From the NCBI RefSeq assembly GCF_030915465.1, contig NZ_CP133267.1, forward strand, positions 4,763,001 to 4,827,000: DNA of 64,000 nucleotides, read 5' to 3'. The first letter of the stretch is position 1; each line of letters starts with the position of its first letter. Origin of the DNA: Neobacillus sp. PS3-34. Lineage in GTDB: Bacteria; Bacillota; Bacilli; Bacillales; Cytobacillaceae. A program made the position numbers and the translations under genes. Under the pieces are notes generated by a model, which did not search any database, had not been told where the DNA came from, and worked only from the letters and a program-made list of their open reading frames with translations. Shown here piece by piece: positions 1-64,000 of the stretch.

Positions 1-558
1 GATATTCTCTTTTCCTAAATCGATTGCGAGGTATTTTACTGCTGATTCAAGAGCTGCTTTTGCAACTCCCATCACATTATAGCCACTGACTGCCCTTTCA
101 GCTCCAAGGTAACTCATCGTCACGATTGAGCCGCCTTCTGTCATAAAAGGTTTTGCTTCTCTTGCAACCGCTATTAATGAGTACGAGCTGGTATCTTGGG
201 CAAAAGCATACCCAGACCTTGAGGTATTAATAAACTCCCTTTTTAAATCTTCCGCATTTGCAAATGCAACGGAGTGTACAATTCCGTGGATTGTTCCTAC
301 CTTCTCCCCAATTTCCTGGAAAGCACCTTTAATACTTTCATCATCGTTTACATCGCATTGCACGATTAGTTGAGCAGTATGATTATTATCCGTTAATAAC
401 TTATTTATTTTTCCAAGTGAACGTTCTAAACGATAGGTAAAAATAAGATTGGCACCAGCTTGATATAGCGACCGAGCTACACCCCAAGCAATACTGCGCT
501 CATTTGCAACCCCCATGATGACAATGTTTTTACCTTTTAATTTAAGCAAATCTTCCAT
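1..558 (-). CDS. fabI: enoyl-[acyl-carrier-protein] reductase (NADH) FabI, partial
   Basis: This is the N-terminal 186 codons of a FabI-type enoyl-ACP reductase, which does the last reduction step of each fatty-acid elongation cycle in the cytoplasm using NADH. The translation shows the family's modified Rossmann start (KNIVIMGVANERSIAWG near residues 9-25), the segment IVHSVAFAN and the tract TMSYLGAERAVSGYNVMGVA, which carries the catalytic tyrosine region (here Y-N-V-M-G-V-A-K). The start ATG is at 558, preceded by a good AGGAGG site. The gene runs off the left edge, so roughly the last quarter is not seen. Nothing looks damaged in the visible part. Confidence 0.95.
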   Translation of the reverse strand, partial: MEDLLKLKGKNIVIMGVANERSIAWGVARSLYQAGANLIFTYRLERSLGKINKLLTDNNHTAQLIVQCDVNDDESIKGAFQEIGEKVGTIHGIVHSVAFANAEDLKREFINTSRSGYAFAQDTSSYSLIAVAREAKPFMTEGGSIVTMSYLGAERAVSGYNVMGVAKAALESAVKYLAIDLGKENI

Positions 559-722
559 GTGGTCCTCCTAAGTTGACTGATAGACAATAAAATTATATCT
601 AGTTTTAATACCAGGTACTATTATATCAAAACGGCGTGTTAGTTCAATAAACCAACTTCAAAAAGATGTATAAATAAAAAGGAAAATAAAAAAGCACTCG
701 AATCTAAGCGCTATTTTTATAT

Positions 723-1040
723 TTAGTAGAATTCGCTTCCACTTAATTTCGAAATGGCCTTGCAGAATTTTGACCACTTTGGTGGAAAGTGGACATGGCC
801 AGTTTTGATTTCACAATAGGTATCATATTCAATCCGTACACTCCAATGCGTGCCATCCAAAACACCAATCTGATAATATTCTTCTGCCCAATTCACAAAA
901 TCACATTTATACAATTCCGATCTGAACCAATCGAGTTCTTCATTTGTGAGCGGCTTCCAAGGTTCATTGTCGTTTGAATCTTCAGGAATGAAGGCAGAGT
1001 GCTGCTGTTCAATATACATTTTTGTAAAATCAATTTTCAC
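723..1040 (-). CDS. hypothetical protein (105 aa)
   Basis: A 105-residue acidic, tryptophan-rich soluble protein that I do not recognise. It has no signal peptide or membrane segment. Its ATG overlaps the stop region of the upstream zinc-ribbon gene by four bases, so the two are translationally coupled and probably work together. The charged N-terminus (WKPLTNEELDWFRSELY) and central aromatic patch (DGTHWSVRIEYDTY) look like a small folded alpha/beta domain. In bacilli such small paired genes are often immunity or accessory proteins next to polymorphic toxins, but no toxin lies beside it, so that role is only a guess. Confidence 0.6.
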   Translation of the reverse strand: MKIDFTKMYIEQQHSAFIPEDSNDNEPWKPLTNEELDWFRSELYKCDFVNWAEEYYQIGVLDGTHWSVRIEYDTYCEIKTGHVHFPPKWSKFCKAISKLSGSEFY

Positions 1041-1306
1041 TTGAAAATATGGCCCGGGAAACCTCCTACATCTGCATAAATAACATTTATTCGTTCATAT
1101 AGTTTCTTGCCTCTGTATTTTTTCCAGGTTTTTGAACAATCCAAACAATAATACTTCGCATTTCCTACAGTCTTTTCGTGAAAATATTCAAACACATCTT
1201 CAGATAATTGGATAGCAGGCTCATTAGGTATCCCTGGAAGGATGTCATAAGTATTATTTCCTTTACATCTAGGACAAATAGGTGAAACTCTTCTCAAACC
1301 GTACAC
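1037..1306 (-). CDS. small zinc-ribbon protein (89 aa)
   Basis: An 89-residue protein with two CxxC knuckles, CPRC near residue 11 and CLDC near residue 54, spaced about 40 residues apart, which is the pattern of a single zinc ribbon. The C-terminal half is basic (KTWKKYRGKKLYERI), compatible with nucleic-acid or protein binding. The gene is upstream of, and overlaps by four bases, the 105-aa gene, so they form a two-gene operon. I cannot assign a function; zinc binding is inferred from the cysteines only. Confidence 0.6.
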   Translation of the reverse strand: MYGLRRVSPICPRCKGNNTYDILPGIPNEPAIQLSEDVFEYFHEKTVGNAKYYCLDCSKTWKKYRGKKLYERINVIYADVGGFPGHIFK

Positions 1307-1409
1307 CAGTTACCTCCACTTATTCTCATATTTATAAATAATTATATTAGAAATAGTTTTTGCATTTACAAGTAATGATTACCAACCTTTGAAGGACGAT
1401 ATTATTATT

Positions 1410-1441
1410 AAACTCCCTGAAAGTCGTGTTTCAGGGAGTTT
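1410..1441 (-). terminator. intrinsic terminator after the desulfidase gene
   Basis: A 13-bp perfect stem (AAACTCCCTGAAA with its complement) around a six-base loop, followed on the minus strand by a T-rich tract. It sits about 50 bases past the stop of the YhaM-like gene and should end that transcript. Confidence 0.75.
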
Positions 1442-1492
1442 TCACTGAGTATATTTATTTGTGACTGAGGCTTCAAAATAACGGTATGATAT

Positions 1493-2767
1493 TTATTTTT
1501 CCATCATTAATCTTAAAATGAGTTCGTCCGTATGCCTTGTTCCTTCATTTCCAAGCTTACAAAAACTTTCTATGCTTTTTTCTACATCATCATGAATAAA
1601 TCCATCAGTGGATTTAATTTCTTGATTGTTTAGTGCCAACAAAGCGGATTGAACGGCAACATTCGAACAGGTGGATACTTTCATTGCGCAGCCCGCCTTT
1701 GCCCCATCGCAAATCATTCCAGACACATTACCAATTGTATTTTGAATCGCTGCTTTTATTTGATGCAAACCACCATCGAGCAAGAAAACAATGGCTCCGC
1801 TAGCACCCATTCCCGCGGCAGTTACACCGCATAAGGCAGATAGACGGCCAAATTTAGATTTGATATGAATCGTCATAAGATGGCTAAGTGCAACTGCCCG
1901 AATCATCTTCTCCTCAGAAACCTGCAATTTCTCCGCCACTGCCACCACGGGAAGTGTGACAGCAATTCCTTGATTTCCACTCCCGGTATTCGCCATAACA
2001 GGCAGTGTGGAACCTGCCATTCTAGCATCCGAACCAGCGGCCGCCAGCGCCATCGCTGCAGTGGCTATATCATTGGATAGTATTCCTTTTTTCACATTTT
2101 CCTTAAGGGTTTTTCCTACTTTTAAGCCGTAATCCCCTGAAAGACCTTCTATTCCAATCACTCTATTTAGCTCAATACTCTTTTTTACCAGAGATAATGA
2201 ACTGATATCGACATTTGTAACCCATTCATAAATTTCATCAATTGTGAGAGACGTTAATTCCTCTTCATCTGATTGGAAGCCAATATTCTCACAGCCGCCT
2301 TGATACACAACCCTACCATCAACCTCAATTAGAGAAATATTGGTATGATTATCGGAAATTACCACTTTAGAAGATTGCTTATCTGTTTGTAGAGTCACTT
2401 CAATATAAAGTATTTTCGGAGTATCAGCCTGGCCAGAGGTTACTTTACCTTCCTCAATTAGCTTTAGTGCTGACTGCTCATCATCAAAAGTAAGCCCACT
2501 TAATACCTCAAGCTGCCTTGATGGATCTCCGGCTACTGCTCCAATAGCAGCAGCAAAATCAAGGCCAGTAGAAGTCATTCCGGGAATTCCGACTGATTTA
2601 GCATTCTTAATAACATTTCCACTAGCTTTCACACATATCTCTTTTATTTCACCCTTTGCATTGCTTTTAGCAGTTGCTGCGGCTAATGCAATCGCAACAG
2701 GCTCCGTACAGCCAAGGGCAATCACTAATTCTTTCTCTATAATCGCTAATATTTTGTGTTTCTCCAT
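1493..2767 (-). CDS. L-cysteine desulfidase / serine dehydratase alpha-like protein (UPF0597, YhaM-type)
   Basis: About 424 residues, the usual length of the UPF0597/CyuA-like family, whose members are Fe-S enzymes that break L-cysteine into pyruvate, ammonia and sulfide, or similar dehydratases. The N-terminus has the family signature ALGCTEPVAIALAAA; conserved glycine-rich blocks follow (GIPGMTSTGLDFAAAIGA, MANTGSGNQGIAVTLPV, CGVTAAGMGASGAI) and a C-terminal cysteine cluster, CDGAKAGCAMKVSTCSN, that likely ligates the cluster. Two starts are possible: a GTG at 2779 or the ATG at 2767 used here; neither has a strong ribosome binding site. The gene stands alone with its own terminator. Cytoplasmic; no damage is seen. 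Substrate (cysteine versus serine) is not settled by sequence. Confidence 0.85.
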   Translation of the reverse strand: MEKHKILAIIEKELVIALGCTEPVAIALAAATAKSNAKGEIKEICVKASGNVIKNAKSVGIPGMTSTGLDFAAAIGAVAGDPSRQLEVLSGLTFDDEQSALKLIEEGKVTSGQADTPKILYIEVTLQTDKQSSKVVISDNHTNISLIEVDGRVVYQGGCENIGFQSDEEELTSLTIDEIYEWVTNVDISSLSLVKKSIELNRVIGIEGLSGDYGLKVGKTLKENVKKGILSNDIATAAMALAAAGSDARMAGSTLPVMANTGSGNQGIAVTLPVVAVAEKLQVSEEKMIRAVALSHLMTIHIKSKFGRLSALCGVTAAGMGASGAIVFLLDGGLHQIKAAIQNTIGNVSGMICDGAKAGCAMKVSTCSNVAVQSALLALNNQEIKSTDGFIHDDVEKSIESFCKLGNEGTRHTDELILRLMMEK

Positions 2768-2884
2768 TGTATTCCACACCCACTTTGCTAGTAACCTATT
2801 TCTGATATTAACATAGCAGGTCAGATTCTTGGGGAGTTTTTCATTGTTTGACAGAAAAATTTTATTAAAATGAATATTTCACTC

Positions 2885-2916
2885 AAAAAAAGAATCTCAC
2901 TGATAAGAGAGATTCT
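2885..2916 (-). terminator. intrinsic terminator, minus strand
   Basis: AGAATCTC pairs with GAGATTCT around a loop of about 10 bases, and seven T residues follow on the minus strand. No intact minus-strand gene ends just before it; it may belong to a lost gene or act as a backup for the toxin transcript. Confidence 0.5.
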
Positions 2917-3057
2917 GTATATGAAATGTCGAGGAATATGGATCAGATTTAACTTTTCCACTTTCACCAATTGGATCCCTATCGGTTTTAGTGAAAGCAT
3001 TGTCGGTTAATGTGGAGTAAGTGGTGTGTTATTAGGATCAATACATTACCTAAAATG

Positions 3058-3086
3058 TTTTCTTTTAAGCTATATTTAGGTATAAT
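3058..3086 (+). promoter_or_regulatory. promoter of the antisense RNA
   Basis: TATAAT at 3081-3086, with TTTTCT 17 bases upstream (3058-3063). The same TTTTCT-17-TATAAT arrangement is found before the second RNA copy at 4542-4570, which supports it as a real promoter despite the poor -35. Confidence 0.5.
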
Positions 3087-3092
3087 AAATTC

Positions 3093-3231
3093 AATGCAAT
3101 GCGTAAAATAAAAAAGACCAGACATGCTCTAACATTTCCGGTCATACAATAGACGGCTCCCCCAAAGGGGTCGGCTATAAAGTGGGGATAATCCACCTGA
3201 GCCGCTAACTCAAAGGTGGATTATTTTTTTT
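3093..3231 (+). ncRNA. antisense RNA antitoxin, RatA/SR5-type
   Basis: A structured, untranslated plus-strand RNA of about 140 nt is inferred from the promoter and the strong terminator at 3190-3231 (AATCCACCT / AGGTGGATT then eight T). It runs head-on into the toxin gene, overlapping the toxin's last codons and its 3' UTR. The toxin transcript should stop at the hairpin at 3106-3143, so the two RNAs could pair over about 120 nt at their 3' ends, which is the arrangement of TxpA/RatA and BsrE/SR5 in B. subtilis. A related RNA lies at 4577-4711. The RNA itself is inferred, not observed. Confidence 0.65.
3106..3143 (-). terminator. terminator of the toxin mRNA
   Basis: On the minus strand, GACCGGA and its near-complement close a hairpin followed by six T and then ATTTTA. 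It lies about 80 bases past the toxin stop, inside the antisense RNA gene, so the two transcripts overlap at their 3' ends. Confidence 0.6.
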
Positions 3232-3304
3232 GGTTAAATGACAGTAAAGCGACGATTAAGCTCGCAAATGCAATCATAATCATTAAAGCTTCAAATACTG
3301 TCAT
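3221..3304 (-). CDS. type I toxin, putative holin-like small membrane peptide
   Basis: A 27-residue peptide beginning MTVFEALMIMIAF and ending SFNQKK: a short N-terminus, one hydrophobic helix of about 20 residues and a basic tail. This is the layout of the TxpA/BsrE/BsrG group (often annotated 'putative holin-like toxin'), which damages the cell membrane when its mRNA is not silenced. The ATG at 3304 follows a near-perfect ribosome binding site (AAAGGGGGTGAT), and an extended -10 element lies about 75 bases upstream. A convergent structured RNA at 3093-3231 overlaps its 3' end and is the likely antitoxin. Assignment rests on peptide pattern and gene arrangement. Confidence 0.8.
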   Translation of the reverse strand: MTVFEALMIMIAFASLIVALLSFNQKK

Positions 3305-3374
3305 ACAGCATCACCCCCTTTCAAAGCAGGAGTGTGCCGACCACCCTTGAGAAAACCTATTCTATTGTAGTTTA

Positions 3375-3383
3375 ATTATATCA
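3375..3383 (-). promoter_or_regulatory. extended -10 promoter of the toxin gene
   Basis: The minus strand reads TGATATAAT, an extended -10 (TGnTATAAT), about 65 bases before the toxin's ribosome binding site. No good -35 was seen, as is usual with extended -10 promoters. Confidence 0.5.
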
Positions 3384-3514
3384 TTTTCCAAAACATAAGA
3401 ACGCATCTGTACCAAGCAATGACAAGGAACATACCACTCAACTCCAGGTTTCTTACCATCCACTAATTTCTATATCATTCGTTCTTATTTATATGAATCT
3501 CCCTACAAGTAAAA

Positions 3515-4355
3515 TCACCAATAATTCTTCCCGAAAAAATAAATGATTTCTTCTTTATAATGAAACTTGTCATTCAGCTTTTGCAAATATTCGGTATCAT
3601 GTGTATACGTTTTTCCCGTTTCCAGCATTTCCCGGTAAAGGTTAACATACGGAAGCTGGTGCTGTATCGCGTTTTTCCATTCTTTTTCAATATCATAGGA
3701 AATTCTTTTAAAACTCACTTCAGCAATCCCTTCTTCATCTATTTCAAGAATGGCATACTGGGCGCGGCGGTCGGCGCGATGCTTTTCCCAATGATAAAAA
3801 GGCTGCCCAATAGTCCCCGGGTTAATAATCAATTGATCCTTGCTGCTATAGCGCAGCAATTGATGATGGGTATGGGCATAAATCGCAATATCATAATCTT
3901 GATCAAATAACTGATCAAATTTTTCCTGGTGATTGGTTGGCCATAAATCTCCACCATAGTTTTTCGTTTGCAGATTATGACTCAAACTGATGGATAGATG
4001 ATTCACTTGTTTCGTCACTTGCATGGGTAGATTCTGAATTTGAGGAATGCGGGTCGGATCCAAATTTTCACATTGATACTGTGCCAACCTGGAAGCATAG
4101 ATATCAGTAGCGTTTTCAAGATCAATGTTTTTATTCAGTACATCAAGGAAACTGTCCTCCCAATTTCCCTTTATATACGTGGTTGCCTGAATGCGATCCA
4201 AAACTTCAAACAACTCATTTGCTCCGCCCTGGCATGATCAAATCTCCCAAAAACCAGTAGTCCATGACACCTTCTCTTTCACAATCTTCCACAACCGCTT
4301 CTAAAGCACTCACATTTCCGTGGACATCCGCTAGAAGCGCAATTTTATGATTCAT
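3515..4355 (-). pseudogene. YfcE-like metallophosphoesterase, frameshifted
   Basis: Two adjoining reading frames together give a full calcineurin-like metallophosphoesterase. The first, from ATG 4355, encodes MNHKIALLADVHGNVSALEA with the metal-binding D-x-H, then GDLIMPG, and stops after about 46 residues at TGA. The second resumes with ANELFEVLDR and carries GNWE, HTHHQ and NPGTIGQP. In relatives the junction reads like G-P-G-A-N, so two bases appear to be missing (or one gained) near 4230. The later frame can be read from an internal start at 4213 but would lack the first metal ligands and is unlikely to be active. These enzymes hydrolyse phosphodiesters or phosphomonoesters; the substrate is unknown. 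The break could be real or an assembly error. Confidence 0.8.
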
Positions 4356-4541
4356 CTATTTCAGTCCTCTCAGTGCCATGTAAGATTTATTTTTCACCTA
4401 AGATGATCTCACTAACTCCCTAAATATATTTCGAAAAATTCATCATCTCATTTTTATACTATCATTAATTTTTCCATTTATCTTTCAAAAAAATAGTTTG
4501 TGAACATTCTCTAATAAGATGAAAATCAAGACCCTTATTAG

Positions 4542-4570
4542 TTTTCTTCTATCAAAGTTTTATGTATAAT
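4542..4570 (+). promoter_or_regulatory. promoter of the second RatA-like RNA
   Basis: TTTTCT (4542-4547), 17-base spacer, TATAAT (4565-4570), matching the layout in front of the first RNA copy at 3058-3086. Confidence 0.45.
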
Positions 4571-4576
4571 AAAATC

Positions 4577-4711
4577 AACATACAGCATAAACTAAAAGAG
4601 ACCAGACATGCTGCTAACATGTCCGGTCACACAATAGGCGGTTCCCGCAAAGGGGTCGGCTTTCTCGTGAGATAATCCACCTGAGTGCCAAGCTCAAGGG
4701 TGGATTTTTTT
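4577..4711 (+). ncRNA. orphan RatA-like RNA (no toxin ORF attached)
   Basis: Closely resembles the RNA at 3093-3231 along its length: both have the GACCAGACATG/CCGGTC hairpin, the GGCGG-TTCCCGCAAAGGGGTCGGC block and the AATCCACCT...GGTGGATT terminator followed by seven T (4674-4711). The stem of the first hairpin is better paired here (GACCAGACATG with CATGTCCGGTC). However, no hydrophobic peptide gene follows on the opposite strand; only a few bases past the terminator resemble the toxin 3' end. It may be a relic, or it could regulate the other toxin in trans. Confidence 0.5.
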
Positions 4712-4760
4712 GTAAAATCTAAGTGGAAAACAACATCAAAAATCTAATCCTGAAACACTT

Positions 4761-4798
4761 ATAAGCTTGTCCCGCGAGGTCAGCTTATTTTTTTATTT
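4761..4798 (+). terminator. intrinsic terminator, plus strand
   Basis: ATAAGCT pairs with AGCTTAT around a 14-base GC-rich loop, followed by a run of T broken by one A. It is about 50 bases after the RatA-like RNA terminator, so it may be a second stop or belong to a lost plus-strand gene. Confidence 0.55.
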
Positions 4799-4940
4799 TC
4801 AATGCTTAGCTTTTTGTCCAAAAACTGTCGATACAGGTTGTCCTCTTTTTGATGGCAGTAATGACCATTGGTTCAATCGGCTTCATGCTGAACCGTTAAA
4901 AATACAGCACAATTGAACTTACAATCTCCCTTTACCTGAT

Positions 4941-5390
4941 TTAGTTGGATTTCCATTCATATTGAATATCTGGTAAATTTTCTTCATTTTCGTGCCCTCT
5001 ACCAATGATATTAAATCCATTTTTTTCATAAAATCGTTGTGCGTTTTCATTTACTTCAAATGTATATAAAGTTAATCTCCCTCTTGATTGTTCTTTTGCC
5101 TTGTCAAGTAATGCTTGACCTATTCCGAATCCTTGATAATTAATATGAATATAAAGCTGGCTAATCTCTCTTTCGGTATAAGCGATCATCCCAACTACTT
5201 TGTCATCCATTAACGCCAAATCTATTTGATACTGCTTGGGTAAGATATCATTTAAAAAATAAATATGATTTTCGAAGCTATGAATTTCTTTCTGGCCAAT
5301 AGCCTGTTCCTTACTATCTCGCCACATTCTCACTGTCTGTTCAGCATATGTAGGATGATACGGAGTTATTGTAAATTTGTGTTGAGTCAC
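4941..5390 (-). CDS. GNAT family N-acetyltransferase
   Basis: A 149-residue single-domain GNAT protein, the normal size for the family, which moves an acetyl group from acetyl-CoA to an amine. The acetyl-CoA binding motif A is clear (LYIHINYQGFGIGQALLDKA, about residues 79-98), followed by the usual motif B pattern NENAQRFYEKNGF near residues 113-125. The start ATG at 5390 follows an AAGGTGG-like site. It is a lone gene with no informative neighbours, so the substrate (small molecule or protein N-terminus) cannot be told. Cytoplasmic, apparently intact. Confidence 0.88.
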   Translation of the reverse strand: MTQHKFTITPYHPTYAEQTVRMWRDSKEQAIGQKEIHSFENHIYFLNDILPKQYQIDLALMDDKVVGMIAYTEREISQLYIHINYQGFGIGQALLDKAKEQSRGRLTLYTFEVNENAQRFYEKNGFNIIGRGHENEENLPDIQYEWKSN

Positions 5391-5816
5391 TAGAATACCA
5401 CCTTAAAAGAAGTTTACTTGTTATATAAGGTCCTTACATAATCGACATGTCCTGGCACTTGTCAATTATATCCACTTTTTTGGTTATAGACTCTTTCCAT
5501 TTGCCTTACCTTTAAATGGATGCTCCTGCCACGAAGGTTGCCTGGAAATTAGTGGTGCCTGAAGCTAAAATCATAATGTCACATAAATTAATAGCTGTTT
5601 TCTATCGTGTCATAAAGTATGCTTTTTGACAGTAGTCACACCCTTCCGTTACAAATGTTTAAAAACACCAGTCTCGGTATTCCCATAAAAGGACCAGATT
5701 GTGGGGTAAGAATAAATTGTCTGTATAAATTGGAAGCTTTCTTGGGGAACCTAGCTTTCTCAAATAAATGAAGGTTTTGAAGAAGTAATAAATAAGGGAA
5801 CATATAAAATTTAAAA
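5391..5816. other. gene-poor gap with fragments of a dispersed repeat
   Basis: No coding frame or RNA was found. It contains a TTAGTGGTGCCTGAAGCTAAAA stretch at about 5549-5570 that is nearly repeated at about 6533-6554, and both resemble half of the GGTGTCAGGCACC palindrome found at 45428-45477. Confidence 0.5.
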
Positions 5817-5845
5817 TTATGAGGAAATTAGTAACCTCCTCATAA
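5817..5845 (-). terminator. probable terminator of the SUKH gene
   Basis: A nine-base perfect stem, TTATGAGGA/TCCTCATAA, with an 11-base loop; the minus strand continues TTTTAAATTTT. It lies about 50 bases after the SUKH stop codon. Confidence 0.5.
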
Positions 5846-5893
5846 CTCTAAATCCGATATTATAAAACTTATTTTCACTTTATTGCTCTCTAA

Positions 5894-6334
5894 CTAAATC
5901 CCAATATTGCCTTTTGTCCATCCTTCTATAAAATCCTTTAAGGAAGGGGCTTTCCATGTTCTACTGTCTGTTTCATGATCCCAAACGTATATATCGTCCC
6001 TTTGAATGGCTCCGTTTATTATAGAATACCCAAAGAAATCACCATTTCCAGCATCTGCAACAAAAAGTAAATTATCAAAAGGCATATACATAGATTTGAA
6101 TTCTTCAGCAGTTCTAAAATCATTATTTATATCTAATATTTTTCTAGTTGACCATATTAGATAGCTCCCATACGTGTCTTTTATTCCATCTGATTCATGG
6201 AATAATTCAATTAATTCACTAGGGAGTTGTACATTGTAATTCTCTTCTAGGTAATTTATTGCTTTTTTATCTGCAGGTTCATTAAAAATATATTCCCCTT
6301 CTTCGGAAATACTATTTATAAATTCTTTCCACAT
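5894..6334 (-). CDS. SMI1/KNR4 (SUKH) domain protein
   Basis: A 146-residue SUKH-1 fold protein. The diagnostic early pattern, an acidic helix followed by YNVQLPSELIELFHESDG (residues about 33-50), is followed by FVADAGNGDFFGY and a late YVWDHETD and FIEGW. In bacteria SUKH proteins are commonly immunity proteins that bind and block polymorphic or contact-dependent toxins. No toxin gene is adjacent: the next gene upstream is a NERD helicase and the next downstream is a GNAT. It could be an orphan immunity gene left after loss of its toxin locus. No signal peptide. Start ATG at 6334 with a weak GGGAG site. Confidence 0.8.
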   Translation of the reverse strand: MWKEFINSISEEGEYIFNEPADKKAINYLEENYNVQLPSELIELFHESDGIKDTYGSYLIWSTRKILDINNDFRTAEEFKSMYMPFDNLLFVADAGNGDFFGYSIINGAIQRDDIYVWDHETDSRTWKAPSLKDFIEGWTKGNIGI

Positions 6335-6493
6335 TTAAGCATCTCCCATTTAATACTTTATATTATTTGAACTGCAATGGCAAAATCAATAATTTATCCA
6401 CGAATTATTTACAATCTTTGCATGGAATAAAACCGGTAAAGGAATTAAATTACTTTTGTCGTTAGAACCATAATATACTCTTAGAATTATGAG

Positions 6494-6552
6494 CGTCTGG
6501 CACCTTTATGGGCAATTTAAAGATTTTGTTCATTAGTGGTGCCTGATGCTAA
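6494..6552. repeat. decayed copy of the GTGTCAGGCACC palindromic repeat
   Basis: GTCTGGCACC, then TATGGGCAATTT, then GGTGCCTGATGC: the same order of left arm, centre and right arm as the intact element at 45428-45477, but with several mismatches and a longer spacing. Confidence 0.4.
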
Positions 6553-6681
6553 AAATTCGATGTTGTTTGGTCCCCATTCCTTGTAATCGTTTAACAGCAC
6601 TTTGAATCCCATTACTCTACGAATGCTTCATAGCCTTTCTCATCACACCTTCATTTATATAAATAGAGGTGTTAATTTTGA

Positions 6682-8601
6682 TTAATTAATATTTTCTTTT
6701 CCTATTTTGATCTTATTTCTTTCCTCAACAATCCCATCCAAATATCCAGTAAATTCCGAAATCCCAGAGTAAGACAAACATAAGTACTCCTTCGCCCTAG
6801 TCATGCCAATATAAAGAAGTGATACTTCCCTCTCTTTATCTTCTTCAAGTGGAAAAGGCATGGAGTCGACATTGACAATAAAGACAGCACGAAAATCAAG
6901 TCCTTTGCTGCTGTCGATTGTGCTGATTTTGATCTTACCGTCTTCTTTTTCAAAGGACCGCTTGCTTGTATCATTCTCAGTAATCCAAAAATGCGGTAAT
7001 CCTGCTTCATCTAAAGAACGCTTGATAATATCAATGATAGGATACTGGTGTGTGCGTTTCACCCGGTATAAAATCAGCATATCATCATATGGAACCTTCT
7101 TTTCCATATGCAACTTTTGGATCTGTCTTGCCACAAGCTTGATTTCTTCAAAGAAAGTGGCCGCCTTGATGATTCCTGGTTCAGGTCCTTTTCGCTTCGT
7201 GCTTTGTGGGGCAATAATATCCCCTTCAAGCTCTCGGTTAACGACCTTGTTTTTAAACAAAGAGTGCTTTTGATAAAAATCCCATGCAAACTTAACGATT
7301 TGAGCAGTGTTACGATAATTAATGGATAAAACCTTTGATCGGCCCTGAAAGCTTAAGCCTGTATCCTGCAAATAAGAACGCTTTCTCTTATAAATTGATT
7401 GCGCCCGGTCCTCAACGAGCAATAATGATTGTGTATCAGCATTGATCAGAAGGCTCACCAATCTCAGCCAATCTGCTTCAAAGTCCTGCCCTTCATCGAT
7501 TAAAACGGCATCATAGGTTGGAAGGATGGCTTGCTTATTCTCCAGCTTTTCTGCCAGGTCGGGAATCTGCTGCTCCCTTATTTTTAAATCATTCTTCAAC
7601 CATGAATGAAAATTACGGACGAGGATTTTATCTTGATTCACTGGCTTTACCTTTGATTCTGTCGAAAAATCAAAATCAAACAAATTCTCCGGCTCGTTTA
7701 ACATGTGGGTAACCATTTGCTGAATCGAATTCGCAAGAGAAATATTATAACAGAGAATAAGAATCTTCCAATCAGGATTCTGTTTCAATAACATCTTCGC
7801 CCTGCTGGCAAGAATGATCGTTTTGCCGCTGCCTGCGACCCCGCGGATTAATCTATTTTTATCTCCAATTTGCTTGGCCAGATTTTCCTGATGCAAATCC
7901 ATTGTTTTGATATCATGCAAAGACAGCAGCAGCTGGTCCTGATATGGAACCGGCGCCTTGAACTCCGCACTGATCCGAACTTCCGGAAATAAATGATAAC
8001 GGATGGCATTTATATCATCCATACTTAAAGGTTCCCTTAGCCGATATGGAACGACGAACATATTTAATATCTTTTCGATTAATACATCTTCAGAGAATTC
8101 TTCTTTATCAGGATCGATTTCATCCCGTGTTAAACAAAGATGAGGCTCAATAATGCTGTAAAGACTATTCTCAACCATATCTTTTGAGAATAATCTTGTA
8201 AAAACTACTCCGTGTCCATAAGGGAATTTTAATTGAAACTTAAATTTCCCATCCAGCTGTACAAGACTTTTGTCCTTCTTTAATGCATCTACGACACGAA
8301 ACATATTATCCCTGGCCTGCTTCATCGGACTTTTAATCACAGCCTGATCGCCAGATGTGGTTACGATATGCCACTCATCATGATTCAATTGGAACAGGGT
8401 ATTCTTCGTATAATCCTTTACCTCAAGCACAATAAGACCCAGATCAGGCCCGATTATAACAAAATCAGGTCTTCTCCCCTGGATCTCCGGTTCAAAGTAA
8501 ACAATATAGTCATCTGGAAGATATGTTTTAAGAGTCCGGAATAACAATCTTTCTCCCATCGTCGCTGAAGAACGGATCGCTTCAGGAATCGTAACCGCCA
8601 T
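6682..8601 (-). CDS. NERD-domain superfamily I DNA helicase (UvrD-like)
   Basis: About 639 residues. The N-terminus is a NERD nuclease-related domain (GERLLFRTLKTYLPDDY, then GRRPDFVIIGPDLGLIVLEV with the D...E-V-K core), followed by an SF1 helicase: Walker A GVAGSGKT, motif II VLIDEGQDF, SINYRNT, STIDSSKGLDF and the terminal motif LLYIGMTRAKEYL. Such proteins are thought to cleave or process DNA and are common in defence islands and in some plasmids. I prefer the ATG at 8601, which has a TTGGAG site eight bases upstream, over the in-frame ATG at 8634, which has none. The gene stands alone, with a SUKH gene downstream and two small genes divergent to it. All motifs are present, so it looks functional. 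Confidence 0.9.
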   Translation of the reverse strand: MAVTIPEAIRSSATMGERLLFRTLKTYLPDDYIVYFEPEIQGRRPDFVIIGPDLGLIVLEVKDYTKNTLFQLNHDEWHIVTTSGDQAVIKSPMKQARDNMFRVVDALKKDKSLVQLDGKFKFQLKFPYGHGVVFTRLFSKDMVENSLYSIIEPHLCLTRDEIDPDKEEFSEDVLIEKILNMFVVPYRLREPLSMDDINAIRYHLFPEVRISAEFKAPVPYQDQLLLSLHDIKTMDLHQENLAKQIGDKNRLIRGVAGSGKTIILASRAKMLLKQNPDWKILILCYNISLANSIQQMVTHMLNEPENLFDFDFSTESKVKPVNQDKILVRNFHSWLKNDLKIREQQIPDLAEKLENKQAILPTYDAVLIDEGQDFEADWLRLVSLLINADTQSLLLVEDRAQSIYKRKRSYLQDTGLSFQGRSKVLSINYRNTAQIVKFAWDFYQKHSLFKNKVVNRELEGDIIAPQSTKRKGPEPGIIKAATFFEEIKLVARQIQKLHMEKKVPYDDMLILYRVKRTHQYPIIDIIKRSLDEAGLPHFWITENDTSKRSFEKEDGKIKISTIDSSKGLDFRAVFIVNVDSMPFPLEEDKEREVSLLYIGMTRAKEYLCLSYSGISEFTGYLDGIVEERNKIKIGKENIN

Positions 8602-8809
8602 ATTAACCGCTCCAAAATTTTTAATTTTCTCCATTATACTACAAATACTTCCACCAACCTAAATATTTACAAAATTCACCATGCAAAATAGCAATCTTCT
8701 GCTTAAATAAACAAAATTCTTCCAAAAAGGATTGTTTTTTTGAGTGATTATTTGAATAATAGAATTAAAGTAATATTTTTACATACATAGCAAATGACTA
8801 GAAAGTGAA

Positions 8810-9190
8810 GTGGAAAAATTGCTAAAAGCAATCCTTAATAAATTATTTCAATCAAATCATCCATCAACCCAACCAAACGTCAAACCCATTAGCCAAGAAG
8901 AAGTAGAAGCGTTAGTAGATGCACGGTTAAAAGAGCATGCCGCAACGATTGAAAAATCGATTGCAGACCAAAGTACCCCTGCTCAGCCTACTGACCAAGA
9001 GGACTACACCTTAACAGCAAAACAGATTGAATTTGCCCTATCGTTAATTGGAAAAGTGAAGGATTATGAACTAGCAACTGATCCATCCAATTTAACCATT
9101 AAAGATTTGAATAAATTAATAGCTTACAACCGATTTAAGAACAAAGGAATACTTGTTAATCTTGCTAAAAAAGGTGTGCTGAAAAATTAA
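8810..9190 (+). CDS. hypothetical protein (126 aa)
   Basis: A 126-residue soluble protein starting at GTG. It has a charged, coiled-coil-prone N-terminal half (EEVEALVDARLKEHAATIEK), a proline/glutamine linker and a well-ordered C-terminal helical region (LTAKQIEFALSLIGKVKDYEL ... KDLNKLIAYNRF). The ribosome binding site is poor. It is divergent from the NERD helicase and followed 21 bases later by a short conserved gene, so the two may be cotranscribed. I do not recognise the family; the C-terminal helices could be a small nucleic-acid or protein binding domain. Confidence 0.55.
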   Translation: MEKLLKAILNKLFQSNHPSTQPNVKPISQEEVEALVDARLKEHAATIEKSIADQSTPAQPTDQEDYTLTAKQIEFALSLIGKVKDYELATDPSNLTIKDLNKLIAYNRFKNKGILVNLAKKGVLKN

Positions 9191-9214
9191 AAATAAAAGA
9201 TTTGGAGGAATATG

Positions 9215-9424
9215 ATGGCTACATATAAAAATATTCAGGAATATATTAAGCTGAAACACGGATATACTCCCAAAAGCTGTTGGATTGCTCATATGAAGGA
9301 GGTTCATGGTTTAAATCCAAAAATTGCGAATAATAGATTCTCACCAAATTCGAGGACAAATCCATGTCCATTAAAGAGACAAGAGGATATTAAAGAAGCT
9401 TTTCAACATTTTAGCATGATATGA
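9215..9424 (+). CDS. small conserved protein of bacilli (69 aa)
   Basis: A 69-residue basic protein (YKNIQEYIKLKHGYTPKSCW ... MKEVHGLNPKIANNRF ... PCPLKRQEDIKEAFQHFSM). I recall similar short proteins with the pattern 'TCWIAHVKE...NR...CPP...I..AFRHFGM' as conserved hypotheticals in Firmicutes, with no assigned function; this recollection needs a database check. The GGAGG site favours the second of two adjacent ATGs (9215) over the first (9212). It probably shares a transcript with the 126-aa gene and with the small split frame downstream. Confidence 0.6.
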   Translation: MATYKNIQEYIKLKHGYTPKSCWIAHMKEVHGLNPKIANNRFSPNSRTNPCPLKRQEDIKEAFQHFSMI

Positions 9425-9434
9425 GTTAAATTCA

Positions 9435-9690
9435 TTGAAAACTGTAGAATTGGAAAAAGCTTTAAAGTCAATTGCGAAAAGATCTTCTATAGAGGACTAC
9501 GAAAAATACTGTGACGGATCACTTTCAAAAAAGAAAAAATAAAAGTCTATCTCACAAGTATACTGAAAGTGGGGCTACAATCAGGGTCAGTTTTGCCGAA
9601 AAGATATTTTTGGATCATGAAGAAATAAATGCTTTAAAAATAATTATGGACTCAAACCGATTAGATTATCATGTTAAAGAGACTGCATAG
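9435..9690 (+). pseudogene. small protein split by a shift at an A-run
   Basis: A frame from a TTG at 9435 reads LKTVELEKALKSIAKRSSIE ... CDGSLSKKKK and stops inside an A-rich run at about 9541. The next frame continues without a gap as SLSHKYTESGATIRVSF ... NALKIIMDSNRLDYHVKETA and stops at 9690. Together they would be one protein of about 85 residues, so a single indel in the A-run (about 9525-9545) is likely. It starts 11 bases after the preceding gene. Function unknown. A true gene with slippage is possible but not shown. Confidence 0.4.
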
Positions 9691-9766
9691 CAACTATTAA
9701 AAACCATTAACCTCGGCTCCTAACGAACCGAGCTTAATGGTATAAAGATAAGAAAAGTTATAAATT

Positions 9767-10891
9767 TTACTTAGTAGCAAAAGGAAATAGTTCCTTTCTT
9801 ACTCTAATTGCAGCTAATTTCGCTTTCTCAAAATCCTTTGTTCTCATTATATATTTACTTCCACAAGTAACTATCCAATCATTATTAGTTGCATCCCAAT
9901 TTACATTTCTTACTCCAGACAAGCTATTTTTATTAGCGCCTTTTCTATTTTGTTGGTTTTCAGAAAAAGTAACGTTCCTTAAATTTCTCTTTCTGTTATC
10001 CAAGGTATCATGATTTATGTGATCAACTATCTTATCCTCTGGTGCATCCATTACAACCCTGTGTAAATATACTCTTCTCCTATCCCCATTTATAACTATT
10101 GTATTTACAGCGTATGGTTCGCCGTTACCCTGGTAATAATGCCATGTATACCCGAGACTACTCACCTTTAATAAGTCTTCCTCGTCTATCATTGTTACAA
10201 CATAATTTTCTTCATTTTTCACTTTCAAGAAAATATGAACTATTCCAGTTTCTTTTAAGTATTTATTAGTCATCTGCTCTGAGTAAAGCTTAATATTTTC
10301 CATTCTAAAATCTAAACGGTCACCATTAACAAAATAAGCAGTTTTCTCATCTGAATTTCCTAATAGGACTTTTCTTAAGGTTTGTTTTTTTGACGAAGAA
10401 ACATCATAAATTTTTGTATATACAACATAATCATCTATATCTTTTTTCTTTTCACATATCCAAGTATATTTTTTTACTAAATCTAGTTGATTACTATCTA
10501 TTTTTATAACTAAGCCTTCTTCATTTCTTCGATTTATAGACATGTATGCTACATCATCATGAACTTCAATCGCATTTCCTTTTAAAGGCTTATTAAACGA
10601 TAAATTTTCTTTCCTGTTATTAAGGGGATTACCATCAATAAAATAAATAGGTTTGCTAGGAAAATCAAGGATCCATTTTGTAAGGGTGGTTTGCTTCTTT
10701 ATCCCATTGTTAGTGATTGTCCCTCTCACTTCTACTCTATTGCCCAATTTTTGATATCTCCAAGTGTTCGGAAATTCTTTTACTTTTTCCAAATCTTCAA
10801 TATCAATAAGTGCTTCACCTGTAATATTGTTTGTGGAATCTTTTAAATAGAGAGTGACAACCTTAGCATCGATTAAATAATCATTATTCAT
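9767..10891 (-). CDS. HNH endonuclease-like protein with three repeated modules and an AP2-like tail
   Basis: About 374 residues built from three successive copies of a roughly 95-residue module (about 11-100, 110-205 and 220-310), each ending in a version of the HNH_3 core: FIDGNPLNNRKENL, FVNGDRLDFRMENI and DHINHDTLDNRKRNL. Only the third has the histidines (LHRV at 278 and H292) and asparagines of an active HNH site; the first two have lysines where LHR should be. The C-terminus (SGVRNVNWDATNNDWIV) is AP2-like, a DNA-binding domain often joined to phage and intron HNH enzymes. Homing-type or defence nuclease activity is inferred. The ATG at 10891 is chosen over a TTG just before it. It sits alone in the defence island. 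Confidence 0.85.
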   Translation of the reverse strand: MNNDYLIDAKVVTLYLKDSTNNITGEALIDIEDLEKVKEFPNTWRYQKLGNRVEVRGTITNNGIKKQTTLTKWILDFPSKPIYFIDGNPLNNRKENLSFNKPLKGNAIEVHDDVAYMSINRRNEEGLVIKIDSNQLDLVKKYTWICEKKKDIDDYVVYTKIYDVSSSKKQTLRKVLLGNSDEKTAYFVNGDRLDFRMENIKLYSEQMTNKYLKETGIVHIFLKVKNEENYVVTMIDEEDLLKVSSLGYTWHYYQGNGEPYAVNTIVINGDRRRVYLHRVVMDAPEDKIVDHINHDTLDNRKRNLRNVTFSENQQNRKGANKNSLSGVRNVNWDATNNDWIVTCGSKYIMRTKDFEKAKLAAIRVRKELFPFATK

Positions 10892-11004
10892 CAATCCACC
10901 GCCTTCCTAGATATTCCTTAATGAAAAAATTAATATTACATTCTCGAACAGTATCATATATGTAATTAGTTTTTCACAATCTTTTACGACCTAAGCCTAC
11001 ACTC

Positions 11005-11331
11005 TTACTGATCCTCAACTTCCACTAGGAAAACCCTCTCCTTGAAGCCCCCTCTTTTCTCAACCTTTTGTGTTCGTATCTCTTCTACAGATTCAAAAGA
11101 AGCACCATGATACTCCGCCAGAGCATGCACAACCTCTAAAACATCCGCCAGTTCTTCCAAAGCATCTTCATGGTTATCAGCACTCATATATTCTTCCAAC
11201 TCTTCGTATGCTTTTTTCTTTAATTCCTTTATGTATTCTTCCTCATTTAATATTTTTGTTGAAAACTTTTTTACATTGGAATCAATTACTTGTGGTATCA
11301 GATCACGTACAAGTTTATTGTAGATTGGCAA
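11005..11331 (-). CDS. MazG-like nucleotide pyrophosphohydrolase (PRA-PH family)
   Basis: A 108-residue all-alpha protein with the MazG/phosphoribosyl-ATP pyrophosphohydrolase pattern: IYNKLVRDLIP at the N-terminus and the metal-binding EEL...E / D...EELADVLEVVHAL helix pair (EELEEY and ALEELADVLEV, about residues 43-70). Members hydrolyse nucleoside triphosphates to monophosphates and pyrophosphate and serve in house-cleaning; several are found near phage defence genes. A strong AGGGAGG site precedes the ATG at 11331, and a terminator from the next gene lies just upstream, so it is a separate unit. It appears intact. Confidence 0.85.
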   Translation of the reverse strand: MPIYNKLVRDLIPQVIDSNVKKFSTKILNEEEYIKELKKKAYEELEEYMSADNHEDALEELADVLEVVHALAEYHGASFESVEEIRTQKVEKRGGFKERVFLVEVEDQ

Positions 11332-11346
11332 ATTAAAACCTCCCTA

Positions 11347-11377
11347 ACAAAAACGCCATCCGTAAAAAGATGCGTTT
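11347..11377 (-). terminator. terminator between HNH gene and MazG-like gene
   Basis: AAACGCATC pairs with GATGGCGTTT (one bulged base) on the minus strand, followed by five T. It closes the transcript of the frameshifted HNH endonuclease upstream. Confidence 0.6.
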
Positions 11378-11455
11378 CTGCATATAATTACTAACCTATA
11401 AAATTAAGAATTTCCTTAAATAACATTGAGGTATGTTTAGAAAAATGTTTATCTT

Positions 11456-12333
11456 CTAATTAACATAATATCTAGAAGGTCCTCTAAATACCTCTCTGAT
11501 ATGCCAATCTATATAAGTGTTTTGCGGGTGATAGTCAGGATGGATTGGTTTACGAATTTCCTTGCCATGGTATTTAAACAACCATTCATTGATTCCATTT
11601 GTACCATGTGCTTCTTCAGCTAAAAGAAATACATTGTTTTCAGTAATGGCAAATACCCCTCGATCAAACAATTTATGGTGCATGGAACAGAGTGCAATTC
11701 CATTTTTTTCTGAATCAGGCCTCCTGCTTGATGCCATTTTATATGAGCAGCCTCTACGCCAACCAAATTATTACCAAGACGTACATTAAAGCCACAAACA
11801 GCACAGCTATACTCGTATGCCTTTAATATTTTTTCTCGAAAATAAGGGTTCCTTGTCCTTTTACCTCTAAATTCCAAATCTAATCCAATAGAATTCAAGA
11901 TATCCTCGTGTATTGTATCAGGGAAATGCTCATTTAAGATAAATTCTGCTATATCACGAATTAGTTTATTATTTCCTTTTAGTAAATTAAAAACAGATTC
12001 GGTAAATCCTCCGCTTATATCATACTCCAGCAATATTCGATTGCTCGGATTTTTCAAATTTATCCGAGATACATCACTCAACTCCCAAATACCATCATTT
12101 TTCAATCTAATAAAAGGTTCTTCCGGATGTTGTGACTTTCTTTTTGGTCCAAATTCTATTAATAAATTACTTAGAATTTCTTTTACCTCTTTGTATGGTA
12201 AATACCTATCTTTATTACTTTGTATTTGAGCAAGAGAATATAAGATAAGTAAAGGTTTATGAGGAGCCCTTTGATCTCTCTTTTTCCATACACTAATGTT
12301 TTGGATTTTCTGTTTAAAGTCATGTTCATTCAT
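11456..12333 (-). pseudogene. phosphorothioate-dependent McrA-like HNH endonuclease, frameshifted
   Basis: The first frame (from ATG 12333, about 200 codons) carries an N-terminal region with RDQRAPHKPLLILYSLAQIQ, typical of the sulfur-binding-domain family of ScoMcrA-like restriction enzymes, and the first half of an HNH domain (YSCAVCGF ... GVEAAHIKWHQAGG). The second frame supplies the missing half (PDSEKNGIALCSMHHKLFDRG). One C appears to be lost in GGAGGCCTG near 11720. With that base restored a single protein of about 290 residues with a complete Cys/His HNH core results. Known relatives cut DNA that carries phosphorothioate (Dnd) modification. No dnd genes are seen here. Truncation as it stands removes the catalytic HH motif. 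Confidence 0.8.
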
Positions 12334-12449
12334 TCCCAAAGAATCCTCCAACCTTTAAACTTGATATCTAATGTATTATTAATATTATAATTGCTCATTT
12401 TATTTCCATTTAATTAAATCTTCCAATTTTTATTATATAATATTTATTG

Positions 12450-12481
12450 CAAAAAACGGCAGATTTTTTAATCTGCCGTTT
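12450..12481 (-). terminator. terminator of the McrC remnant
   Basis: An 11-bp perfect stem (AAACGGCAGAT with its complement) followed on the minus strand by six T. It lies about 130 bases after the stop of the McrC fragment. Confidence 0.65.
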
Positions 12482-12612
12482 CATTGCGCTATATGTGTAA
12501 TCTGTCAATGTGACTGGCATCTTTAATGAAACATTAAAGACAATATGTCCTTTACTTTGCGTAAGGATACCCAAGAAGAATTATGGGGCTGCTTTTAATT
12601 TAGGTCGGTGCG

Positions 12613-12955
12613 CTAGTTGAAAAGAATAGAAATCAATTTCCTATATATATCCTTCCACGAATTATCTAGATTCAAGGTTAGAACGTCTATCTTAATTCGA
12701 TCATCCCATTTGAAGGTTTCATCTACTTCTACCCCATTAAACGGATAAATTAAAATGCCTCTCAAGTCCAAGTCATCAGGCTGATGCATTAAATAGGTAA
12801 ATAATTGATACAGATTATGACTATGAAAGGATGCCTTACCAAATAAAATTGCGGTGCTGTTCGATGATTTGTATGCCCTTTTTCATAAACAGCAAGACGA
12901 CCAAAGTTCTGATTCCAGTTGAAGCCATTTAACACTTTATCCTCTACAAAGATAT
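12613..12955 (-). pseudogene. McrC-like restriction subunit, C-terminal remnant
   Basis: A frame that opens without a start and ends with TAG at 12613 reads ILFGKASFHSHNLYQLFTYL, then LDLRGILIYPFNG and FKWDDRIKIDVLTLNLD, close to the C-terminal end of McrC of the McrBC 5-methylcytosine restriction system. A second frame just upstream (EDKVLNGFNWNQNFGRLAVY) joins it by a frameshift near 12845. There is no start codon and no mcrB gene nearby, so this is a dead fragment. McrC supplies the PD-(D/E)XK nuclease of the complex; the fragment holds only the region after it. Assignment is from motif memory and would profit from a profile search. Confidence 0.6.
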
Positions 12956-13491
12956 ATATTATAACCTTAAGTTAAATGAAAAAAAGAATTGAGTAGCCCA
13001 TTCTAGTCTCCTCGATTTAAGTTTAAAGTTTGTGTTCCAATAAACTGTGAAAATATGATTAATTACTCCATTTATGACTTAAAAAATATCCTTAAACTGA
13101 TAAGTAAATTATTGATATAAAAATACTTTTGAATGAATTAAACTCAACTTTCGCACATAGAAATTATTATTTATCAAGCATATTATGAACTTCACATTAT
13201 TACAATTAATGTTAATTATATATCATTAAAAGGTAACAACAGTTGATTTTTTTGAATCTACCGACTGTTGTAAATATAATTATCAAGTTGTGTAAATCTT
13301 TATATACGCTGACTATTATTAAAATGACCTCAACCCATTCATCCTGCTATTATATGCCTACATCTTGGTTAATCATTTTTCCTTAAACATTCTATCCTCC
13401 TTTTTATAAAGTTAAATAAAGTTTCAATTTGTTTTAAAATATATAAATATTAGGGAAAAATGCTACAAACTATTAAAAAGGATGATTTGTT
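12956..13491. other. AT-rich gap without recognised features
   Basis: More than 500 bases of about 25-30% GC. No reading frame with coding character, no hairpin with a T-tract and no repeat was identified. It probably represents eroded sequence between the McrC and Vsr remnants. Confidence 0.4.
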
Positions 13492-13858
13492 GTGGCAGAT
13501 AAATTTTCTAAAGAAAAACGCAGTAAAATAATAAAATCAATACGATCACAATCGGAACTATAAAACTTAGTTTCCCGTGAATTATGGAAAATAGAATTCT
13601 ATTCAGAAAAAATGACAAATCTCTCTTTGCGAAACCAGACATCTCGATAAAAAAGTACAAAGGCGTTATTTTTATTGATTCTTGTTTTTGGCATCTATGT
13701 CCAATTCATGGACATAGACCAAAATCTAACCAAGTTTACAGGGATAAAAAACTGAATCGTAATATTCTGAGGGAAGCCAAAGTAAAGGAATGTTATAATC
13801 AAATGGATTGAAACTTAACGAGGGTTTGGAACACGAGATAAAAGAATACTTAAAATAA
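13492..13858 (+). pseudogene. Vsr very-short-patch mismatch endonuclease, decayed
   Basis: Pieces in different frames line up with a Vsr protein: GTG start with ADKFSKEKRSKIIKSIRSQS, then VSRELWK, then RILFRKNDKSLFAKPDISIK ... VIFIDSCFWHLCPIHGHRP ... KLNRN, then LEHEIKEYLK before TAA at 13858. The F-W-H-x-C-P tract with its zinc/catalytic histidine is intact, but a TAA after residue 23 and at least three frameshifts destroy the gene. Vsr nicks T:G mismatches that arise by deamination of 5-methylcytosine and usually travels with a cytosine methyltransferase; one is encoded 2 kb downstream, which supports the identification. Confidence 0.8.
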
Positions 13859-14010
13859 GTAATTGAGGAAATAGTTTCTGTTATACAAAAGGCAAAGGAG
13901 GATTCTTAATAATCCCTTGGCTTAAATTCTTTTGTACCATTCATAAATTAAAAAATAATAAAAAAGATAATCTACATTACTAATAACAAATGGTAAATTA
14001 AAATTGAGAA

Positions 14011-14031
14011 AAGCACTCTTGATGAGTGCTT
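14011..14031 (-). terminator. terminator of the putative restriction gene
   Basis: AAGCACTC / GAGTGCTT, eight-base perfect stem with a five-base loop, about 50 bases after the stop of the 573-aa gene; the minus strand then reads TTCTC. Confidence 0.5.
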
Positions 14032-14082
14032 AAAAAATTCAAAAAGCATTTGATTTTTTATTTATGCATTAATTTATAGGAC

Positions 14083-15804
14083 TTATCCTAGCTGATATTC
14101 TGAAGTTAATTTTATGGTAGACCACCCGTGCTCTTGTCCGCGGCTAAATTTTACACGAAGGCTAATTGTATCAAGGTCATCATTCCATGCTAAAGTATTT
14201 TGAATGGCGGATGGTGTTTTTGAGTAAACACTAACTATACTGTCAATTTTTGAATGCTCTTTGCAATAACTTACACAATCTTCATAAAAGGTAACAGCCA
14301 TCATTGCCTTACCTAAAAGATTCTCAATTCCTTGCTTCAATTGTTCCTGTGTTGCCAAATTAAGTTGCATTCCTAGCTCCTCTGAGAGAACCTCAAGACT
14401 TCCCTTATGGCTCAATTCCCCGTTTTCATATCTAGATTTCACTTCATTAACAGTTGGAATCATACTTCCAACATTAAAAAATGTTGGTCCTAATATTGTA
14501 CCTATACCTGGATTTTTAGTGGTAATTTTACTGCTCTTTTTTGCAAGTGCCTTTAGAGAAATGTTTTCCACAATATAAGCATCATTCACTTTTAAGATTA
14601 ATTGCAGATCACCTGTATTAAGTCTATCGCTTATATAGCTATCTGGAACCAACTCAATACTTTCCATAGTGTAGTCTTCATATTTTTCATTTAACTTCTC
14701 TTTAATTGCTGTATAAATTGTAGATGTAGATTTGAATAATTTTTTTAGCACTTCGGATTTTACTAGAGAATAATATTTTTGCAACAATAGTACACATTCA
14801 TGAGTTTCTACTTGAGAGATTCCTGGATATTCCTTAATAAAGTAGTAGTAGGAAATGGCTTCATGGCATTTCCCAATTGCATTGCTACTATTTACAGTTT
14901 GATTATATTCATGAGCATGTAATAAATCATTCATTTTTTGAATGGTACTGCTATTTATATTTTCTTTTTCATGTAGATCCGGGAATGTATCATAACTTGC
15001 TGCTAGTTTTATTGAGGAAATTGGACCGCTTTCAAATTTGAATCGCAACGTTAAGGCAATTTTACCAAATCTTATTCCCACTGTATTTTTTCCGGATTTA
15101 TATATTTGAATATCACTAAAATTAGGTGTCCCGGGATTAAAGTTTTCAACACTAACATTATTTTCATTTTCTCCGTAGCTTGTAATTATATTTACATCTT
15201 CAGTCATAAAAAAGGCATTAAAAGCATGAAAAAAACCCTCAGCCTTCTCATTGTAAAAGTCCTTTATCAGGGCAAAATATGATTCACGCAATTTATATAA
15301 AAACTTATCCCTACAAGGATTAATTATTTCAGTAAACCTAGGAAAATAGCTCGATACTAATTTCTTTAATTCCTTTTTATCTGAAAAGTAATGTGTCCCT
15401 TCCCTAACTTCCACGAGTTCTTTCAAGAACACCAAGTAATTTTTTTCGAAAAGTATATTAAATTCGGTCTGTAGTTGATCTGATAAAAAATATTTTTTTA
15501 AAAAACTTTTTGCCCCAGGATTTTTCGGCTGTATCCGTCCTCCTTTTTTTATTAAGAAGAGGTTTATTTTCACTAATTTGTTATTGGTTAGATGCAGCGT
15601 AAGATCTTTTTCCTGGTCCGGATGTTTAGAATCAAATTTCGATGTAACAAACTCTATATTTTTATATAGATTTGTTATGTAATTTACAGTTTCAAGAATT
15701 GTACTAGGATAATAATCAATAGGTTGTTTTTGTGTAAATTGCAATAATGCTTGGTGAACGGATTTAACATGGTCATCACCAATAAGTCTAGGTTTTTTTT
15801 TCAT
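14083..15804 (-). CDS. putative type II restriction endonuclease partner of the adjacent m5C methyltransferase
   Basis: A 573-residue soluble protein I cannot place by family. It is divergent from a cytosine-5 methyltransferase, the classic layout of a type II restriction-modification pair. A possible PD-(D/E)XK core is seen near residues 398-415: GDLQLILKVND, then YIVENISLKA, that is D followed about 12 residues later by E-x-x-x-K. It is followed by KNPGIGTILGPTFF; a related KNPGAKSFLKKYF occurs near residue 94. Length is on the large side for a type II enzyme. The frame is open throughout, so the enzyme may be active. Role inferred from position and motif only; specificity unknown. Confidence 0.6.
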   Translation of the reverse strand: MKKKPRLIGDDHVKSVHQALLQFTQKQPIDYYPSTILETVNYITNLYKNIEFVTSKFDSKHPDQEKDLTLHLTNNKLVKINLFLIKKGGRIQPKNPGAKSFLKKYFLSDQLQTEFNILFEKNYLVFLKELVEVREGTHYFSDKKELKKLVSSYFPRFTEIINPCRDKFLYKLRESYFALIKDFYNEKAEGFFHAFNAFFMTEDVNIITSYGENENNVSVENFNPGTPNFSDIQIYKSGKNTVGIRFGKIALTLRFKFESGPISSIKLAASYDTFPDLHEKENINSSTIQKMNDLLHAHEYNQTVNSSNAIGKCHEAISYYYFIKEYPGISQVETHECVLLLQKYYSLVKSEVLKKLFKSTSTIYTAIKEKLNEKYEDYTMESIELVPDSYISDRLNTGDLQLILKVNDAYIVENISLKALAKKSSKITTKNPGIGTILGPTFFNVGSMIPTVNEVKSRYENGELSHKGSLEVLSEELGMQLNLATQEQLKQGIENLLGKAMMAVTFYEDCVSYCKEHSKIDSIVSVYSKTPSAIQNTLAWNDDLDTISLRVKFSRGQEHGWSTIKLTSEYQLG

Positions 15805-15938
15805 GTTCCACCTCTTCCTTAATATACCATATCTTTACTTTACTTAGCTAATTAATGAGGTATAAGAGAAAAAACTGGCCAACTTGTCCAAGAAATGATA
15901 AAATAACATTATATCATCTCTTGGGAGGTATCAAGATA

Positions 15939-17189
15939 GTGAAAGTTGAAGAAAGAGGACGAGCAAAATACCGCCCCTTAAAAGATTACGATTCCAAACA
16001 GGTTAAGCAATTGCTACTGGATAAAATACAGGAAGAAGAAAAAATGATAAAGAATATCGAAAACGATTATGCATTGCCAAAGCTTGATTATCGTGAAGAT
16101 AAAATAAATGTAATCAGTCTTTTCTCAGGTTGTGGTGGCCTTGATTTAGGAGTCGAACTAGCAGGATTATCTGCTGCCATTGGAGAAAAAATGGTCAATA
16201 AAGCTTTTAATGAAAAAGATTTGTTTAATGCTGTAAGAGGCGATAGTATATTTCATACAGTCTATTCCAATGATCTTTTCAAAGAAGCTAATGAATCTTA
16301 TAAAATAAATTTCCCTTCAGTTTTCCAGCAACAGTTAGATATACGCAAAGTAAAGACTTTTCCTAAAGCGGATTTAGTCCTTGGCGGTTTCCCTTGCCCA
16401 GGCTTTAGCGAAGCTGGTCCACGATTAATTGATGATGAAAGAAATTTCCTTTATATCCATTTTATACGTTGTCTGCTTCAAGCAAAACCGTTTGCATTTA
16501 TTGCTGAAAATGTTAAAGGGATGATGACTTTAGGAAAAGGCGAAGTAATAAATCAAATTGTTCAAGATTTTTCTTCTGCAGGATACAATGTAAAATTCAA
16601 ATTAGTTAATGCACGAGATTTTGGAGTACCTCAACTTAGAGAACGAGTATTTATTGTTGGAATAAGAGAAGACTTAGATTTTAATTATGAACATCCGGAG
16701 CCAACACATGGAGAAGGAAAACTACCTTATGTAACGTTAAAAGAAGCTATTGGAGACTTAGAAACCTCCCCTGGAGAGTGGTTTGAGGGTGGATTTTCCC
16801 CAATATACTTATCTCGTAACAGAAAAAAAAGATGGGACGAGCAAAGTTTTACCATTCAAGCTTCAGGTAGACAAGCACCGCTGCATCCTAGCGGTCCGGG
16901 AATGGTGAAAATAGAAGCTGATAAGTGGGATCTCCCAGGAGATGAATCCTTACATCGCCGTTTGTCTGTAAAAGAAATTGCTCGCATACAAACTTTTCCA
17001 GATTGGTTTGAATTCTCTAATGGAGGTAATATGAGTGTCCAGAAAAATAATAGGTTGGACAAGCAGTATAAACAGATCGGGAATGCCGTCCCTGTTATGT
17101 TGGCAAAGGCAATTGCAATGCCACTCGCAATTTGGGCAACAAATAACATTAGCATAATTAAACAGAAGCACGCCGCTATCATAAGATAA
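15939..17189 (+). CDS. DNA (cytosine-5-)-methyltransferase
   Basis: About 416 residues with all key m5C methyltransferase motifs in order: I (LFSGCGGLDLG, near residue 62), IV with the catalytic cysteine (GGFPCPGFSEAG, C153), VI (FIAENVKGM), VIII (FGVPQLRERVFIVG) and X (QIGNAVPVMLAKAIA). It transfers methyl from S-adenosylmethionine to cytosine C5 in a target sequence that cannot be read from the protein. I start it at GTG 15939, ten bases after a GGGAGG site; an upstream in-frame ATG at 15855 lacks one. It is divergent from the 573-aa putative restriction gene and 2 kb from a dead vsr, so this is the modification half of a restriction-modification system. Confidence 0.95.
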   Translation: MKVEERGRAKYRPLKDYDSKQVKQLLLDKIQEEEKMIKNIENDYALPKLDYREDKINVISLFSGCGGLDLGVELAGLSAAIGEKMVNKAFNEKDLFNAVRGDSIFHTVYSNDLFKEANESYKINFPSVFQQQLDIRKVKTFPKADLVLGGFPCPGFSEAGPRLIDDERNFLYIHFIRCLLQAKPFAFIAENVKGMMTLGKGEVINQIVQDFSSAGYNVKFKLVNARDFGVPQLRERVFIVGIREDLDFNYEHPEPTHGEGKLPYVTLKEAIGDLETSPGEWFEGGFSPIYLSRNRKKRWDEQSFTIQASGRQAPLHPSGPGMVKIEADKWDLPGDESLHRRLSVKEIARIQTFPDWFEFSNGGNMSVQKNNRLDKQYKQIGNAVPVMLAKAIAMPLAIWATNNISIIKQKHAAIIR

Positions 17190-17305
17190 CATTTTATAAA
17201 CCTTTCCATTATCAAGGTTAGGTTTCAGAGTGACGACAAAAAGTATTACGAATTAGCCCATTTCGGATGCCTTTTGCCATATTAATATACATTGATTTTT
17301 AACCA

Positions 17306-17329
17306 GACCTCTCCGAGGTCGTTTTTTTT
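17306..17329 (+). terminator. terminator of the methyltransferase gene
   Basis: GACCTC/GAGGTC stem with a three-base loop followed by G and eight T on the plus strand. Confidence 0.8.
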
Positions 17330-17334
17330 GCAAT

Positions 17335-17778
17335 TTATGGACTTACCCAAGTCCTTAAATTGCAATTTTTTTTTAGGTTCATAGCAACAAAAATTAAGCA
17401 TCGCCTGCATGGACAAAGGTCCCTTAAAGGACTTGATTTGAACCATAAATTAGTGAAATGTTCTACATATGAATTAGAAACGGAACTCTCTTCGATAAAA
17501 TGAAAGTATACTTCTGAATAAGTATTAAGAATTTTAACCGTTTCACCATTACCTATGTTACTTTTTTTAGGATGCTTTACAACAGCCCAGGCAACTTGCG
17601 TTGAAGTAAAGTTAACAGTACTCTCCGTAATAGAAGCATTAACAACAACAATAATGAATTTATCATGTATTATATTGGACCTATATCTTCGCTCCATTTG
17701 TACAATGTTATAAAGAAATTTTTTTATGGCCTGAATTCTTACTCCTTGTGCTTGGTTTGAAGCTCGGGTTTGCTTCAA
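17335..17778 (-). CDS. hypothetical protein or gene remnant (147 aa)
   Basis: An open frame from a TTG start with no ribosome binding site. The middle (NIIHDKFIIVVVNASITEST ... NILNTYSEV-like region) has the composition of a real protein, but the last 30 residues are cysteine- and arginine-rich and look like noise, so the original stop may have been lost. I do not recognise it. It lies between the methyltransferase terminator and the helicase operon. Confidence 0.3.
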   Translation of the reverse strand: MKQTRASNQAQGVRIQAIKKFLYNIVQMERRYRSNIIHDKFIIVVVNASITESTVNFTSTQVAWAVVKHPKKSNIGNGETVKILNTYSEVYFHFIEESSVSNSYVEHFTNLWFKSSPLRDLCPCRRCLIFVAMNLKKNCNLRTWVSP

Positions 17779-18134
17779 AAATTTGCATACTGTTTGTTTA
17801 GTTTTGGTTTAGTCTTGCTCATTAGTCACGTTTTATCACAAATAAATCATTTCATTTTTTCTTCATAAAAGAATACTGTTGTGCCAGTTTATAATAAATA
17901 TTCTATTTATTACTTTTTATTGACCATCGTTCATAATCTCACCTTTTATTGTAAGCATTAAGATAATTATAATGTTGGATAAATTAGAAAAGAAGCATAT
18001 GTACTGGTATTTTATAGATAGATGATTATAAAGAAATCATTAACAGTTTCAATTTGCAGGTACTTTAATAAATTTTCTATGCTTAAAATAGCGGAATTAT
18101 CTTTTGATTTTTTCATAATTACTTTATCTCGAGC
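17779..18134. other. AT-rich gap
   Basis: No convincing gene. A 66-codon plus-strand frame at 18022-18222 runs through the operon terminator and into the nuclease gene and is judged to be chance. Confidence 0.4.
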
Positions 18135-18172
18135 AAAAAACCCGAATTGCTTCTATATGCGAATTCGGGTTT
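18135..18172 (-). terminator. terminator of the helicase-nuclease operon
   Basis: AACCCGAATT and its complement form a long stem (loop about 12 bases), followed on the minus strand by six T. It is about 25 bases after the last gene of the operon. Confidence 0.8.
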
Positions 18173-18195
18173 GCCTTTTTACGTTTGAGAATTCT

Positions 18196-19302
18196 TTAGA
18201 AAATATTATCTCTCCAAATTAGGGTCTTCGGTGATGGCTGGGTTATTAAATATTCTTGGTTTTCTTGTTTTTTTATTAGATCAACTATCAAAATATTACT
18301 ATTAACAAAATCAGCTAGTTTCTCATCAAATCTTACCCTAATAACTTTGCATAGTTTTTTATCGGACAAAATAACTAACTCATAATTATCGTCAATTATA
18401 TTTATTCCAATTAATTTCCCCTTAATATGAAATGAATTGCAACTTAGTTCATCTTTAATTCCACTATCCCAAAATGGTTTACACATAAATTTAAATGGAC
18501 AATTTCCACATTGTACTTTCGAAGGTGAAGCCAGATAAAAAATGTTATCACATTCTGTTTCATCTATTTTATTATTAATTAATTCTAATGCCCTCAATGC
18601 TTTCAATGCCTCTTGTTCCGCTATATCTAGGTTTACTGTTTCTTCATAAATTTGATTGTCAGTATTTATTACTCGATAAATAACATTTTCACTTTGATAA
18701 ACAATCGAACAAACAAAAGAATAAATTAGCATCTGACTTGTTATTGTAGAAAATATATTTCCAGATTCATCGAATATCTTTCCTGTTTTATAGTCCTCAA
18801 TAACAATTTTATTATTAGATACATATATACGATCAGGACGTCCTTTCAATTTCCCATCAAAAATCTCTATATTTGTCTCCACTAATGTTAAATTAGAGGC
18901 TACTGGAATATGTGCCGATCGAGAAGCTACTAACCTTTTAGCCAAAATTTTCAATCGAGATAATCTTAAATAAAATCCTGGCCATTCTTCTATTGTTTGC
19001 CAGCTATACTTAAATAAACTTTGTTTTAACAAGGAAGAGCATCCTTCAAAATATAGATCTTTTATTTTCAATTCTATTTCATTATTATTTAGATGATCAA
19101 AATGACCTTTATTGATCTTCTCGATAATCTCATGGCTAACTATACCAATTAATGTCTTCGGTTGCCGATAAATAAATCGTTGGTATTCGCTCCTACTAAT
19201 AAGATAATTTTTTAATAAACATCCTGAGAATGAAAGGTATATCGATGGTGTAATATATTTAAGTTTATCCAAATTTGGAATTTGTGGTAATTCTAGAATC
19301 AT
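18196..19302 (-). CDS. Cas4/AddB-like PD-(D/E)XK nuclease with predicted Fe-S cluster
   Basis: A 368-residue nuclease. The RecB-family site is complete: H57 (GIVSHEII), D157 in GRPDRIY, E169-x-Y-K172 in IVIEDYKTG, and Q190 in SQMLIYSF. The four cysteines that staple the fold around a 4Fe-4S cluster in Cas4, AddB and Dna2 are all present: C28 near the N-terminus and C265, C268 and C274 after the active site (CGNCPFKFMC). A C-terminal beta-rich domain of about 80 residues follows (LIGINIIDDNYELVILSD). It is the last gene of a three-gene operon, 15 bases after the helicase. It likely resects or cuts DNA opened by the helicase. No cas genes are nearby, so it is not a spacer-acquisition Cas4. Confidence 0.85.
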   Translation of the reverse strand: MILELPQIPNLDKLKYITPSIYLSFSGCLLKNYLISRSEYQRFIYRQPKTLIGIVSHEIIEKINKGHFDHLNNNEIELKIKDLYFEGCSSLLKQSLFKYSWQTIEEWPGFYLRLSRLKILAKRLVASRSAHIPVASNLTLVETNIEIFDGKLKGRPDRIYVSNNKIVIEDYKTGKIFDESGNIFSTITSQMLIYSFVCSIVYQSENVIYRVINTDNQIYEETVNLDIAEQEALKALRALELINNKIDETECDNIFYLASPSKVQCGNCPFKFMCKPFWDSGIKDELSCNSFHIKGKLIGINIIDDNYELVILSDKKLCKVIRVRFDEKLADFVNSNILIVDLIKKQENQEYLITQPSPKTLIWRDNIF

Positions 19303-19317
19303 CCTAGCACCTTTTCT

Positions 19318-22300
19318 TTAAATTTCAATTGTAGTAGTGTCATGGATCTTTTTCATTACCCACATTGGTCTTCTTATCAAGTCAAAGAGATCAAAATGAA
19401 TAATTTGAAAGCCAGGTGATTCATATTCTGCTTCGGCTCTTGCTTCACTCAACATTTCATTCAAAAAGTCTGGGTCTTTATTCCATAGAGGATGACCAAA
19501 AATTATGATCTTTCTAATAATCGGCAAACTTATTGCAGGAATACCAGCATACCATTGTTGTTTTACACCTTCTAAATAATAATCTTTTTCAAGATTTGAA
19601 AGGCTTTTCTCCACCTGTGGTAGCCATTTTTGGTCAATTCTCGGAATAAAATTTTCATCTTTATAGATGGCAGCAATTTCAATAGCTAATCTCCAATCAA
19701 GTAAAGCATGGTAACCCCTATTTTCATATGTTCTCAGGCACTCGTAACAAGATGAATCACAATTATGGTTAATAAGTTTCGGCAAATAGCTCATGTTTTC
19801 AGTAATATCTTTTAGTATGCTTTTTATCATATATTCCTGAGCCAAATGCTTTGCATATCCTGCGCCATTTATTAATTGATCAGCAAAAAAGATCTGTCCA
19901 ACAATACGGTTTAGCTCCATGTCTTTGTACGCTCTTACTCCTACCTGCATTTCATTACCATCAACATCTAGTAAATTTGTTGCAACACGTCTGAAAAGGT
20001 AACCAAATGATATTAGAGCTGCCCTTACTGACAAATTTCCTGGATTCATATTTATTCCATTCTTAATCTTATTTGGAGATAAAACCAAAACATCAGTATT
20101 TTTAATTGAGCCAAGAGCAATATTTCTTACCTCAGTTGTTAACAGGCTTTCAAAATGCGGTTCATCTTTGAAGCTCTCTTCGATCCACCCATGAAAAGGA
20201 TTTCTTGATTTATAAAAATTAAACCCACTGCCGAAGTTATCATTTATTGAATAAATATTTCCTTCTTGACCATAAAATTTAGTATTATATGCAATCTTTT
20301 CTTCTTTATCGTTGCTTGCATCTTGGGCTAATTTAGGAAAAGAACTACCAGAAGTCCATTCAAATTGTTCATTAAAATCTTGTGGGAACCAGTCGGTCCT
20401 GAATCCTTTTGGTTCAGATATCGGTAAGGTTACAAATTCTGAGTTCAATTCATCTCTCTTGTCACCGCAAGATGGGCAGCTATCCACAAAATTTTCTTCC
20501 TTATCAAATAAGAAGTGACATTTTCTGCATAAAACAACTTTTTTTATGATTCCCATTGGATTGTTATCCGCTTCTATTGTATTTCCTCTGACCTTATAAT
20601 GAGATAACCCAACTATTCTATGCTTTAGTTTATCTTTGACAACCTCTGATCCAGGAGAATATTCACTAATTGCTAGCTCGATATCTCTATCAATTACGCC
20701 TTTTTGCAGGGTTCTAGCATTATGAGTTTGCTTTCTTTCTTGGTGGTGCAAATACCTCACTCTAGTCGGGAAACCAAACATCGGTAATAATCCTGCGGTG
20801 GCTAAATTCGTACTTAGATTTCTATCTGTATATCTGCTATCATTTGCAATATCGGTTATATCATCCACGACTTTGCCGGAAGTAATATACTCTTTACACA
20901 AAATCTTATCTTGCTCATTTATTTTCGTACGGTAGGTCAAAACATTTATTAAATCCTCGGTAAAATCAATATTTTTTGAGGAGCCTAAAAATCTCCTTAT
21001 TTGTTCTTTAATATTCTCCCAATCTTCTGTATACCCATACTGCCCATGTACACTAAACCCAGGTTTAATCTTATCTAATAGCCCTGTTCTAGAGAAGGCA
21101 TAGAAAAGAGATTCCTTTATTAATACTCTTTTAAAAATCTTTAATGACTTTAAATCAATATATGGTTGCGGAGGGGCATCTCCTGTCATTTTATCAAGGT
21201 TGTCAAAGTACCAGTCATCGTGACTCCTGCCTCTACATAAAGTCAAACTTATGGAGAGTGATGACCCCCTTCTTCCACATCGTCCTACTCGTTGTTGATA
21301 ATTAAATCTTTGAGGCGGCATATTTGACATAGAAACCATTTTTAAAGAACCAATATCTACCCCTGCTTCCATTGTTGTAGTAACACTAAGAATATCAATC
21401 TCATCTACTAATGGTAACGACGTTTTGTCAAAAATCCCTTGAAATGCTAATTGCCGATTCAAAGATTCATCTGCATCAGTTTGTCCCGTCATTTCTTCAC
21501 AATGGAACCGTCTAGCTGAGCGGCTATCTAAAGCGGAATACCGATAATAATCATCTTCAATAGTTTCCAGATTTGATTCCTCAACTTTTGAGCCACAATC
21601 CGTACAAGTTCCACATGAATTATGAAGATGTATTCTTTTACATTTCACACAAGAAAACACTTTTTCTCCTTGTAAATGAGGTATGATATAGATCTCATCG
21701 GGCTTAATTAAATATTTTTGTAGCCCTGTTAGTTGACTCATTGTTTTATGTGCCGCTTCAATGAATCTCTCTTCGTCAAGGTTATTGTGTTTGGCAACCG
21801 ACATCCAAAACTTTTTTAATTGTGGAGGTGTATTCTCCTTTTCCGCCCGATATTCATTTCCATAATAATACTTTAATCCACCAAGAATCCTTAACGAACT
21901 ATTAATGAGTTCCCTCCAGAAAACCTTATCTATCCCCATACTTTCATTCTCATAACTAACATCAGTAGTCATATGTGCCAAACCTAAAGATTCTAGGTCG
22001 CGTTTTCTCTGGGCAAAAAGGACATTAACTATGACGTTATCTTTTAACTCCTTAATAATAGTCTTCCTATAGATTATCTGATCATTATTCAATTCCTTAA
22101 CTATTGGTTTATTTTGTGACCAGTCATATAAAGACGTCCACTTTTCGTCATGGTTTAACTGTATTGACCTTTTAGGTCCTCCAGGATTTATTCCTAATCT
22201 TAATAATGCATATTCAAATGAATCCCATAGTTCTCCGAGTTTGGGAGGGAAATAAGCTTTGTCAACTTTACTCTGAATTTCAATTTTTAATGGCTCAGGC

Positions 22301-24918
22301 AAATGACTATTTTCAAGGAACATTCTTATCATAAAAGCATCTTGAGGATGTTCGTTTTCAAAGTTCTTTGCAAAATTGTCATCCAAAGGATTCAAGCTTA
22401 GACCCCTACACTTGCTAATAAATGCTCGCAATTCTTGATTAACTTCTTTAAAGGAGTTTACTACGATATACCTTAAAATTTCTCGATAGTGATTTAATTC
22501 AAGTTTTGCGGAAAGTTTTGCCGCATCCTGCCTGCTATCTGAGAATAAAACCGTTTTAGGTGTTCCATCCGTAGATAATTCCCTCATGATTGAATCCATC
22601 ATCACTTGCATGATCATATCAAAACCTGTTCGTTGTCCACGAATTGGTGAATTCATCCTTTTATTACTGTGGTGAGAGAATTTTTTATTTCCTTCCCAGT
22701 TATCTCCACAATGAGGACAACGTACAGAGAATGCCGAAATGTTGTCAACATAATCCTGGTCACAATTTTCAGGTCTTATTACATATCTAAATCCATTACT
22801 ATTTCCCAAGGATTCAGAATTGATTTTCCCTCCACTATGATTATAGTAGGCTCTTTCCCAAGCAAAGTTAACAGATAAACCTTTATGTGTTCCTGACCAT
22901 TTTCTTGCCTCGAGATCTACCTCTTTTCCCGGCCAAAAAACTTCATAATCTTTAAACATTTTAGTGGCCGGCAATTTATCGGGCAAGGAATCTAAATCAG
23001 GAAAATCAGGACTTAAGATATAACTATATCCATTGAAATCTGTTTGATCCAAATATTTATAGCCACCTAAAAATGAGTCTCCACAATTTTGGCAATAGTA
23101 AAAATCCAAAACTTTTGAGCCACAATCACATTGAATTCTTGGTTGTGAATAGAGTTTTCCTACTGTACGACCTTCAAACTGATACTGAGGTTCTATTGCT
23201 TCACAGGATGGATTAGAACAAGCCCATAATCCCTGGAAATTCCTAAAAAACAAGTGACTTCTTAAAGGTACTACCACTTGTCCACAATCTCTTGAATATG
23301 TAATCAATTTTAACAATCCAGCTATTGCTTCAATATTATTTTCCTCAAAAAGTGCATTGGCAATATCTTTAACTGAACGGGGCTTTTCGCAGAAATCTAT
23401 TAATGCTTTATAAACGCCTAACTCGTCAAGAACTTCGAATACTTGTTGACTCAGGTTTTTTTCGCTTTTAAAACTATTAACACTTTCCAGAAAATATTTA
23501 ATTGATTTTTCTTCATCTGATAAATCGGCTTTATAAAATTGAGAAAATAAATTTACCTTGTTTTTGAACTTAAAATTATTCTTATATTTCTCTGAACTTT
23601 CCCTTTGACCAGTGATTATTTCAAATTTATCACTCGAAATACCGAAAAAATCCTCTAAAAACACTTTTCCATCATTATCAATCGAGGCACTAGTTGCAAT
23701 TACTCTTAATTGAGGACTGTCAGGTTTTAAACCAATTCTATTTAAAAGGGTTTTTATAATGTAAGAAACTTCTGTTCCGGCCGTTCCCCTGTGAGCGTGC
23801 AACTCGTCAAGCACTAGATAAAATGTATTGTTTGTATCTTTCTCCAACCATTCACGCGTTTTTGTAAATATGTTTTGTTCAATTTGCCTAGTTAATACGA
23901 TGTTTAACATGCTAAAGTTCGTGATAAATATGTCTGGCGGAGCATCTTGCATATCCCACCTAGAAATCATTTCAGCACCAGAAGTTTTACTTAAGTAAGA
24001 TAACTTTTCATGTAATTTAATTAACAATTTTGATTTTATTTCATTAATTAAATCGGTATTCAATTCTTTCGATTCTTGAAGAGTAGTTTCATATTCTTTA
24101 AGTTCACTCGAAATAATTTCAATCATTTTACTATCCAAATTCTTACCGAGACTATTTGTTAGGTCGTGGTAGTAACTTCTTACGTCCTTTTCTTTTTCTG
24201 AGAGTTCTCCAATTATCTTTTTTAATTCACTCATCTTTTGAGTTGAAATTTCACCAGATACAGGTGATTTTCCAGTATATCTTCCAAAGTAAATTTTATT
24301 TCCATTTCTATTTTGTCTAAACCATTCTCTAGACTGATCACTATCTAATGCTTGACGTAAACGGACCAATTGGTCTTCAACCAATGCATTCAATGGATAT
24401 AGTATTAAACCTCTTATAGCCGCATCCCGTGTTTCAAGTTTACGTTTCGATTCCCAGCTTTGACCATTGTGCCCCAATGGTTCTTTCTGTATTTGTGGAC
24501 TCGGCCACTTTTTTGATTCTTGTAAAATTGATCCAATTACAGGTAAAAGGAAACTTTCAGTTTTTCCAGAGCCTGTACCCGAAGTAATTACTACATTTTT
24601 CTTATCTTTAATCGTAGATTTTATAGATTGGTATTGATGTGTATATAAATTTTGATTTGCACCAAAAAGACCGATCGAACTAAAACTAGAAAAATCTGAA
24701 CTGATGTTAACATCTTGAGATGCCTCTAAAACAGTTTTTCCTGAGCTTTGGTAAGGTGGAAGAACTTCAATATAAGGATATTGATATATTATCCCTTCCT
24801 TCTTTAAGAGATCGTTCCTCTCTGCTGCAAGTCTTTCTTCACCTAAAGCGAATGGACTATTCATATATCTTAAAAAAGTATCTCGCATGTTATTAAAAAT
24901 GCCCATTACGTCATCCAT
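19318..24918 (-). CDS. giant DEAD/DEAH helicase with zinc ribbons and DUF1998-type C-terminus (DruE/MrfA-like)
   Basis: An 1866-residue superfamily II helicase. Q-type region LYTHQYQSIK at 91, Walker A GTGSGKT at 114-120, a long insertion, motif II DELH at 371-374, motif III TSAS at 409-412, motif V GVDIGSLK near 1184 and motif VI QRVGRCGRRG near 1205. Between and after the RecA lobes are several four-cysteine ribbons (for example CSNPSCE with CDCG and CQNCG; CVKCK with CTDCG; CRKCH with CPSCG). The end has a DUF1998-like cluster, CDSSCYECLRTYENRGYHAL near 1720. DUF1998 helicases include MrfA and DruE of the Druantia defence system. ATG 24918 has a GGAGAG site. Middle gene of the operon; it probably drives DNA translocation for the nuclease. 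Confidence 0.88.
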   Translation of the reverse strand: MDDVMGIFNNMRDTFLRYMNSPFALGEERLAAERNDLLKKEGIIYQYPYIEVLPPYQSSGKTVLEASQDVNISSDFSSFSSIGLFGANQNLYTHQYQSIKSTIKDKKNVVITSGTGSGKTESFLLPVIGSILQESKKWPSPQIQKEPLGHNGQSWESKRKLETRDAAIRGLILYPLNALVEDQLVRLRQALDSDQSREWFRQNRNGNKIYFGRYTGKSPVSGEISTQKMSELKKIIGELSEKEKDVRSYYHDLTNSLGKNLDSKMIEIISSELKEYETTLQESKELNTDLINEIKSKLLIKLHEKLSYLSKTSGAEMISRWDMQDAPPDIFITNFSMLNIVLTRQIEQNIFTKTREWLEKDTNNTFYLVLDELHAHRGTAGTEVSYIIKTLLNRIGLKPDSPQLRVIATSASIDNDGKVFLEDFFGISSDKFEIITGQRESSEKYKNNFKFKNKVNLFSQFYKADLSDEEKSIKYFLESVNSFKSEKNLSQQVFEVLDELGVYKALIDFCEKPRSVKDIANALFEENNIEAIAGLLKLITYSRDCGQVVVPLRSHLFFRNFQGLWACSNPSCEAIEPQYQFEGRTVGKLYSQPRIQCDCGSKVLDFYYCQNCGDSFLGGYKYLDQTDFNGYSYILSPDFPDLDSLPDKLPATKMFKDYEVFWPGKEVDLEARKWSGTHKGLSVNFAWERAYYNHSGGKINSESLGNSNGFRYVIRPENCDQDYVDNISAFSVRCPHCGDNWEGNKKFSHHSNKRMNSPIRGQRTGFDMIMQVMMDSIMRELSTDGTPKTVLFSDSRQDAAKLSAKLELNHYREILRYIVVNSFKEVNQELRAFISKCRGLSLNPLDDNFAKNFENEHPQDAFMIRMFLENSHLPEPLKIEIQSKVDKAYFPPKLGELWDSFEYALLRLGINPGGPKRSIQLNHDEKWTSLYDWSQNKPIVKELNNDQIIYRKTIIKELKDNVIVNVLFAQRKRDLESLGLAHMTTDVSYENESMGIDKVFWRELINSSLRILGGLKYYYGNEYRAEKENTPPQLKKFWMSVAKHNNLDEERFIEAAHKTMSQLTGLQKYLIKPDEIYIIPHLQGEKVFSCVKCKRIHLHNSCGTCTDCGSKVEESNLETIEDDYYRYSALDSRSARRFHCEEMTGQTDADESLNRQLAFQGIFDKTSLPLVDEIDILSVTTTMEAGVDIGSLKMVSMSNMPPQRFNYQQRVGRCGRRGSSLSISLTLCRGRSHDDWYFDNLDKMTGDAPPQPYIDLKSLKIFKRVLIKESLFYAFSRTGLLDKIKPGFSVHGQYGYTEDWENIKEQIRRFLGSSKNIDFTEDLINVLTYRTKINEQDKILCKEYITSGKVVDDITDIANDSRYTDRNLSTNLATAGLLPMFGFPTRVRYLHHQERKQTHNARTLQKGVIDRDIELAISEYSPGSEVVKDKLKHRIVGLSHYKVRGNTIEADNNPMGIIKKVVLCRKCHFLFDKEENFVDSCPSCGDKRDELNSEFVTLPISEPKGFRTDWFPQDFNEQFEWTSGSSFPKLAQDASNDKEEKIAYNTKFYGQEGNIYSINDNFGSGFNFYKSRNPFHGWIEESFKDEPHFESLLTTEVRNIALGSIKNTDVLVLSPNKIKNGINMNPGNLSVRAALISFGYLFRRVATNLLDVDGNEMQVGVRAYKDMELNRIVGQIFFADQLINGAGYAKHLAQEYMIKSILKDITENMSYLPKLINHNCDSSCYECLRTYENRGYHALLDWRLAIEIAAIYKDENFIPRIDQKWLPQVEKSLSNLEKDYYLEGVKQQWYAGIPAISLPIIRKIIIFGHPLWNKDPDFLNEMLSEARAEAEYESPGFQIIHFDLFDLIRRPMWVMKKIHDTTTIEI

Positions 24919-24938
24919 GAATCTTTCTCTCCTTACTA

Positions 24939-27641
24939 TTAAATCTCTGATGGTGGATAGCCGAGCTTATATAAGATCATCAATGCGACTTCTAACGGTA
25001 CATTTTTATAATTTAGATATTTTCCTATTTTAATAGGAGAAGTTCCTGAACACATTGTTAAGACTCTTTCATATAATTCTGGCAATTGATAGTCAGCCCT
25101 GACTTTAAAATTATAGGAAGTATAAGAAAATATATTTACAGAATTATTCACTGCAATAAAAATTTTGCCTTGAGTTGCTGTTACTTTCTTTGCAGAAGTA
25201 TTTCTTTTCAATATATATTGACTGATCCCTAATTTGTTTGTAATTCTAACGAATTTAGAATTATACTTTTCTTTCCATTTATTTTCGTGTATATCCCAAC
25301 CTTCTGATTTCCAGTTAATATATTCGTCTAAATCGACCGATTTGGAGCTCTCAATTGTCTCATTTATAGATGGGATACTAGAAGCTAAATCATATGCTAA
25401 ATATTCATAAGATTGAATAAGCCTTATTCTCCTTGTAGCTATTTCTTTCTCTAGCTCATTTTTACTTTTTGATTCTAAATATATAGAAATTGGCTCGTAT
25501 TCTGAATCAGGAATATAAAATTGATATCGAGATGAAGTATTAACAGAATGTCTTATCCACTCTCCGATTTGACCATATAATCTTGAACCTGAAATAAAAA
25601 CAATACGATCATGTTCCTTGCATGGAAGATTACTTGCTGATGTAGGAGTAACCCACCAAGAAAAATCTCCACCATTTTTGTACTCTACTTCGATAAACCC
25701 TAAACGTAAAAGGTTTCTTAGAATTTTATTAAATACCGTTTCGTCTTTAAAAAGTTCAGCAACCCCATTTGTGAACGCTTTCTGATTTCCTTTCTTCAAG
25801 ATGCTTAGATATTCCACAAACTCATCTATCTTTCGCCACTTAAGTTCACTTAGAGATATTCCGACTTCTGAAAATTTTCTTGAATATGGCCAAGAGTCCT
25901 TAATTTCATTTGGGACTTCTAACTCAAAGGCACTTTTTTTGTAAATCAGATAAATCCTATTATGGCTAGAATAATTTATGGTTAATAGATTTTCACTTTC
26001 AGAAAAATCAACCCCGTTAATCTTAAAATTTAATGGATGGATTTTATAAAAATTATTCATTCCAAGATCAAAACTTTGTTTATCTGCTAAATGTAACTTA
26101 TGATTATAGTTATCTACAGATAAATTAACTGGACCAGGTCCTAAATCGTAATTTTTTAAATCTATTTCCATAGGACTTTCTAATATAGAAAATGATGAAT
26201 CATCCAATCCATTAATCTTTACAAGAGAAGCTCTTGGTGCAAAAATTGTTAATTTAGGTGGGTAAGTTGCTAACCAAATTTTGTTTTCAATTTTTAATCC
26301 GCCTTTAGCCTTTACATTGACAACTTTCTTCTCTTTGAATTCTATATCATCTATTACTAAATTTTTTATTTTGCTTTTAGTTAGGATCAAAATAATTGAC
26401 CAACCACTCAATAAAGTATCTTTGAAGGATGTTAATATTACAGCATTTTTATTGATCCAGTCATCAAGATTACCCTTTAATCCCGTTTTAAATAATATTA
26501 TATGTTTTTCATTTTTTGATATCGTCTCTTTGCTTATCCATCCAAAAAGCCCTAAATAATCTGCATTCCTAAAAATATAAAGAGGGCTATTTTTATATGA
26601 AAGCTTTATATTGTTTTTTGTTAGTGTTTTATTTATTGGTAATAAAAGCTCACTCGAATTTTTAACGATTCTAAACAGAAAATTATTTCTAAAATCAAAA
26701 CCTGATAACTCCTCAGGAAAACTAAGTATATCTTGCTCAAGTTCTGCAATCTGCTTTAGATCTAAATTCTGTGGGCTTAATCTTCCTTTAAATTGAAGAA
26801 ATAACTTTAGGTCTACGCTTTTACGTCTAATTTTCCCACTGGTTATTTTCTCACTTTTAACTTTAGGATCTTCTAAATTTACCTTCTTGATATCACTTAG
26901 CCAATCATTATACTCTGAGTGTATCAAGGTAACAAAATGTTCTTGTGCTTCCGGGTGTTTGTAGAAAAAACGTTTTAATCTACTTTCACTTCTTTGAAAA
27001 AGAAGTTCGATATCATATTTAATAACGTTCTTATCTACTACTTCTTTTTTATGATAACCACATTCACGAAAGTGCTGATATAATAAATGTCTGTCAGTTT
27101 CCCTAATTAAGCATTGAGAACGTGGAAGACCTGCGAATTTTGATCCCAACGGAAAAGAAGGAGTATATCCAAATCTGTTGTTATTTTCCTGTTGCCATTC
27201 ATATAGTTTACTCCACATATTTATTGTATTCTCAAAATATGGAGGCTTTCCTATTCCACTAAAACCCAGAACTTCTCTTAATCTGAAATAATAATTATTT
27301 ACTCCTACACCTTCATTTTGATCTGCTTCCATCTTTGAAGCAGCATACACACAAAGGCATAACAAACCAATAAAAGGAGGTATCTTGTCTTTGCGATTAT
27401 TCCACCAGCGATCAGTGAGTACATGCAAATCTCTAAATAGGTTAGAATTAATTGGGGAAAAGTGAGAAACACTTTTACAGAATGAACCGATTGCATCTGC
27501 CTCCCCCATATCCAAGTTCATTCCTACTTCAGTAATTACCTTCTTATTAACAAATAAATAGACAATTTTATCCTTAGTAGCATCATTGAAAAAATATTTA
27601 AAAAGTGCCTCATTCCATTTATGATAATTCTGCAAACCCAA
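24939..27641 (-). CDS. unknown 900-aa protein, first gene of the helicase-nuclease operon
   Basis: I do not recognise this 900-residue soluble protein. The first 280 residues are helical and rich in W, Y and H (NYHKWNEALFKYFF; DRWWNNRKDKIPPFIGLL; HFRECGYHKKEVV). Residues about 330-620 look beta-rich with repeated short strands, and a further helical/beta region ends in YKLGYPPSEI. No Walker motif, zinc cluster or catalytic triad was found. It begins at a TTG at 27641 behind AAAAGGGA. Only 20 bases separate it from the helicase, so it is very likely a subunit, perhaps for recognition or regulation; in Druantia type III a large uncharacterised protein (DruH) also accompanies DruE, but I see no basis for calling them homologous. 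Confidence 0.8.
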   Translation of the reverse strand: MGLQNYHKWNEALFKYFFNDATKDKIVYLFVNKKVITEVGMNLDMGEADAIGSFCKSVSHFSPINSNLFRDLHVLTDRWWNNRKDKIPPFIGLLCLCVYAASKMEADQNEGVGVNNYYFRLREVLGFSGIGKPPYFENTINMWSKLYEWQQENNNRFGYTPSFPLGSKFAGLPRSQCLIRETDRHLLYQHFRECGYHKKEVVDKNVIKYDIELLFQRSESRLKRFFYKHPEAQEHFVTLIHSEYNDWLSDIKKVNLEDPKVKSEKITSGKIRRKSVDLKLFLQFKGRLSPQNLDLKQIAELEQDILSFPEELSGFDFRNNFLFRIVKNSSELLLPINKTLTKNNIKLSYKNSPLYIFRNADYLGLFGWISKETISKNEKHIILFKTGLKGNLDDWINKNAVILTSFKDTLLSGWSIILILTKSKIKNLVIDDIEFKEKKVVNVKAKGGLKIENKIWLATYPPKLTIFAPRASLVKINGLDDSSFSILESPMEIDLKNYDLGPGPVNLSVDNYNHKLHLADKQSFDLGMNNFYKIHPLNFKINGVDFSESENLLTINYSSHNRIYLIYKKSAFELEVPNEIKDSWPYSRKFSEVGISLSELKWRKIDEFVEYLSILKKGNQKAFTNGVAELFKDETVFNKILRNLLRLGFIEVEYKNGGDFSWWVTPTSASNLPCKEHDRIVFISGSRLYGQIGEWIRHSVNTSSRYQFYIPDSEYEPISIYLESKSKNELEKEIATRRIRLIQSYEYLAYDLASSIPSINETIESSKSVDLDEYINWKSEGWDIHENKWKEKYNSKFVRITNKLGISQYILKRNTSAKKVTATQGKIFIAVNNSVNIFSYTSYNFKVRADYQLPELYERVLTMCSGTSPIKIGKYLNYKNVPLEVALMILYKLGYPPSEI

Positions 27642-27978
27642 TCATTCCCTTTTATTATGACGGAAGTAATGATAAATATTACAATTTTCCATTATTTTAA
27701 CATAAAAATCAGTCGGAATTTTATTTATTTTGTCAAAAAAAGATGTATAGGACATAAACATCTTTTAATAATGGCAGTATATTTTTTTGCATAAAGAAAA
27801 ACCATCCCTTACACGATCAAGAATAGTTACTTGCATTTGATGGTTTAATTTTGGTTTCTATGAAGTAGATGTAGTTTGGGATAATTTCCCTTCGGAACTC
27901 TTAGAAGTGCTTTGAGGGTATCTTAGTACCACTTAAATTTATCCAGGCTTCTTCAATTAAATCTCCAAGTGATCAATC
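27642..27978. other. intergenic region
   Basis: Contains the upstream region of the helicase operon (AT-rich, no clear promoter picked) and a weak inverted repeat AACCATC...GATGGTT (about 27808-27844) with a long loop that could end the neighbouring 204-aa gene. No coding frame seen. Confidence 0.4.
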
Positions 27979-28593
27979 TTATTTAACTGTTACTAAAAAA
28001 TTTAATGTTGATATATCATTAATAAAGTTCATAGGTGGGTATGTTGCACCATAATCAGTATTATCTAAAACAATATAGTATGTACCTTGTTCAACTTGTT
28101 GAGTTTTAGAACTTGCAGAAAGTCCAAATGTTGATAATTCTGTATTATAAAAAACTTCTTCCCCTATTCCATTTTTCATAATATTTTGCCATTTTTCGTA
28201 TTGAGAAGATTCCATAAAATAAACATCAAGGTTTGTCCCTGATAAAATATTGTATTCTATGGTTACTTCCCCAGACTTCTTCATTTCAACCGGAAAGGCT
28301 CTATATTGATCTTCTTGAATTTGCATTTCTTCGTCATATAATGTAGTTGGTTGGTTTGTTACAAAATTAATAGCATTAGATACTTTACTTTTATCATTTT
28401 CTGTAAGATTTGAATATATACTATAACCCCCAACAATAAAAAAGGCTAACAGTGTTATGGAAATAAACCTTTTTATTCTTGAAATATTATTTTCTGTTTC
28501 AACTTCCTCTTCAATTGGACATCCACAATTAATACAAACATCAGCTTTATCTGATATTTGACTGCCACAATCCTTGCAGTTAATTAGTGCCAT
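27979..28593 (-). CDS. zinc-ribbon membrane-anchored protein (204 aa)
   Basis: The N-terminus is a zinc ribbon of the zinc_ribbon_2 type with two CxxC pairs (CKDCG at 6 and CINCGC at 21). A transmembrane helix follows (ITLLAFFIVGGYSIYSNL, about 46-64), then an extracytoplasmic beta-rich domain of 130 residues (VTIEYNILSGTNLDVYFM ... QQVEQGTYYIVLDNTDYG) that resembles the pre-peptidase C-terminal fold, often seen as a binding domain. A strong AGGGGGAA site precedes ATG 28593. It lies between the helicase operon and a divergent KAP NTPase; no functional link is shown. Similar zinc-ribbon plus single-TM proteins occur widely in bacilli with no assigned role. Confidence 0.75.
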   Translation of the reverse strand: MALINCKDCGSQISDKADVCINCGCPIEEEVETENNISRIKRFISITLLAFFIVGGYSIYSNLTENDKSKVSNAINFVTNQPTTLYDEEMQIQEDQYRAFPVEMKKSGEVTIEYNILSGTNLDVYFMESSQYEKWQNIMKNGIGEEVFYNTELSTFGLSASSKTQQVEQGTYYIVLDNTDYGATYPPMNFINDISTLNFLVTVK

Positions 28594-28959
28594 AAGATTC
28601 CCCCTATTTAGCTTTGCCTATGATCTTATTATAGCAAACAACGGAAAGTTCAAAATATAAAAAATAGGAGTTCCATTTCTTAATAAATGAAAACGGATCA
28701 TAAAAATTAATCTATATACTTTAATTAAATATTAATAACAAACAAAATGACTAAATCTAATTTACAACCAACGTTACAATGTGCTTACGCTCAAATATTT
28801 TATCTATAATTGGATGTAAATAGCATTTAAAAAAGATCCATTTTTAACTCAAGATAATAACTTCAAATTTTGATTGAATATAAAATATTTTTTAATTAGA
28901 ATAATTGTAATTCTAATTTTTAACAAGTTAGTAAAATATTATTGAGAAGGTGTAGTTTC
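28594..28959. other. divergent intergenic region, very AT-rich
   Basis: About 365 bases of roughly 20-25% GC between two divergent genes. It must hold both promoters, but many TATAAT-like hexamers occur by composition and none can be singled out. No RNA or repeat was recognised. Confidence 0.4.
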
Positions 28960-31926
28960 ATGAGAAGCAATGTAATTGAAGAAACTCTAACAAATAATAT
29001 ACTTTTACATATTGATCCAGTAGAAATGGAAAGTTTTCACGTTAAAATTGAAGATATAGATAAATTAATTGAGTCTACAAAACTTCTTATTCGATTAAAG
29101 GAGAATTCTTGTAAGGTAAATGAAGTACTATTATTTTGTTTAGAAAATTTCAAATTGTATTCTAAAATATATGAAACTCTGCCTGGAAAAAAAGGGGTTC
29201 AAGACTCCATTCAATATGAAAAAGTAATCTCCCCAATTAAGAAAACTATTATAAGGAATATAGAAATTATTAATAATATGCTCTCTCATTTATTTAGTGA
29301 TTATTATGTTACAGTAGCATTTGAGACAGGTAGGGTCCACAAAATACCTTATATAGGATTATTCAATAAAAGAATAACATCCTCTTCCCAAACAGGCTTT
29401 TATACAGTTGTTTTTTTCGATATTTATAAAAAAAATTTATATTTATCTCTTAATATAGGTAATAATAAAACAAATGTAATTAATTTTAATGAGATTAAAA
29501 GGTTTTTAATTAAAAATATAAATCTAACACATTTTAATAATTCTGATTCACTAGAAGAATTAAAACCCTTAATTAGACCTAAAACAGAACATTATTTAAC
29601 AGGTAATATTGTTGGAACAAAGGTACATTTAATTGAATTAATAAAATCGGATTATGATATTGAAAAATTAATTAACAGCTATTTATTTGAGACTGATCGG
29701 CTTGTACAACTATTTCTAACCACATACCCTTCAAAAACATACGATGTTTTTATTGAGCCATCATATATTGAAAACTATGAAACTTACAATACCTATGAGT
29801 ACTGTAATGTTGGCAGCTGTAATAATTTAGCTAACTTTGCGGTTTTCCTATATGATAAAAATCCTAACGGCGAAGAATTTTTAGAGCATGATTTTACATG
29901 TAGTTATATATGTGAACCTCATATGGTAGAAAACGAAAGCAGTTGCAAAGAAGAAAGAATTGCTCGAAGTTTACTCTCATATAAATATACTAATAGGGAT
30001 AGTAGGCATGGATATTCAAAGTATTTATCCTTGGGATTAGAAGAACCCCTTAAATTAAAAATACTTTCTGAGTTAAGTAATGATGATTTCCTTGAAGTTT
30101 CAAAAGATGTTGAAGTTTTTTATGAATTATTAACGCAAGATGATTTAGAATTGCCTTTAAATATTGGAATTTTTGGTGACTGGGGGTCCGGAAAAAGTTT
30201 CTTTATAAACCAATTAATAAAAAAGCTAAAAGATGATAATTCTGAACCTAATAATATTGTCGTTGAATTTAATGCTTGGAATTATTACGATTCAAACATT
30301 ATAGTAAATTTAATATATAAAATATTTGAGGATATTCAAATAAATTATGATCTGAATTCCGGAGATTTTTTGAAAAATTTCAATCATTATGAAGCCTTTA
30401 CGGAAAAACAAAATAAAAAAGAACGGGAAGAAATATATAATAATATTAATGAATTAAAAAACGAAAATAAAAAAATACATTCTATTATTCAAGATAAAAT
30501 ATTAAAGGATATTAAAATTCCTAAAAAAATAGAACTAGAAAATATTAAAAAATACACTAATTTAAACACTTTAACAAGAATAAATATAATGGTTTCAAAT
30601 ATTTTTAAAGAACGCAAGAGATATTTTTTTTATCTTCCAATTTTATTTATAATAGGATTAATGAGAATTGTGGGTTTGAGTAAGCTTTCTATAATCCCTG
30701 GTGCAATTGGATTAATAGCATTAGTAAAACCAATAATAAATATATTAAAAATAATTAATAATTACCTCGAGGAGATAAATAAAATAGAGACTATTAATGG
30801 ACAGATTACAGAATTAGAAGAAAAACTTGAAAATCTAAGTGTTAAAAATAAAAAACAATTAACATTAAATTATTTAAAAGATTTTATTATAGAAAAAATA
30901 AATCATCAAGGATACAAAAATAACTTAGGCTTTATAGCCACAGTAAACAATGACATTAAAGAATTACGAAAGACCCTAAATGAAATAAGCAATAGTATTA
31001 AGAAAGATAAAGATATAGATTTGCCTCCAATAAACAAAATTATACTGATAATTGAAGACCTAGATAGATGCTCTGAAGAAAAAGTGGTTGATGTCCTTCA
31101 ATCAATTCAATTACTACTATCTACAGACTTGTTTGTTGTTATTTTTGCAGTTGATAGCCAATGGATTAACAAATGTATTATTAGTCAGTATAACAAAATG
31201 ATTACCAATTCAAATACTGAGCAAGGTAATTTATTCGCTATTAATTATCTAGAAAAAATTATTCATCTTCCTTTCTGGTTAAGAAAAATGAATAAAGCTA
31301 GTTCAAATAATTTTATACATCAAATTAGTAATTCATTTAAATCCGGTTCATTAAATAAAAACAATCCTGATGAAATAAATAAATCATCTCATGAACCAGA
31401 GAAGCGTGATAATATATATACTGTAACTAATAGAAAGCCTGAAAGAAATCCACCTGACTCTCGTAAATATGTAATTGATGAAAGATTTCATTACATTGAA
31501 CAAGAAGATTTAATAATATTAAGTGATTTAGATTTTATATTTGAAAATACTAGCCCTAGAAAGACAAAGAGATTTTTAAATACACTGTTGTTGATTAAAA
31601 ACGGCAATCTAGATCAAGTATTTAATTGCAGTAATAAACTCTTGTATTTTATTGTTTCCAGCATAGTTTTACAGTCCGATTATACGTGTGATTTTTATAA
31701 GATGGTTATAAATAAAATTAATAATAATACCAAAAACAGGGAATTTTTTATAAATGAAATTAATAATTTTGAAAATATAACAAATTCACAACAAGCAAAA
31801 CTATTTTGGGAAAGGTATAAAAATCTTTTAAATGAATTTGATGATGTGGAGTTTAATAATATAGATGAAATTATATATGAAGTCTCAAGATATACATATT
31901 TTCACCATGAAATTACTAAATTGTAA
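28960..31926 (+). CDS. KAP-family P-loop NTPase
   Basis: About 988 residues. An N-terminal region of 400 residues includes a four-cysteine patch (CNVGSCNN ... CSYIC, about 285-325) that may bind zinc. The KAP NTPase domain starts with Walker A FGDWGSGKS (about 405) and has Walker B ILIIEDLDRCSEE (about 695) followed by VFAVD-like IFAVDSQWI. Between them are two membrane helices (about 555-600), the insertion typical of KAP proteins. These membrane ATPases often belong to phage-defence or abortive-infection loci. I start at ATG 28960 with an AAGGTG site eight bases upstream. It is a lone gene of about 25% GC, lower than its neighbours, suggesting recent arrival. Confidence 0.9.
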   Translation: MRSNVIEETLTNNILLHIDPVEMESFHVKIEDIDKLIESTKLLIRLKENSCKVNEVLLFCLENFKLYSKIYETLPGKKGVQDSIQYEKVISPIKKTIIRNIEIINNMLSHLFSDYYVTVAFETGRVHKIPYIGLFNKRITSSSQTGFYTVVFFDIYKKNLYLSLNIGNNKTNVINFNEIKRFLIKNINLTHFNNSDSLEELKPLIRPKTEHYLTGNIVGTKVHLIELIKSDYDIEKLINSYLFETDRLVQLFLTTYPSKTYDVFIEPSYIENYETYNTYEYCNVGSCNNLANFAVFLYDKNPNGEEFLEHDFTCSYICEPHMVENESSCKEERIARSLLSYKYTNRDSRHGYSKYLSLGLEEPLKLKILSELSNDDFLEVSKDVEVFYELLTQDDLELPLNIGIFGDWGSGKSFFINQLIKKLKDDNSEPNNIVVEFNAWNYYDSNIIVNLIYKIFEDIQINYDLNSGDFLKNFNHYEAFTEKQNKKEREEIYNNINELKNENKKIHSIIQDKILKDIKIPKKIELENIKKYTNLNTLTRINIMVSNIFKERKRYFFYLPILFIIGLMRIVGLSKLSIIPGAIGLIALVKPIINILKIINNYLEEINKIETINGQITELEEKLENLSVKNKKQLTLNYLKDFIIEKINHQGYKNNLGFIATVNNDIKELRKTLNEISNSIKKDKDIDLPPINKIILIIEDLDRCSEEKVVDVLQSIQLLLSTDLFVVIFAVDSQWINKCIISQYNKMITNSNTEQGNLFAINYLEKIIHLPFWLRKMNKASSNNFIHQISNSFKSGSLNKNNPDEINKSSHEPEKRDNIYTVTNRKPERNPPDSRKYVIDERFHYIEQEDLIILSDLDFIFENTSPRKTKRFLNTLLLIKNGNLDQVFNCSNKLLYFIVSSIVLQSDYTCDFYKMVINKINNNTKNREFFINEINNFENITNSQQAKLFWERYKNLLNEFDDVEFNNIDEIIYEVSRYTYFHHEITKL

Positions 31927-31985
31927 AGTTTAGAAATAGGATATTGATTGGAAACATCAATCAATAATTTCGAAAGTAATCTAAG

Positions 31986-32036
31986 AAACTGAAAGTAAAA
32001 GGGATAGCCCAAGGCTATCCCTTTTACTTTCAGTTT
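31986..32036. terminator. long perfect bidirectional terminator
   Basis: Two 24-base arms (31986-32009 and 32013-32036) are exact complements around a three-base loop (CAA). T-rich sequence follows on the plus strand. It lies 60 bases after the KAP stop and 60 bases after the DUF2442 remnant on the other strand, so it should end both. Confidence 0.85.
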
Positions 32037-32094
32037 TTCCATATCAAACCGTACAGGAGAGATTCCCTCAAACGACTTTCCTACGTTCTTCAAA

Positions 32095-32404
32095 TTATTT
32101 AATACCTTTCCATTCTACACTCTTTTGAAATTCGATATACGCTGTACTAATGGTTTCTATCTCAATTATCTCTATGCCACGATTATATAATGTATATGGA
32201 TTAATATGCAGAGTTGTGGACACACCACAGCGCCAGCTTCTGCATCAATATAAACCTTCCTATATTCTTCTAAATTCTGTAATTTCTCAAAATTCCTTTC
32301 ATGAAAGGCTTTTTAGTTAACAGCCTTATTTCCCAATTATCGAATTCACAATTTAGCTAATGATCAAGAATTGGAAGTGATCTTACCTTAATAATTTCAG
32401 GCAT
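32095..32404 (-). pseudogene. DUF2442-like protein, decayed copy 1
   Basis: Starting at ATG 32404 the frame reads MPEIIKVRSLPILDH and stops. Further on, CEFDNWEIRLLTKKPFMKGI and, near the end, VEWKGIK are seen in shifted frames. The second copy at 38396-38693 preserves parts missing here (for example TVAWPPDLLIDPDTLY in conceptual frames), and together they match the DUF2442 pattern of a short protein with W-P and D-P-D-T-L-Y near the end. Both copies lie just downstream of a lipase-like gene copy, so they were duplicated as a block. Not functional. Confidence 0.5.
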
Positions 32405-32634
32405 TATGATACTCCTTCTAATACAACGGTAGAATGTTTTGAGATATAATACCTTTTCTGAAATCATCCTTAAGCTTCATACTATCATTAATACTCAAGC
32501 CAACTTAATATATACTTTGCTTGCTACAACAACGCTGGAGTTGCAAAATACTTCGATGACAAAAAAGACAGTGCATTACATCAACACTCCCCTTTCATTT
32601 AGTTCACAGTGTAGTCTTCATTAGAAATTTTCCT

Positions 32635-33475
32635 TTTTCACTTGTCTGAAAAAACCATCAGTACAGACCACAAAAGGGAACCTGTTGGATAGTCTGATAC
32701 TGTTTTTTTTTTAAACATGTGCTTAAGGTTTGGACTCTTCCATCGTACAAAAAATAGAGGATGCATCCCTAGGTCATTTCACTTTTTCTTCACAGAAAGC
32801 TTTAGAAAGGTATCTTTATAAATGGATGCACTTTCTAGTGGCAATACCCCATCTCCATTTACATTTGAACCTGTAGAAATAAAGTTAAAGAAATTTTTCG
32901 TCCACCTTCTCATGCAAGGATTAAAAACTTTTTCTTAATCTCTTCAGGAAGAACTCCTACATTCATCATGGATGGATTTGGGGATCTTGGAATTTTTTTA
33001 TTCCATTGACCCTTTCCAATAACATGCCCTGTCATCTTCAACAATGTTGATTGCCAATGGACAGGATTATTTAAGCCGAAATCAGGCTATTTTCAAATTA
33101 AACAGCATTCGGATGAGTGGGTCACATCTCATATACAGAAGGGAACGTACGGTCATTTTCCCGAAATTCATTATTCGAATTGAACAGAGCGGATTCCGGA
33201 ATCCACCCTCTCCTACTTTAAGAGCAAACAGCGATCTAACAGAACCACTAAAAGGACTTGCTGTCAATACAGCATGGTCAATGACATCATAATTCACTTA
33301 TAACTGCTTCAAATAACAGCTGAAAAAGTTAGTACCCATTCTATGGGCAATAAAGTTAACTGATTTCACAGAATTTTTTCTTTTTGATATTCAATATAAT
33401 CAGCTAACGCTTCGCTGTATCTGCAGATGATTTCCTCCAGTCATAGCCAAAATCTAAACGGACATATAGTCTTTG
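32635..33475 (-). pseudogene. lipase-like alpha/beta hydrolase, decayed copy 1
   Basis: This stretch aligns along its length with the intact gene at 38836-39960, in the same order, but with many point changes, small indels and loss of parts of the middle and of the N-terminus. Recognisable pieces in broken frames include sequence equivalent to YDVIEHAVL, GSVRALIAL, VGEGGFR and the terminal TDFPKG region. It is the most eroded of three copies in the window. A remnant of the family terminator (GACAGTGC...) lies just downstream at about 32568. Confidence 0.7.
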
Positions 33476-33594
33476 AAAAGACAGGTTCATAAAGGTTTTT
33501 GTCCAAAAAAAGAAACACTGGCTACATCGAGTAAAAGAAAATGTTAGACAGCGTTCTTTTTGCTTGTTCTTTTGATCATTTTCCTATCTAACTT

Positions 33595-34086
33595 TTAAAT
33601 ATCTTTTAAATGTCCCTTTAACTTTCCCTTTGCCCCTTCTCTCCATTTTTTGATGGCAGATACCGAAACATTTTCTTCTTGTGCAATTCCTTTTACGTTC
33701 AGCCCCTTCAGAAACGTGTACAACACCCACTTCGTTTCCTTTTCTGTCAAAGTAGCACTTTTGCAATACCCCAGCAGCGTCTCTTCTTCTAAAAGACAAA
33801 TGGGAGACCCATCCTCAATATATTCCCAGAAATCTTCTTTTGGATAAACTGCTCGTTCCTCATGCCTGTTGGTTTTGCTCATTTCGGTCATGATCATTCC
33901 TTTAATCGATGTATAAGCATAAGTAGTAAAGTTCCCTTTATCCGGATCGAACCGTTTATATGCCTCCCAAAGCCCGATTAATCCCAACTGTAAAAATTCT
34001 TCTTTATTTTTATAAATGTGCAATGAATTCATAATGCTGTGTATCATGGGTTTATATTGTTTAAAGAGCTGTTCAAAGCTTTCCAT
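33595..34086 (-). CDS. sigma-70 family RNA polymerase sigma factor
   Basis: A 163-residue minimal sigma factor. Region 2 is visible as FLQLGLIGLWEAYKRFDPDK followed by FTTYAYTSIKGMIMTEM (about residues 31-70), and region 4 as LTEKETKWVLYTFLKGLNVK ... SVSAIKKWREGAKGKLK (about 113-158), a helix-turn-helix that reads the -35 element. The two are linked by a short segment without region 3, as in ECF-like or phage-type factors. No anti-sigma gene is adjacent; the neighbour upstream is a comK-like gene in the same direction, so a link to competence or stress is possible. ATG 34086 has a GGATC-type weak site. It appears intact. Confidence 0.8.
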   Translation of the reverse strand: MESFEQLFKQYKPMIHSIMNSLHIYKNKEEFLQLGLIGLWEAYKRFDPDKGNFTTYAYTSIKGMIMTEMSKTNRHEERAVYPKEDFWEYIEDGSPICLLEEETLLGYCKSATLTEKETKWVLYTFLKGLNVKGIAQEENVSVSAIKKWREGAKGKLKGHLKDI

Positions 34087-34318
34087 TATTGATCCTTTCG
34101 GAAAGCGCGCTTTCTATCAAATTCCCGGGTGCTTTTAGCATAGCTGGATGAAACGTTTTAATCGAACGGCTCCATTTCGTATTTCGCGGGTATTATTCTT
34201 CTAAATGAGGTAAATTCAAATGAAATTTCATTTTTTTGATGATTTTATATGATTTGGTACAGATTCACTATGGATTTCAAATGAGATGTCCTTTTTTTAA
34301 AAATGAACATATAAAAAT

Positions 34319-34341
34319 AGCAGCTGGCTTGCACCGCTGCT
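34319..34341 (-). terminator. terminator of the comK-like gene
   Basis: AGCAGC/GCTGCT stem followed by A and five T on the minus strand, immediately after the stop of the comK-like frame. Confidence 0.6.
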
Positions 34342-34352
34342 CCTTACCATTT

Positions 34353-34920
34353 CTATTGTTTTTCTTCTTCCTCTAGTGCCTTAAAATTATATCTGCCGTT
34401 TGTTTCCTTTGTAATTTCATGACTGTTCTTGGTATCAAGAAACACCATTCCGGGAAACCGCAGCCTGCTCGAAGTGATCTCCCTTAGCTGGTTAGCTGTT
34501 TGGATTTTACTGTTAAAAGGGGTAAGTCTTGCATCAATCATGATCGAATTCCCGTTATGAAAAATAACTTTTGTTTTCCTATACACAGACAGCGTATTTT
34601 TGATTTGAATCTCATTAAACCAGATACATTCCTCGTTGCTAGGGGCTAAATGCGGAAATAGAATGATTTCATGAAAAGGATTTACTGCAAATTGGACACA
34701 TGCTTTTGTTATCAACGATCGATTTAGCACTTATGGTGGCAGCTTTTAAATTAGAATTTATAAATTTTAGTGATTTGTCCAGTACTTCAAGTGGCGGCAT
34801 ATCAACAAGGAATGATTTGTCCACTTCCCAGACTCTTGTACATAGCTTTCCGTATTGGTCATATTCACCCATTAATAAATTCAGCCGCTGATTGATTATA
34901 TAACTATTAATTTTAAACAT
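34353..34920 (-). pseudogene. ComK-like competence transcription factor, frameshifted
   Basis: Two overlapping frames make one ComK-like protein of about 190 residues. The first (ATG 34920) gives MFKINSYIINQRLNLLMGEY, VWEVDKSFLVDMPPLEVLDK and KSMCPI; the second continues VNPFHEIILFPHLAPSNEEC, IWFNEIQIK and FHNGNSIMIDARLTPFNSKI, matching the ComK pattern around 'I-x-x-D/N-P...FFPT-S...C-W'. Removing one T in AATTTGCA near 34690 joins them. ComK binds AT-boxes and turns on DNA-uptake genes. Whether this is a second comK paralog or the only one cannot be told. As given, no full-length product can form. A sigma factor gene follows it in the same direction. Confidence 0.75.
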
Positions 34921-34951
34921 TTTCCTTTTCCCCCTACTGAATTAATATTCA

Positions 34952-35062
34952 TTGATTTTTCTTGGAAAAAGGGTATACTAACTACAAAGAGTTGGCATAC
35001 CCAACTTTCAGGACTCATGGGCGCTGTCTGCCAGGACATCAAATCGCTCATGGGTTTTTTAT
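34952..35062 (+). ncRNA. candidate small structured RNA
   Basis: A good promoter, TTGATT (34952-34957), 16-base spacer, TATACT (34974-34979), starts about 75 bases of non-coding sequence. It contains a small hairpin AGTTGG/CCAACT, a second weak stem TGTC/GACA and ends in TGGG followed by six T (35055-35060). The direct repeat CTCATGGG occurs twice. The terminator stem is not well formed, so this remains a candidate. On the opposite strand a strong GGAGGAGG site is followed by ATG AAT TAA, possibly the relic of a small peptide gene, as in type I toxin loci. Confidence 0.35.
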
Positions 35063-35355
35063 TTATTTACTTAATTCATTCCCTCCTCCTATAATTGATT
35101 ATCTTCATACTTACCGATAGAAAAATTTCCAGATTGGTCCTCATTATTTATGCTATCTTCGCAAATTTTGTAAGCGTTAACATGAAATAAATTCCCAATT
35201 TTTCCACCTTGCCCCCATTATATCCCTACCGGGTATAATTGCCTATAATATTTAGTATTTTAAAATAACTTTCAAGTGTAATATTCATGAATTTGACATA
35301 ATTAGACAAAAATTTTCAAATCGTATTCGAGACGTTGTATAACTTGTGTGAGGAA

Positions 35356-35386
35356 AAGAAAAAGACAGTGCTTTCTCAGCACTGCC
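35356..35386 (-). terminator. terminator of lipase copy 2
   Basis: CAGTGCT/AGCACTG stem with T-rich tail on the minus strand; the same sequence ends the intact lipase copy at 38788-38816. Confidence 0.6.
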
Positions 35387-35405
35387 CTTTCATTCATTAA
35401 TTTTC

Positions 35406-35850
35406 CTACTTCACTTGTCTGATAGAACCATCGAGTACGGACCACCAGGGAGAACCTTTGGGAAAGTCTGTTACTGTATCTGAAAAAAATCGTGTAATCA
35501 GGGTTTGTACTCTACCATCGTTCATGAAAAGAGGATGCATTTCCAGGTCAGTCCACTTCTTCTTCACAGCCAGTGTAAGAATGGTATCTTTATAGATGGC
35601 CGCACTTTCTATTGGCACCACCCCATCGCCATTTCCATCTGAACCTGTAGAATCAAAGTTAAAGAAATTCTCCGCCCGGCCATCCGGGCTAAGAGGCTGA
35701 ACGATGACTTTTGTTTTGGTTATTTCACCTTCTCCTGCAAGGATTAGAAACTTTTTCTGATGGTTGACCATATCGTAACAAAATCCAGTGTGTTCGTATT
35801 AACAAGCTTCGTTCCCTGCATTCCTTGAGTTAATATAGTAGCAACAGCCA
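35406..35850 (-). pseudogene. lipase-like hydrolase, copy 2, internally deleted
   Basis: The last 115 residues match the intact copy almost exactly (KKFLILAGEGEITKT to the VLDGSIR tail). Upstream, the N-terminal 30 residues are also present (VATILTQGMQGTKLVNTNTL) but are joined directly to KKFLILAGEG, so about 210 codons holding the catalytic serine were deleted. The start codon is lost as well. A shortened frame from ATG 35771 is open but lacks the nucleophile and is not expected to be active. Confidence 0.8.
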
Positions 35851-36162
35851 AAACATTCATCCCTAGCGACACATGTATAAGTTTTCAAAATCTTCATAAG
35901 GTGAATACATCCATTGCCAATACAATAAAACAAACACCACTTTATATATATTTGTTAATCAGATATTCCCAAAAAATGGCACTTTGTCAATTTGCAAACT
36001 ATCAAAGAATTAATCTTTGATCAGGATATTACTAGAATATTACCATTGTCCAGGTATATTGCTGGTTAACTAGAATTAAAAACTTGAGGGTGTATATAAT
36101 CCACCGGTCAATTTAATCGTAAAAACGAACATAACCTTTGACGAGTGATTTTATGTAATAAT
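35851..36162. other. gap between lipase copy 2 and the DGQHR operon
   Basis: Apart from a short stretch that matches the upstream region of the intact lipase, no gene, RNA or repeat is recognised. Confidence 0.4.
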
Positions 36163-36201
36163 AAAAAACGAGAGCAGGGGACATCCCTGAACTCTCGTTT
36201 T
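36163..36201 (-). terminator. terminator of the DGQHR operon
   Basis: AAAACGAGAG with its complement plus an inner CAGGG/CCCTG pairing; the minus strand continues with six T. About 50 bases after the DGQHR stop. Confidence 0.8.
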
Positions 36202-36249
36202 AAAATATAGTCTTTGCAAAGGTTATTAATCTATTTACTTTCACTACCT

Positions 36250-37377
36250 CTAAAGCCCCAATATTTCTTCTAAGTTTTTCTTTATTCTTTTTTGAAACGC
36301 TTTGCCCGTCCCTGTAGGCGACCCTGGTTCAGCAACCCAAGTAATCTGTCCTCTTAGCTTTTCAATTATATTTAAGTAATCTTGGAACCCACCAGAGGTG
36401 AATTTATAGACTTTAGGAAATAATTGCATTATTGCACCAAAACCATTTGTTTTTACTAATTGACTATTCCTTACTTTTAATACATATCTTGAATACTCCA
36501 TTAAATCCTCATTATCAAGGAAATCCTCTTTAACAGGCCAATCCTCAGGAAAAACATATTGAAACGCTTTAAAATAATAAAATAATTGTGAATAAATATC
36601 TTGAATATCATTTAAATCAGTATATTTAATACTAGTAATACAATAATCAATAAAAAACGCTTGGGAAATAGCACCTTCTCCAATTCCTAGCATTTTTATT
36701 TGTTTATATAATGGAGATTTTGGATCAGAATAAAACTTCTGACATATTTGATTATACATTTTTAATTCTTCTGGCTTAAATGTGTCAATTTCACTATATA
36801 AATCATATACTAGTGATCTGTTTACTGGTTTTTGTTTCCCATTTATATCTGAAAATAACTTTGCTGCAGTAGATCGTGATACATTAAATAAAATTACAGC
36901 CGGCAATTCGAATTCTTTTACCACTCTTTCTGCTGATAACAATCCAGCTAATCTATGCTGCCCATCAATTATGGTAAATCTTACATTCTCAGGTAATGAA
37001 AAGTATCCCATCTCACTTTCTTCATACTTTACATATTCTTCATCAAATGAGTCCAAATCAGATACATCAATAGATAACAATATTGATGAAGGGAAAAAAT
37101 TACTTTCATCAGAAATAAGATAATTTTCTATATCTTTTATCCTGTTTAACTGCAATCTTCTCTGAATTCCATCTTCACTTCTACTAACATGGATTCCCTG
37201 TTTCTTTAATTCTTCAACATATTTGTTGTATGTGAATACATCATTAACATTCTCATTTTCAGAATAGGGATCCCTAAAATGAAAATCTATTCTATGTGAG
37301 ATTTCTGATACATTAATTTTTGAAACAAAAAATGTTTCAGATCTTTGTTTAATTCTTATGTAGGGAATTTTATACAT
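36250..37377 (-). CDS. DGQHR domain protein (DndB/DpdB-like)
   Basis: A 375-residue protein with the name-giving motif DGQHR at 138-142, in the context FTIIDGQHRLAGLL, followed by FSDINGKQKPVNRSL, another conserved block of the family. DGQHR proteins include DndB, the regulator of phosphorothioate DNA modification, and relatives in 7-deazaguanine DNA modification loci and other defence islands; the fold is ParB-like. It overlaps the upstream membrane-protein gene by eight bases, so the two are coupled. No dnd or dpd synthesis genes are present in the window, so a role in modification is unproven; a defence role is inferred from the surroundings. It appears intact. Confidence 0.85.
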   Translation of the reverse strand: MYKIPYIRIKQRSETFFVSKINVSEISHRIDFHFRDPYSENENVNDVFTYNKYVEELKKQGIHVSRSEDGIQRRLQLNRIKDIENYLISDESNFFPSSILLSIDVSDLDSFDEEYVKYEESEMGYFSLPENVRFTIIDGQHRLAGLLSAERVVKEFELPAVILFNVSRSTAAKLFSDINGKQKPVNRSLVYDLYSEIDTFKPEELKMYNQICQKFYSDPKSPLYKQIKMLGIGEGAISQAFFIDYCITSIKYTDLNDIQDIYSQLFYYFKAFQYVFPEDWPVKEDFLDNEDLMEYSRYVLKVRNSQLVKTNGFGAIMQLFPKVYKFTSGGFQDYLNIIEKLRGQITWVAEPGSPTGTGKAFQKRIKKNLEEILGL

Positions 37378-38233
37378 TTATACCCACCTTCTTCTTAGGC
37401 AATTCAATATTTGGATTTTTTAGAGGGACATCCTTGACAACTTCCTGTGTTTTATTAGATCCCGATACTTCTTCCTTATCAGTTAGAGTAGGTTGCAAGT
37501 GGGGATTAATATTGATTAAATCATTAATGCCTTTAATAGTAAGTATATAATTCCGTTTAAATTTAAATGAAATTGATGCAATAATACTAATAAATGCAGA
37601 ACCCAATAAAGAGAACCCCATATTTTTAAAATAATCATTGCTGCGAAATGATAAAAAGATAGAAATAATGACAATTGCACCAAGAATACTTAACGTTTTA
37701 GCGTCATTACCATCTAAAATAAATCCCCTTTTAAGTAGAGCGTTTATACTATATTTATAGTCCACAATATCTTCATCTATTACAGGATATATTTTTATGT
37801 GTTCGTTTGTAAGGGGTTTAGCGTCTATTTCTATACTAATAAATTTATTAATAATATCTTTAATTACAGTATTGATTGATTTATCCACATCAATCTCATG
37901 TGAAATCATTAGAATTTCAAGGGATATATTATTAGTATCATTATTATCAAGTGTTTCAAATAAAAAATATTGAATCTTACTTTTCCAAAACATGGCTATA
38001 ACCGTATTACTGTGAAATAAACTTCTTATGTACTCTGCTTGTTTTTCCCATTCATTAACTACTTCATCTTTGTAATTAAACCCCTTTTCTCTTTGGAAAT
38101 ATTTTATTAATGTATCCTTTACTGAATGTGGGGAACTCCGTTTTTTTGAAGTTTCCATACTGAAATTTATAACATTCAAATCTCTCATTCCTCTATTAAA
38201 GATTAAAAAGATGCCCTTTAGAAATAATAACAA
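37370..38233 (-). CDS. membrane protein coupled to the DGQHR gene (about 270-287 aa)
   Basis: A protein with a soluble N-terminal half (KDTLIKYFQREKGFNYKDEV ... QYFLFETLDNND) and two closely spaced membrane helices about residues 182-220 (SILGAIVIISIFLSF and GFSLLGSAFISIIASISF), ending in a polar tail. The start is uncertain: TTG 38233, or one of several later starts such as the ATG encoding MRDLNVINF, which has AGAGGA very close by. It overlaps the DGQHR gene by eight bases. I recognise no family. A membrane partner of a DNA-linked DGQHR protein could be an effector that damages the membrane, but that is speculation. Confidence 0.7.
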   Translation of the reverse strand: MLLFLKGIFLIFNRGMRDLNVINFSMETSKKRSSPHSVKDTLIKYFQREKGFNYKDEVVNEWEKQAEYIRSLFHSNTVIAMFWKSKIQYFLFETLDNNDTNNISLEILMISHEIDVDKSINTVIKDIINKFISIEIDAKPLTNEHIKIYPVIDEDIVDYKYSINALLKRGFILDGNDAKTLSILGAIVIISIFLSFRSNDYFKNMGFSLLGSAFISIIASISFKFKRNYILTIKGINDLININPHLQPTLTDKEEVSGSNKTQEVVKDVPLKNPNIELPKKKVGINV

Positions 38234-38327
38234 GAACCACCAAATATCTCCATAGTTTTTATAAAATAGGATAAACCATATTCTGAGGCGTATCTAAATC
38301 TTTTCACTTGTATCTTAATTAAATAAC

Positions 38328-38354
38328 AAAAAGCTACCCAATTGGATAGCTTTT
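38328..38354 (-). terminator. terminator after the second DUF2442 copy
   Basis: AAAAAGCTA...TAGCTTTT stem with CCAATTGG in the centre; T-tract on the minus strand. Confidence 0.6.
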
Positions 38355-38395
38355 GTAATTACTGTGTTTAGGTACCACCCGAATTATTTATATCT

Positions 38396-38693
38396 TTCCA
38401 TTCTCCACACTTTTACAAATCAATATTCGCTTTACAAAGGTTTTCAATCTAGTTTATTTCTATGGACACGAGTATATAATTTATCTGGTCAATAAGGAGG
38501 TCTGGTGGCCATGCAACAGTGACAGCTTCTCCATCAATACAAACCTTCCTGTATTCTTTAGGATTCTACAATTTCTCAAGAATCCATTTCATGAATGGCT
38601 AATTATCTATAAGTCGTTTTCCCCATTATCAAATTCACAAATTAGCCAACCATTAAGATGCGGGAATGGTCTTGCCTTAATAATTACAGGCAT
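38396..38693 (-). pseudogene. DUF2442-like protein, decayed copy 2
   Basis: From ATG 38693 the frames read MPVIIKARPFPHLNG, then LANL/CEFDN and, after shifts, KPFMKWILEKL, KEYRKVCIDGEAVTVAWPPD and later CGEWKDI. The W-P and G-E-A-V pattern suits DUF2442. At least three frame changes are needed, so it is dead. It lies about 140 bases beyond the stop of the intact lipase gene, in the same position as copy 1 relative to its lipase copy. Confidence 0.5.
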
Positions 38694-38787
38694 TATTATA
38701 TATCTTCATTTATTCTTCTCAAGCCAAATTTGTATATCCTCTGATAACTAAAACAAGACAGGAGTTGCATATCTATTTCGATGACAA

Positions 38788-38816
38788 TAAAAAGACAGTG
38801 CTTCCTCAGCACTGCC
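38788..38816 (-). terminator. terminator of the lipase-like gene
   Basis: CAGTGCT/AGCACTG stem, five-base loop, T-rich tail on the minus strand, 20 bases after the stop. Confidence 0.7.
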
Positions 38817-38835
38817 CTTTCATTCATTAATTTTC

Positions 38836-39960
38836 CTATTTCACATGTCTGATAGAACCATCGAGGACGGACCACCAGGGGGTACCTTTGGGAAAGTCTG
38901 TGACTGTTTCTGAAAAAAATCTTGTAATTAGGGTTTGTACTCTACCATCGTTCAAGAAAAGAGGATGCATTTCCAGGTCAGTCCACTTCTTCTTCACAGC
39001 CAGTGTTAGAATAGTATCTTTATAGATGGCTGCACTTTCCAGTGGAACCACCCCATCGCCATTTCCCTCTGAATCTGTAGAATCAAAGTTAAAGAAATTT
39101 TCCGCACGCCCATCCGGGCTAAGAGGCTGAACGATGACGTTTGTTTTGGTAATTTCACCTTCTCCTGCAAGGATTAAAAACTTTTTCTTAACCTCTTCAG
39201 GAAGTTCACCTAAATTCATCATGGATGGATTTTGAGGATCCTGAAATTTTTTCATCCCATTGATCCTTTCCAAGAACATTTCCCTGTCATCATCCCCAAT
39301 GTTTGATTGCCAATGGTCAGGATTAAAAAGGTCGAAACCAGGTTGGTTTTCAAATGAAACAGCATTCGGATAAGTGGGACACATCTCGTAAACAGAAGGG
39401 AACGTACGGGCAATTTTCCGAAATTCATCATTTGAATTGAACAGTGGATCCCGAAACCCCCCCTCTCCTACTATAAGAGCAATCAGCGCTCTAACGGACC
39501 CCTTAAAGGGACATGCAGCCAAAACAGCATGTTCAATGACATCATAATTCCCTTGTAACTGCTTCAAATAACAGCTGAAAATGGTTGCCCCCATGCTATG
39601 GGCAATAAAGTTAAATGATTTTACAGAAAGTTTTTCTTTTAGAAATTCAATATAATCAGCTAAGCGCCTGGCTGTATCTGCCGAGGATTTCCTCCAGTCA
39701 TAGCCAAAAATATAAACGGGCGATTTCGTCTTTGTTTCAATAATGTGTACCGATTGACGATAAGCTAGATCTTCAACATCGCTCCGCTCAATAATTGATT
39801 TGGGGTTTACTTCAAAACGGCTATCCTGCTTCAATGCAAGGTCATAAATCGTCTCATACTTGCTTTGTACAGTTGACCATATCGTATCGAAATCCAGTGT
39901 ATTCGTATTAACAAGCTTAGTTCCCCGCATTCCAGGAATTAAAATAGTAGCAACCGTCAC
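38836..39960 (-). CDS. lipase-like alpha/beta hydrolase (LCAT/acyltransferase-like), intact copy
   Basis: A 374-residue protein. The oxyanion region ILIPGMRGTKL lies at the N-terminus and the nucleophile elbow is FIAHSMGATIFSCYL (S near 123), followed by a late acidic block with SEGNGDGVVPLESA and a possible catalytic histidine in LEMHPLFL. This is the pattern of LCAT-like phospholipid acyltransferases and lipases. No signal peptide is seen. The start is GTG 39960, eight bases after GGGAGG. It is the only intact one of three copies (see 32635-33475 and 35406-35850). Substrate unknown. Confidence 0.8.
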   Translation of the reverse strand: MTVATILIPGMRGTKLVNTNTLDFDTIWSTVQSKYETIYDLALKQDSRFEVNPKSIIERSDVEDLAYRQSVHIIETKTKSPVYIFGYDWRKSSADTARRLADYIEFLKEKLSVKSFNFIAHSMGATIFSCYLKQLQGNYDVIEHAVLAACPFKGSVRALIALIVGEGGFRDPLFNSNDEFRKIARTFPSVYEMCPTYPNAVSFENQPGFDLFNPDHWQSNIGDDDREMFLERINGMKKFQDPQNPSMMNLGELPEEVKKKFLILAGEGEITKTNVIVQPLSPDGRAENFFNFDSTDSEGNGDGVVPLESAAIYKDTILTLAVKKKWTDLEMHPLFLNDGRVQTLITRFFSETVTDFPKGTPWWSVLDGSIRHVK

Positions 39961-40148
39961 ATTTCATTCCTCCCTAGCTACGAATGACAGCACTTGCAGT
40001 CTTATTTAAGAGAAATACACATGAATAAATCTATTATACTCTTAGCTCTTAACGAAAGGCATGAAACGAACCCATATAAGCTAATTGTTTGGCCTAATTC
40101 TGTTATTCACGTAATTTACAATTTCGACAGAATGGTAAATTTTCCTCT

Positions 40149-40589
40149 TTAAAAATCTTTGGGTAACGCTTCTTCTATATCAACATCGTCTATAGACAAA
40201 TCCGCTTCCATCGGCAAATCCATTTCTTCTAAGCTAGATTCACTTTGATTGAAATCCACATCCAGTTCTTCCAGCACAGAATAATCGATGGTATACCATT
40301 TGGTCTTGTCCATCTTTAATTGGTTCCAATTGGCGGAAATGAGAAGTCCCTTTTCTTCCAGTGAGTAGATTGTTCTTTTAATGGTGCTTTCCGACCAGAA
40401 CGGTACTTGGCTTTGCCATTCCTTATATGTATTGTAAATCCATTTCTTCCCCTCAATGAAATTCTTGCTTGACTGAAGACGATAGTGGATTTGCTGCAGG
40501 ATAACCGCTTCATGTAAACCGATTTTCAGTGCGAGTGATGGTATTAACAACAGTACTGGGTTCTCATGGATAATTAATTTGTTCATCAT
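40149..40589 (-). CDS. DnaD-like phage replication protein, N-terminal domain (146 aa)
   Basis: Residues 1-90 form the winged-helix-like domain common to phage replisome organisers: LIIHENPVLLLIPSLALKIG, then EAVILQQIHYRL and WIYNTYKEWQSQVPFWSEST, IKRTIYSLEEKGLLI. The same domain, about 65% identical by eye, begins the 201-aa protein at 56686-57291. The C-terminal part is acidic and short (DLSIDDVDIEEALPKDF), with no helicase-loading domain. It may be a truncated relic or a regulator. AAAGGAG precedes ATG 40589. No phage structural genes adjoin it. Confidence 0.75.
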   Translation of the reverse strand: MMNKLIIHENPVLLLIPSLALKIGLHEAVILQQIHYRLQSSKNFIEGKKWIYNTYKEWQSQVPFWSESTIKRTIYSLEEKGLLISANWNQLKMDKTKWYTIDYSVLEELDVDFNQSESSLEEMDLPMEADLSIDDVDIEEALPKDF

Positions 40590-40838
40590 TTTGCTCCTTT
40601 GATTTTATTACATTCCCTGAAAAAGATTCATTTTGGTCTGTTCATCAGGTCATGTCTTCACTGTTTATATATACGGATCCAGATGAAAAGGACAGGTACA
40701 TGACAGTTTTTTTTCAAAAAAAAGCACCTGTCTATTAAAGTAAGTAGTTCCGATGGAGAAAAAGTAAAATCGGTGTGTAATTTCCACACAAATTAGCAGC
40801 GTAAATAACAGTTAAAATAACAAAATAATTTGCATATA

Positions 40839-40875
40839 AAAACGCTTGGGCAGTTTAAGGAACCCCAAGCGTTTT
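40839..40875. terminator. bidirectional terminator
   Basis: AAAACGCTTGGG and its complement form a 12-base perfect stem, with T-rich sequence on both sides. It separates the lipoprotein gene from the DnaD-like gene region. Confidence 0.7.
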
Positions 40876-40952
40876 GACTTTATTGTATAGTTTTCATTGA
40901 ATTAACCTGCCATCAAGTTACTAAAATAAAACGACCTTTATTAAACAGCCCC

Positions 40953-41417
40953 TCAACAACGGGTTTCAATTAGGTTATTAAGTATCAAAATGAATTCTTT
41001 TTGTTCTATAAAGCTATTTATTTGCTTAATAGAGTTCTTGATTAGTTTATACCTATTATCTAGACCATCTCCATATGATAGATATCCCTCCCCGTTTTCA
41101 AGAAGTATAAGGTTGTAAACTTGTTCCTTTTCATCAATAAAATTGAATTTAACATTTAACCCAGAACCGCATTTCGGAAAAGGTTCATCTTCCTTAAGTT
41201 TTTTTGCATTATTTATTGCATCAATAAATATTTCTTGTTTTGCATCGTTGTTTGTTAACTTCTTAGTTAATAGTTGTGTTCCATTATTTATAGGGACTGA
41301 TATTTCAATGTCTTTTACATTCTGGCTGTCAATTTTTATTTGGTTTGTTTGCTTGTTTGAGCAACCAGAAAATAATATTATTATTGCTGCTAACAAAATG
41401 AGAAATGACTTATGCAT
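40953..41417 (-). CDS. predicted lipoprotein (154 aa)
   Basis: A signal peptide (KSFLILLAAIIILFSG) ends in the lipobox LFSGC, so the protein should be lipid-anchored to the outer face of the membrane. The mature part of about 130 residues has a beta-rich region (DIEISVPINNGTQLL; LNVKFNFIDEKEQVYNLILL) and a helical tail. I do not recognise the family. ATG 41417 is chosen because of the AGGAGGGGGATA site; an upstream in-frame start at 41450 has none. Lone gene. Confidence 0.75.
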   Translation of the reverse strand: MHKSFLILLAAIIILFSGCSNKQTNQIKIDSQNVKDIEISVPINNGTQLLTKKLTNNDAKQEIFIDAINNAKKLKEDEPFPKCGSGLNVKFNFIDEKEQVYNLILLENGEGYLSYGDGLDNRYKLIKNSIKQINSFIEQKEFILILNNLIETRC

Positions 41418-41613
41418 TATCCCCCTCCTAGCTTGAGTATAAATTTTCAAAATTTATTTTTATTTTAACATAAAATGGCATTTACCTTTCTCTATTTCAA
41501 AACTAAATTAGGAATAACTTAGCAATTAACAATAAAATTAACACCCTAATTCGGGCAATGAGATTGGCTATTGTCAAGTACTTGTTTTCGTTAAAAATAT
41601 TGTTAGACCAACG

Positions 41614-41650
41614 AAAAAAAGCATACCAATTCGTATGTTAATTGGTATGC
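41614..41650 (-). terminator. terminator of the protease-propeller operon
   Basis: GCATACCAAT/ATTGGTATGC stem followed on the minus strand by seven T; about 65 bases after the propeller stop. Confidence 0.75.
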
Positions 41651-41716
41651 TAATTCGTATGCTATTTACAATGTTTCTACACAAAAATGAACTAATTACT
41701 TTTGTACCTACATCAT

Positions 41717-43669
41717 TTATTGTTCTTTCATCGTCAAGACGCCATCATCTGTTAACGGATACTTTACGATTGTCTTTTTAGGAAGAATTCCAGTTGCTGC
41801 TTCTCTGTATGTGACGACCAGGTTATTGTCCTGGACTGCCATATAGTCGATGTCGTACGGCAGCTCATAATGCTTGATTCTTTCAAAGGTAGAATAATCA
41901 TAGATGTCGAGGCCTTTCTTCGTGCTTGTGTAAACACGGTTATGGCTCAAATCAAAAGCGATCTCTTCGAAAGGATTATAAAGCTTTGTTACGTATTTCA
42001 TATCTTCACCGCGTATCGAACCCGTTTGGAGAACGACTCCGCTTCCATTGAAGATAAATTTTCCATCGGGTGACACCTTCATATTTACGGTGAACGGATA
42101 GTCTCCGTGGTACGGTGAATCATACGTAGCGGTATTTTTTCCATCGATGAACTGATACATCTGAATATCTCTAGGACTTGTACCGCTATCTGTCGCATAT
42201 ACCTTGCCTCCGTCTGGGTGGATCGCAAGGGTTGAGCCTCTTAAAACAGAGCCGAAGCTTCCTGTTTCTTCGTACGTCATGAGGGAATATGCTTTTAAAT
42301 TCGTCCAGCTTGACGCACCGCCATCTGAGATATAGATATAGCCTGCATCCGCTACGATATCCGCAGGGTCAAGCGCGATATCGACCTGTTTCTTCAGCGT
42401 GAAGGTATCTGCATCCACAACCGCAAAAGCACCTATAGAGGCTTGGCCGTAATTAAAATTTGTTTGCTTTTTCAGCGAGACGTATAGTTCATTATTGGCA
42501 AAAAACAGTTTGTCAGGCGGATAGGCAAACGTTACCTTTCGTGTTTGGCTGGTGGAAAGATTGTATTCCACTAAATCTTTTCCGCTGGTAGAAAGGCCGT
42601 ACAATACCGGTTTCTCCGGGTTAAGTATTTCTTTTTTCATATCAACTGGCAAAATCGTTTTGTCTGTCGTGACAGGAACTTTTGGTAAGGAAACCCCGGC
42701 TGATAATACGGGAACGAATTGCTCAGGCTCAGCTGAAGTGTCTGCTGGTGGTGCGTCAGCAGGTGGCATTGTCAGAAGCCCATCTGCACTTAATGGATAT
42801 TTTTTAATGGCCTGCTTCGGCAATGTTCCTGATGCGTCTTTATAGACAACAACTAATGCATTATCCCGGACGAACATTTGATCAATTCCGTGCTGAAGGT
42901 CATAATGCTTCAATTTTGCAAAAGTTGAATAATCATACACCTCCAGCCCTTTTTTCGAGCTGGTATAAAAGCGGTTATTTTTTACATCAAACGCAATCTC
43001 CTCAAAGTTTTGAGGGAGCTTGGCCAGGTAATATAAACCACTCGCATTGTATACGACCCCTGACCCATTGAATAGATACTGCCCATCCGGAGAGAGGCTC
43101 ATATTCACTTCAAATGGGTATTGGCTATCCCGTGATTCATAATGTCCGGCACTCTTTCCATCCTTAAACTGGAAGGTTTCTAAATACCGTGGAGAGAGCT
43201 GAGTATTAAGGGCAAACACCTTTTTGCCCTCAGGGTCTATTTCCAATGATAATCCTTCATAAACGCGCGGAACATCTGCTGTTTCAAGAAGCGATTTTCG
43301 CGAAAAGACCTTCATGTCCGTCCACTGACCGGAAGCGCTTGATAGATAAATAGACTCTGAATCTGCGACAATATCAAACGGATCCATCGTGATGTCGACC
43401 TGATCGACTAGTGTCATGGTATCAGCATTGATTACCGCGAACGCGCCTTCCTGTTTTTCAACTTCCCAGTAAGCGCTGTGCTGGCCCTTCGGAAGGGTCA
43501 CATACAGCTCGTTATTGGCAAAAAAGATTCGTTCAGGTGCAAGGTTTAAGGTGATTTTCCTTGTCTGCTTTGTCTCCAGGTTAAGTTCGATAATATCCTT
43601 ACCATCTGATAGGGCGTAAATGATTGGTTTATCCGGATTCATTACTGCGTCCCGCAGATTCGCACCCAA
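41717..43669 (-). CDS. duplicated beta-propeller protein, probably the cut-off C-terminal half of the protease upstream
   Basis: A 650-residue protein made of two copies (about 1-300 and 335-650) of a YncE-like beta-propeller. Matching blocks include MNPDKPIIYALS / LNPEKPVLYGLS, LFFANNELYVSL-type strands, SPDGQYLFNGSGVV / SPDGKFIFNGSGVV and KKGLEVYDYSTF / KKGLDIYDYSTF. There is no signal peptide and the start is a TTG without a ribosome binding site. The repeat unit begins upstream of that TTG (TDK-L/I-L), in sequence shared with the protease gene, so the propeller was probably fused to it before a one-base deletion near 43700. If translated alone it would stay in the cytoplasm. Confidence 0.75.
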   Translation of the reverse strand: MGANLRDAVMNPDKPIIYALSDGKDIIELNLETKQTRKITLNLAPERIFFANNELYVTLPKGQHSAYWEVEKQEGAFAVINADTMTLVDQVDITMDPFDIVADSESIYLSSASGQWTDMKVFSRKSLLETADVPRVYEGLSLEIDPEGKKVFALNTQLSPRYLETFQFKDGKSAGHYESRDSQYPFEVNMSLSPDGQYLFNGSGVVYNASGLYYLAKLPQNFEEIAFDVKNNRFYTSSKKGLEVYDYSTFAKLKHYDLQHGIDQMFVRDNALVVVYKDASGTLPKQAIKKYPLSADGLLTMPPADAPPADTSAEPEQFVPVLSAGVSLPKVPVTTDKTILPVDMKKEILNPEKPVLYGLSTSGKDLVEYNLSTSQTRKVTFAYPPDKLFFANNELYVSLKKQTNFNYGQASIGAFAVVDADTFTLKKQVDIALDPADIVADAGYIYISDGGASSWTNLKAYSLMTYEETGSFGSVLRGSTLAIHPDGGKVYATDSGTSPRDIQMYQFIDGKNTATYDSPYHGDYPFTVNMKVSPDGKFIFNGSGVVLQTGSIRGEDMKYVTKLYNPFEEIAFDLSHNRVYTSTKKGLDIYDYSTFERIKHYELPYDIDYMAVQDNNLVVTYREAATGILPKKTIVKYPLTDDGVLTMKEQ

Positions 43670-43671
43670 TA

Positions 43672-45138
43672 CTAATTTATCGGTGCTGTTTGGGAACGGC
43701 CCTTTGGCTCGGGCTCGACAGGTGTAGTAGGAGGTTCAGTAACCGTCCCATCATCCTCTGAAGGAGGCAATGATTCATAAGGGATAAAAGTTAATTTTGA
43801 TGCAGAAATGTTTCCATACGACTGGATCCACGCTTCTGCATGATTGATCCCGACAGCAAAATTCAGATTGCCGCTTTCAAAGCCAGCTGAAGTCACCCCG
43901 ATTACCTCTCCATACTCATTGAACAGCGCTCCGCCAGAACTTCCGTGCGTGATAGGCGCCGTAATTTGGATCAGGTTCACCGTTTTACCGTTGTCTGTCA
44001 TCTTATGCAAGTTACTGATGATTCCAGTCGAAACCGTATTCACGAGGCCTTCAGGGCTTCCGATTGTTACAATTGGATCCCCTTTTTCTAGATAATCGAT
44101 ATGGCCGATTTGAAGGCTTGGAAGCGTAAGATCCGCTGTCGTGCCCAGCAAGGCAAGATCTGTGTCTTCATCGTATTTCACGACCCCATTGATGGCAATC
44201 GCCTTCCCGTCATTGTTATACGCAACAACGCTGTATCCGTCTTGGATGACGTGGAAGTTTGTCAGGATTGTGCTTTTGCCCACGATAAAACCGCTGCCCT
44301 GGCTCATCGGCTCACCGTTTTTATCATAAACCTCGAGGTAAACGACACTGTTTTCATTGGCAATGATTTTCTTAAGAATGATGGTAGGCACACCATTCGC
44401 TGATAATCCTTTTTCTTTTAAAAGGTCCTCATAGGAGCTGGCAAAGGCATTGTATAAAACCGGATTGCTCTTTGCTTTTCCCAGCTGTGCGTTAAAACGG
44501 TCTACCTGGCCAAAAATCGTTTCATTCTTGCCTGATTTAAACGCCGTTGTAAGAAGGTTCATTTCCCCTTTTAAAACGGCGGCTGTCTTTGTTTGACTTA
44601 AGCTGCTTTCCGCAGGGCCTTTGTATTTTTTCGAAATCGCATCGCGGGTTGATTTGCCGTAAACCAATCCTAGCGATCTCGCAAACTTGCCTAATTCATC
44701 TTGTAACGTGCGATATGACAAGTTGGTTGCATCACTGGAAGGACTTTTTGCATAAGCGGCCAAAAGTGTTTGCGACTTAATCTTTAGTCTTTCGCCGACA
44801 CCAATTGAATTATTATAGGAAACCGCCCTACTATAAACCAATTGGACGTTATTTATGCGTGTTTCAAGCTTTTTGCGGGTTGTACTGCTTTTCATTTTTT
44901 TAACTGCTGTAGCGGCATTGGCTATGCCCGTTTTGGTACTGGTCATGAATGTTGTGGAAACAGCCTTGACCGTTTTGCTTTTTTCATAGTTTATAAGAAT
45001 TGATAGCTGCCTGGCATAGGCTTCAGATTTACCTACCAGCTGGTCTGGTGTGTATGTACTGGCCGCCCCTTCCCATGAACCCAACGTACTGGAAAAGAAA
45101 AAAATTGCCAGAACAAATAGAATGACCCTGTTTTTCAT
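43672..45138 (-). CDS. secreted trypsin-like (S1C/HtrA-type) serine protease, likely truncated by frameshift
   Basis: A 488-residue secreted protein. The signal peptide is MKNRVILFVLAIFFFSSTLG, then a helical region of about 220 residues, then a trypsin fold with H296 (LTNFHVI), D327 (EDTDLALL) and S401 (THGSSGGAL). There is no PDZ domain; instead a proline-rich linker (TEPPTTPVEPEPKG) ends in a short out-of-frame tail. Restoring one C in GGGCCG near 43700 continues the frame through FPNSTDKLVL into the beta-propeller, giving one exported protein of about 1140 residues. The catalytic triad is intact, so the enzyme could still act outside the cell. Confidence 0.85.
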   Translation of the reverse strand: MKNRVILFVLAIFFFSSTLGSWEGAASTYTPDQLVGKSEAYARQLSILINYEKSKTVKAVSTTFMTSTKTGIANAATAVKKMKSSTTRKKLETRINNVQLVYSRAVSYNNSIGVGERLKIKSQTLLAAYAKSPSSDATNLSYRTLQDELGKFARSLGLVYGKSTRDAISKKYKGPAESSLSQTKTAAVLKGEMNLLTTAFKSGKNETIFGQVDRFNAQLGKAKSNPVLYNAFASSYEDLLKEKGLSANGVPTIILKKIIANENSVVYLEVYDKNGEPMSQGSGFIVGKSTILTNFHVIQDGYSVVAYNNDGKAIAINGVVKYDEDTDLALLGTTADLTLPSLQIGHIDYLEKGDPIVTIGSPEGLVNTVSTGIISNLHKMTDNGKTVNLIQITAPITHGSSGGALFNEYGEVIGVTSAGFESGNLNFAVGINHAEAWIQSYGNISASKLTFIPYESLPPSEDDGTVTEPPTTPVEPEPKGRSQTAPIN

Positions 45139-45361
45139 CTTGTGTGAAGTTCCCCCTATTTCTGTTAAAAATAACCGATTACACCAAAATTATATCAACA
45201 ATAACTTATGGTAACACTGGAAATACTTCCCTTGGCGGGGACTGTTTTTACTTGTTTCATAGGGTTGTAACAATAGTTTTCTGGTGACCTATGATTTTTT
45301 CACAATATCTAGAAGCGGTATCTCACAGTTGCTGTCCCTTTATCTTGCTCATGTGGTTTTA

Positions 45362-46035
45362 TTAAGTAGTCTTATTAAAGGCAGTTTCCGCATTTATTGG
45401 TGGTGTTTTGTCCTCAACAAATAAATAGGTGTCAGGCACCTCCAAAGGACAATTGTCCACGATGGGTGCCTGACACCCCAGAATGAATAAATTTGAACAA
45501 AAAAGTGATGATTGATCTGCAGCATTTTTTACTGCTACGACTGCTTTGGCATAATCCGGATGGTTTGTCGCTTCAGTTACGTATTCCACATATGTTACTT
45601 TATTGTTTTTATCAAGAACAAAGATTGCACGCGCTAGCAAACGAAGTTCTTTTATCGCTACGCCCAGGGCTTCACCAAAGGAAAGTTCACGGTGGTCAGG
45701 CAGCATCTTTACTTTCACAAGACCGGCTGCTTTACGCCAGCGAGATAAAGCAAATGGTAAATCTACGCGTACAGAGAGAAATTCTACGTTATCCATTTTG
45801 CAACTTCCTCATTAAAGCTCCGAGTTTGCATATCGCAAATACCTGCAGCTGCATTTATAGAAGCGATCACACTAATCAAACGAACGCTTCCTTTGTCGTC
45901 ATTCAATGAATATGGCTGTAAATTTTCTGAAAGTGCAAGGAAATCAGAATCTATGTCTCCAACTTTTAATTCTTGACTGATAAGAGTTACAGGTTTCCCA
46001 CCAAATGTAATGGTATTTTTCCTTTCAATTGGCAT
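45362..46035 (-). pseudogene. tpx: thiol peroxidase Tpx, frameshifted and altered
   Basis: Two frames give a Tpx (atypical 2-Cys peroxiredoxin): the first, from ATG 46035, reads MPIERKNTITFGGKPVTLIS and IASINAAAGICDMQTRSFNE; the second DNVEFLSVRVDLPFALSRW, KVKMLPDHRELSFGEALGVA and KVTYVEYVTEATNHPDYAKA. One A is missing in the GCAAAATGG run near 45790. The peroxidatic cysteine (GICD) is kept, but the usual threonine before it is alanine, and the resolving cysteine of 'RWC' is replaced (SRWRKAAG). The C-terminal 25 residues are translated from the palindromic repeat at 45428-45477, which has replaced the normal end. Tpx removes peroxides; this copy should be dead. Confidence 0.85.
45428..45477. 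repeat. palindromic interspersed element (GGTGTCAGGCACC)
   Basis: Two perfect 13-base arms (45428-45440 and 45465-45477) flank a 12-base perfect palindrome, GGACAATTGTCC, at 45447-45458. The same arms and centre recur at 63291-63337, in half form near 62629-62640, and in eroded form near 6494-6552. It resembles REP-type extragenic palindromes and here sits inside the 3' end of the tpx pseudogene. Confidence 0.7.
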
Positions 46036-46111
46036 ACCTAATACCCTCAATCTTTATCTAATTTTGTTAAATCGTGTACTTTATTTAATGTGTTATTCTT
46101 CGAAAAACAAA

Positions 46112-46149
46112 AAGTCGGATATCAACTTAAACAGGATGATATCCGACTT
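46112..46149 (-). terminator. terminator of the isochorismatase fragment
   Basis: AAGTCGGATATC and its complement form a 12-base perfect stem; the minus strand ends in TTTTTGTTTTT. Confidence 0.75.
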
Positions 46150-46152
46150 CAA

Positions 46153-46437
46153 CTATTTGGAGCGTTTACCGTAACCGAATAAAGAGTTTAATTTCTCGAT
46201 GGCTTCTTGAGTTGTCCAAACACCACTTGAAACGAATCCAAAGTTTACAATTCCTGCATTGAATGCATCTTTACCAGGAGCAGCTGTTGCATCACTCACG
46301 ATATAAACGTCGAAGCCTTGTTCTACTAATTCACGCATATGGGAGTCAACACATAGGTTTGCATTCATTCCTCCAATAATAACCGTGTTAATGCCACGTT
46401 TACGAAGTTGTAAAACTAAATCAGAACCTCCGCCTTA
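46153..46437 (-). pseudogene. isochorismatase-family hydrolase, N-terminal truncated
   Basis: The open frame reads SDLVLQLRKRGINTVIIGG, then MNANLCVDSHMRELVEQGFD and VYIVSDATAAPGKDAFNAG, the C-terminal half of a cysteine hydrolase, with the catalytic cysteine (NLCVDSH) kept. Coding sequence stops at about 46437 next to unrelated AT-rich sequence, so the first half with the catalytic aspartate is gone. A start at 46368 is open but follows only an internal ATG. It belongs to the decayed redox cluster. Confidence 0.75.
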
Positions 46438-46503
46438 ATTTTAAAAGAACCTTTATACTTGAAAATTTTAAAAATTAACATCTACATCTTTGGGTGAATC
46501 ATA

Positions 46504-46938
46504 TCATTTCACAGTAACTTTACCTTGAACTTCAATTTTAACATCTGCTTTTTTCAATATATTTCCTACATCGCACCCTTTATCTGCTGCTTCTATCGCT
46601 CTTTGTGCAGATTGAATTTGTTCTTCTGGAGCGCCAGCAGATAAAACGATGTGAGGATAATGGATAATTTTAAACTCATTATCAGATATACTTGCCTCAG
46701 AGTTCACTGTAAGTTCCGCCACAGGAAGTTTTCTGCTTTCAAGCACAAATGTTAGTGTTGCTGCATAACAAGTTGTTACAGAAGCAACGAGAACCTCTTT
46801 TGGATTTGCTCCGTTACCACTACCACCTAATGATGTTGGAATAGCGATTTTTGTATCCAGATACTCCGCTTTAAGGGTTCCATTCCCTGTTACCCCACCA
46901 TCCCAAATAGCATTCACTTTTATTTTCATATCAGCCAT
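46504..46938 (-). CDS. OsmC/Ohr-family peroxidase-like protein
   Basis: A 144-residue protein with the OsmC pattern: IPTSLGGSGNGANPKEVLVA (about 31-50), a first cysteine in VASVTTCYAATLTF, and a second in AADKGCDVGNIL near residue 125. These two cysteines form the catalytic pair that reduces organic hydroperoxides. ATG 46938 is used because it follows AAGGAGTG; an upstream in-frame start has none. A TetR-like palindrome lies about 130 bases upstream. It is one of the intact genes in an otherwise decayed cluster. Confidence 0.88.
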   Translation of the reverse strand: MADMKIKVNAIWDGGVTGNGTLKAEYLDTKIAIPTSLGGSGNGANPKEVLVASVTTCYAATLTFVLESRKLPVAELTVNSEASISDNEFKIIHYPHIVLSAGAPEEQIQSAQRAIEAADKGCDVGNILKKADVKIEVQGKVTVK

Positions 46939-47067
46939 AATTAACACTCCTTCAAATAAATTAACTGCATAAATATCTTGCCTATTCTCGTACATTTTTA
47001 CTCTATGGTTATCGCAAACACTTCGTTAAAAAACAAGAAGAACATTTTTTACATTTTAATTAGTACC

Positions 47068-47079
47068 TACCGTTCGGTA
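47068..47079. promoter_or_regulatory. candidate TetR-type operator
   Basis: TACCGTTCGGTA, a perfect palindrome with the A-C-C-G...C-G-G-T core that is typical of TetR/AcrR operators, placed about 130 bases before the osmC start. No tetR gene is present in the window, so the regulator would be elsewhere or lost. Confidence 0.5.
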
Positions 47080-47497
47080 CGAGTGGGTGTTTAACACACT
47101 CTATAAAAAGTTGGCAAGTAAACAGGTTATATTTCTTAAAAACCTTGCAATGTTAACAAATCACATAGTTGATATTGACCGAAATTTGAATGTTTTCTGA
47201 ATCTTTAATCCTAACTTTCATCCCATGATCATTTTTTCTATGTTGTTAATGATTTTTTCACAAAAATTAGAGCTAAGAGCTGAGTGTATAATATGGAAAA
47301 AAACTCAAAAAATAAGAGTGACATTGTACATAATTACAATAATTTAGGGTTATTTGGTGAAAAGTTACTTCAACTATTGGCTGGTTTGCTGAATAAGTAA
47401 AAATCCTCCCTATCCATTCAGGACTTTTGATCAGACTTTCAAAATTATCGAACTTTACTTCAAAGCCAAAAGGTTCCTATATTCCCAAAGAAATCTA
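47080..47497. other. gap upstream of osmC
   Basis: No gene was found. An 82-codon plus-strand frame at 47427-47675 is antisense to the thioredoxin fragment and is taken as chance. Confidence 0.4.
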
Positions 47498-47716
47498 TTA
47501 TAGTTTGTTTAAGAATTCTTTCACTGCTTCTGCAGTTTTGGCGTTCGCACTATGCAAATGCGCAAGCTTTTCACCGTTTTTAAAAACTAATAAAGGTGGA
47601 ATTCCCATAACACTTTGTTTATCGGAAATTTCTGAAAACTCATCGCGGTCAATTTTAAACCATTGTTTGTCCTGATGCTCTTCATACCCTACCCATTCAC
47701 CCCCTCCAGATATAAA
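47498..47716 (-). pseudogene. thioredoxin-family protein, C-terminal fragment
   Basis: Reads KIDRDEFSEISDKQSVMGIP, then PLLVFKNGEKLAHLHSANAK and TAEAVKEFLNKL, with the cis-proline (GIPPLLVF) and last helix of a thioredoxin fold. The N-terminal part, including any WCGPC motif, is absent; the frame begins at the edge of an inverted repeat (47718-47759). Dead fragment. Confidence 0.7.
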
Positions 47717-47717
47717 T

Positions 47718-47759
47718 AAAACCTTGATTTTTCTCTTAACATAGAAAAATCAAGGTTTT
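47718..47759. terminator. long inverted repeat / bidirectional terminator
   Basis: Seventeen-base perfect arms starting AAAACCTTG around an eight-base loop. It sits where the thioredoxin gene is cut off, so it ends transcription from the SDR side or marks the deletion point. Confidence 0.55.
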
Positions 47760-47887
47760 CACTTTCAGATAGATCCCTAATTATATAATATCTGAGCGAT
47801 GTCGGCAGTACTCTGGTAAGACCTCTTTAGAACAGAAGAGCATTTACCACCCTTTATTTGCAACAAAAACTGGAACGCTCCCTCAAT

Positions 47888-48355
47888 TTACACTGAACGA
47901 ATGGTAATTTCATTGACATTCATATATTCAGGTTGGGTAATTGCATAGACAACAGCCTTTGCAATATCAACTGCATCATGTATTTTACGATCATTCCAGT
48001 CGTAATTGTTGTTCAAGTCTGTATCTACCATCCCTGGTGATATATTCGTTATTCTTACACCTGTTTTGGCAAGTTCCTTTTCTAATCCCATGGAAATAGC
48101 CCGAACAGCGTACTTTGTAGCACTATAGACGGTACTTGTTTTTGAAACTTCAAGTCCAGCAACCGAAGCAATATTAATAATATGGCCTGTTGAGCGGCTC
48201 AGCATAGATGGCAATACAGCATGAATGCCATAAAGCACACCTTTAATATTTACATCAATCGTTTGCTCCCTCCACGGCTATTTCCTTAGCAATAGTAGCC
48301 CCTATTCCAGTGCTGGACCAGTGATGATCACTGTTTTTCCTTGTAGTCTGTTCAT
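47888..48355 (-). pseudogene. short-chain dehydrogenase/reductase (SDR), internally deleted
   Basis: From ATG 48355 the frame starts MNRLQGKTVIITG, as in classical SDRs, but the cofactor loop TGxxxGIG is broken (P-A-L-E then stop; [14 protein letters not shown] follows in another frame). About 70 codons are then missing, and the sequence resumes [20 protein letters not shown] with the active site YSATK ([10 protein letters not shown]) and PGMVDTDL. The C-terminal half is open from 48238 but has no cofactor-binding start. Not functional. Confidence 0.8.
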
Positions 48356-48385
48356 GACAATTTCCTCCTTTAAATCTTAACTTTT

Positions 48386-49366
48386 TCATTTAATAAATTG
48401 TTCTGCGATTAGTCGATATGATTGATGCTTATCCTTTGATGAATAAGTGATAGTTACAATCATGATTTCATCTGCTAATACATGAGATTGAATTTCTAAT
48501 ATTTTACTTTTCACCTCATTAGGAGTACCTATAATCATTTTCTTTTTTATTCTTTCAATAGACTTTTGATTACGGAGATTTAATAGAATTTTTTTCGCCT
48601 CATCAACAGAAGGAACTCCTTTGTTTCCTTCCATACTCTCATTTTGTAGTTTCCAAACAATTGAACTTAAAGCAATTTCTTCTGCTTTTTGAGTAGTTTC
48701 TGCACATATTACTGATAAAGCCATAATGACGTATGGTTTTTGTCCTTTTTTTCTTGGTTGAAATGACTGACGATATTGTTGGACGATTTCTGCTCCGTTT
48801 TCATCACTCATAAATTGTCCGAAACTATAGGCTAAACCGTTTTCCGCCGCAAAATTTCCACTTTTTCTACTTGTACCTAACATCCATAGATCAGGACTAA
48901 TTTGAGGTAACGGAGAAGCCTCTAATACGGTCCCTTCATTATCTATGTATTTAATTAATTCATTTACTAAATCAGGCATTTTATAGACATGTTGCAAATA
49001 GTTATCCGATAATGCATTTGATGCTTCAGCAGGACCACCCGGTGCCCTTCCAATCCCTACATCAATTCGATTAGGAAATAGAGTGGATAACATGTGATAG
49101 GTTTCTGCTACTTTATACGGCTTATAGTATGGCAATAAAACTGCTCCAGAGCCAATTCGTATATTTTTTGTATTTGCCCCAATATACCCTAACATTACCT
49201 CGGGCGCGGAGCATGCAAGCCCTGGCATTGCATGATGTTCAGCAATCCAATAACGTGAATATCCTAATGTCTCCCCTATGCGTGCGAGATTCATTGATTC
49301 CTGTAATGCTTCATTTGCCGTTTGATTAGTTGAAATGGGAGACTGATCTAAAATGCTTAATTTCAT
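48386..49366 (-). CDS. LLM-class flavin-dependent oxidoreductase
   Basis: A 326-residue luciferase-like monooxygenase of the YwcH/YtmO subgroup: starts LSILDQSPIS, then RYWIAEHHAMPGLACSAPEV, IRIGSGAVLLPYYKPYKVAE and RIDVGIGRAPGG, all family hallmarks, and WMLGTSRKSGNFAAENGLAY for flavin binding. Such enzymes use reduced FMN to oxidise small compounds; the substrate is unknown. It is intact, between a broken SDR and the YkvR-like gene in the redox cluster. Start ATG 49366 with a weak GGGGA site. Confidence 0.9.
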   Translation of the reverse strand: MKLSILDQSPISTNQTANEALQESMNLARIGETLGYSRYWIAEHHAMPGLACSAPEVMLGYIGANTKNIRIGSGAVLLPYYKPYKVAETYHMLSTLFPNRIDVGIGRAPGGPAEASNALSDNYLQHVYKMPDLVNELIKYIDNEGTVLEASPLPQISPDLWMLGTSRKSGNFAAENGLAYSFGQFMSDENGAEIVQQYRQSFQPRKKGQKPYVIMALSVICAETTQKAEEIALSSIVWKLQNESMEGNKGVPSVDEAKKILLNLRNQKSIERIKKKMIIGTPNEVKSKILEIQSHVLADEIMIVTITYSSKDKHQSYRLIAEQFIK

Positions 49367-49388
49367 AAGATGAAAATCCCCTTTTCTA

Positions 49389-49670
49389 TTATTCCGCTTC
49401 TTTCAAAGTCAGTTTATATTCACCAATTTGCCCTTTTCCGTATAGATTCGTAATTGATGTTGAATATTCTTGAATCGTTCCGCGGAACTCAAGATGTCTC
49501 TCGGGTACGATTACATCAAATGTTCCTTTGTAAAGTAACGTTGCTATGTCATGGTAGTCGTCACTTGTAACATTAAAAGTTAACGATATCTGAGTTTTAC
49601 CTTCTATCTTTTTTTCATCATATTGTGTGATTTTAATTTTAGTATCATTTAGTTGGATTTCTGTAACCAT
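49389..49670 (-). CDS. DUF3219 protein (YkvR-like)
   Basis: A 93-residue beta-rich protein with the YkvR pattern: IQLNDTKIKI, LTFNVTSDDYHDIATLLYKG, then VPERHLEFRGTIQEYSTSIT and NLYGKGQIGEYKL. YkvR of B. subtilis has no known function. ATG 49670 follows GAAAGGGA; an upstream in-frame start at 49703 is less likely. It lies 22 bases upstream of the luciferase-like gene and may share its transcript. Intact. Confidence 0.8.
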   Translation of the reverse strand: MVTEIQLNDTKIKITQYDEKKIEGKTQISLTFNVTSDDYHDIATLLYKGTFDVIVPERHLEFRGTIQEYSTSITNLYGKGQIGEYKLTLKEAE

Positions 49671-49769
49671 TTCATCATCGTCCCTTTCTAAAAAATAACA
49701 CATTCCTTATACATTTAACGTACTCTAACATAGAAATGACGCCGTACGATATGATTTTTCTAGAATATC

Positions 49770-49800
49770 GTGACGAACGTAAACTTTCTACGTTCGTCAC
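49770..49800. repeat. inverted repeat upstream of the DUF3219/LLM operon
   Basis: Twelve-base perfect arms, GTGACGAACGTA and its complement, with a seven-base loop. No T-tract on either strand, so it may be an operator rather than a terminator. Confidence 0.5.
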
Positions 49801-49899
49801 AACCATGTAAAAAGTTAATCAACCGTTAATACTCCCGTTAGCTGTATTTTCAAGAATGTAACCAACTTACTTGTGACCCGCGCTTTTATTGAATTTGGT

Positions 49900-50673
<774 letters not shown>

Positions 50674-50684
50674 CTAGCTCTAAA

Positions 50685-52153
50685 TCATGTACCGCAAAAT
50701 GTGCGATAAGGGCGATTTGATGGCTCAGGCGTTGTACAGTATTCATCTTGTTCAGGAAGATAAGCGTATGGTTTTGAAAGAACTTCAAGAAGCTTCTCCA
50801 TCACACTATAGTTTCCCTGTTCTACGGCAGCTTCCAGTGCGGCCTCTACTCGGTGGTTCCTAGGGATGATTGCAGGATTGCTGTTTCGCATCAACTGGTG
50901 GGAGGATTCTGTCGATTCCTCCTGCCTTTCTTGTCTCGCCTTCCACTTTTCATACCATTGAGTAAATTCCTCTTTACCGAACAATGCCGTATCCTCCGGT
51001 TTAGCCATCGTTAAGGCACGGAAGGTATTCGTATAGTCCGCACCATGTTTTTGCATCAAACTAAGGAGTTCTTCAATAAGGGAATCATCCTCTGTTTCTT
51101 CGTTAAAAATCCCCAGTTTTGCTCTCATTCCCGCGAGCCAGTGACGACGATACAGCTCCATATAACCTGAAATTTCATGCTGGGCTATTTTGACAGCCTC
51201 CTCCTGATTATCATGCAGGAGGGGCAATAGGGTTTCAGCAAATCTAGAGAGATTCCACCCTCCAATATTCGGCTGATTGCCATAGGCATAGCGGCCTGAA
51301 CATCAATGGAACTGAACACCGTTGCCGGATCATAGGCATCCATAAAAGCACACGGGCCATAATCGATGGTTTCTCCACTTATGGTCATATTGTCGGTGTT
51401 CATCACCCCGTGAATAAAGCCAACCAGCTGCCATTTGGCAATCAGGGCTGCCTGTCGCTTGATCACTTTTTGAAGCAATGAACGATATCGATTTTCATCG
51501 TGTTTAATGTCTGGATAATGGCGCTTAATTGTATAGTCAGCCAACGTCCGAAGGTCTTCCTCAGTGCCCGCTCCTGCTGCGAATTGAAAGGTTCCAACAC
51601 GGATGTGGCTGGCAGCTACGCGGGTTAAAATGGCACCGGGCAGTTCGGTTTCGCGGAAAACTGGCTCACCAGTTGTCACCACAGCCAGACTGCGGGTAGT
51701 AGGAATACCAAGCGCATACATGGCTTCACTAATGATGTATTCGCGCAGCATCGGTCCAAGTGCCGCCCGGCCATCCCCACCTCGGGAGTATCTCGTTCTG
51801 CCTGAGCCCTTGAGCTGGATATCAAACCGTTCACCTGTCGGGGTGATCTGTTCGCCAAGCAGCAAAGCACGCCCGTCCCCTAACATGTTTAAATGTCCGA
51901 ATTGATGCCCGGCATATGCTTGAGCAATAGGCACAGCGCCTTCTGGAATCCAGTTGCCTGCAAATACTTCGGCGCCAGCTTTGCTTTGAAGAGCCTCGGC
52001 GTTCAACCCCAGGTTTTCCGCCACCGGTTTATTTAAAATGATTAACTCTGGTGACTGTACAGGGTTCGTGTTCTGACTGGTGAAAAATAGCTCTGGTAAA
52101 CGGGCATAGCTATTGTCTAAGTTCCATCCAGATTCTTTAATTTCTTTTGCCAT
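50685..52153 (-). pseudogene. selO: protein adenylyltransferase SelO (YdiU), frameshifted
   Basis: SelO transfers AMP to proteins. The first frame (ATG 52153, behind AAGGAGAT) contains [60 protein letters not shown] and [12 protein letters not shown], all family hallmarks including the N-x-D metal site. It shifts out of frame after SSIDVQ; the second frame gives [33 protein letters not shown] and the family's end YRTFCGT. One G appears lost in CAGGCC near 51275. As given, the product lacks the C-terminal third. The old yellow enzyme remnant begins about 12 bases later. Confidence 0.85.
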
Positions 52154-52228
52154 CGTATCTCCTTCCCTTCTTTTGTCTTTGTATTTTTTATAACTTGGAC
52201 TCATTTTTATGTACTTTTTTAATTTCAA

Positions 52229-52685
52229 CTTAATGCATCACTTTTTAATGTCGGCTTCTTCCAATTTATTATACCCTTTCCTCAAATAGATGGCGCTCTT
52301 TTAGCTTGTACTGTCTTCTAAAATAAAAAAGCGCATCTCCATATTTCTTTGGTGAGTTCAGTTGTAGGATGGTGCAACATTCAGAAATCTACCATTAGTG
52401 CTTCATAAAGGAAGCGACAGTCTGTGCTGCACCGTGTTGGATGTAATAAGACTATTGGATGGGCAATTAAACACCCGTTTCGCGACCTACTTTTCCCACC
52501 CATACCAGTATTGACGGCATATTGACCTTTTCATTTTCTGCCGTGCAGCGTTGATGTTGCGCTGATGAATGGACAAAGAGGAAATTTTTTAAATTGTTTA
52601 ATATTTTTAATTACAACAATATCCTGTTGAGTCTATAATTAAATAATAAACTAAACACAATCAATTATTTCGGACGGTGGCTATT
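52229..52685. other. gap between selO and the sensor kinase
   Basis: No coding frame was recognised on either strand. A good TATAAT-like hexamer and T-rich stretches lie close to the kinase start, but no promoter or hairpin stands out. Confidence 0.4.
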
Positions 52686-53926
52686 GTGGAATTGGCTAAA
52701 GATTTATTTTTTAATCTTTCACTAATCATACTTTTATTATTTATTTTTAATCTTTGGTCTGAACGATACAATAGGGATCCCATACCTCGTGTTCTATGTA
52801 TTATAGGCCTTTTCTTGCTGTCTTGGTATGCATATACTTCTCCACGGAAGTATATGGAGTTATGATCGATTTAAGACAAATCCCTATTATTTTAGGTGGG
52901 CTTTACTATGGTTATGGACCGTTTTTAGTTGTCTCATCTTTACTACTTAGAGGACTATTTTATGGGTTTGACAGCAATTTTTGGATAATATCGCCACTCT
53001 ATGGCGCTTTAAGCATTTTTTTGTGGCTTGCTCATCCTTGGTTCCTAAAACAAAGTCCAAGAAAACGTATACTCGTCTGTCTATCAACTGTTTCTATAAT
53101 GAGCGCTTCCGTCTTTGGTGGCTTTTTGATTTCGGGTCACTCATTAACCGAGCTTAAAGTTGTTGGTATCACATTCATGATTCAATTTATAGGAATTTGT
53201 ATGCTTTCTTATTTGTTAGAGGAAATAAAACAAAATGATTTTTTTCGCGAGCAGATGGTGAAAGCACAAAAAGTGGAATTAGCCAGTCATATGAGCGCGG
53301 CTATTTCCCATGAAGTAAGAAATCCCTTAACTGCTGTACAAGGTTTTTTACAGCTTGCTTCAGAGGATCCAGAGATTCAGGCGACAACAAGGAGATATAT
53401 CAATACCGCCATAAGTGAATTAAATGCGGCTGAGCATGTTATTAGAGATTACTTAACATTTGCACAACCCTCTTTACAAACAGTAGAAAAATTTCTCGTG
53501 AATGAGGAACTTAACCAAATCATTAAAACATTGCAGCCAATGGCTAACATGAATTCAGTAGAAATTATTACTGTAAACACTGAATTCGGCTATATTTCAG
53601 GAGACCGGAACCGGTTCCGACAGTGTTTCCTCAACATTTTGAAAAATTGTATTGAGGCAATGCCTGATGGGGGGACGCTTAAACTCCACCCATATGTTAA
53701 GAGTAATGAAATAAATATTAGTGTATCTGATACGGGTATTGGGATGACATCTGACCAAGTGAAGCGCTTAGGCGAACCGTATTACTCAACCAAGGGTAAA
53801 AAGGGAACCGGTCTTGGGCTAATGGTTTCTTTTAGTATTATCCAAGAGATGAAAGGCACAGTAAAAATCAATAGTAAAATTGGTATAGGAACAGAGTTTT
53901 TAGTCACATTCCCTGCCCTTTCTTAG
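52686..53926 (+). pseudogene. KinB-like sporulation sensor histidine kinase, split near its N-terminus
   Basis: The first frame (GTG 52686) has a membrane start, LFFNLSLIILLLFIFNL, then LCIIGLFLLSWYAY. The second continues FSTEVYGVMIDLRQIPIILG and GLYYGYGPFLVV, a 5TM-LYT-type sensor, then the H-box AAISHEVRNPLTAVQGFLQL, N-box FLNILKNCIEAMPDGG, G1 VSDTGIGM and G2 GKGTGLGL-like GTGLGLMVSFSII. All catalytic boxes are intact. A one-base indel near 52840 separates the two. The second frame could still be made from 52796 with only part of the membrane domain. Sporulation kinases of this type phosphorylate Spo0F. Confidence 0.8.
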
Positions 53927-54086
53927 GAAAATCTAAGGGAAAGGAAGTTATGTTAAAAAAAATGCTCACGAAAGCTTAGTACTTCTTTATTTATTTACTT
54001 TAATTAAAACGGTCATATGTTTCTCATTAAATAATATTAATAAAGACTACATAAAATAAGTCCATTATTAATGAGGAGAGCATCTG

Positions 54087-54881
54087 ATGAAAAATATATT
54101 GTTCTTTACGATTCTTTTATTAATTAGTTTGTTTTCTTATCAAACAACTACATATGCCTCCACTAATAGTCGGGAGGCATATGAAAAAACCGGGCGTGTT
54201 ATTTGGGAAGTTAATACAAACGAAAAATTAGTTGCTCTTACTTTTGATGATGGACCACATCCTGTTTTTACTCCTCAAATACTTGAAATATTAGCTAAAT
54301 ATGATGCTAAGGCCACCTTTTTTGTAGCTGGTAATAAAGTAATTCGTTTTCCTGATATTTTAAAACAGGAAGTAAAAGAAGGACACGAAATTGCTAATCA
54401 CACTTACCATCATATTTATAATAATATTACGTCAGCAAAACTATCATCAGAAATAAAAGAAACAGATAAAATTATACATAGGATCACTGGTTTTACACCG
54501 TCCCTCTATCGTCCCGTAGGAGGCCATTATAATGATTTAATTATAAATACCGCAATAAAAAACGGAAAAGAAGTCGTATTATGGAATCAAGATACCCGTG
54601 ATTGGTCGGATCCTCCTGTAAGTCAAATGCGTAACTATATAACAAAAGGAGTAAAGCCGGGCAGTATCATTCTATTTCATGATTGGCATGGAAGTGAATA
54701 TTCTCAGACTTGTCAAACAGTTAAAGCCTTGGATAACATTTTGGACTTTTTATATAAAAACGGGTATAAATGTATAACTGTATCTGAAATGCTCTACCGC
54801 TCGTCACAAAAAATTCCAGACTTTTTTAAAATTTATCCTAAAAAGAAAGATAAAACGTCTCATATTGATTTAATGTTATAA
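54087..54881 (+). CDS. polysaccharide deacetylase (NodB domain), secreted
   Basis: A 264-residue secreted enzyme with a signal peptide (NILFFTILLLISLFSYQTTT). The NodB motifs are present: TFDDGPHP with D54-D55, the metal histidines H105 and H109 in NHTYHH, and RPVGGHYN (about 142-149). Family members remove N-acetyl groups from peptidoglycan or chitin-like polymers, for example in spore cortex or vegetative wall. GAGGAG precedes ATG 54087. It lies downstream of the kinase gene but has a 160-base gap and is probably a separate unit. Intact. Confidence 0.9.
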   Translation: MKNILFFTILLLISLFSYQTTTYASTNSREAYEKTGRVIWEVNTNEKLVALTFDDGPHPVFTPQILEILAKYDAKATFFVAGNKVIRFPDILKQEVKEGHEIANHTYHHIYNNITSAKLSSEIKETDKIIHRITGFTPSLYRPVGGHYNDLIINTAIKNGKEVVLWNQDTRDWSDPPVSQMRNYITKGVKPGSIILFHDWHGSEYSQTCQTVKALDNILDFLYKNGYKCITVSEMLYRSSQKIPDFFKIYPKKKDKTSHIDLML

Positions 54882-54906
54882 ATGAGATTTTCCGCAGAAG
54901 GGATGA

Positions 54907-56214
54907 TTACCTATAATCCTCAAACCTGCCAAACTCCTTCTGAATACCCAGCTTCACTGTCCCAATCGGTCCATTTCGCTGCTTTGCGACGATAATCTCG
55001 ACGATGTCTTTTTCTTCAACGTCCCTTTGATAATAATCATCCCGGTAAAGGAATGAAATAACATCGGCATCCTGCTCAATCTGTCCGCTTTCACGCAGAT
55101 CTGATAACATCGGCCGTTTATCCTGCCTGCTCTCTACACCCCTGCTCAGCTGCGAAAGTGCCATAACGACAATATTCATTTCCCTTGCCATAAGTTTAAG
55201 AGCTCGGTTGATTTCACTAATTTCAATTTGGCGGTTCGATTGGTATTTATTTTCACCTGGAATCAACTGAAGGTAATCGATGATGACAAGGATTCTTTTA
55301 TCATCTCCGTACTCTCTCTTCACTTTTCTTACCTTGGACCAAATATAGTTAATATTCATTCCCACGCGGTCAAAAATATGTAATTGGCTGTTCGAGATCT
55401 TCCCCATCGCATGTGAGAGACGGCTCCAATCGTCTTTTACAAAAAATTGCTTCGGGTTTCTCATTTTAACTGAGCTGATTTCGCCAATTGTGCTCGCAGC
55501 TCTTTTCAGCAATTGTTTTACGGGCATTTCCAGTGAGAAAAATAGGCAAATGTCCTTTTCCGCTGCGTTCAGGGCAATATTTAATGCGAATGCTGTCTTT
55601 CCCATACTTGGACGTGCACCGACAATGACGAAATCGAATTTTTGGAATCCGCCTGTCAGGTTATCCATCCCTTGAAATCCAGTTGGAATCCCTAACAGCT
55701 CCTCCTTTTCCTTTTCACAATCAAAATATAACTCTATTAATGACAGCTTAATATCGCCGAGATGGTCCTCGTGATTGGTATCCTCTATTTCCATTAATCG
55801 GGAAATGCCTTCCCTCAATGTTTGATTGATATCATCGGTTTTGGCATTTTCTATCAGTATCTTTGCGGCTTCGATCGCTTGTCTTTTTTTCGCATACTCT
55901 TTGACGATTCCCTGGTAGTAGTGAAAATTTGCGGTAGTAGGAACACTCCCCGCCAGCTTGGTAATATAGGAGATGCCGCCGATGTCTTCCAGGTTATTGG
56001 CACCAATCTGTTCCACGACCGAAATAACATCGATTGGCTTCCCTTTTTCATCCAGCTCTTTCATGGCAGCGAGGAGCTTCCGCAATTTTCTCGAGAAAAG
56101 CTGATCAGGAGTGATGGTGCAATCCTTGATTAGTCCATCCTCCAAAAACAGGGCGCCAACTGCTGCTTGCTCCGCCTCTGTATTTACAAGCCTTGGATCG
56201 AACATTGATTTCAC
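54907..56214 (-). CDS. replicative DNA helicase, DnaB family (phage type)
   Basis: A 435-residue DnaB helicase: N-terminal domain with EAEQAAVGALFLE, Walker A GARPSMGKTAFALN (about 196-209), Walker B VIIDYLQLI, ALSQLSRGVESRQDKRPMLS and a DADVISFLYRDDYY region typical of DnaB. It unwinds DNA ahead of the polymerase. Its ATG overlaps the stop of the helicase-loader gene by four bases, so it is the last gene of a phage-style replication operon (DnaD-like, loader, helicase). No phage genes follow. Intact. Confidence 0.92.
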   Translation of the reverse strand: MKSMFDPRLVNTEAEQAAVGALFLEDGLIKDCTITPDQLFSRKLRKLLAAMKELDEKGKPIDVISVVEQIGANNLEDIGGISYITKLAGSVPTTANFHYYQGIVKEYAKKRQAIEAAKILIENAKTDDINQTLREGISRLMEIEDTNHEDHLGDIKLSLIELYFDCEKEKEELLGIPTGFQGMDNLTGGFQKFDFVIVGARPSMGKTAFALNIALNAAEKDICLFFSLEMPVKQLLKRAASTIGEISSVKMRNPKQFFVKDDWSRLSHAMGKISNSQLHIFDRVGMNINYIWSKVRKVKREYGDDKRILVIIDYLQLIPGENKYQSNRQIEISEINRALKLMAREMNIVVMALSQLSRGVESRQDKRPMLSDLRESGQIEQDADVISFLYRDDYYQRDVEEKDIVEIIVAKQRNGPIGTVKLGIQKEFGRFEDYR

Positions 56215-56546
56215 CGCCTCCGTATTCCCAGGATTTCTCTCATCTTTGCCAACTCCTGCTGGACAACTTCCTCTTTTGCCGGTTTCACATGCCGCGATAG
56301 AAAAGCCATGGTCTCCATGACATTCGGGATATCCCTGGATGAAGCTGTTTTTTTTCTGATAAGATCCGAAACCTTTGGCGGCACCGGTGATACCTTGGCA
56401 AAAGCAACAAGATTCTGTTTTAGTTCTTCAAAGGAGGATTTCTTTAATGCCTCGTACCAGGCATTAATCTTGCGCTGGTCAGGAGAGAAGCAGTCATAAT
56501 ACTCATCAATTAGCGACATGAGCTCAAATACCTCGTCCTTAGTCAT
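56211..56546 (-). CDS. replicative helicase loader, G39P-like
   Basis: A 111-residue protein resembling SPP1 G39P: MTKDEVFELMSLIDEYYDCF, then AWYEALKKSSFEELKQNL and VSPVPPKVSDLIRKK, with a charged C-terminal tail. Such proteins bind the DnaB-type helicase and hand it to the origin complex. It overlaps the helicase start by four bases and lies 140 bases downstream of the DnaD-like gene. Intact. Confidence 0.8.
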   Translation of the reverse strand: MTKDEVFELMSLIDEYYDCFSPDQRKINAWYEALKKSSFEELKQNLVAFAKVSPVPPKVSDLIRKKTASSRDIPNVMETMAFLSRHVKPAKEEVVQQELAKMREILGIRRR

Positions 56547-56685
56547 TTAGATCGAAATCCTCCTTTCTCCACTTTCTATTGCCGACTTTTTGATTTAAAT
56601 ACGATTCAAACTTGTTCCCAAACAGTGTCTGGCCTTAGGAATTTACTCCATTTTGGGTCCCGCCATTCATCCGACTTCAGGTCAA

Positions 56686-57291
56686 TCACTTGCTTAAAGT
56701 CCCTAACTGTAAATCCTTCTCTCCATCTGGCCGAATCAGCTCCTGCGTCTTGTTCGAACTGTACCGATAGTTTGTTTGGGTTTTCAGATTTAAGTAATCA
56801 ATGATTTCAGCAAACGGTATATGTTCTTTTGTGGTAGTCTTTGAAGTAATCTCTGTAGTAATCTCTGGTATTGGTGGTACAATTGTTGTTTCCTCCAGTG
56901 ACAATTCCTGTTGTGAGGACGGCTCAAGAATGTGAGTCGAAACCTCCGTCACTATCATCGATGTTTCTTCCATTTCCGCAAGCTTTATATAATCAATCGT
57001 ATACCATTTGGTTTTATCGATTTTAGACCGATTCCAGTTGGCTGAGATTAAGTAACCTTTCTGTTCCAGTGAAAGGATCGTTTTTCTAATCGTATTTTCA
57101 TGCCAAAACGGCATTTGCATTTGCCAATCCTTATACGTGTTATAAATCCATTTCCTCCCTTCAATCACATGCTTGCTGGACTCTAACCAATAATGCATTT
57201 GCTGCAACACCACTGCTTCATTTAATCCAATTTTGATTGCGAGCGATGGAAGAACGATTAAGGGATGTTCATTGATTAATAAATTGGTCAT
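56686..57291 (-). CDS. DnaD-like replisome organiser (201 aa)
   Basis: A phage-type replication initiation protein. Residues 1-110 form a winged-helix domain (LLINEHPLIVLPSLAIKIGL, EAVVLQQMHYWLESSKHVIE) very similar to that of the protein at 40149-40589. A serine/threonine-rich linker follows and then a piece of a C-terminal domain (FAEIIDYLNLKTQTNYRYSS ... NKTQELIRPDG), where normal family members have a longer DnaD-like tail. The last 10 residues (KDLQLGTLSK) look abnormal, so the end may be changed by a frameshift. Operon with the loader and helicase. Confidence 0.8.
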   Translation of the reverse strand: MTNLLINEHPLIVLPSLAIKIGLNEAVVLQQMHYWLESSKHVIEGRKWIYNTYKDWQMQMPFWHENTIRKTILSLEQKGYLISANWNRSKIDKTKWYTIDYIKLAEMEETSMIVTEVSTHILEPSSQQELSLEETTIVPPIPEITTEITSKTTTKEHIPFAEIIDYLNLKTQTNYRYSSNKTQELIRPDGEKDLQLGTLSK

Positions 57292-57425
57292 TGGAACTCT
57301 CCTGTCTTTTTTAAAATCAAATCCTTCACCCTTTATATATAAAGAAGTGACGAAAAAGGACAGTCGATACCTAAAAAAATATCATCGATAGACAAACTGG
57401 TGGCCGAAGAGGATTTTTCTTCACA

Positions 57426-57457
57426 CAAAAAGCCACCCTTTTTATGTAGGGTGGCTT
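57426..57457 (-). terminator. terminator upstream of the replication operon
   Basis: AAGCCACCC/GGGTGGCTT, nine-base perfect stem with T-tract on the minus strand. Confidence 0.7.
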
Positions 57458-57585
57458 ATGGTAGCTTTACATTCTATTTCATATTGGCTCGTTTTTTTTG
57501 AAAGGCTATAGAATAAATTCTAAATTTTAGTAGCATCAACTCTTTTTTATTTTATTTCAGTGAACAGACCCCTGAATATTGCCCC

Positions 57586-57890
57586 CTACATTTGGTAAAG
57601 AATTAAAATCAAAAAAAGAGATAATACAACAACACTAACTAAAGAGGCAACTTTAATATAACGAATGGCACCGTCTGATACTTCAGGTTCGTCATTGTAC
57701 ATCCATCGTTATCCTCATAAAATACTTTCTTCTGGATAAAAATAACTCCAAATTAGTACAGCATATATTGGGATCAATAAAATTAAATACAATATTACTT
57801 CTCCCAGCTTCAGTACCCCCAAAAAAAATCGTTTAAACAATATACGAATAAAATTTCCATATGTTTCAAAATGCACTACCTTTTTTTGAA
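57586..57890 (-). pseudogene. small membrane protein, decayed duplicate
   Basis: Aligns with the gene at 62310-62639 (about 85% identical by eye) but has TGA and TAA where the other reads W-G-K (ILWGKRWMY) and a different last helix. A block of the same few hundred bases is thus present twice, 4.7 kb apart. Dead copy. Confidence 0.75.
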
Positions 57891-58415
57891 AAACGTTGTG
57901 AGTAACCAGTGATATTTAAAATAAGCGGAGGTTTTCCGGTTAGACTACAGAATAGAGCTCGGTTCGGGGTATATAAGCGGAGTTTTTCCGATTAAGCAAA
58001 GAAAAATTAACCATTTTCACGCTTTTTGAGCCAATAGTCGGAATCTTTCCGTCTATTCAAGCTATTTTCAGTGCTATTTCCTAATTAAGAGGAATTTCTC
58101 CGCTTATTTATCAAAAATGCTTTAGTGCCAAATGAACTTGTACAACTTACGGGTGCTTAATGGCGGGTTTTGTTTTCGAGTACAAAGCCTTTATTTGACT
58201 TGGTGCTTCGATATGCTTTTTTTCTGCCTTTAAATGACGAATAAAAAACTGCATAAAAAAAGAGAAGGTTCACTCTCCTCCTCCCCTCATACCTCTTCGT
58301 TCCGGTGAGTAAATTTGATCCTGGATACCGGAATTTTTAATTCCTTTAGGATGTCCATGAATATTATACACGTGTACAGCTCCATTTTTAGAGCCATCCC
58401 TTTTAGGATTCTGTT
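57891..58415. other. gap with no gene
   Basis: No coding frame or hairpin was recognised over about 500 bases, but near-identical short words (GGAGTTTTTCCG, GGAGGTTTTCCG, TAAGCGGAG, AATCTTTCCG) recur between 57920 and 58100, so it may be a small repeat-rich region. Confidence 0.35.
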
Positions 58416-58718
58416 TTATCGATCTTTCCTTTGGTAAATTTCAAGTAGCTCTGTAAACTCGTTTCTGGATAAGTCCGAATACTGAAATAGATGCTCAGCG
58501 GATTCCATTTGCCCATCTTGAACGGCTCTTTTGATTTTCTCGATTTCTTTTTGTTTCACTCTTTCTTCTGCATGATGATTTACATCAAAACAGCAATTCT
58601 TAAGCTTGTGATATTCCTCCAGATTCAGTGAGGAATAGCGAAAAAGAATATCCGCTTCCGTTTCTTTTCCATTTTGTAAGGCCTTTTTGATACGTTACGT
58701 ATCGATTGCTTTTTGCAT
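58416..58718 (-). pseudogene. two-repeat helical protein interrupted by a stop
   Basis: The frame from ATG 58718 reads MQKAIDT, then TAA, then RIKKALQNGKETEADILFRY and SSLNLEEYHKLKN, a linker, then EKIKRAVQDGQMESAEHLFQ and YSDLSRNEFTELLEI. The two halves are clearly repeats of one helical unit (I-K-x-A-x-Q-x-G-x-x-x-x-A-x-x-L-F-x-Y-S-x-L). Without the stop it would be about 100 residues. I do not recognise the family. A later start could give a shorter product. Confidence 0.5.
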
Positions 58719-59023
58719 GCCTTTAAATTAGCATTCAATTAAACTACACAATGGTTAGTTCAAGAAATCCAATGGGTTAGCTGGTTTTAACAATATTTAG
58801 AAAATCCAGTTGACTGCGCCATTACTACGTGTTACGATATACCTGTAGTAAGTCACACTGGATACCGACAGCAATAGTTGACACCCCTCCTACTCGGTGT
58901 TAAAAAAGTGCATGTATAAGTAATGCTTAATAGCGGGATTTCCCAAAAGCTATTAAGTAAAAATTTCCCTCAGTACTAAGTTATACTGAATATAAGTCAG
59001 ACAGAATAGAGGTGATTCTAAAA

Positions 59024-59343
59024 ATGGAAAATTTAACTGAAATGCTGAAGGGTTCGCTTGAAGGCTGTGTGCTGGAAATCATCAGCCGCCATGAAACCTA
59101 TGGCTACGAGATTACCCGACGCCTGAACGAGCTTGGGTTTACCGAAGTCGTGGAAGGGACGGTATACACCATCCTCGTGCGATTAGAAAAGAAAAAACTG
59201 GTGAGCATAGAAAAAAAACCGTCAGATATGGGCCGCCCCGCAAGTTTTACTCACTTAATGAGGCTGGCCGCCAGGAACTTGAATTATTTTGGAAAAAATG
59301 GGATTTTGTATCATCAAAAATTAACGTCTTGAAGTCAAACTAG
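59024..59343 (+). pseudogene. PadR-family transcriptional regulator, frameshifted
   Basis: Starts MENLTEMLKGSLEGCVLEII, with the winged helix YEITRRLNELGF ... EGTVYTILVRLEKKKL, then KPSDMG. The frame as given runs on out of register; the correct frame is GPPRKFYSLNEAGRQELELF followed by KKWDFVSSKINVL before TAG at 59343. One G appears lost at GGGCCG near 59232. ATG 59024 follows AGAGGTGATT. PadR proteins repress exporter genes, and this one sits in front of the DUF1048-ABC cassette. The DNA-binding half remains, but the dimerising end is changed. Confidence 0.85.
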
Positions 59344-59411
59344 CTTCATAAGATATTCAGTCCATTATTTTTGGAGTGTCTTGTTCACTATAAAAAAGGA
59401 GGAAAAATAAC

Positions 59412-59753
59412 ATGATGGAAATGTTCAAAAAAATGATTGGTGATAAAAAAGAATACAAGATGATGATGGCAAGGGTTGAAGCCCTGCCAGAGGACTACCA
59501 GTATGTATTTAAGAAAATACAAAACTACATGTGGAAATTCACAGCAGGCAACGGGATGGATATGCTGCACATACAGTATGAATTAATTGATTTGTTTGAA
59601 GCCGGTGCGGCGGAAGGCAGACAAGTGCTGGAAATCACTGGGGACGATGTGGCGACCTTTGCCGACGAACTAGTGGCAAACGCTAAAACCTATGTTGCCA
59701 AGTATCGTGAAGATTTGAATCAGAGTATCATGAAGCGATTGGGAAAAAAATAA
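59412..59753 (+). CDS. DUF1048 protein
   Basis: A 113-residue helical protein (MFKKMIGDKKEYKMMMARVE, YVFKKIQNYMWKF, LIDLFEAGAAEGRQVLEITG) of the DUF1048 family, which is almost always found between a PadR regulator and an ABC exporter. Its role is not known. GGAGG precedes ATG 59412. It is followed by 170 bases with a weak hairpin and then the ABC genes. Intact. Confidence 0.88.
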   Translation: MMEMFKKMIGDKKEYKMMMARVEALPEDYQYVFKKIQNYMWKFTAGNGMDMLHIQYELIDLFEAGAAEGRQVLEITGDDVATFADELVANAKTYVAKYREDLNQSIMKRLGKK

Positions 59754-59924
59754 ATTCAAGAGATCATACCGACTGAATAGCTGGTTACAAATGTGAATTA
59801 TCACCTTCTCTATTCAGTTGTTTTTTTAATTCAGTAATAAGTAATACAGATTATCAGTCAGACTTAATAGTAAAGTAAAGGCAATTCAGATCCGCAAGAC
59901 ACTTTTAATAAGGAGGAAAAAAGT

Positions 59925-60686
59925 ATGAGCAATGCAGCGATTTCTGTAAAAGGATTAAAAAAATCCTTTAAAGACAAGGAAGTCTTAAAGGGGGTGGATT
60001 TTGAGGTGCGACGTGGCGAAATTTTCGCACTGCTTGGCTCAAATGGAGCGGGCAAGACGACAACGGTCAACATCCTCTCGACGCTGATGAAGCCCGATGG
60101 CGGTGAAGTAGGTATTTGCGGCTTTGACGTCCAACGTCAACCGGATCATGTTCGCCAGAGCATCAGCCTGACAGGGCAATTCGCAGCTCTAGACGGCATG
60201 CTCACTGGGCGGGAAAACCTGATGATGATCGCCAAGTTACGAGGAGTTTCCAATCCCACTCAAGCCGCCGACCATCTGCTTGCAAGATTCAGCCTGACCG
60301 ATGCGGCCAACCGCCGGGCGGACAAATATTCCGGCGGGATGAAGCGCCGGCTTGACATCGCCATGAGCCTGATCGGGACGCCAGCAGTCATTTTTCTCGA
60401 CGAACCGACGACAGGGCTTGACCCCGAAGCGCGTGTTGAAGTATGGGATACCGTCAAGGAGCTTGCCGGCGGCGGCACGACCATCTTGCTGACGACCCAG
60501 TACCTGGAGGAAGCCGAACAACTGGCAGACCGTATCGCCATCCTGCATGGCGGAAAAATCATCACGACCGGTACCCTTACCGAACTCAAAGAGATGTTCC
60601 CTCCAGCGGAAGTGGAGTACATCGAGAAGCAGCCGACATTGGAGGAAATCTTCCTCGCGATCATCGGCAAAAAGGAGGAGATGTAA
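59925..60686 (+). CDS. ABC transporter ATP-binding protein (DrrA-like)
   Basis: A 253-residue ATPase of the drug/daunorubicin-type exporter group: Walker A LLGSNGAGKTTTVN, signature YSGGMKRRLDIAM, Walker B VIFLDEPTTGLDPEAR and the H-loop-equivalent region LTTQYLEEAEQLADRI. It powers export by the membrane protein encoded directly after it. AAGGAGG precedes ATG 59925. GC is about 55%, far above the flanks. Intact; substrate unknown. Confidence 0.95.
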   Translation: MSNAAISVKGLKKSFKDKEVLKGVDFEVRRGEIFALLGSNGAGKTTTVNILSTLMKPDGGEVGICGFDVQRQPDHVRQSISLTGQFAALDGMLTGRENLMMIAKLRGVSNPTQAADHLLARFSLTDAANRRADKYSGGMKRRLDIAMSLIGTPAVIFLDEPTTGLDPEARVEVWDTVKELAGGGTTILLTTQYLEEAEQLADRIAILHGGKIITTGTLTELKEMFPPAEVEYIEKQPTLEEIFLAIIGKKEEM

Positions 60687-61436
60687 ATGAAAAGCAATAC
60701 AGGGGTATTACTTGGGCGTTTAATGCGCAACATCATGCGGAGCCCGGATACGATTATCACGGTGGCGATTACGCCAATTATGATGATGCTGCTGTTTGTC
60801 TACGTATTTGGCGGCGCCATAGAGACAGGCACGGACAATTACGTCAATTATTTATTGCCGGGAATCTTGCTGATGGCTATCGCATCAGGCGTTGCTTACA
60901 CTTCCGTGCGGCTGTTTACGGATGTAAAGAGCGGGCTGATGGCGCGTTTCATTACTATGCCCATCAAGCGCTCGTCGGTATTGTGGGCTCACGTGTTGAC
61001 CTCGCTTGTTTCCAATGCGCTAACTATCGTGATGGTTATCCTCGTCGCGCTCTTGATGGGCTTCCGTTCCAGCGCTGATATCCTGGATTGGTTCGCGGTA
61101 GCTGGGATACTCGGGCTGTTTACGCTGGCGCTGACATGGCTCGCGGTCATTCCCGGATTGACAGCGGGTTCTATGGAAGGGGCGACAGCCTACTCGTACC
61201 CGCTGATTTTCCTGCCGTTTATCAGTTCGGCTTTTGTCCCCACCGAAACCATGCCTAAAATTGTACGTGCGTTCGCTGAGAACCAGCCCGTGACTTCAAT
61301 CGTGAATGCAATCCGTGCCCTCTTGTATGATGGGTCTGTTGGCAACGGTATCTGGATTGCGCTTGCCTGGTGCGTCGGCATCATGATCATCTCTTACTTC
61401 TTCGCCAGTAAACAATTTAAACGCCAGTTAGGGTAA
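60687..61436 (+). CDS. ABC transporter permease (ABC-2 type)
   Basis: A 249-residue membrane protein with about six helices (for example PIMMMLLFVYVFGGA, LLPGILLMAIASGVAY, ILGLFTLALTWLAVIPG, YPLIFLPFISSAFVP), the ABC-2/DrrB pattern. It starts directly after the ATPase stop, with AAGGAGGAG overlapping the end of that gene, so they are translated together. It shares the ATPase gene's high GC. Export of a drug, lipid or similar amphiphile is likely. Intact. Confidence 0.93.
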   Translation: MKSNTGVLLGRLMRNIMRSPDTIITVAITPIMMMLLFVYVFGGAIETGTDNYVNYLLPGILLMAIASGVAYTSVRLFTDVKSGLMARFITMPIKRSSVLWAHVLTSLVSNALTIVMVILVALLMGFRSSADILDWFAVAGILGLFTLALTWLAVIPGLTAGSMEGATAYSYPLIFLPFISSAFVPTETMPKIVRAFAENQPVTSIVNAIRALLYDGSVGNGIWIALAWCVGIMIISYFFASKQFKRQLG

Positions 61437-61620
61437 GTAGTGCTCTTTCGCAGGAGGATAAATTATAAGAATAAAGCCCATATAATTTCCTTCACTTTCG
61501 AGTGTTATTGAATAAACTTATTGATTTCTTTAAAATTTCTATAGTTATTTTCTTCGCATATTTATATCCGAATTTGGCAAAAAAATGCTGTTAAAGGCAG
61601 TATATTTTATGATTATAAAA

Positions 61621-61672
61621 AAGCCTAAAATATTCAAGTAGTGCATAAAAACTTGCATATTTTAGGCTTTAT
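61621..61672. terminator. terminator after the ABC operon
   Basis: AAGCCTAAAATAT and its complement make a 13-base stem with a 23-base loop; T-rich on the plus strand. Confidence 0.65.
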
Positions 61673-61882
61673 AGTTTTATTCCTTATTGACATTTAAATA
61701 AATAACTAACCAGGAAGGTGTTTCCTTTAATTAGTGGAAACTTATTTAGAATCGACCTTGTTCAAATAAAAAGGTCCCTTTTGAACAGTAATGATATGTT
61801 ATGATGAATAAGATGTGTTAACTGATAATACCTATTAGTTAACAATTGAATTTACTTGAACCTGTAAACTGGAGGGAGCATT

Positions 61883-62299
61883 ATGTATAAGCTGCGAGGT
61901 CATCATCTTTTTTGCCTTCTGGGCTATCGGGGAATGGGCTATTCAGAAGAGTACGTGGAAAATATGACACGTTTGCATCAAACTTTAAGAGATAACCCCA
62001 AGACGTTAATTCAGCTTGTAAAGGGACCAGACCAGTTATGTGAAAAATACCCCAACTCAGGTAAATACCACTGCCAAGACGACAATATTTATGAAAGAGA
62101 TGCCGCTATTTTAGAAAAAATGGGGCTTGAAATCGGACAAATTCTGAATTGGACGGACATTGAGGAGTGCATCCGAAAATTTGTCGTTCCCTCCGATATT
62201 CAAATTGTTTGTGAAACTTGTTCCTGGCGTTCATTTGGAGTTTGTGAGGAGGGTATTCAAGAGATTCATGGAGGGAAAGGCTTAAGGAAAGTTAACTAA
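61883..62299 (+). CDS. DUF1284 protein
   Basis: A 138-residue cysteine-rich protein starting LRGHHLFCLLGYRGMGYSEE, the DUF1284 signature, and containing further cysteines (LCEKYPNSGKYHCQDD; CETCSWRSFGVCEEG) that could bind a metal or iron-sulfur cluster. The function is not known. GGAGGG precedes ATG 61883. Alone between the ABC cassette and a convergent membrane-protein gene. Intact. Confidence 0.88.
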   Translation: MYKLRGHHLFCLLGYRGMGYSEEYVENMTRLHQTLRDNPKTLIQLVKGPDQLCEKYPNSGKYHCQDDNIYERDAAILEKMGLEIGQILNWTDIEECIRKFVVPSDIQIVCETCSWRSFGVCEEGIQEIHGGKGLRKVN

Positions 62300-62309
62300 G
62301 CCATCCCCC

Positions 62310-62639
62310 CTACTTGCGGTTAAGAATAAACATCACAAATAAGAAAGTTATTACAATAGCACTAACTAAAGAGGCAACTTTAATATAACGAATGGCACCG
62401 TCAGATACTTCAGGTTCGTCTTTGTACATCCATCGTTTTCCCCATAAAATACTTTCTTCTGGATAAAAATAACTCCAAATAAGTACCGCGTATAGGGGAA
62501 TCACTAAAATTAAATTCAATATTACATCTCCCACCTTCAACCCCCCCAAAAAAAATCCTATAAACAATATACGAACAAGATTTCCATATGTTTCAAAATG
62601 CACGAATTTTTGTTGTATAACGTTGGCAATGCCTGACAC
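62310..62639 (-). CDS. small membrane protein (109 aa), intact copy
   Basis: Three predicted helices: LVRILFIGFFLGGLKV, LNLILVIPLYAVLIWSYF and VASLVSAIVITFLFVMFIL, with polar loops (YPEESILWGKRWMY). I do not recognise the family. The start is uncertain: GTG 62639 lies in a half copy of the GGTGTCAGGCACC repeat and has no ribosome binding site; GTG 62603 is an alternative. A decayed duplicate is at 57586-57890. Confidence 0.65.
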   Translation of the reverse strand: MSGIANVIQQKFVHFETYGNLVRILFIGFFLGGLKVGDVILNLILVIPLYAVLIWSYFYPEESILWGKRWMYKDEPEVSDGAIRYIKVASLVSAIVITFLFVMFILNRK

Positions 62640-62750
62640 CGTTATCTACCGTAATGACTATCCTTAACCGATTTAGAACAAATTCACAATAGTTTTAAGA
62701 GAAACATGTAATATGGTAAAATAATGTAAACATTTGAGGAGTTGAGAAGG

Positions 62751-63230
62751 ATGGAACAGTTTTTATTCAACCAACTAGCATTTGTTCGAGGTCAAACCTT
62801 GAAGTTGATGGATGGAGTTACGGAGGAAATGGCTGACCGTATCCCAGAAGGGTTCCGCAATACGATTCGTTGGAATCTTGGTCATATCTATGTAGTCTTA
62901 GAACGGATCTCTTTCCAATACTTAGGACTTCCACAGCATTTGCCCGAGGGATTCAAGGAGCAATTCGAAAACGGTACTTCACCATTAGACGCCACAGCTT
63001 CATATCGAGTTCCAACGCTGCTAGAGTTAGAGACTCTATTAAAAGAACAGCAAGCACGGATTCATGATACACTTGCACACCGGCTGCATGAAAAGGTAAT
63101 TCCGCCTTATACCACCTCTGCCGGTATGACACTCGAAACCCCGGAACAATTCCTTAGCTTTAACCTATACCATGAAGGTATGCACTTGACCGTCATTAGA
63201 ATGTATAAAAATTTGTTATCACGTTCATAA
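62751..63230 (+). CDS. DinB-family protein
   Basis: A 159-residue four-helix-bundle protein of the DinB/YfiT type, which holds a metal with three histidines: here NLGHIYVV near residue 45 and YHEGMHLTV near residue 140. Members include thiol S-transferases, among them bacillithiol-dependent ones; the exact reaction is unknown. ATG 62751 is nine bases after GAGGAG; an upstream in-frame TTG is less likely. Intact. Confidence 0.85.
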   Translation: MEQFLFNQLAFVRGQTLKLMDGVTEEMADRIPEGFRNTIRWNLGHIYVVLERISFQYLGLPQHLPEGFKEQFENGTSPLDATASYRVPTLLELETLLKEQQARIHDTLAHRLHEKVIPPYTTSAGMTLETPEQFLSFNLYHEGMHLTVIRMYKNLLSRS

Positions 63231-63290
63231 GTTGAAAAGTCATTTTTTCAACAGCTGCACTGCTAACGGCTTTACGTTTTAAAAGAAAAA

Positions 63291-63337
63291 TGTCAGGCAC
63301 CTAAATGGACAGTTGCCCATGAAGGGTGCCTGAAACC
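63291..63337. repeat. palindromic interspersed element, second copy
   Basis: TGTCAGGCACC, then GGACAGTTGCCC, then GGTGCCTGAAACC: the same structure as 45428-45477 with a few changes. Here it is intergenic. Confidence 0.65.
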
Positions 63338-63446
63338 CTGACTTTTTACAAAAAACACAAAAATAAAAATGGTGGTATCCGTGGTAATTGAATCATCATC
63401 ACCACAGACACACACCATTAATATGTTTTCTAGCTAGAACTTTTTT

Positions 63447-63872
63447 CTAGGAATTTGTTTGCTCTGCATATTTTTTGAAATTATCCAGAATTGCCTGCCA
63501 TCCTTGCTGTTGAAATTCAATTGGATTTTCTGTTTCAGCATCAAAGGTTTCAATTACTTCGGTTTCGTTTTCTTGACCTTTAAAAGTGATTTTAACTTTT
63601 CTTCCATCACCTAGAGTATAAGCAATAACCTCATGTAATTTCACTTCATCATAAACTCCACCAAAATCGAAACCAAAACTTCCATCTTTGGCTTCCATTC
63701 TTGAAGAGAATTTCCCACCAGGCCTTAAATCATTTTCAGCAAATGGTGTGTGCCAGTCTTCTGAAGCACTGTTCCATTTTGTTATATGGGTTGGTTCTGT
63801 CCAATATTCCCATACCTTTTCTACTGGTGCATTAACTGTTGTTTCTACTGTTATTTTTTTAACTGTTTCCAT
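63447..63872 (-). CDS. SRPBCC / AHSA1-like domain protein
   Basis: A 141-residue START-like fold protein: ITVETTVNAPVEKVWEYWTE, PTHITKWNSASEDWHTP, RPGGKFSSRMEAKDGSFGFD and a final helix with QGWQAILDNFKKY. Activator-of-Hsp90 homolog (AHSA1) type proteins of this size in bacteria usually bind small hydrophobic ligands; the ligand is unknown. AGGCGG precedes ATG 63872. Intact. Confidence 0.9.
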   Translation of the reverse strand: METVKKITVETTVNAPVEKVWEYWTEPTHITKWNSASEDWHTPFAENDLRPGGKFSSRMEAKDGSFGFDFGGVYDEVKLHEVIAYTLGDGRKVKITFKGQENETEVIETFDAETENPIEFQQQGWQAILDNFKKYAEQTNS

Positions 63873-63952
63873 TTTTACCGCCTCTTTTCCACGAATATAT
63901 TAAGCGATATGTCCATCATCGATGTGACAATATTGTAAATGATTTCGAAAAT

Positions 63953-64000
63953 TTATGCTACTTCTTCACTGTTGCCTTTTACCGCCCTTGTAATCCATTT
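63953..64000 (-). CDS. C-terminal end of an unidentified gene, cut by the window edge
   Basis: The last 15 codons of a frame ending at TAA 63953 (WITRAVKGNSEEVA). Too short to identify. Confidence 0.3.
   Translation of the reverse strand, partial: KWITRAVKGNSEEVA

Follow-up and report, generated by a model that had tools for sequence, protein, structure and literature searches.

A probable Druantia type IV-like antiphage operon with druF and druL in one gene in Neobacillus sp. PS3-34

In this work, which was based on 64,000 nucleotides of the Neobacillus sp. PS3-34 contig NZ_CP133267.1 (the window), we describe a three-gene operon that is probably a variant of Druantia type IV, with druF and druL as one gene, and not a new defence system. 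All three genes lie on the reverse strand: the first, a druF-druL fusion (24939..27641), has a TTG start and encodes a 900-aa protein; the second, druE (19318..24918), encodes an 1866-aa SF2 helicase of the YprA/MrfA family; the third, druK (18196..19302), encodes a 368-aa nuclease of the Cas4/AddB PD-(D/E)XK type with four conserved cysteines. The gaps between them are 20 bases (24919-24938) and 15 bases (19303-19317), and druK is followed on the same strand by an intrinsic terminator at about 18135-18171 that consists of a 10-bp stem and a T-run (-18.7 kcal/mol, z -4.0); it does not appear in the output of the pattern scan, its loop being longer than the scan permits. The ORF coordinates and the terminator fold agree with the spacing and the single terminator that an earlier note had given, and, judged by this layout, the three genes are one operon with one terminator. 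The same note considered the trio unnamed and a candidate new system, which did not hold because DruE, DruF with DruL, and DruK are all matched in PADLOC-DB; its predicted antiphage function and its pointer to Druantia are in line with the PADLOC Druantia models that match all three proteins. A full-length match to a named system was largely found, as DruE4 covers residues 2-1861 of DruE, although the similarity of the other two proteins to their models is clear without being strong.

The 900-aa protein had been described as lacking recognisable motifs, and indeed Pfam, PHROGs and NCBIfam (over cut-off) gave no match for it, but the PADLOC models do: residues 5-466 match DruF4 (1.7e-33, 114.1 bits) and residues 605-887 match DruL4 (2.2e-14), both of which we read as clear rather than strong similarities. 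In hhalign comparisons, a profile of seven fused proteins matched 28 split DruF proteins at 1.7e-43 and 28 split DruL proteins at 1.1e-29. A database search with the protein itself found it alone among 7996 scored candidates; with the alignment of the fused proteins as the query, which included relatives from the fetched loci, at least four proteins were found. The DruF part spans residues 3-511 (26109..27635), the partly disordered connector residues 512-604 (25830..26108; pLDDT under 50 at residues 525-550) and the DruL part residues 605-898 (24948..25829), all on the reverse strand. In the structural model, the DruF part is helical at 1-266 and then beta-rich at 274-520, where residues near 439-519 possibly form an Ig-like sandwich, and the DruL part has a winged-helix-like region at about residues 603-686. 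No structural match of the 900-aa model or the DruL model reached E 0.001 in Foldseek, and VIA Z was at most 7.0 throughout. From these modelled helical, Ig-like and winged-helix parts, we infer that the fusion is likely a recognition subunit.

A comparison of 86 loci, namely the window and 85 relatives among the matches listed, revealed DruF and/or DruL with DruE in all 83 loci that had upstream DNA, in most of them as split genes. The fusion was found in the window and the six fetched members of its DruE clade, as well as in three other lineages of the DruE tree, and a tree without L042, L046, L078, L083 and L084 gave the same four changes. L060, whose DruE spans two frames, was left out of the DruE trees, and L057 and L055 (and L042 in one tree) were scored as unfused despite missing upstream DNA; L056 is split, with DruL in a 1033-aa frame and DruF in a different frame. 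Among the 57 split pairs, which include partial frames (e.g., L015, L041, L065 and L070), the druF and druL frames overlap or touch in 46, and as the frame starts are the first possible ones, the overlaps are overstated. Taken with the fusions in several lineages, these overlapping or touching frames suggest that DruF and DruL form one unit. The three-gene set of the window is found in identical order in L003 and L090, and the order DruF, DruL, DruE and DruK is common as split genes. The genes that the earlier note expected to travel together do so in part: DruF/DruL stay with DruE, but DruK lies directly after DruE in just 25 of the 75 loci.

DruE is the most firmly assigned of the three proteins, with 1719.4 bits against the PADLOC DruE4 model over residues 2-1861 of 1866; a profile of 40 DruE sequences matched PDB 9wae_A over residues 3-1865 (E 3.4e-300). 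Its frame length is close to that of its relatives (median near 1856 in 85 frames). The DUF1998-type SF2 helicase with DELH, QRVGRCGR and zinc sites that had been claimed was borne out by the motifs: Walker A SGTGSGKT (residues 113-120, 24559..24582), DELH (residues 371-374, 23797..23808), motif VI QRVGRCGR (residues 1209-1216, 21271..21294) and an MZB/DUF1998 zinc-binding region (residues 1640-1728, 19735..20001), all on the reverse strand, with eight CxxC sites in the protein and a Pfam MZB/DUF1998 score of 24.1 bits, slightly below the cut-off of 24.2. Among the matches listed for 17 window ORFs, the BrxH models match DruE alone (32.7 bits). The alignment with the type III DruE of E. coli (2114 aa) stops at residues 1746/1729, which leaves 120 residues in DruE of the window versus 385 in the type III protein, so that the larger part of the type III tail is missing here. 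A search for PLD motifs was dropped as evidence: the simple HKD pattern occurs in none of 86 DruE frames (for L046 the wrong frame was searched) and also misses the type III DruE control, which makes the negative result uninformative; a looser pattern occurs in 2 to 6 of the 86 frames and in the control.

The product of druK matches the PADLOC DruK model at 8.7e-16, a clear rather than a strong similarity, and PDDEXK_1 at 44.8 bits. In an alignment of 21 DruK proteins, which leaves out L006 (a methylase) and the doubtful L015, L039 and L083, the residues C28, H57, E142, D157, D170, K172, Q190, Y194, C265, C268 and C274 are each conserved in 19-21 proteins. The earlier reading of the active site as H-D-E-x-K-Q was right about a PD-(D/E)XK nuclease and wrong about E-x-K, as lysine K172 is preceded by the acid D170 (D-Y-K172), with D present in 19 and K in 20 of the 21 proteins, that of the window included. 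The four cysteines that it had compared to Cas4/AddB are the conserved C28, C265, C268 and C274, and with them the alignment shows a predicted RecB/Cas4-like active site that is complete. Three of the 25 loci with DruK 3' of DruE (L010, L032 and L080) hold it partially or in pieces, and L046 (DruE at 9821-15364), without a DruK match in the 10 kb downstream, is counted within the 75. In the DruE clade of the window, DruK is present in three of seven members (the window, L003 and L090). DruK is therefore optional in DruE loci, and with these frequencies a nuclease step cannot be general.

Druantia type IV was defined computationally, with no assigned role for DruL, and we found no antiphage tests or functional data on it in the literature. 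By its published definition, it consists of DruE, DruF and DruL, without DruM and DruG (PMC8565338). The operon agrees with it in having a full-length DruE4, DruF4 and DruL4, and DruK, like the other parts, has its model in PADLOC-DB. DruM does not occur within the operon, and DruG is not among the matches listed for 17 window ORFs, three of the lists ending at 25 rows. The operon differs in that DruF and DruL are one protein and in the C5 methylase of the window, which lies about 1 kb from druK. With regard to type III (DruH and DruE), PDB entry 9tud is named DruH and we take 9tu7, the helicase of the same series, to be type III DruE. The operon shares with type III a YprA-family DruE; DruH, which a preprint describes as having helical plus Ig-like parts, offers a loose architectural parallel to DruF-DruL (PMC13192584). 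However, hhalign detected no resemblance between DruF-DruL and the DruH of E. coli, so the likeness to type III that had been proposed lacks sequence support and DruF-DruL was dropped as a distant DruH; nor is DruH among the matches listed for the three operon genes, and its absence from the structural matches listed is no evidence either way. The C-terminal tail of DruE is longer in type III than in the window. According to the same preprint, type III DruE carries two C-terminal PLD domains and has both unwinding activity on 3'-tailed DNA and DNA cleavage activity, with DruH as the likely sensor (PMC13192584); as far as the two type III studies could be consulted, they disagree on stable DruH-DruE binding (PMC13192584; PMC13316683). 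DISARM (DrmA, DrmB and DrmC) also has an SF2 helicase with DUF1998, but here the helicase and the DUF1998 region are in one protein and the nuclease is of the PD-(D/E)XK and not the PLD type; DruE matches DrmA only locally (44.5 bits), and neither DrmB nor DrmC is among the matches listed for the operon genes.

It is conceivable, although we consider it unlikely, that the operon is a degenerate or hybrid Druantia type II (DruM, DruF, DruG and DruE) with a fused DruF, DruE and a C5 methylase as DruM, which lost DruG and gained DruK. A C5-cytosine methyltransferase gene is indeed nearby (15855..17189, forward strand), with DruM2 as its best PADLOC model (408.1 bits; PF00145 at 235 bits), and each of the seven clade members has such a methylase at a distance of 10 kb or less from DruE. 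Two of the PADLOC DruF2 models are long, with 1011 and 1030 positions, and share the fused layout, L060 matches PDLC00023 over 2-1027 with its residues 775-1030 matching DruL4 too, the fusion scores almost as well with DruF2 (107.8 bits) as with DruF4, and DruE reaches 1590 bits with DruE2. DruE4, however, gives the higher score, and with the remaining DruF2 models being short (676-693), fusion is not uniform in type II. DruG is not among the matches listed for the 17 window ORFs scanned (three of the operon and 14 others, with 28 ORFs of at least 120 aa outside the scan). Moreover, the methylase gene is outside the operon and convergent with druK, and it stands head-to-head with a type II restriction endonuclease gene (14083..15804, reverse strand; PADLOC REase_II 796.1 bits over 1-572). 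The best-matching methylase models vary between the clade members, and in L069 a similar methylase and restriction enzyme pair neighbours a type IV operon with split genes. The methylase, which is the sole PF00145 match in its own genome, belongs to a type II R-M pair as its M and is possibly also a functional partner of the operon.

A role in DNA repair, as an MrfAB- or AddAB-like helicase-nuclease operon, would fit the YprA-family helicase (PDB YprA 6znp is among the matches of the DruE profile) and the weak AddA/Cas4-like matches of DruK, but we regard it as improbable. The spread is patchy, with DruE at E 1e-150 in two of 398 sampled genomes of the class and the 900-aa protein in two of 398 of the phylum, the own genome being counted in both; beyond the DruE of the operon, this genome yielded just two short, weak matches, both in a single other frame, and no further full-length copy. 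The neighbours are R-M, NERD-UvrD and KAP-ATPase genes, and the DruE4 score is far above those of the DrmA and DpdJ models. A truly new three-gene system, as originally proposed, is the least probable reading: it would accord with the missing Pfam and PHROGs matches of the 900-aa protein, which retrieved itself alone, and the Druantia literature, in the parts available to us, makes no mention of a DruF-DruL fusion or of DruK, but the three proteins all match named Druantia models and the split order ending in DruK is common.

As a whole, the explanation that we hold to be the most plausible, with somewhat better than even confidence, is a Druantia type IV-like antiphage operon with a DruF-DruL sensor, DruE and DruK. 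The DruF-DruL protein, with its helical, Ig-like and winged-helix parts, would recognise an infection signal or a DNA structure and activate or load DruE, which, like its type III relative, would track on 3'-ended single-stranded DNA and open phage replication or recombination intermediates. DruK would presumably cut the exposed strands, in the role that the nuclease tail of DruE has in type III, because DruE of the window appears to end before that tail; marking of self DNA may fall to the C5 methylase nearby. The natural fusion would mean that DruF and DruL work together, and it links types II and IV. As the long DruF2 models also cover DruL, the two types look closer than their names imply. 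More speculatively, and with distinctly less confidence, DruF and DruL may be halves of one recognition subunit, split or fused, and types II and IV one machine, with DruF-DruL as its sensor, DruE as its translocase, a position after druE for exchangeable effectors (filled by the Cas4-like DruK in a third of the loci) and a nearby C5 methylase that marks self DNA. The operon offers a compact three-gene set for testing, with a putative sensor, a helicase and a separate nuclease. Type III combines helicase and nuclease in one protein, and with DruK standing apart it would be easier here to dissect sensing, unwinding and cutting.

Some DruL proteins are long, and their N-terminal extension never co-occurs with the DruF tail in the 57 split pairs. 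The idea that the extension is a relocated DruF tail was rejected, as the two have no profile similarity. All 11 long-DruL loci fall within one DruE clade, which points to a single event and to a pattern that is positional only.

The three-gene operon, which lies on the minus strand of the window at 18196-27641, has gaps of 20 and 15 bases between its genes and a terminator with a 10-bp stem and a T-run at its 3' end; the genome itself is a single contig of 4.9 Mb. Based on the PADLOC models, the 1866-aa protein was best matched by the type IV model DruE4 (1719.4 bits, residues 2-1861), with lower scores for DruE2 (1589.6 bits), DruE1 (782.1 bits) and DruE3 (423.3 bits), and its nearest named relatives, from Priestia, Paenibacillus, Bacillus, Neobacillus and similar genera, share 45-58% identity with it; these DruE relatives suggest that the genome belongs to the Bacillota. 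The 900-aa protein was matched by DruF4 (1.7e-33, residues 5-466) and, C-terminal of this match, by DruL4 (2.2e-14, residues 605-887), and the 368-aa protein was matched by DruK (8.7e-16) and more weakly by Cas4. Only the Pfam families DEAD, Helicase_C and PDDEXK_1 exceeded their cut-offs in the operon proteins, with MZB slightly below. The accessible portion of PMC8565338 defines Druantia type IV by DruE and DruF, with DruL replacing DruM and DruG, and reports 168 instances in 11 phyla. The main text of that paper does not mention DruK, a name taken from the PADLOC-DB models only.

The 900-aa protein is a fusion of DruF and DruL. An hhalign comparison of seven fused proteins aligned columns 11-589 with positions 6-586 of 685 in DruF (1.7e-43) and columns 617-917 with positions 7-303 of 314 in DruL (1.1e-29), and the final 100 or so positions of the long DruF had no counterpart in the fusion. 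The distribution of the fusion was followed in loci found with a profile of 40 DruE rows: of 560 confirmed stretches of genome, the 80 best were retained and gave 79 loci, to which six loci from viral contigs were added. Using profiles that were built in this analysis, DruF and DruL were found in one frame in 10 of 86 loci, i.e., the window, L003, L004, L005, L006 and L012, and outside these L047, L060, L077 and L087. L090, a further locus from a separate genome search, is the eleventh, and P0122, a 936-aa protein database match, is likewise fused. All seven rows of the window's DruE clade carry the fusion, and five of the six other fusions in this clade aligned to the 900-aa protein with 30-31% identity. 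A FastTree phylogeny of the 86 DruE frames requires four changes for the fusion, a number that the starred branches also force and that did not change when five doubtful rows (including L046, a wrong frame) were dropped. One of the four events is less certain because upstream DNA is missing from L057, which is sister to L077. The DruE tree does not distinguish fusion from splitting. No mention of a DruF-DruL fusion was found in the accessible parts of the open-licence Druantia literature.

The fused arrangement also overlaps with type II. Two PADLOC DruF2 models (1011 and 1030 positions) match the fused protein of L060 over almost its whole length, and the segment 775-1030 of this protein is matched by DruL4 as well, which indicates that DruL is already part of type II DruF in at least some cases. 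The remaining DruF2 models are 676-693 positions long, so this inclusion is not uniform across type II; the open-licence papers, as far as they were accessible, yielded no statement of DruL inside type II DruF.

A DruF and/or DruL frame was seen in 81 of the 86 loci, and a six-frame search recovered DruF/DruL in L028 and L054. Since DruE sits at the contig start in the other three (L042, L055 and L057), DruF/DruL accompanies DruE in all 83 loci that have upstream DNA. In 70 of the 86, the DruF/DruL frame ends no more than 250 bases from DruE. Among 57 split pairs, in which druF and druL are separate frames, the two overlap in 42 and abut in four (frames taken from the first possible starts). 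In 42 of these pairs DruF continues beyond the core as a tail of 100 residues or more, and in 11 DruL carries an N-terminal extension of that minimum length; no pair has both and four have neither. All 11 extended loci belong to one DruE clade and so count as a single event, and profile comparison with hhalign detected no sequence similarity between the tail and the extension. Two DruF-like genes stand in tandem ahead of DruL in L021, L032, L058 and L073, and weakly in L015.

Of the 75 loci in which 1200 bases or more follow DruE, a cleaned profile detected DruK downstream of DruE in 25, three of these occurrences being partial or in pieces. Three members of the window's clade (the window, L003 and L090) have DruK, and the profile search downstream of DruE did not find it in L004, L005, L006 or L012. 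Residues H57, E142, D157, D170, K172, Q190 and Y194 and cysteines C28, C265, C268 and C274 are kept in 19-21 of 21 proteins. In loci that lack DruK, the gene that follows DruE is variable: 19 such ORFs include the second part of DruE in L060 and a methylase in L006. Pfam searches of 10 of the 19 revealed AAA_21, HATPase, UvrD, PIN_8 and DUF4268 in one ORF each, only sub-threshold P-loop matches in L085 and no match in four.

According to the accessible part of a preprint (PMC13192584), type III DruE unwinds DNA with a 3' tail and also cleaves long DNA; it ends in a pair of PLD domains, and DruH probably acts as the sensor. The part of PMC13316683 that was accessible describes DruH-DruE binding as essential and the pair as activated by a phage tail protein; unlike in that study, a stable complex was not seen in PMC13192584. 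In types I and II, DruE is described as ending in an inactivated Vsr-like domain (Bell et al., PMC12458937, accessible portion). The alignment of the window's DruE with E. coli type III DruE stops at residue 1746 of 1866 and 1729 of 2114, respectively; hence, whereas type III DruE has a long C-terminal tail, most of it is absent here. Because of this, cutting would most simply be assigned to DruK, and DruF-DruL may take the role of DruH, although sequence comparison revealed no homology between DruH and DruF or DruL. Seven PDB entries, 9wae among them, cover another full-length relative of DruE; no paper was found on five of these or on the type III entries, and the accessible open-licence Druantia literature contained no experimental study of type IV. 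In E. coli S1-NGR-02-A (L093, 5001-15373), an IS3 element lies within the DruH (STY4851 family) region, the rest of which is one 8280-base frame that, judging by length and alignment, seems to span parts of DruH and the helicase.

The surroundings of the operon look like a defence island. A C5 methylase (15855-17189), the sole PF00145 match in the genome, is placed head-to-head with a restriction enzyme (14083-15804). All seven clade members, the window included, have a C5 methylase within 10 kb of DruE, compared with 22 of the 49 other loci that have 15 kb or more of flanking DNA and 32 of 80 when all other loci are counted; the one-sided hypergeometric value of 0.0067 is post hoc, for one clade, with a profile made from six of the seven loci. 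Close relatives of the NERD nuclease and UvrD helicase protein at 6682-8634 occur near Druantia in L012 and L069 (1189-1214 bits). L069 (Metabacillus litoralis, 1-25282) has a split type IV operon, around which three of the window's neighbouring genes have relatives: 451 bits for the restriction enzyme, 602 bits for the methylase and 1189 bits for the NERD-UvrD protein. A functional tie may exist.

Other genes of the window were also observed. Directly ahead of the operon, a 204-aa protein (27979-28593) shows an N-terminal zinc ribbon below threshold and what looks by eye like a membrane helix; none of the fetched loci contained a relative at E 1e-5. Upstream on the opposite strand, a KAP-family P-loop ATPase of 994 aa (28942-31926) includes an MrcB_N-like region and is QatA-like at 93 bits, well below the family's cut-off. 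A DndB-like protein (PF14072, 72.7 bits) is encoded at 36250-37377, with no further dnd genes among the listed matches of the scanned window ORFs. At 41717-45138, two bases separate the gene of a 650-aa protein, which has a beta-propeller match below threshold, from that of a trypsin-like protease carrying an SbsC-like domain.

The operon proteins are rare. DruE was found at E 1e-150 in two of 398 sampled genomes of the class and the 900-aa protein in two of 398 of the phylum, both counts including this genome and the second match to the 900-aa protein being weak; the genome has one full-length DruE. Seven plasmid records matched the 900-aa protein partially, none above 80%, 21 held 80% of DruE, all below 60% identity, and two phage records gave partial DruE matches. 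In L087 (4200-21617), a contig from a viral collection, fused DruF-DruL, DruE, DruK and a C5 methylase are present with a putative serine recombinase recognised by eye. In L090 (16653-18946), TnsB-like (136.6 bits) and weakly TnsC-like genes adjoin the Druantia operon. In L046, another very long frame (19501-25158, 1885 aa) lies downstream of the Druantia operon of that locus.
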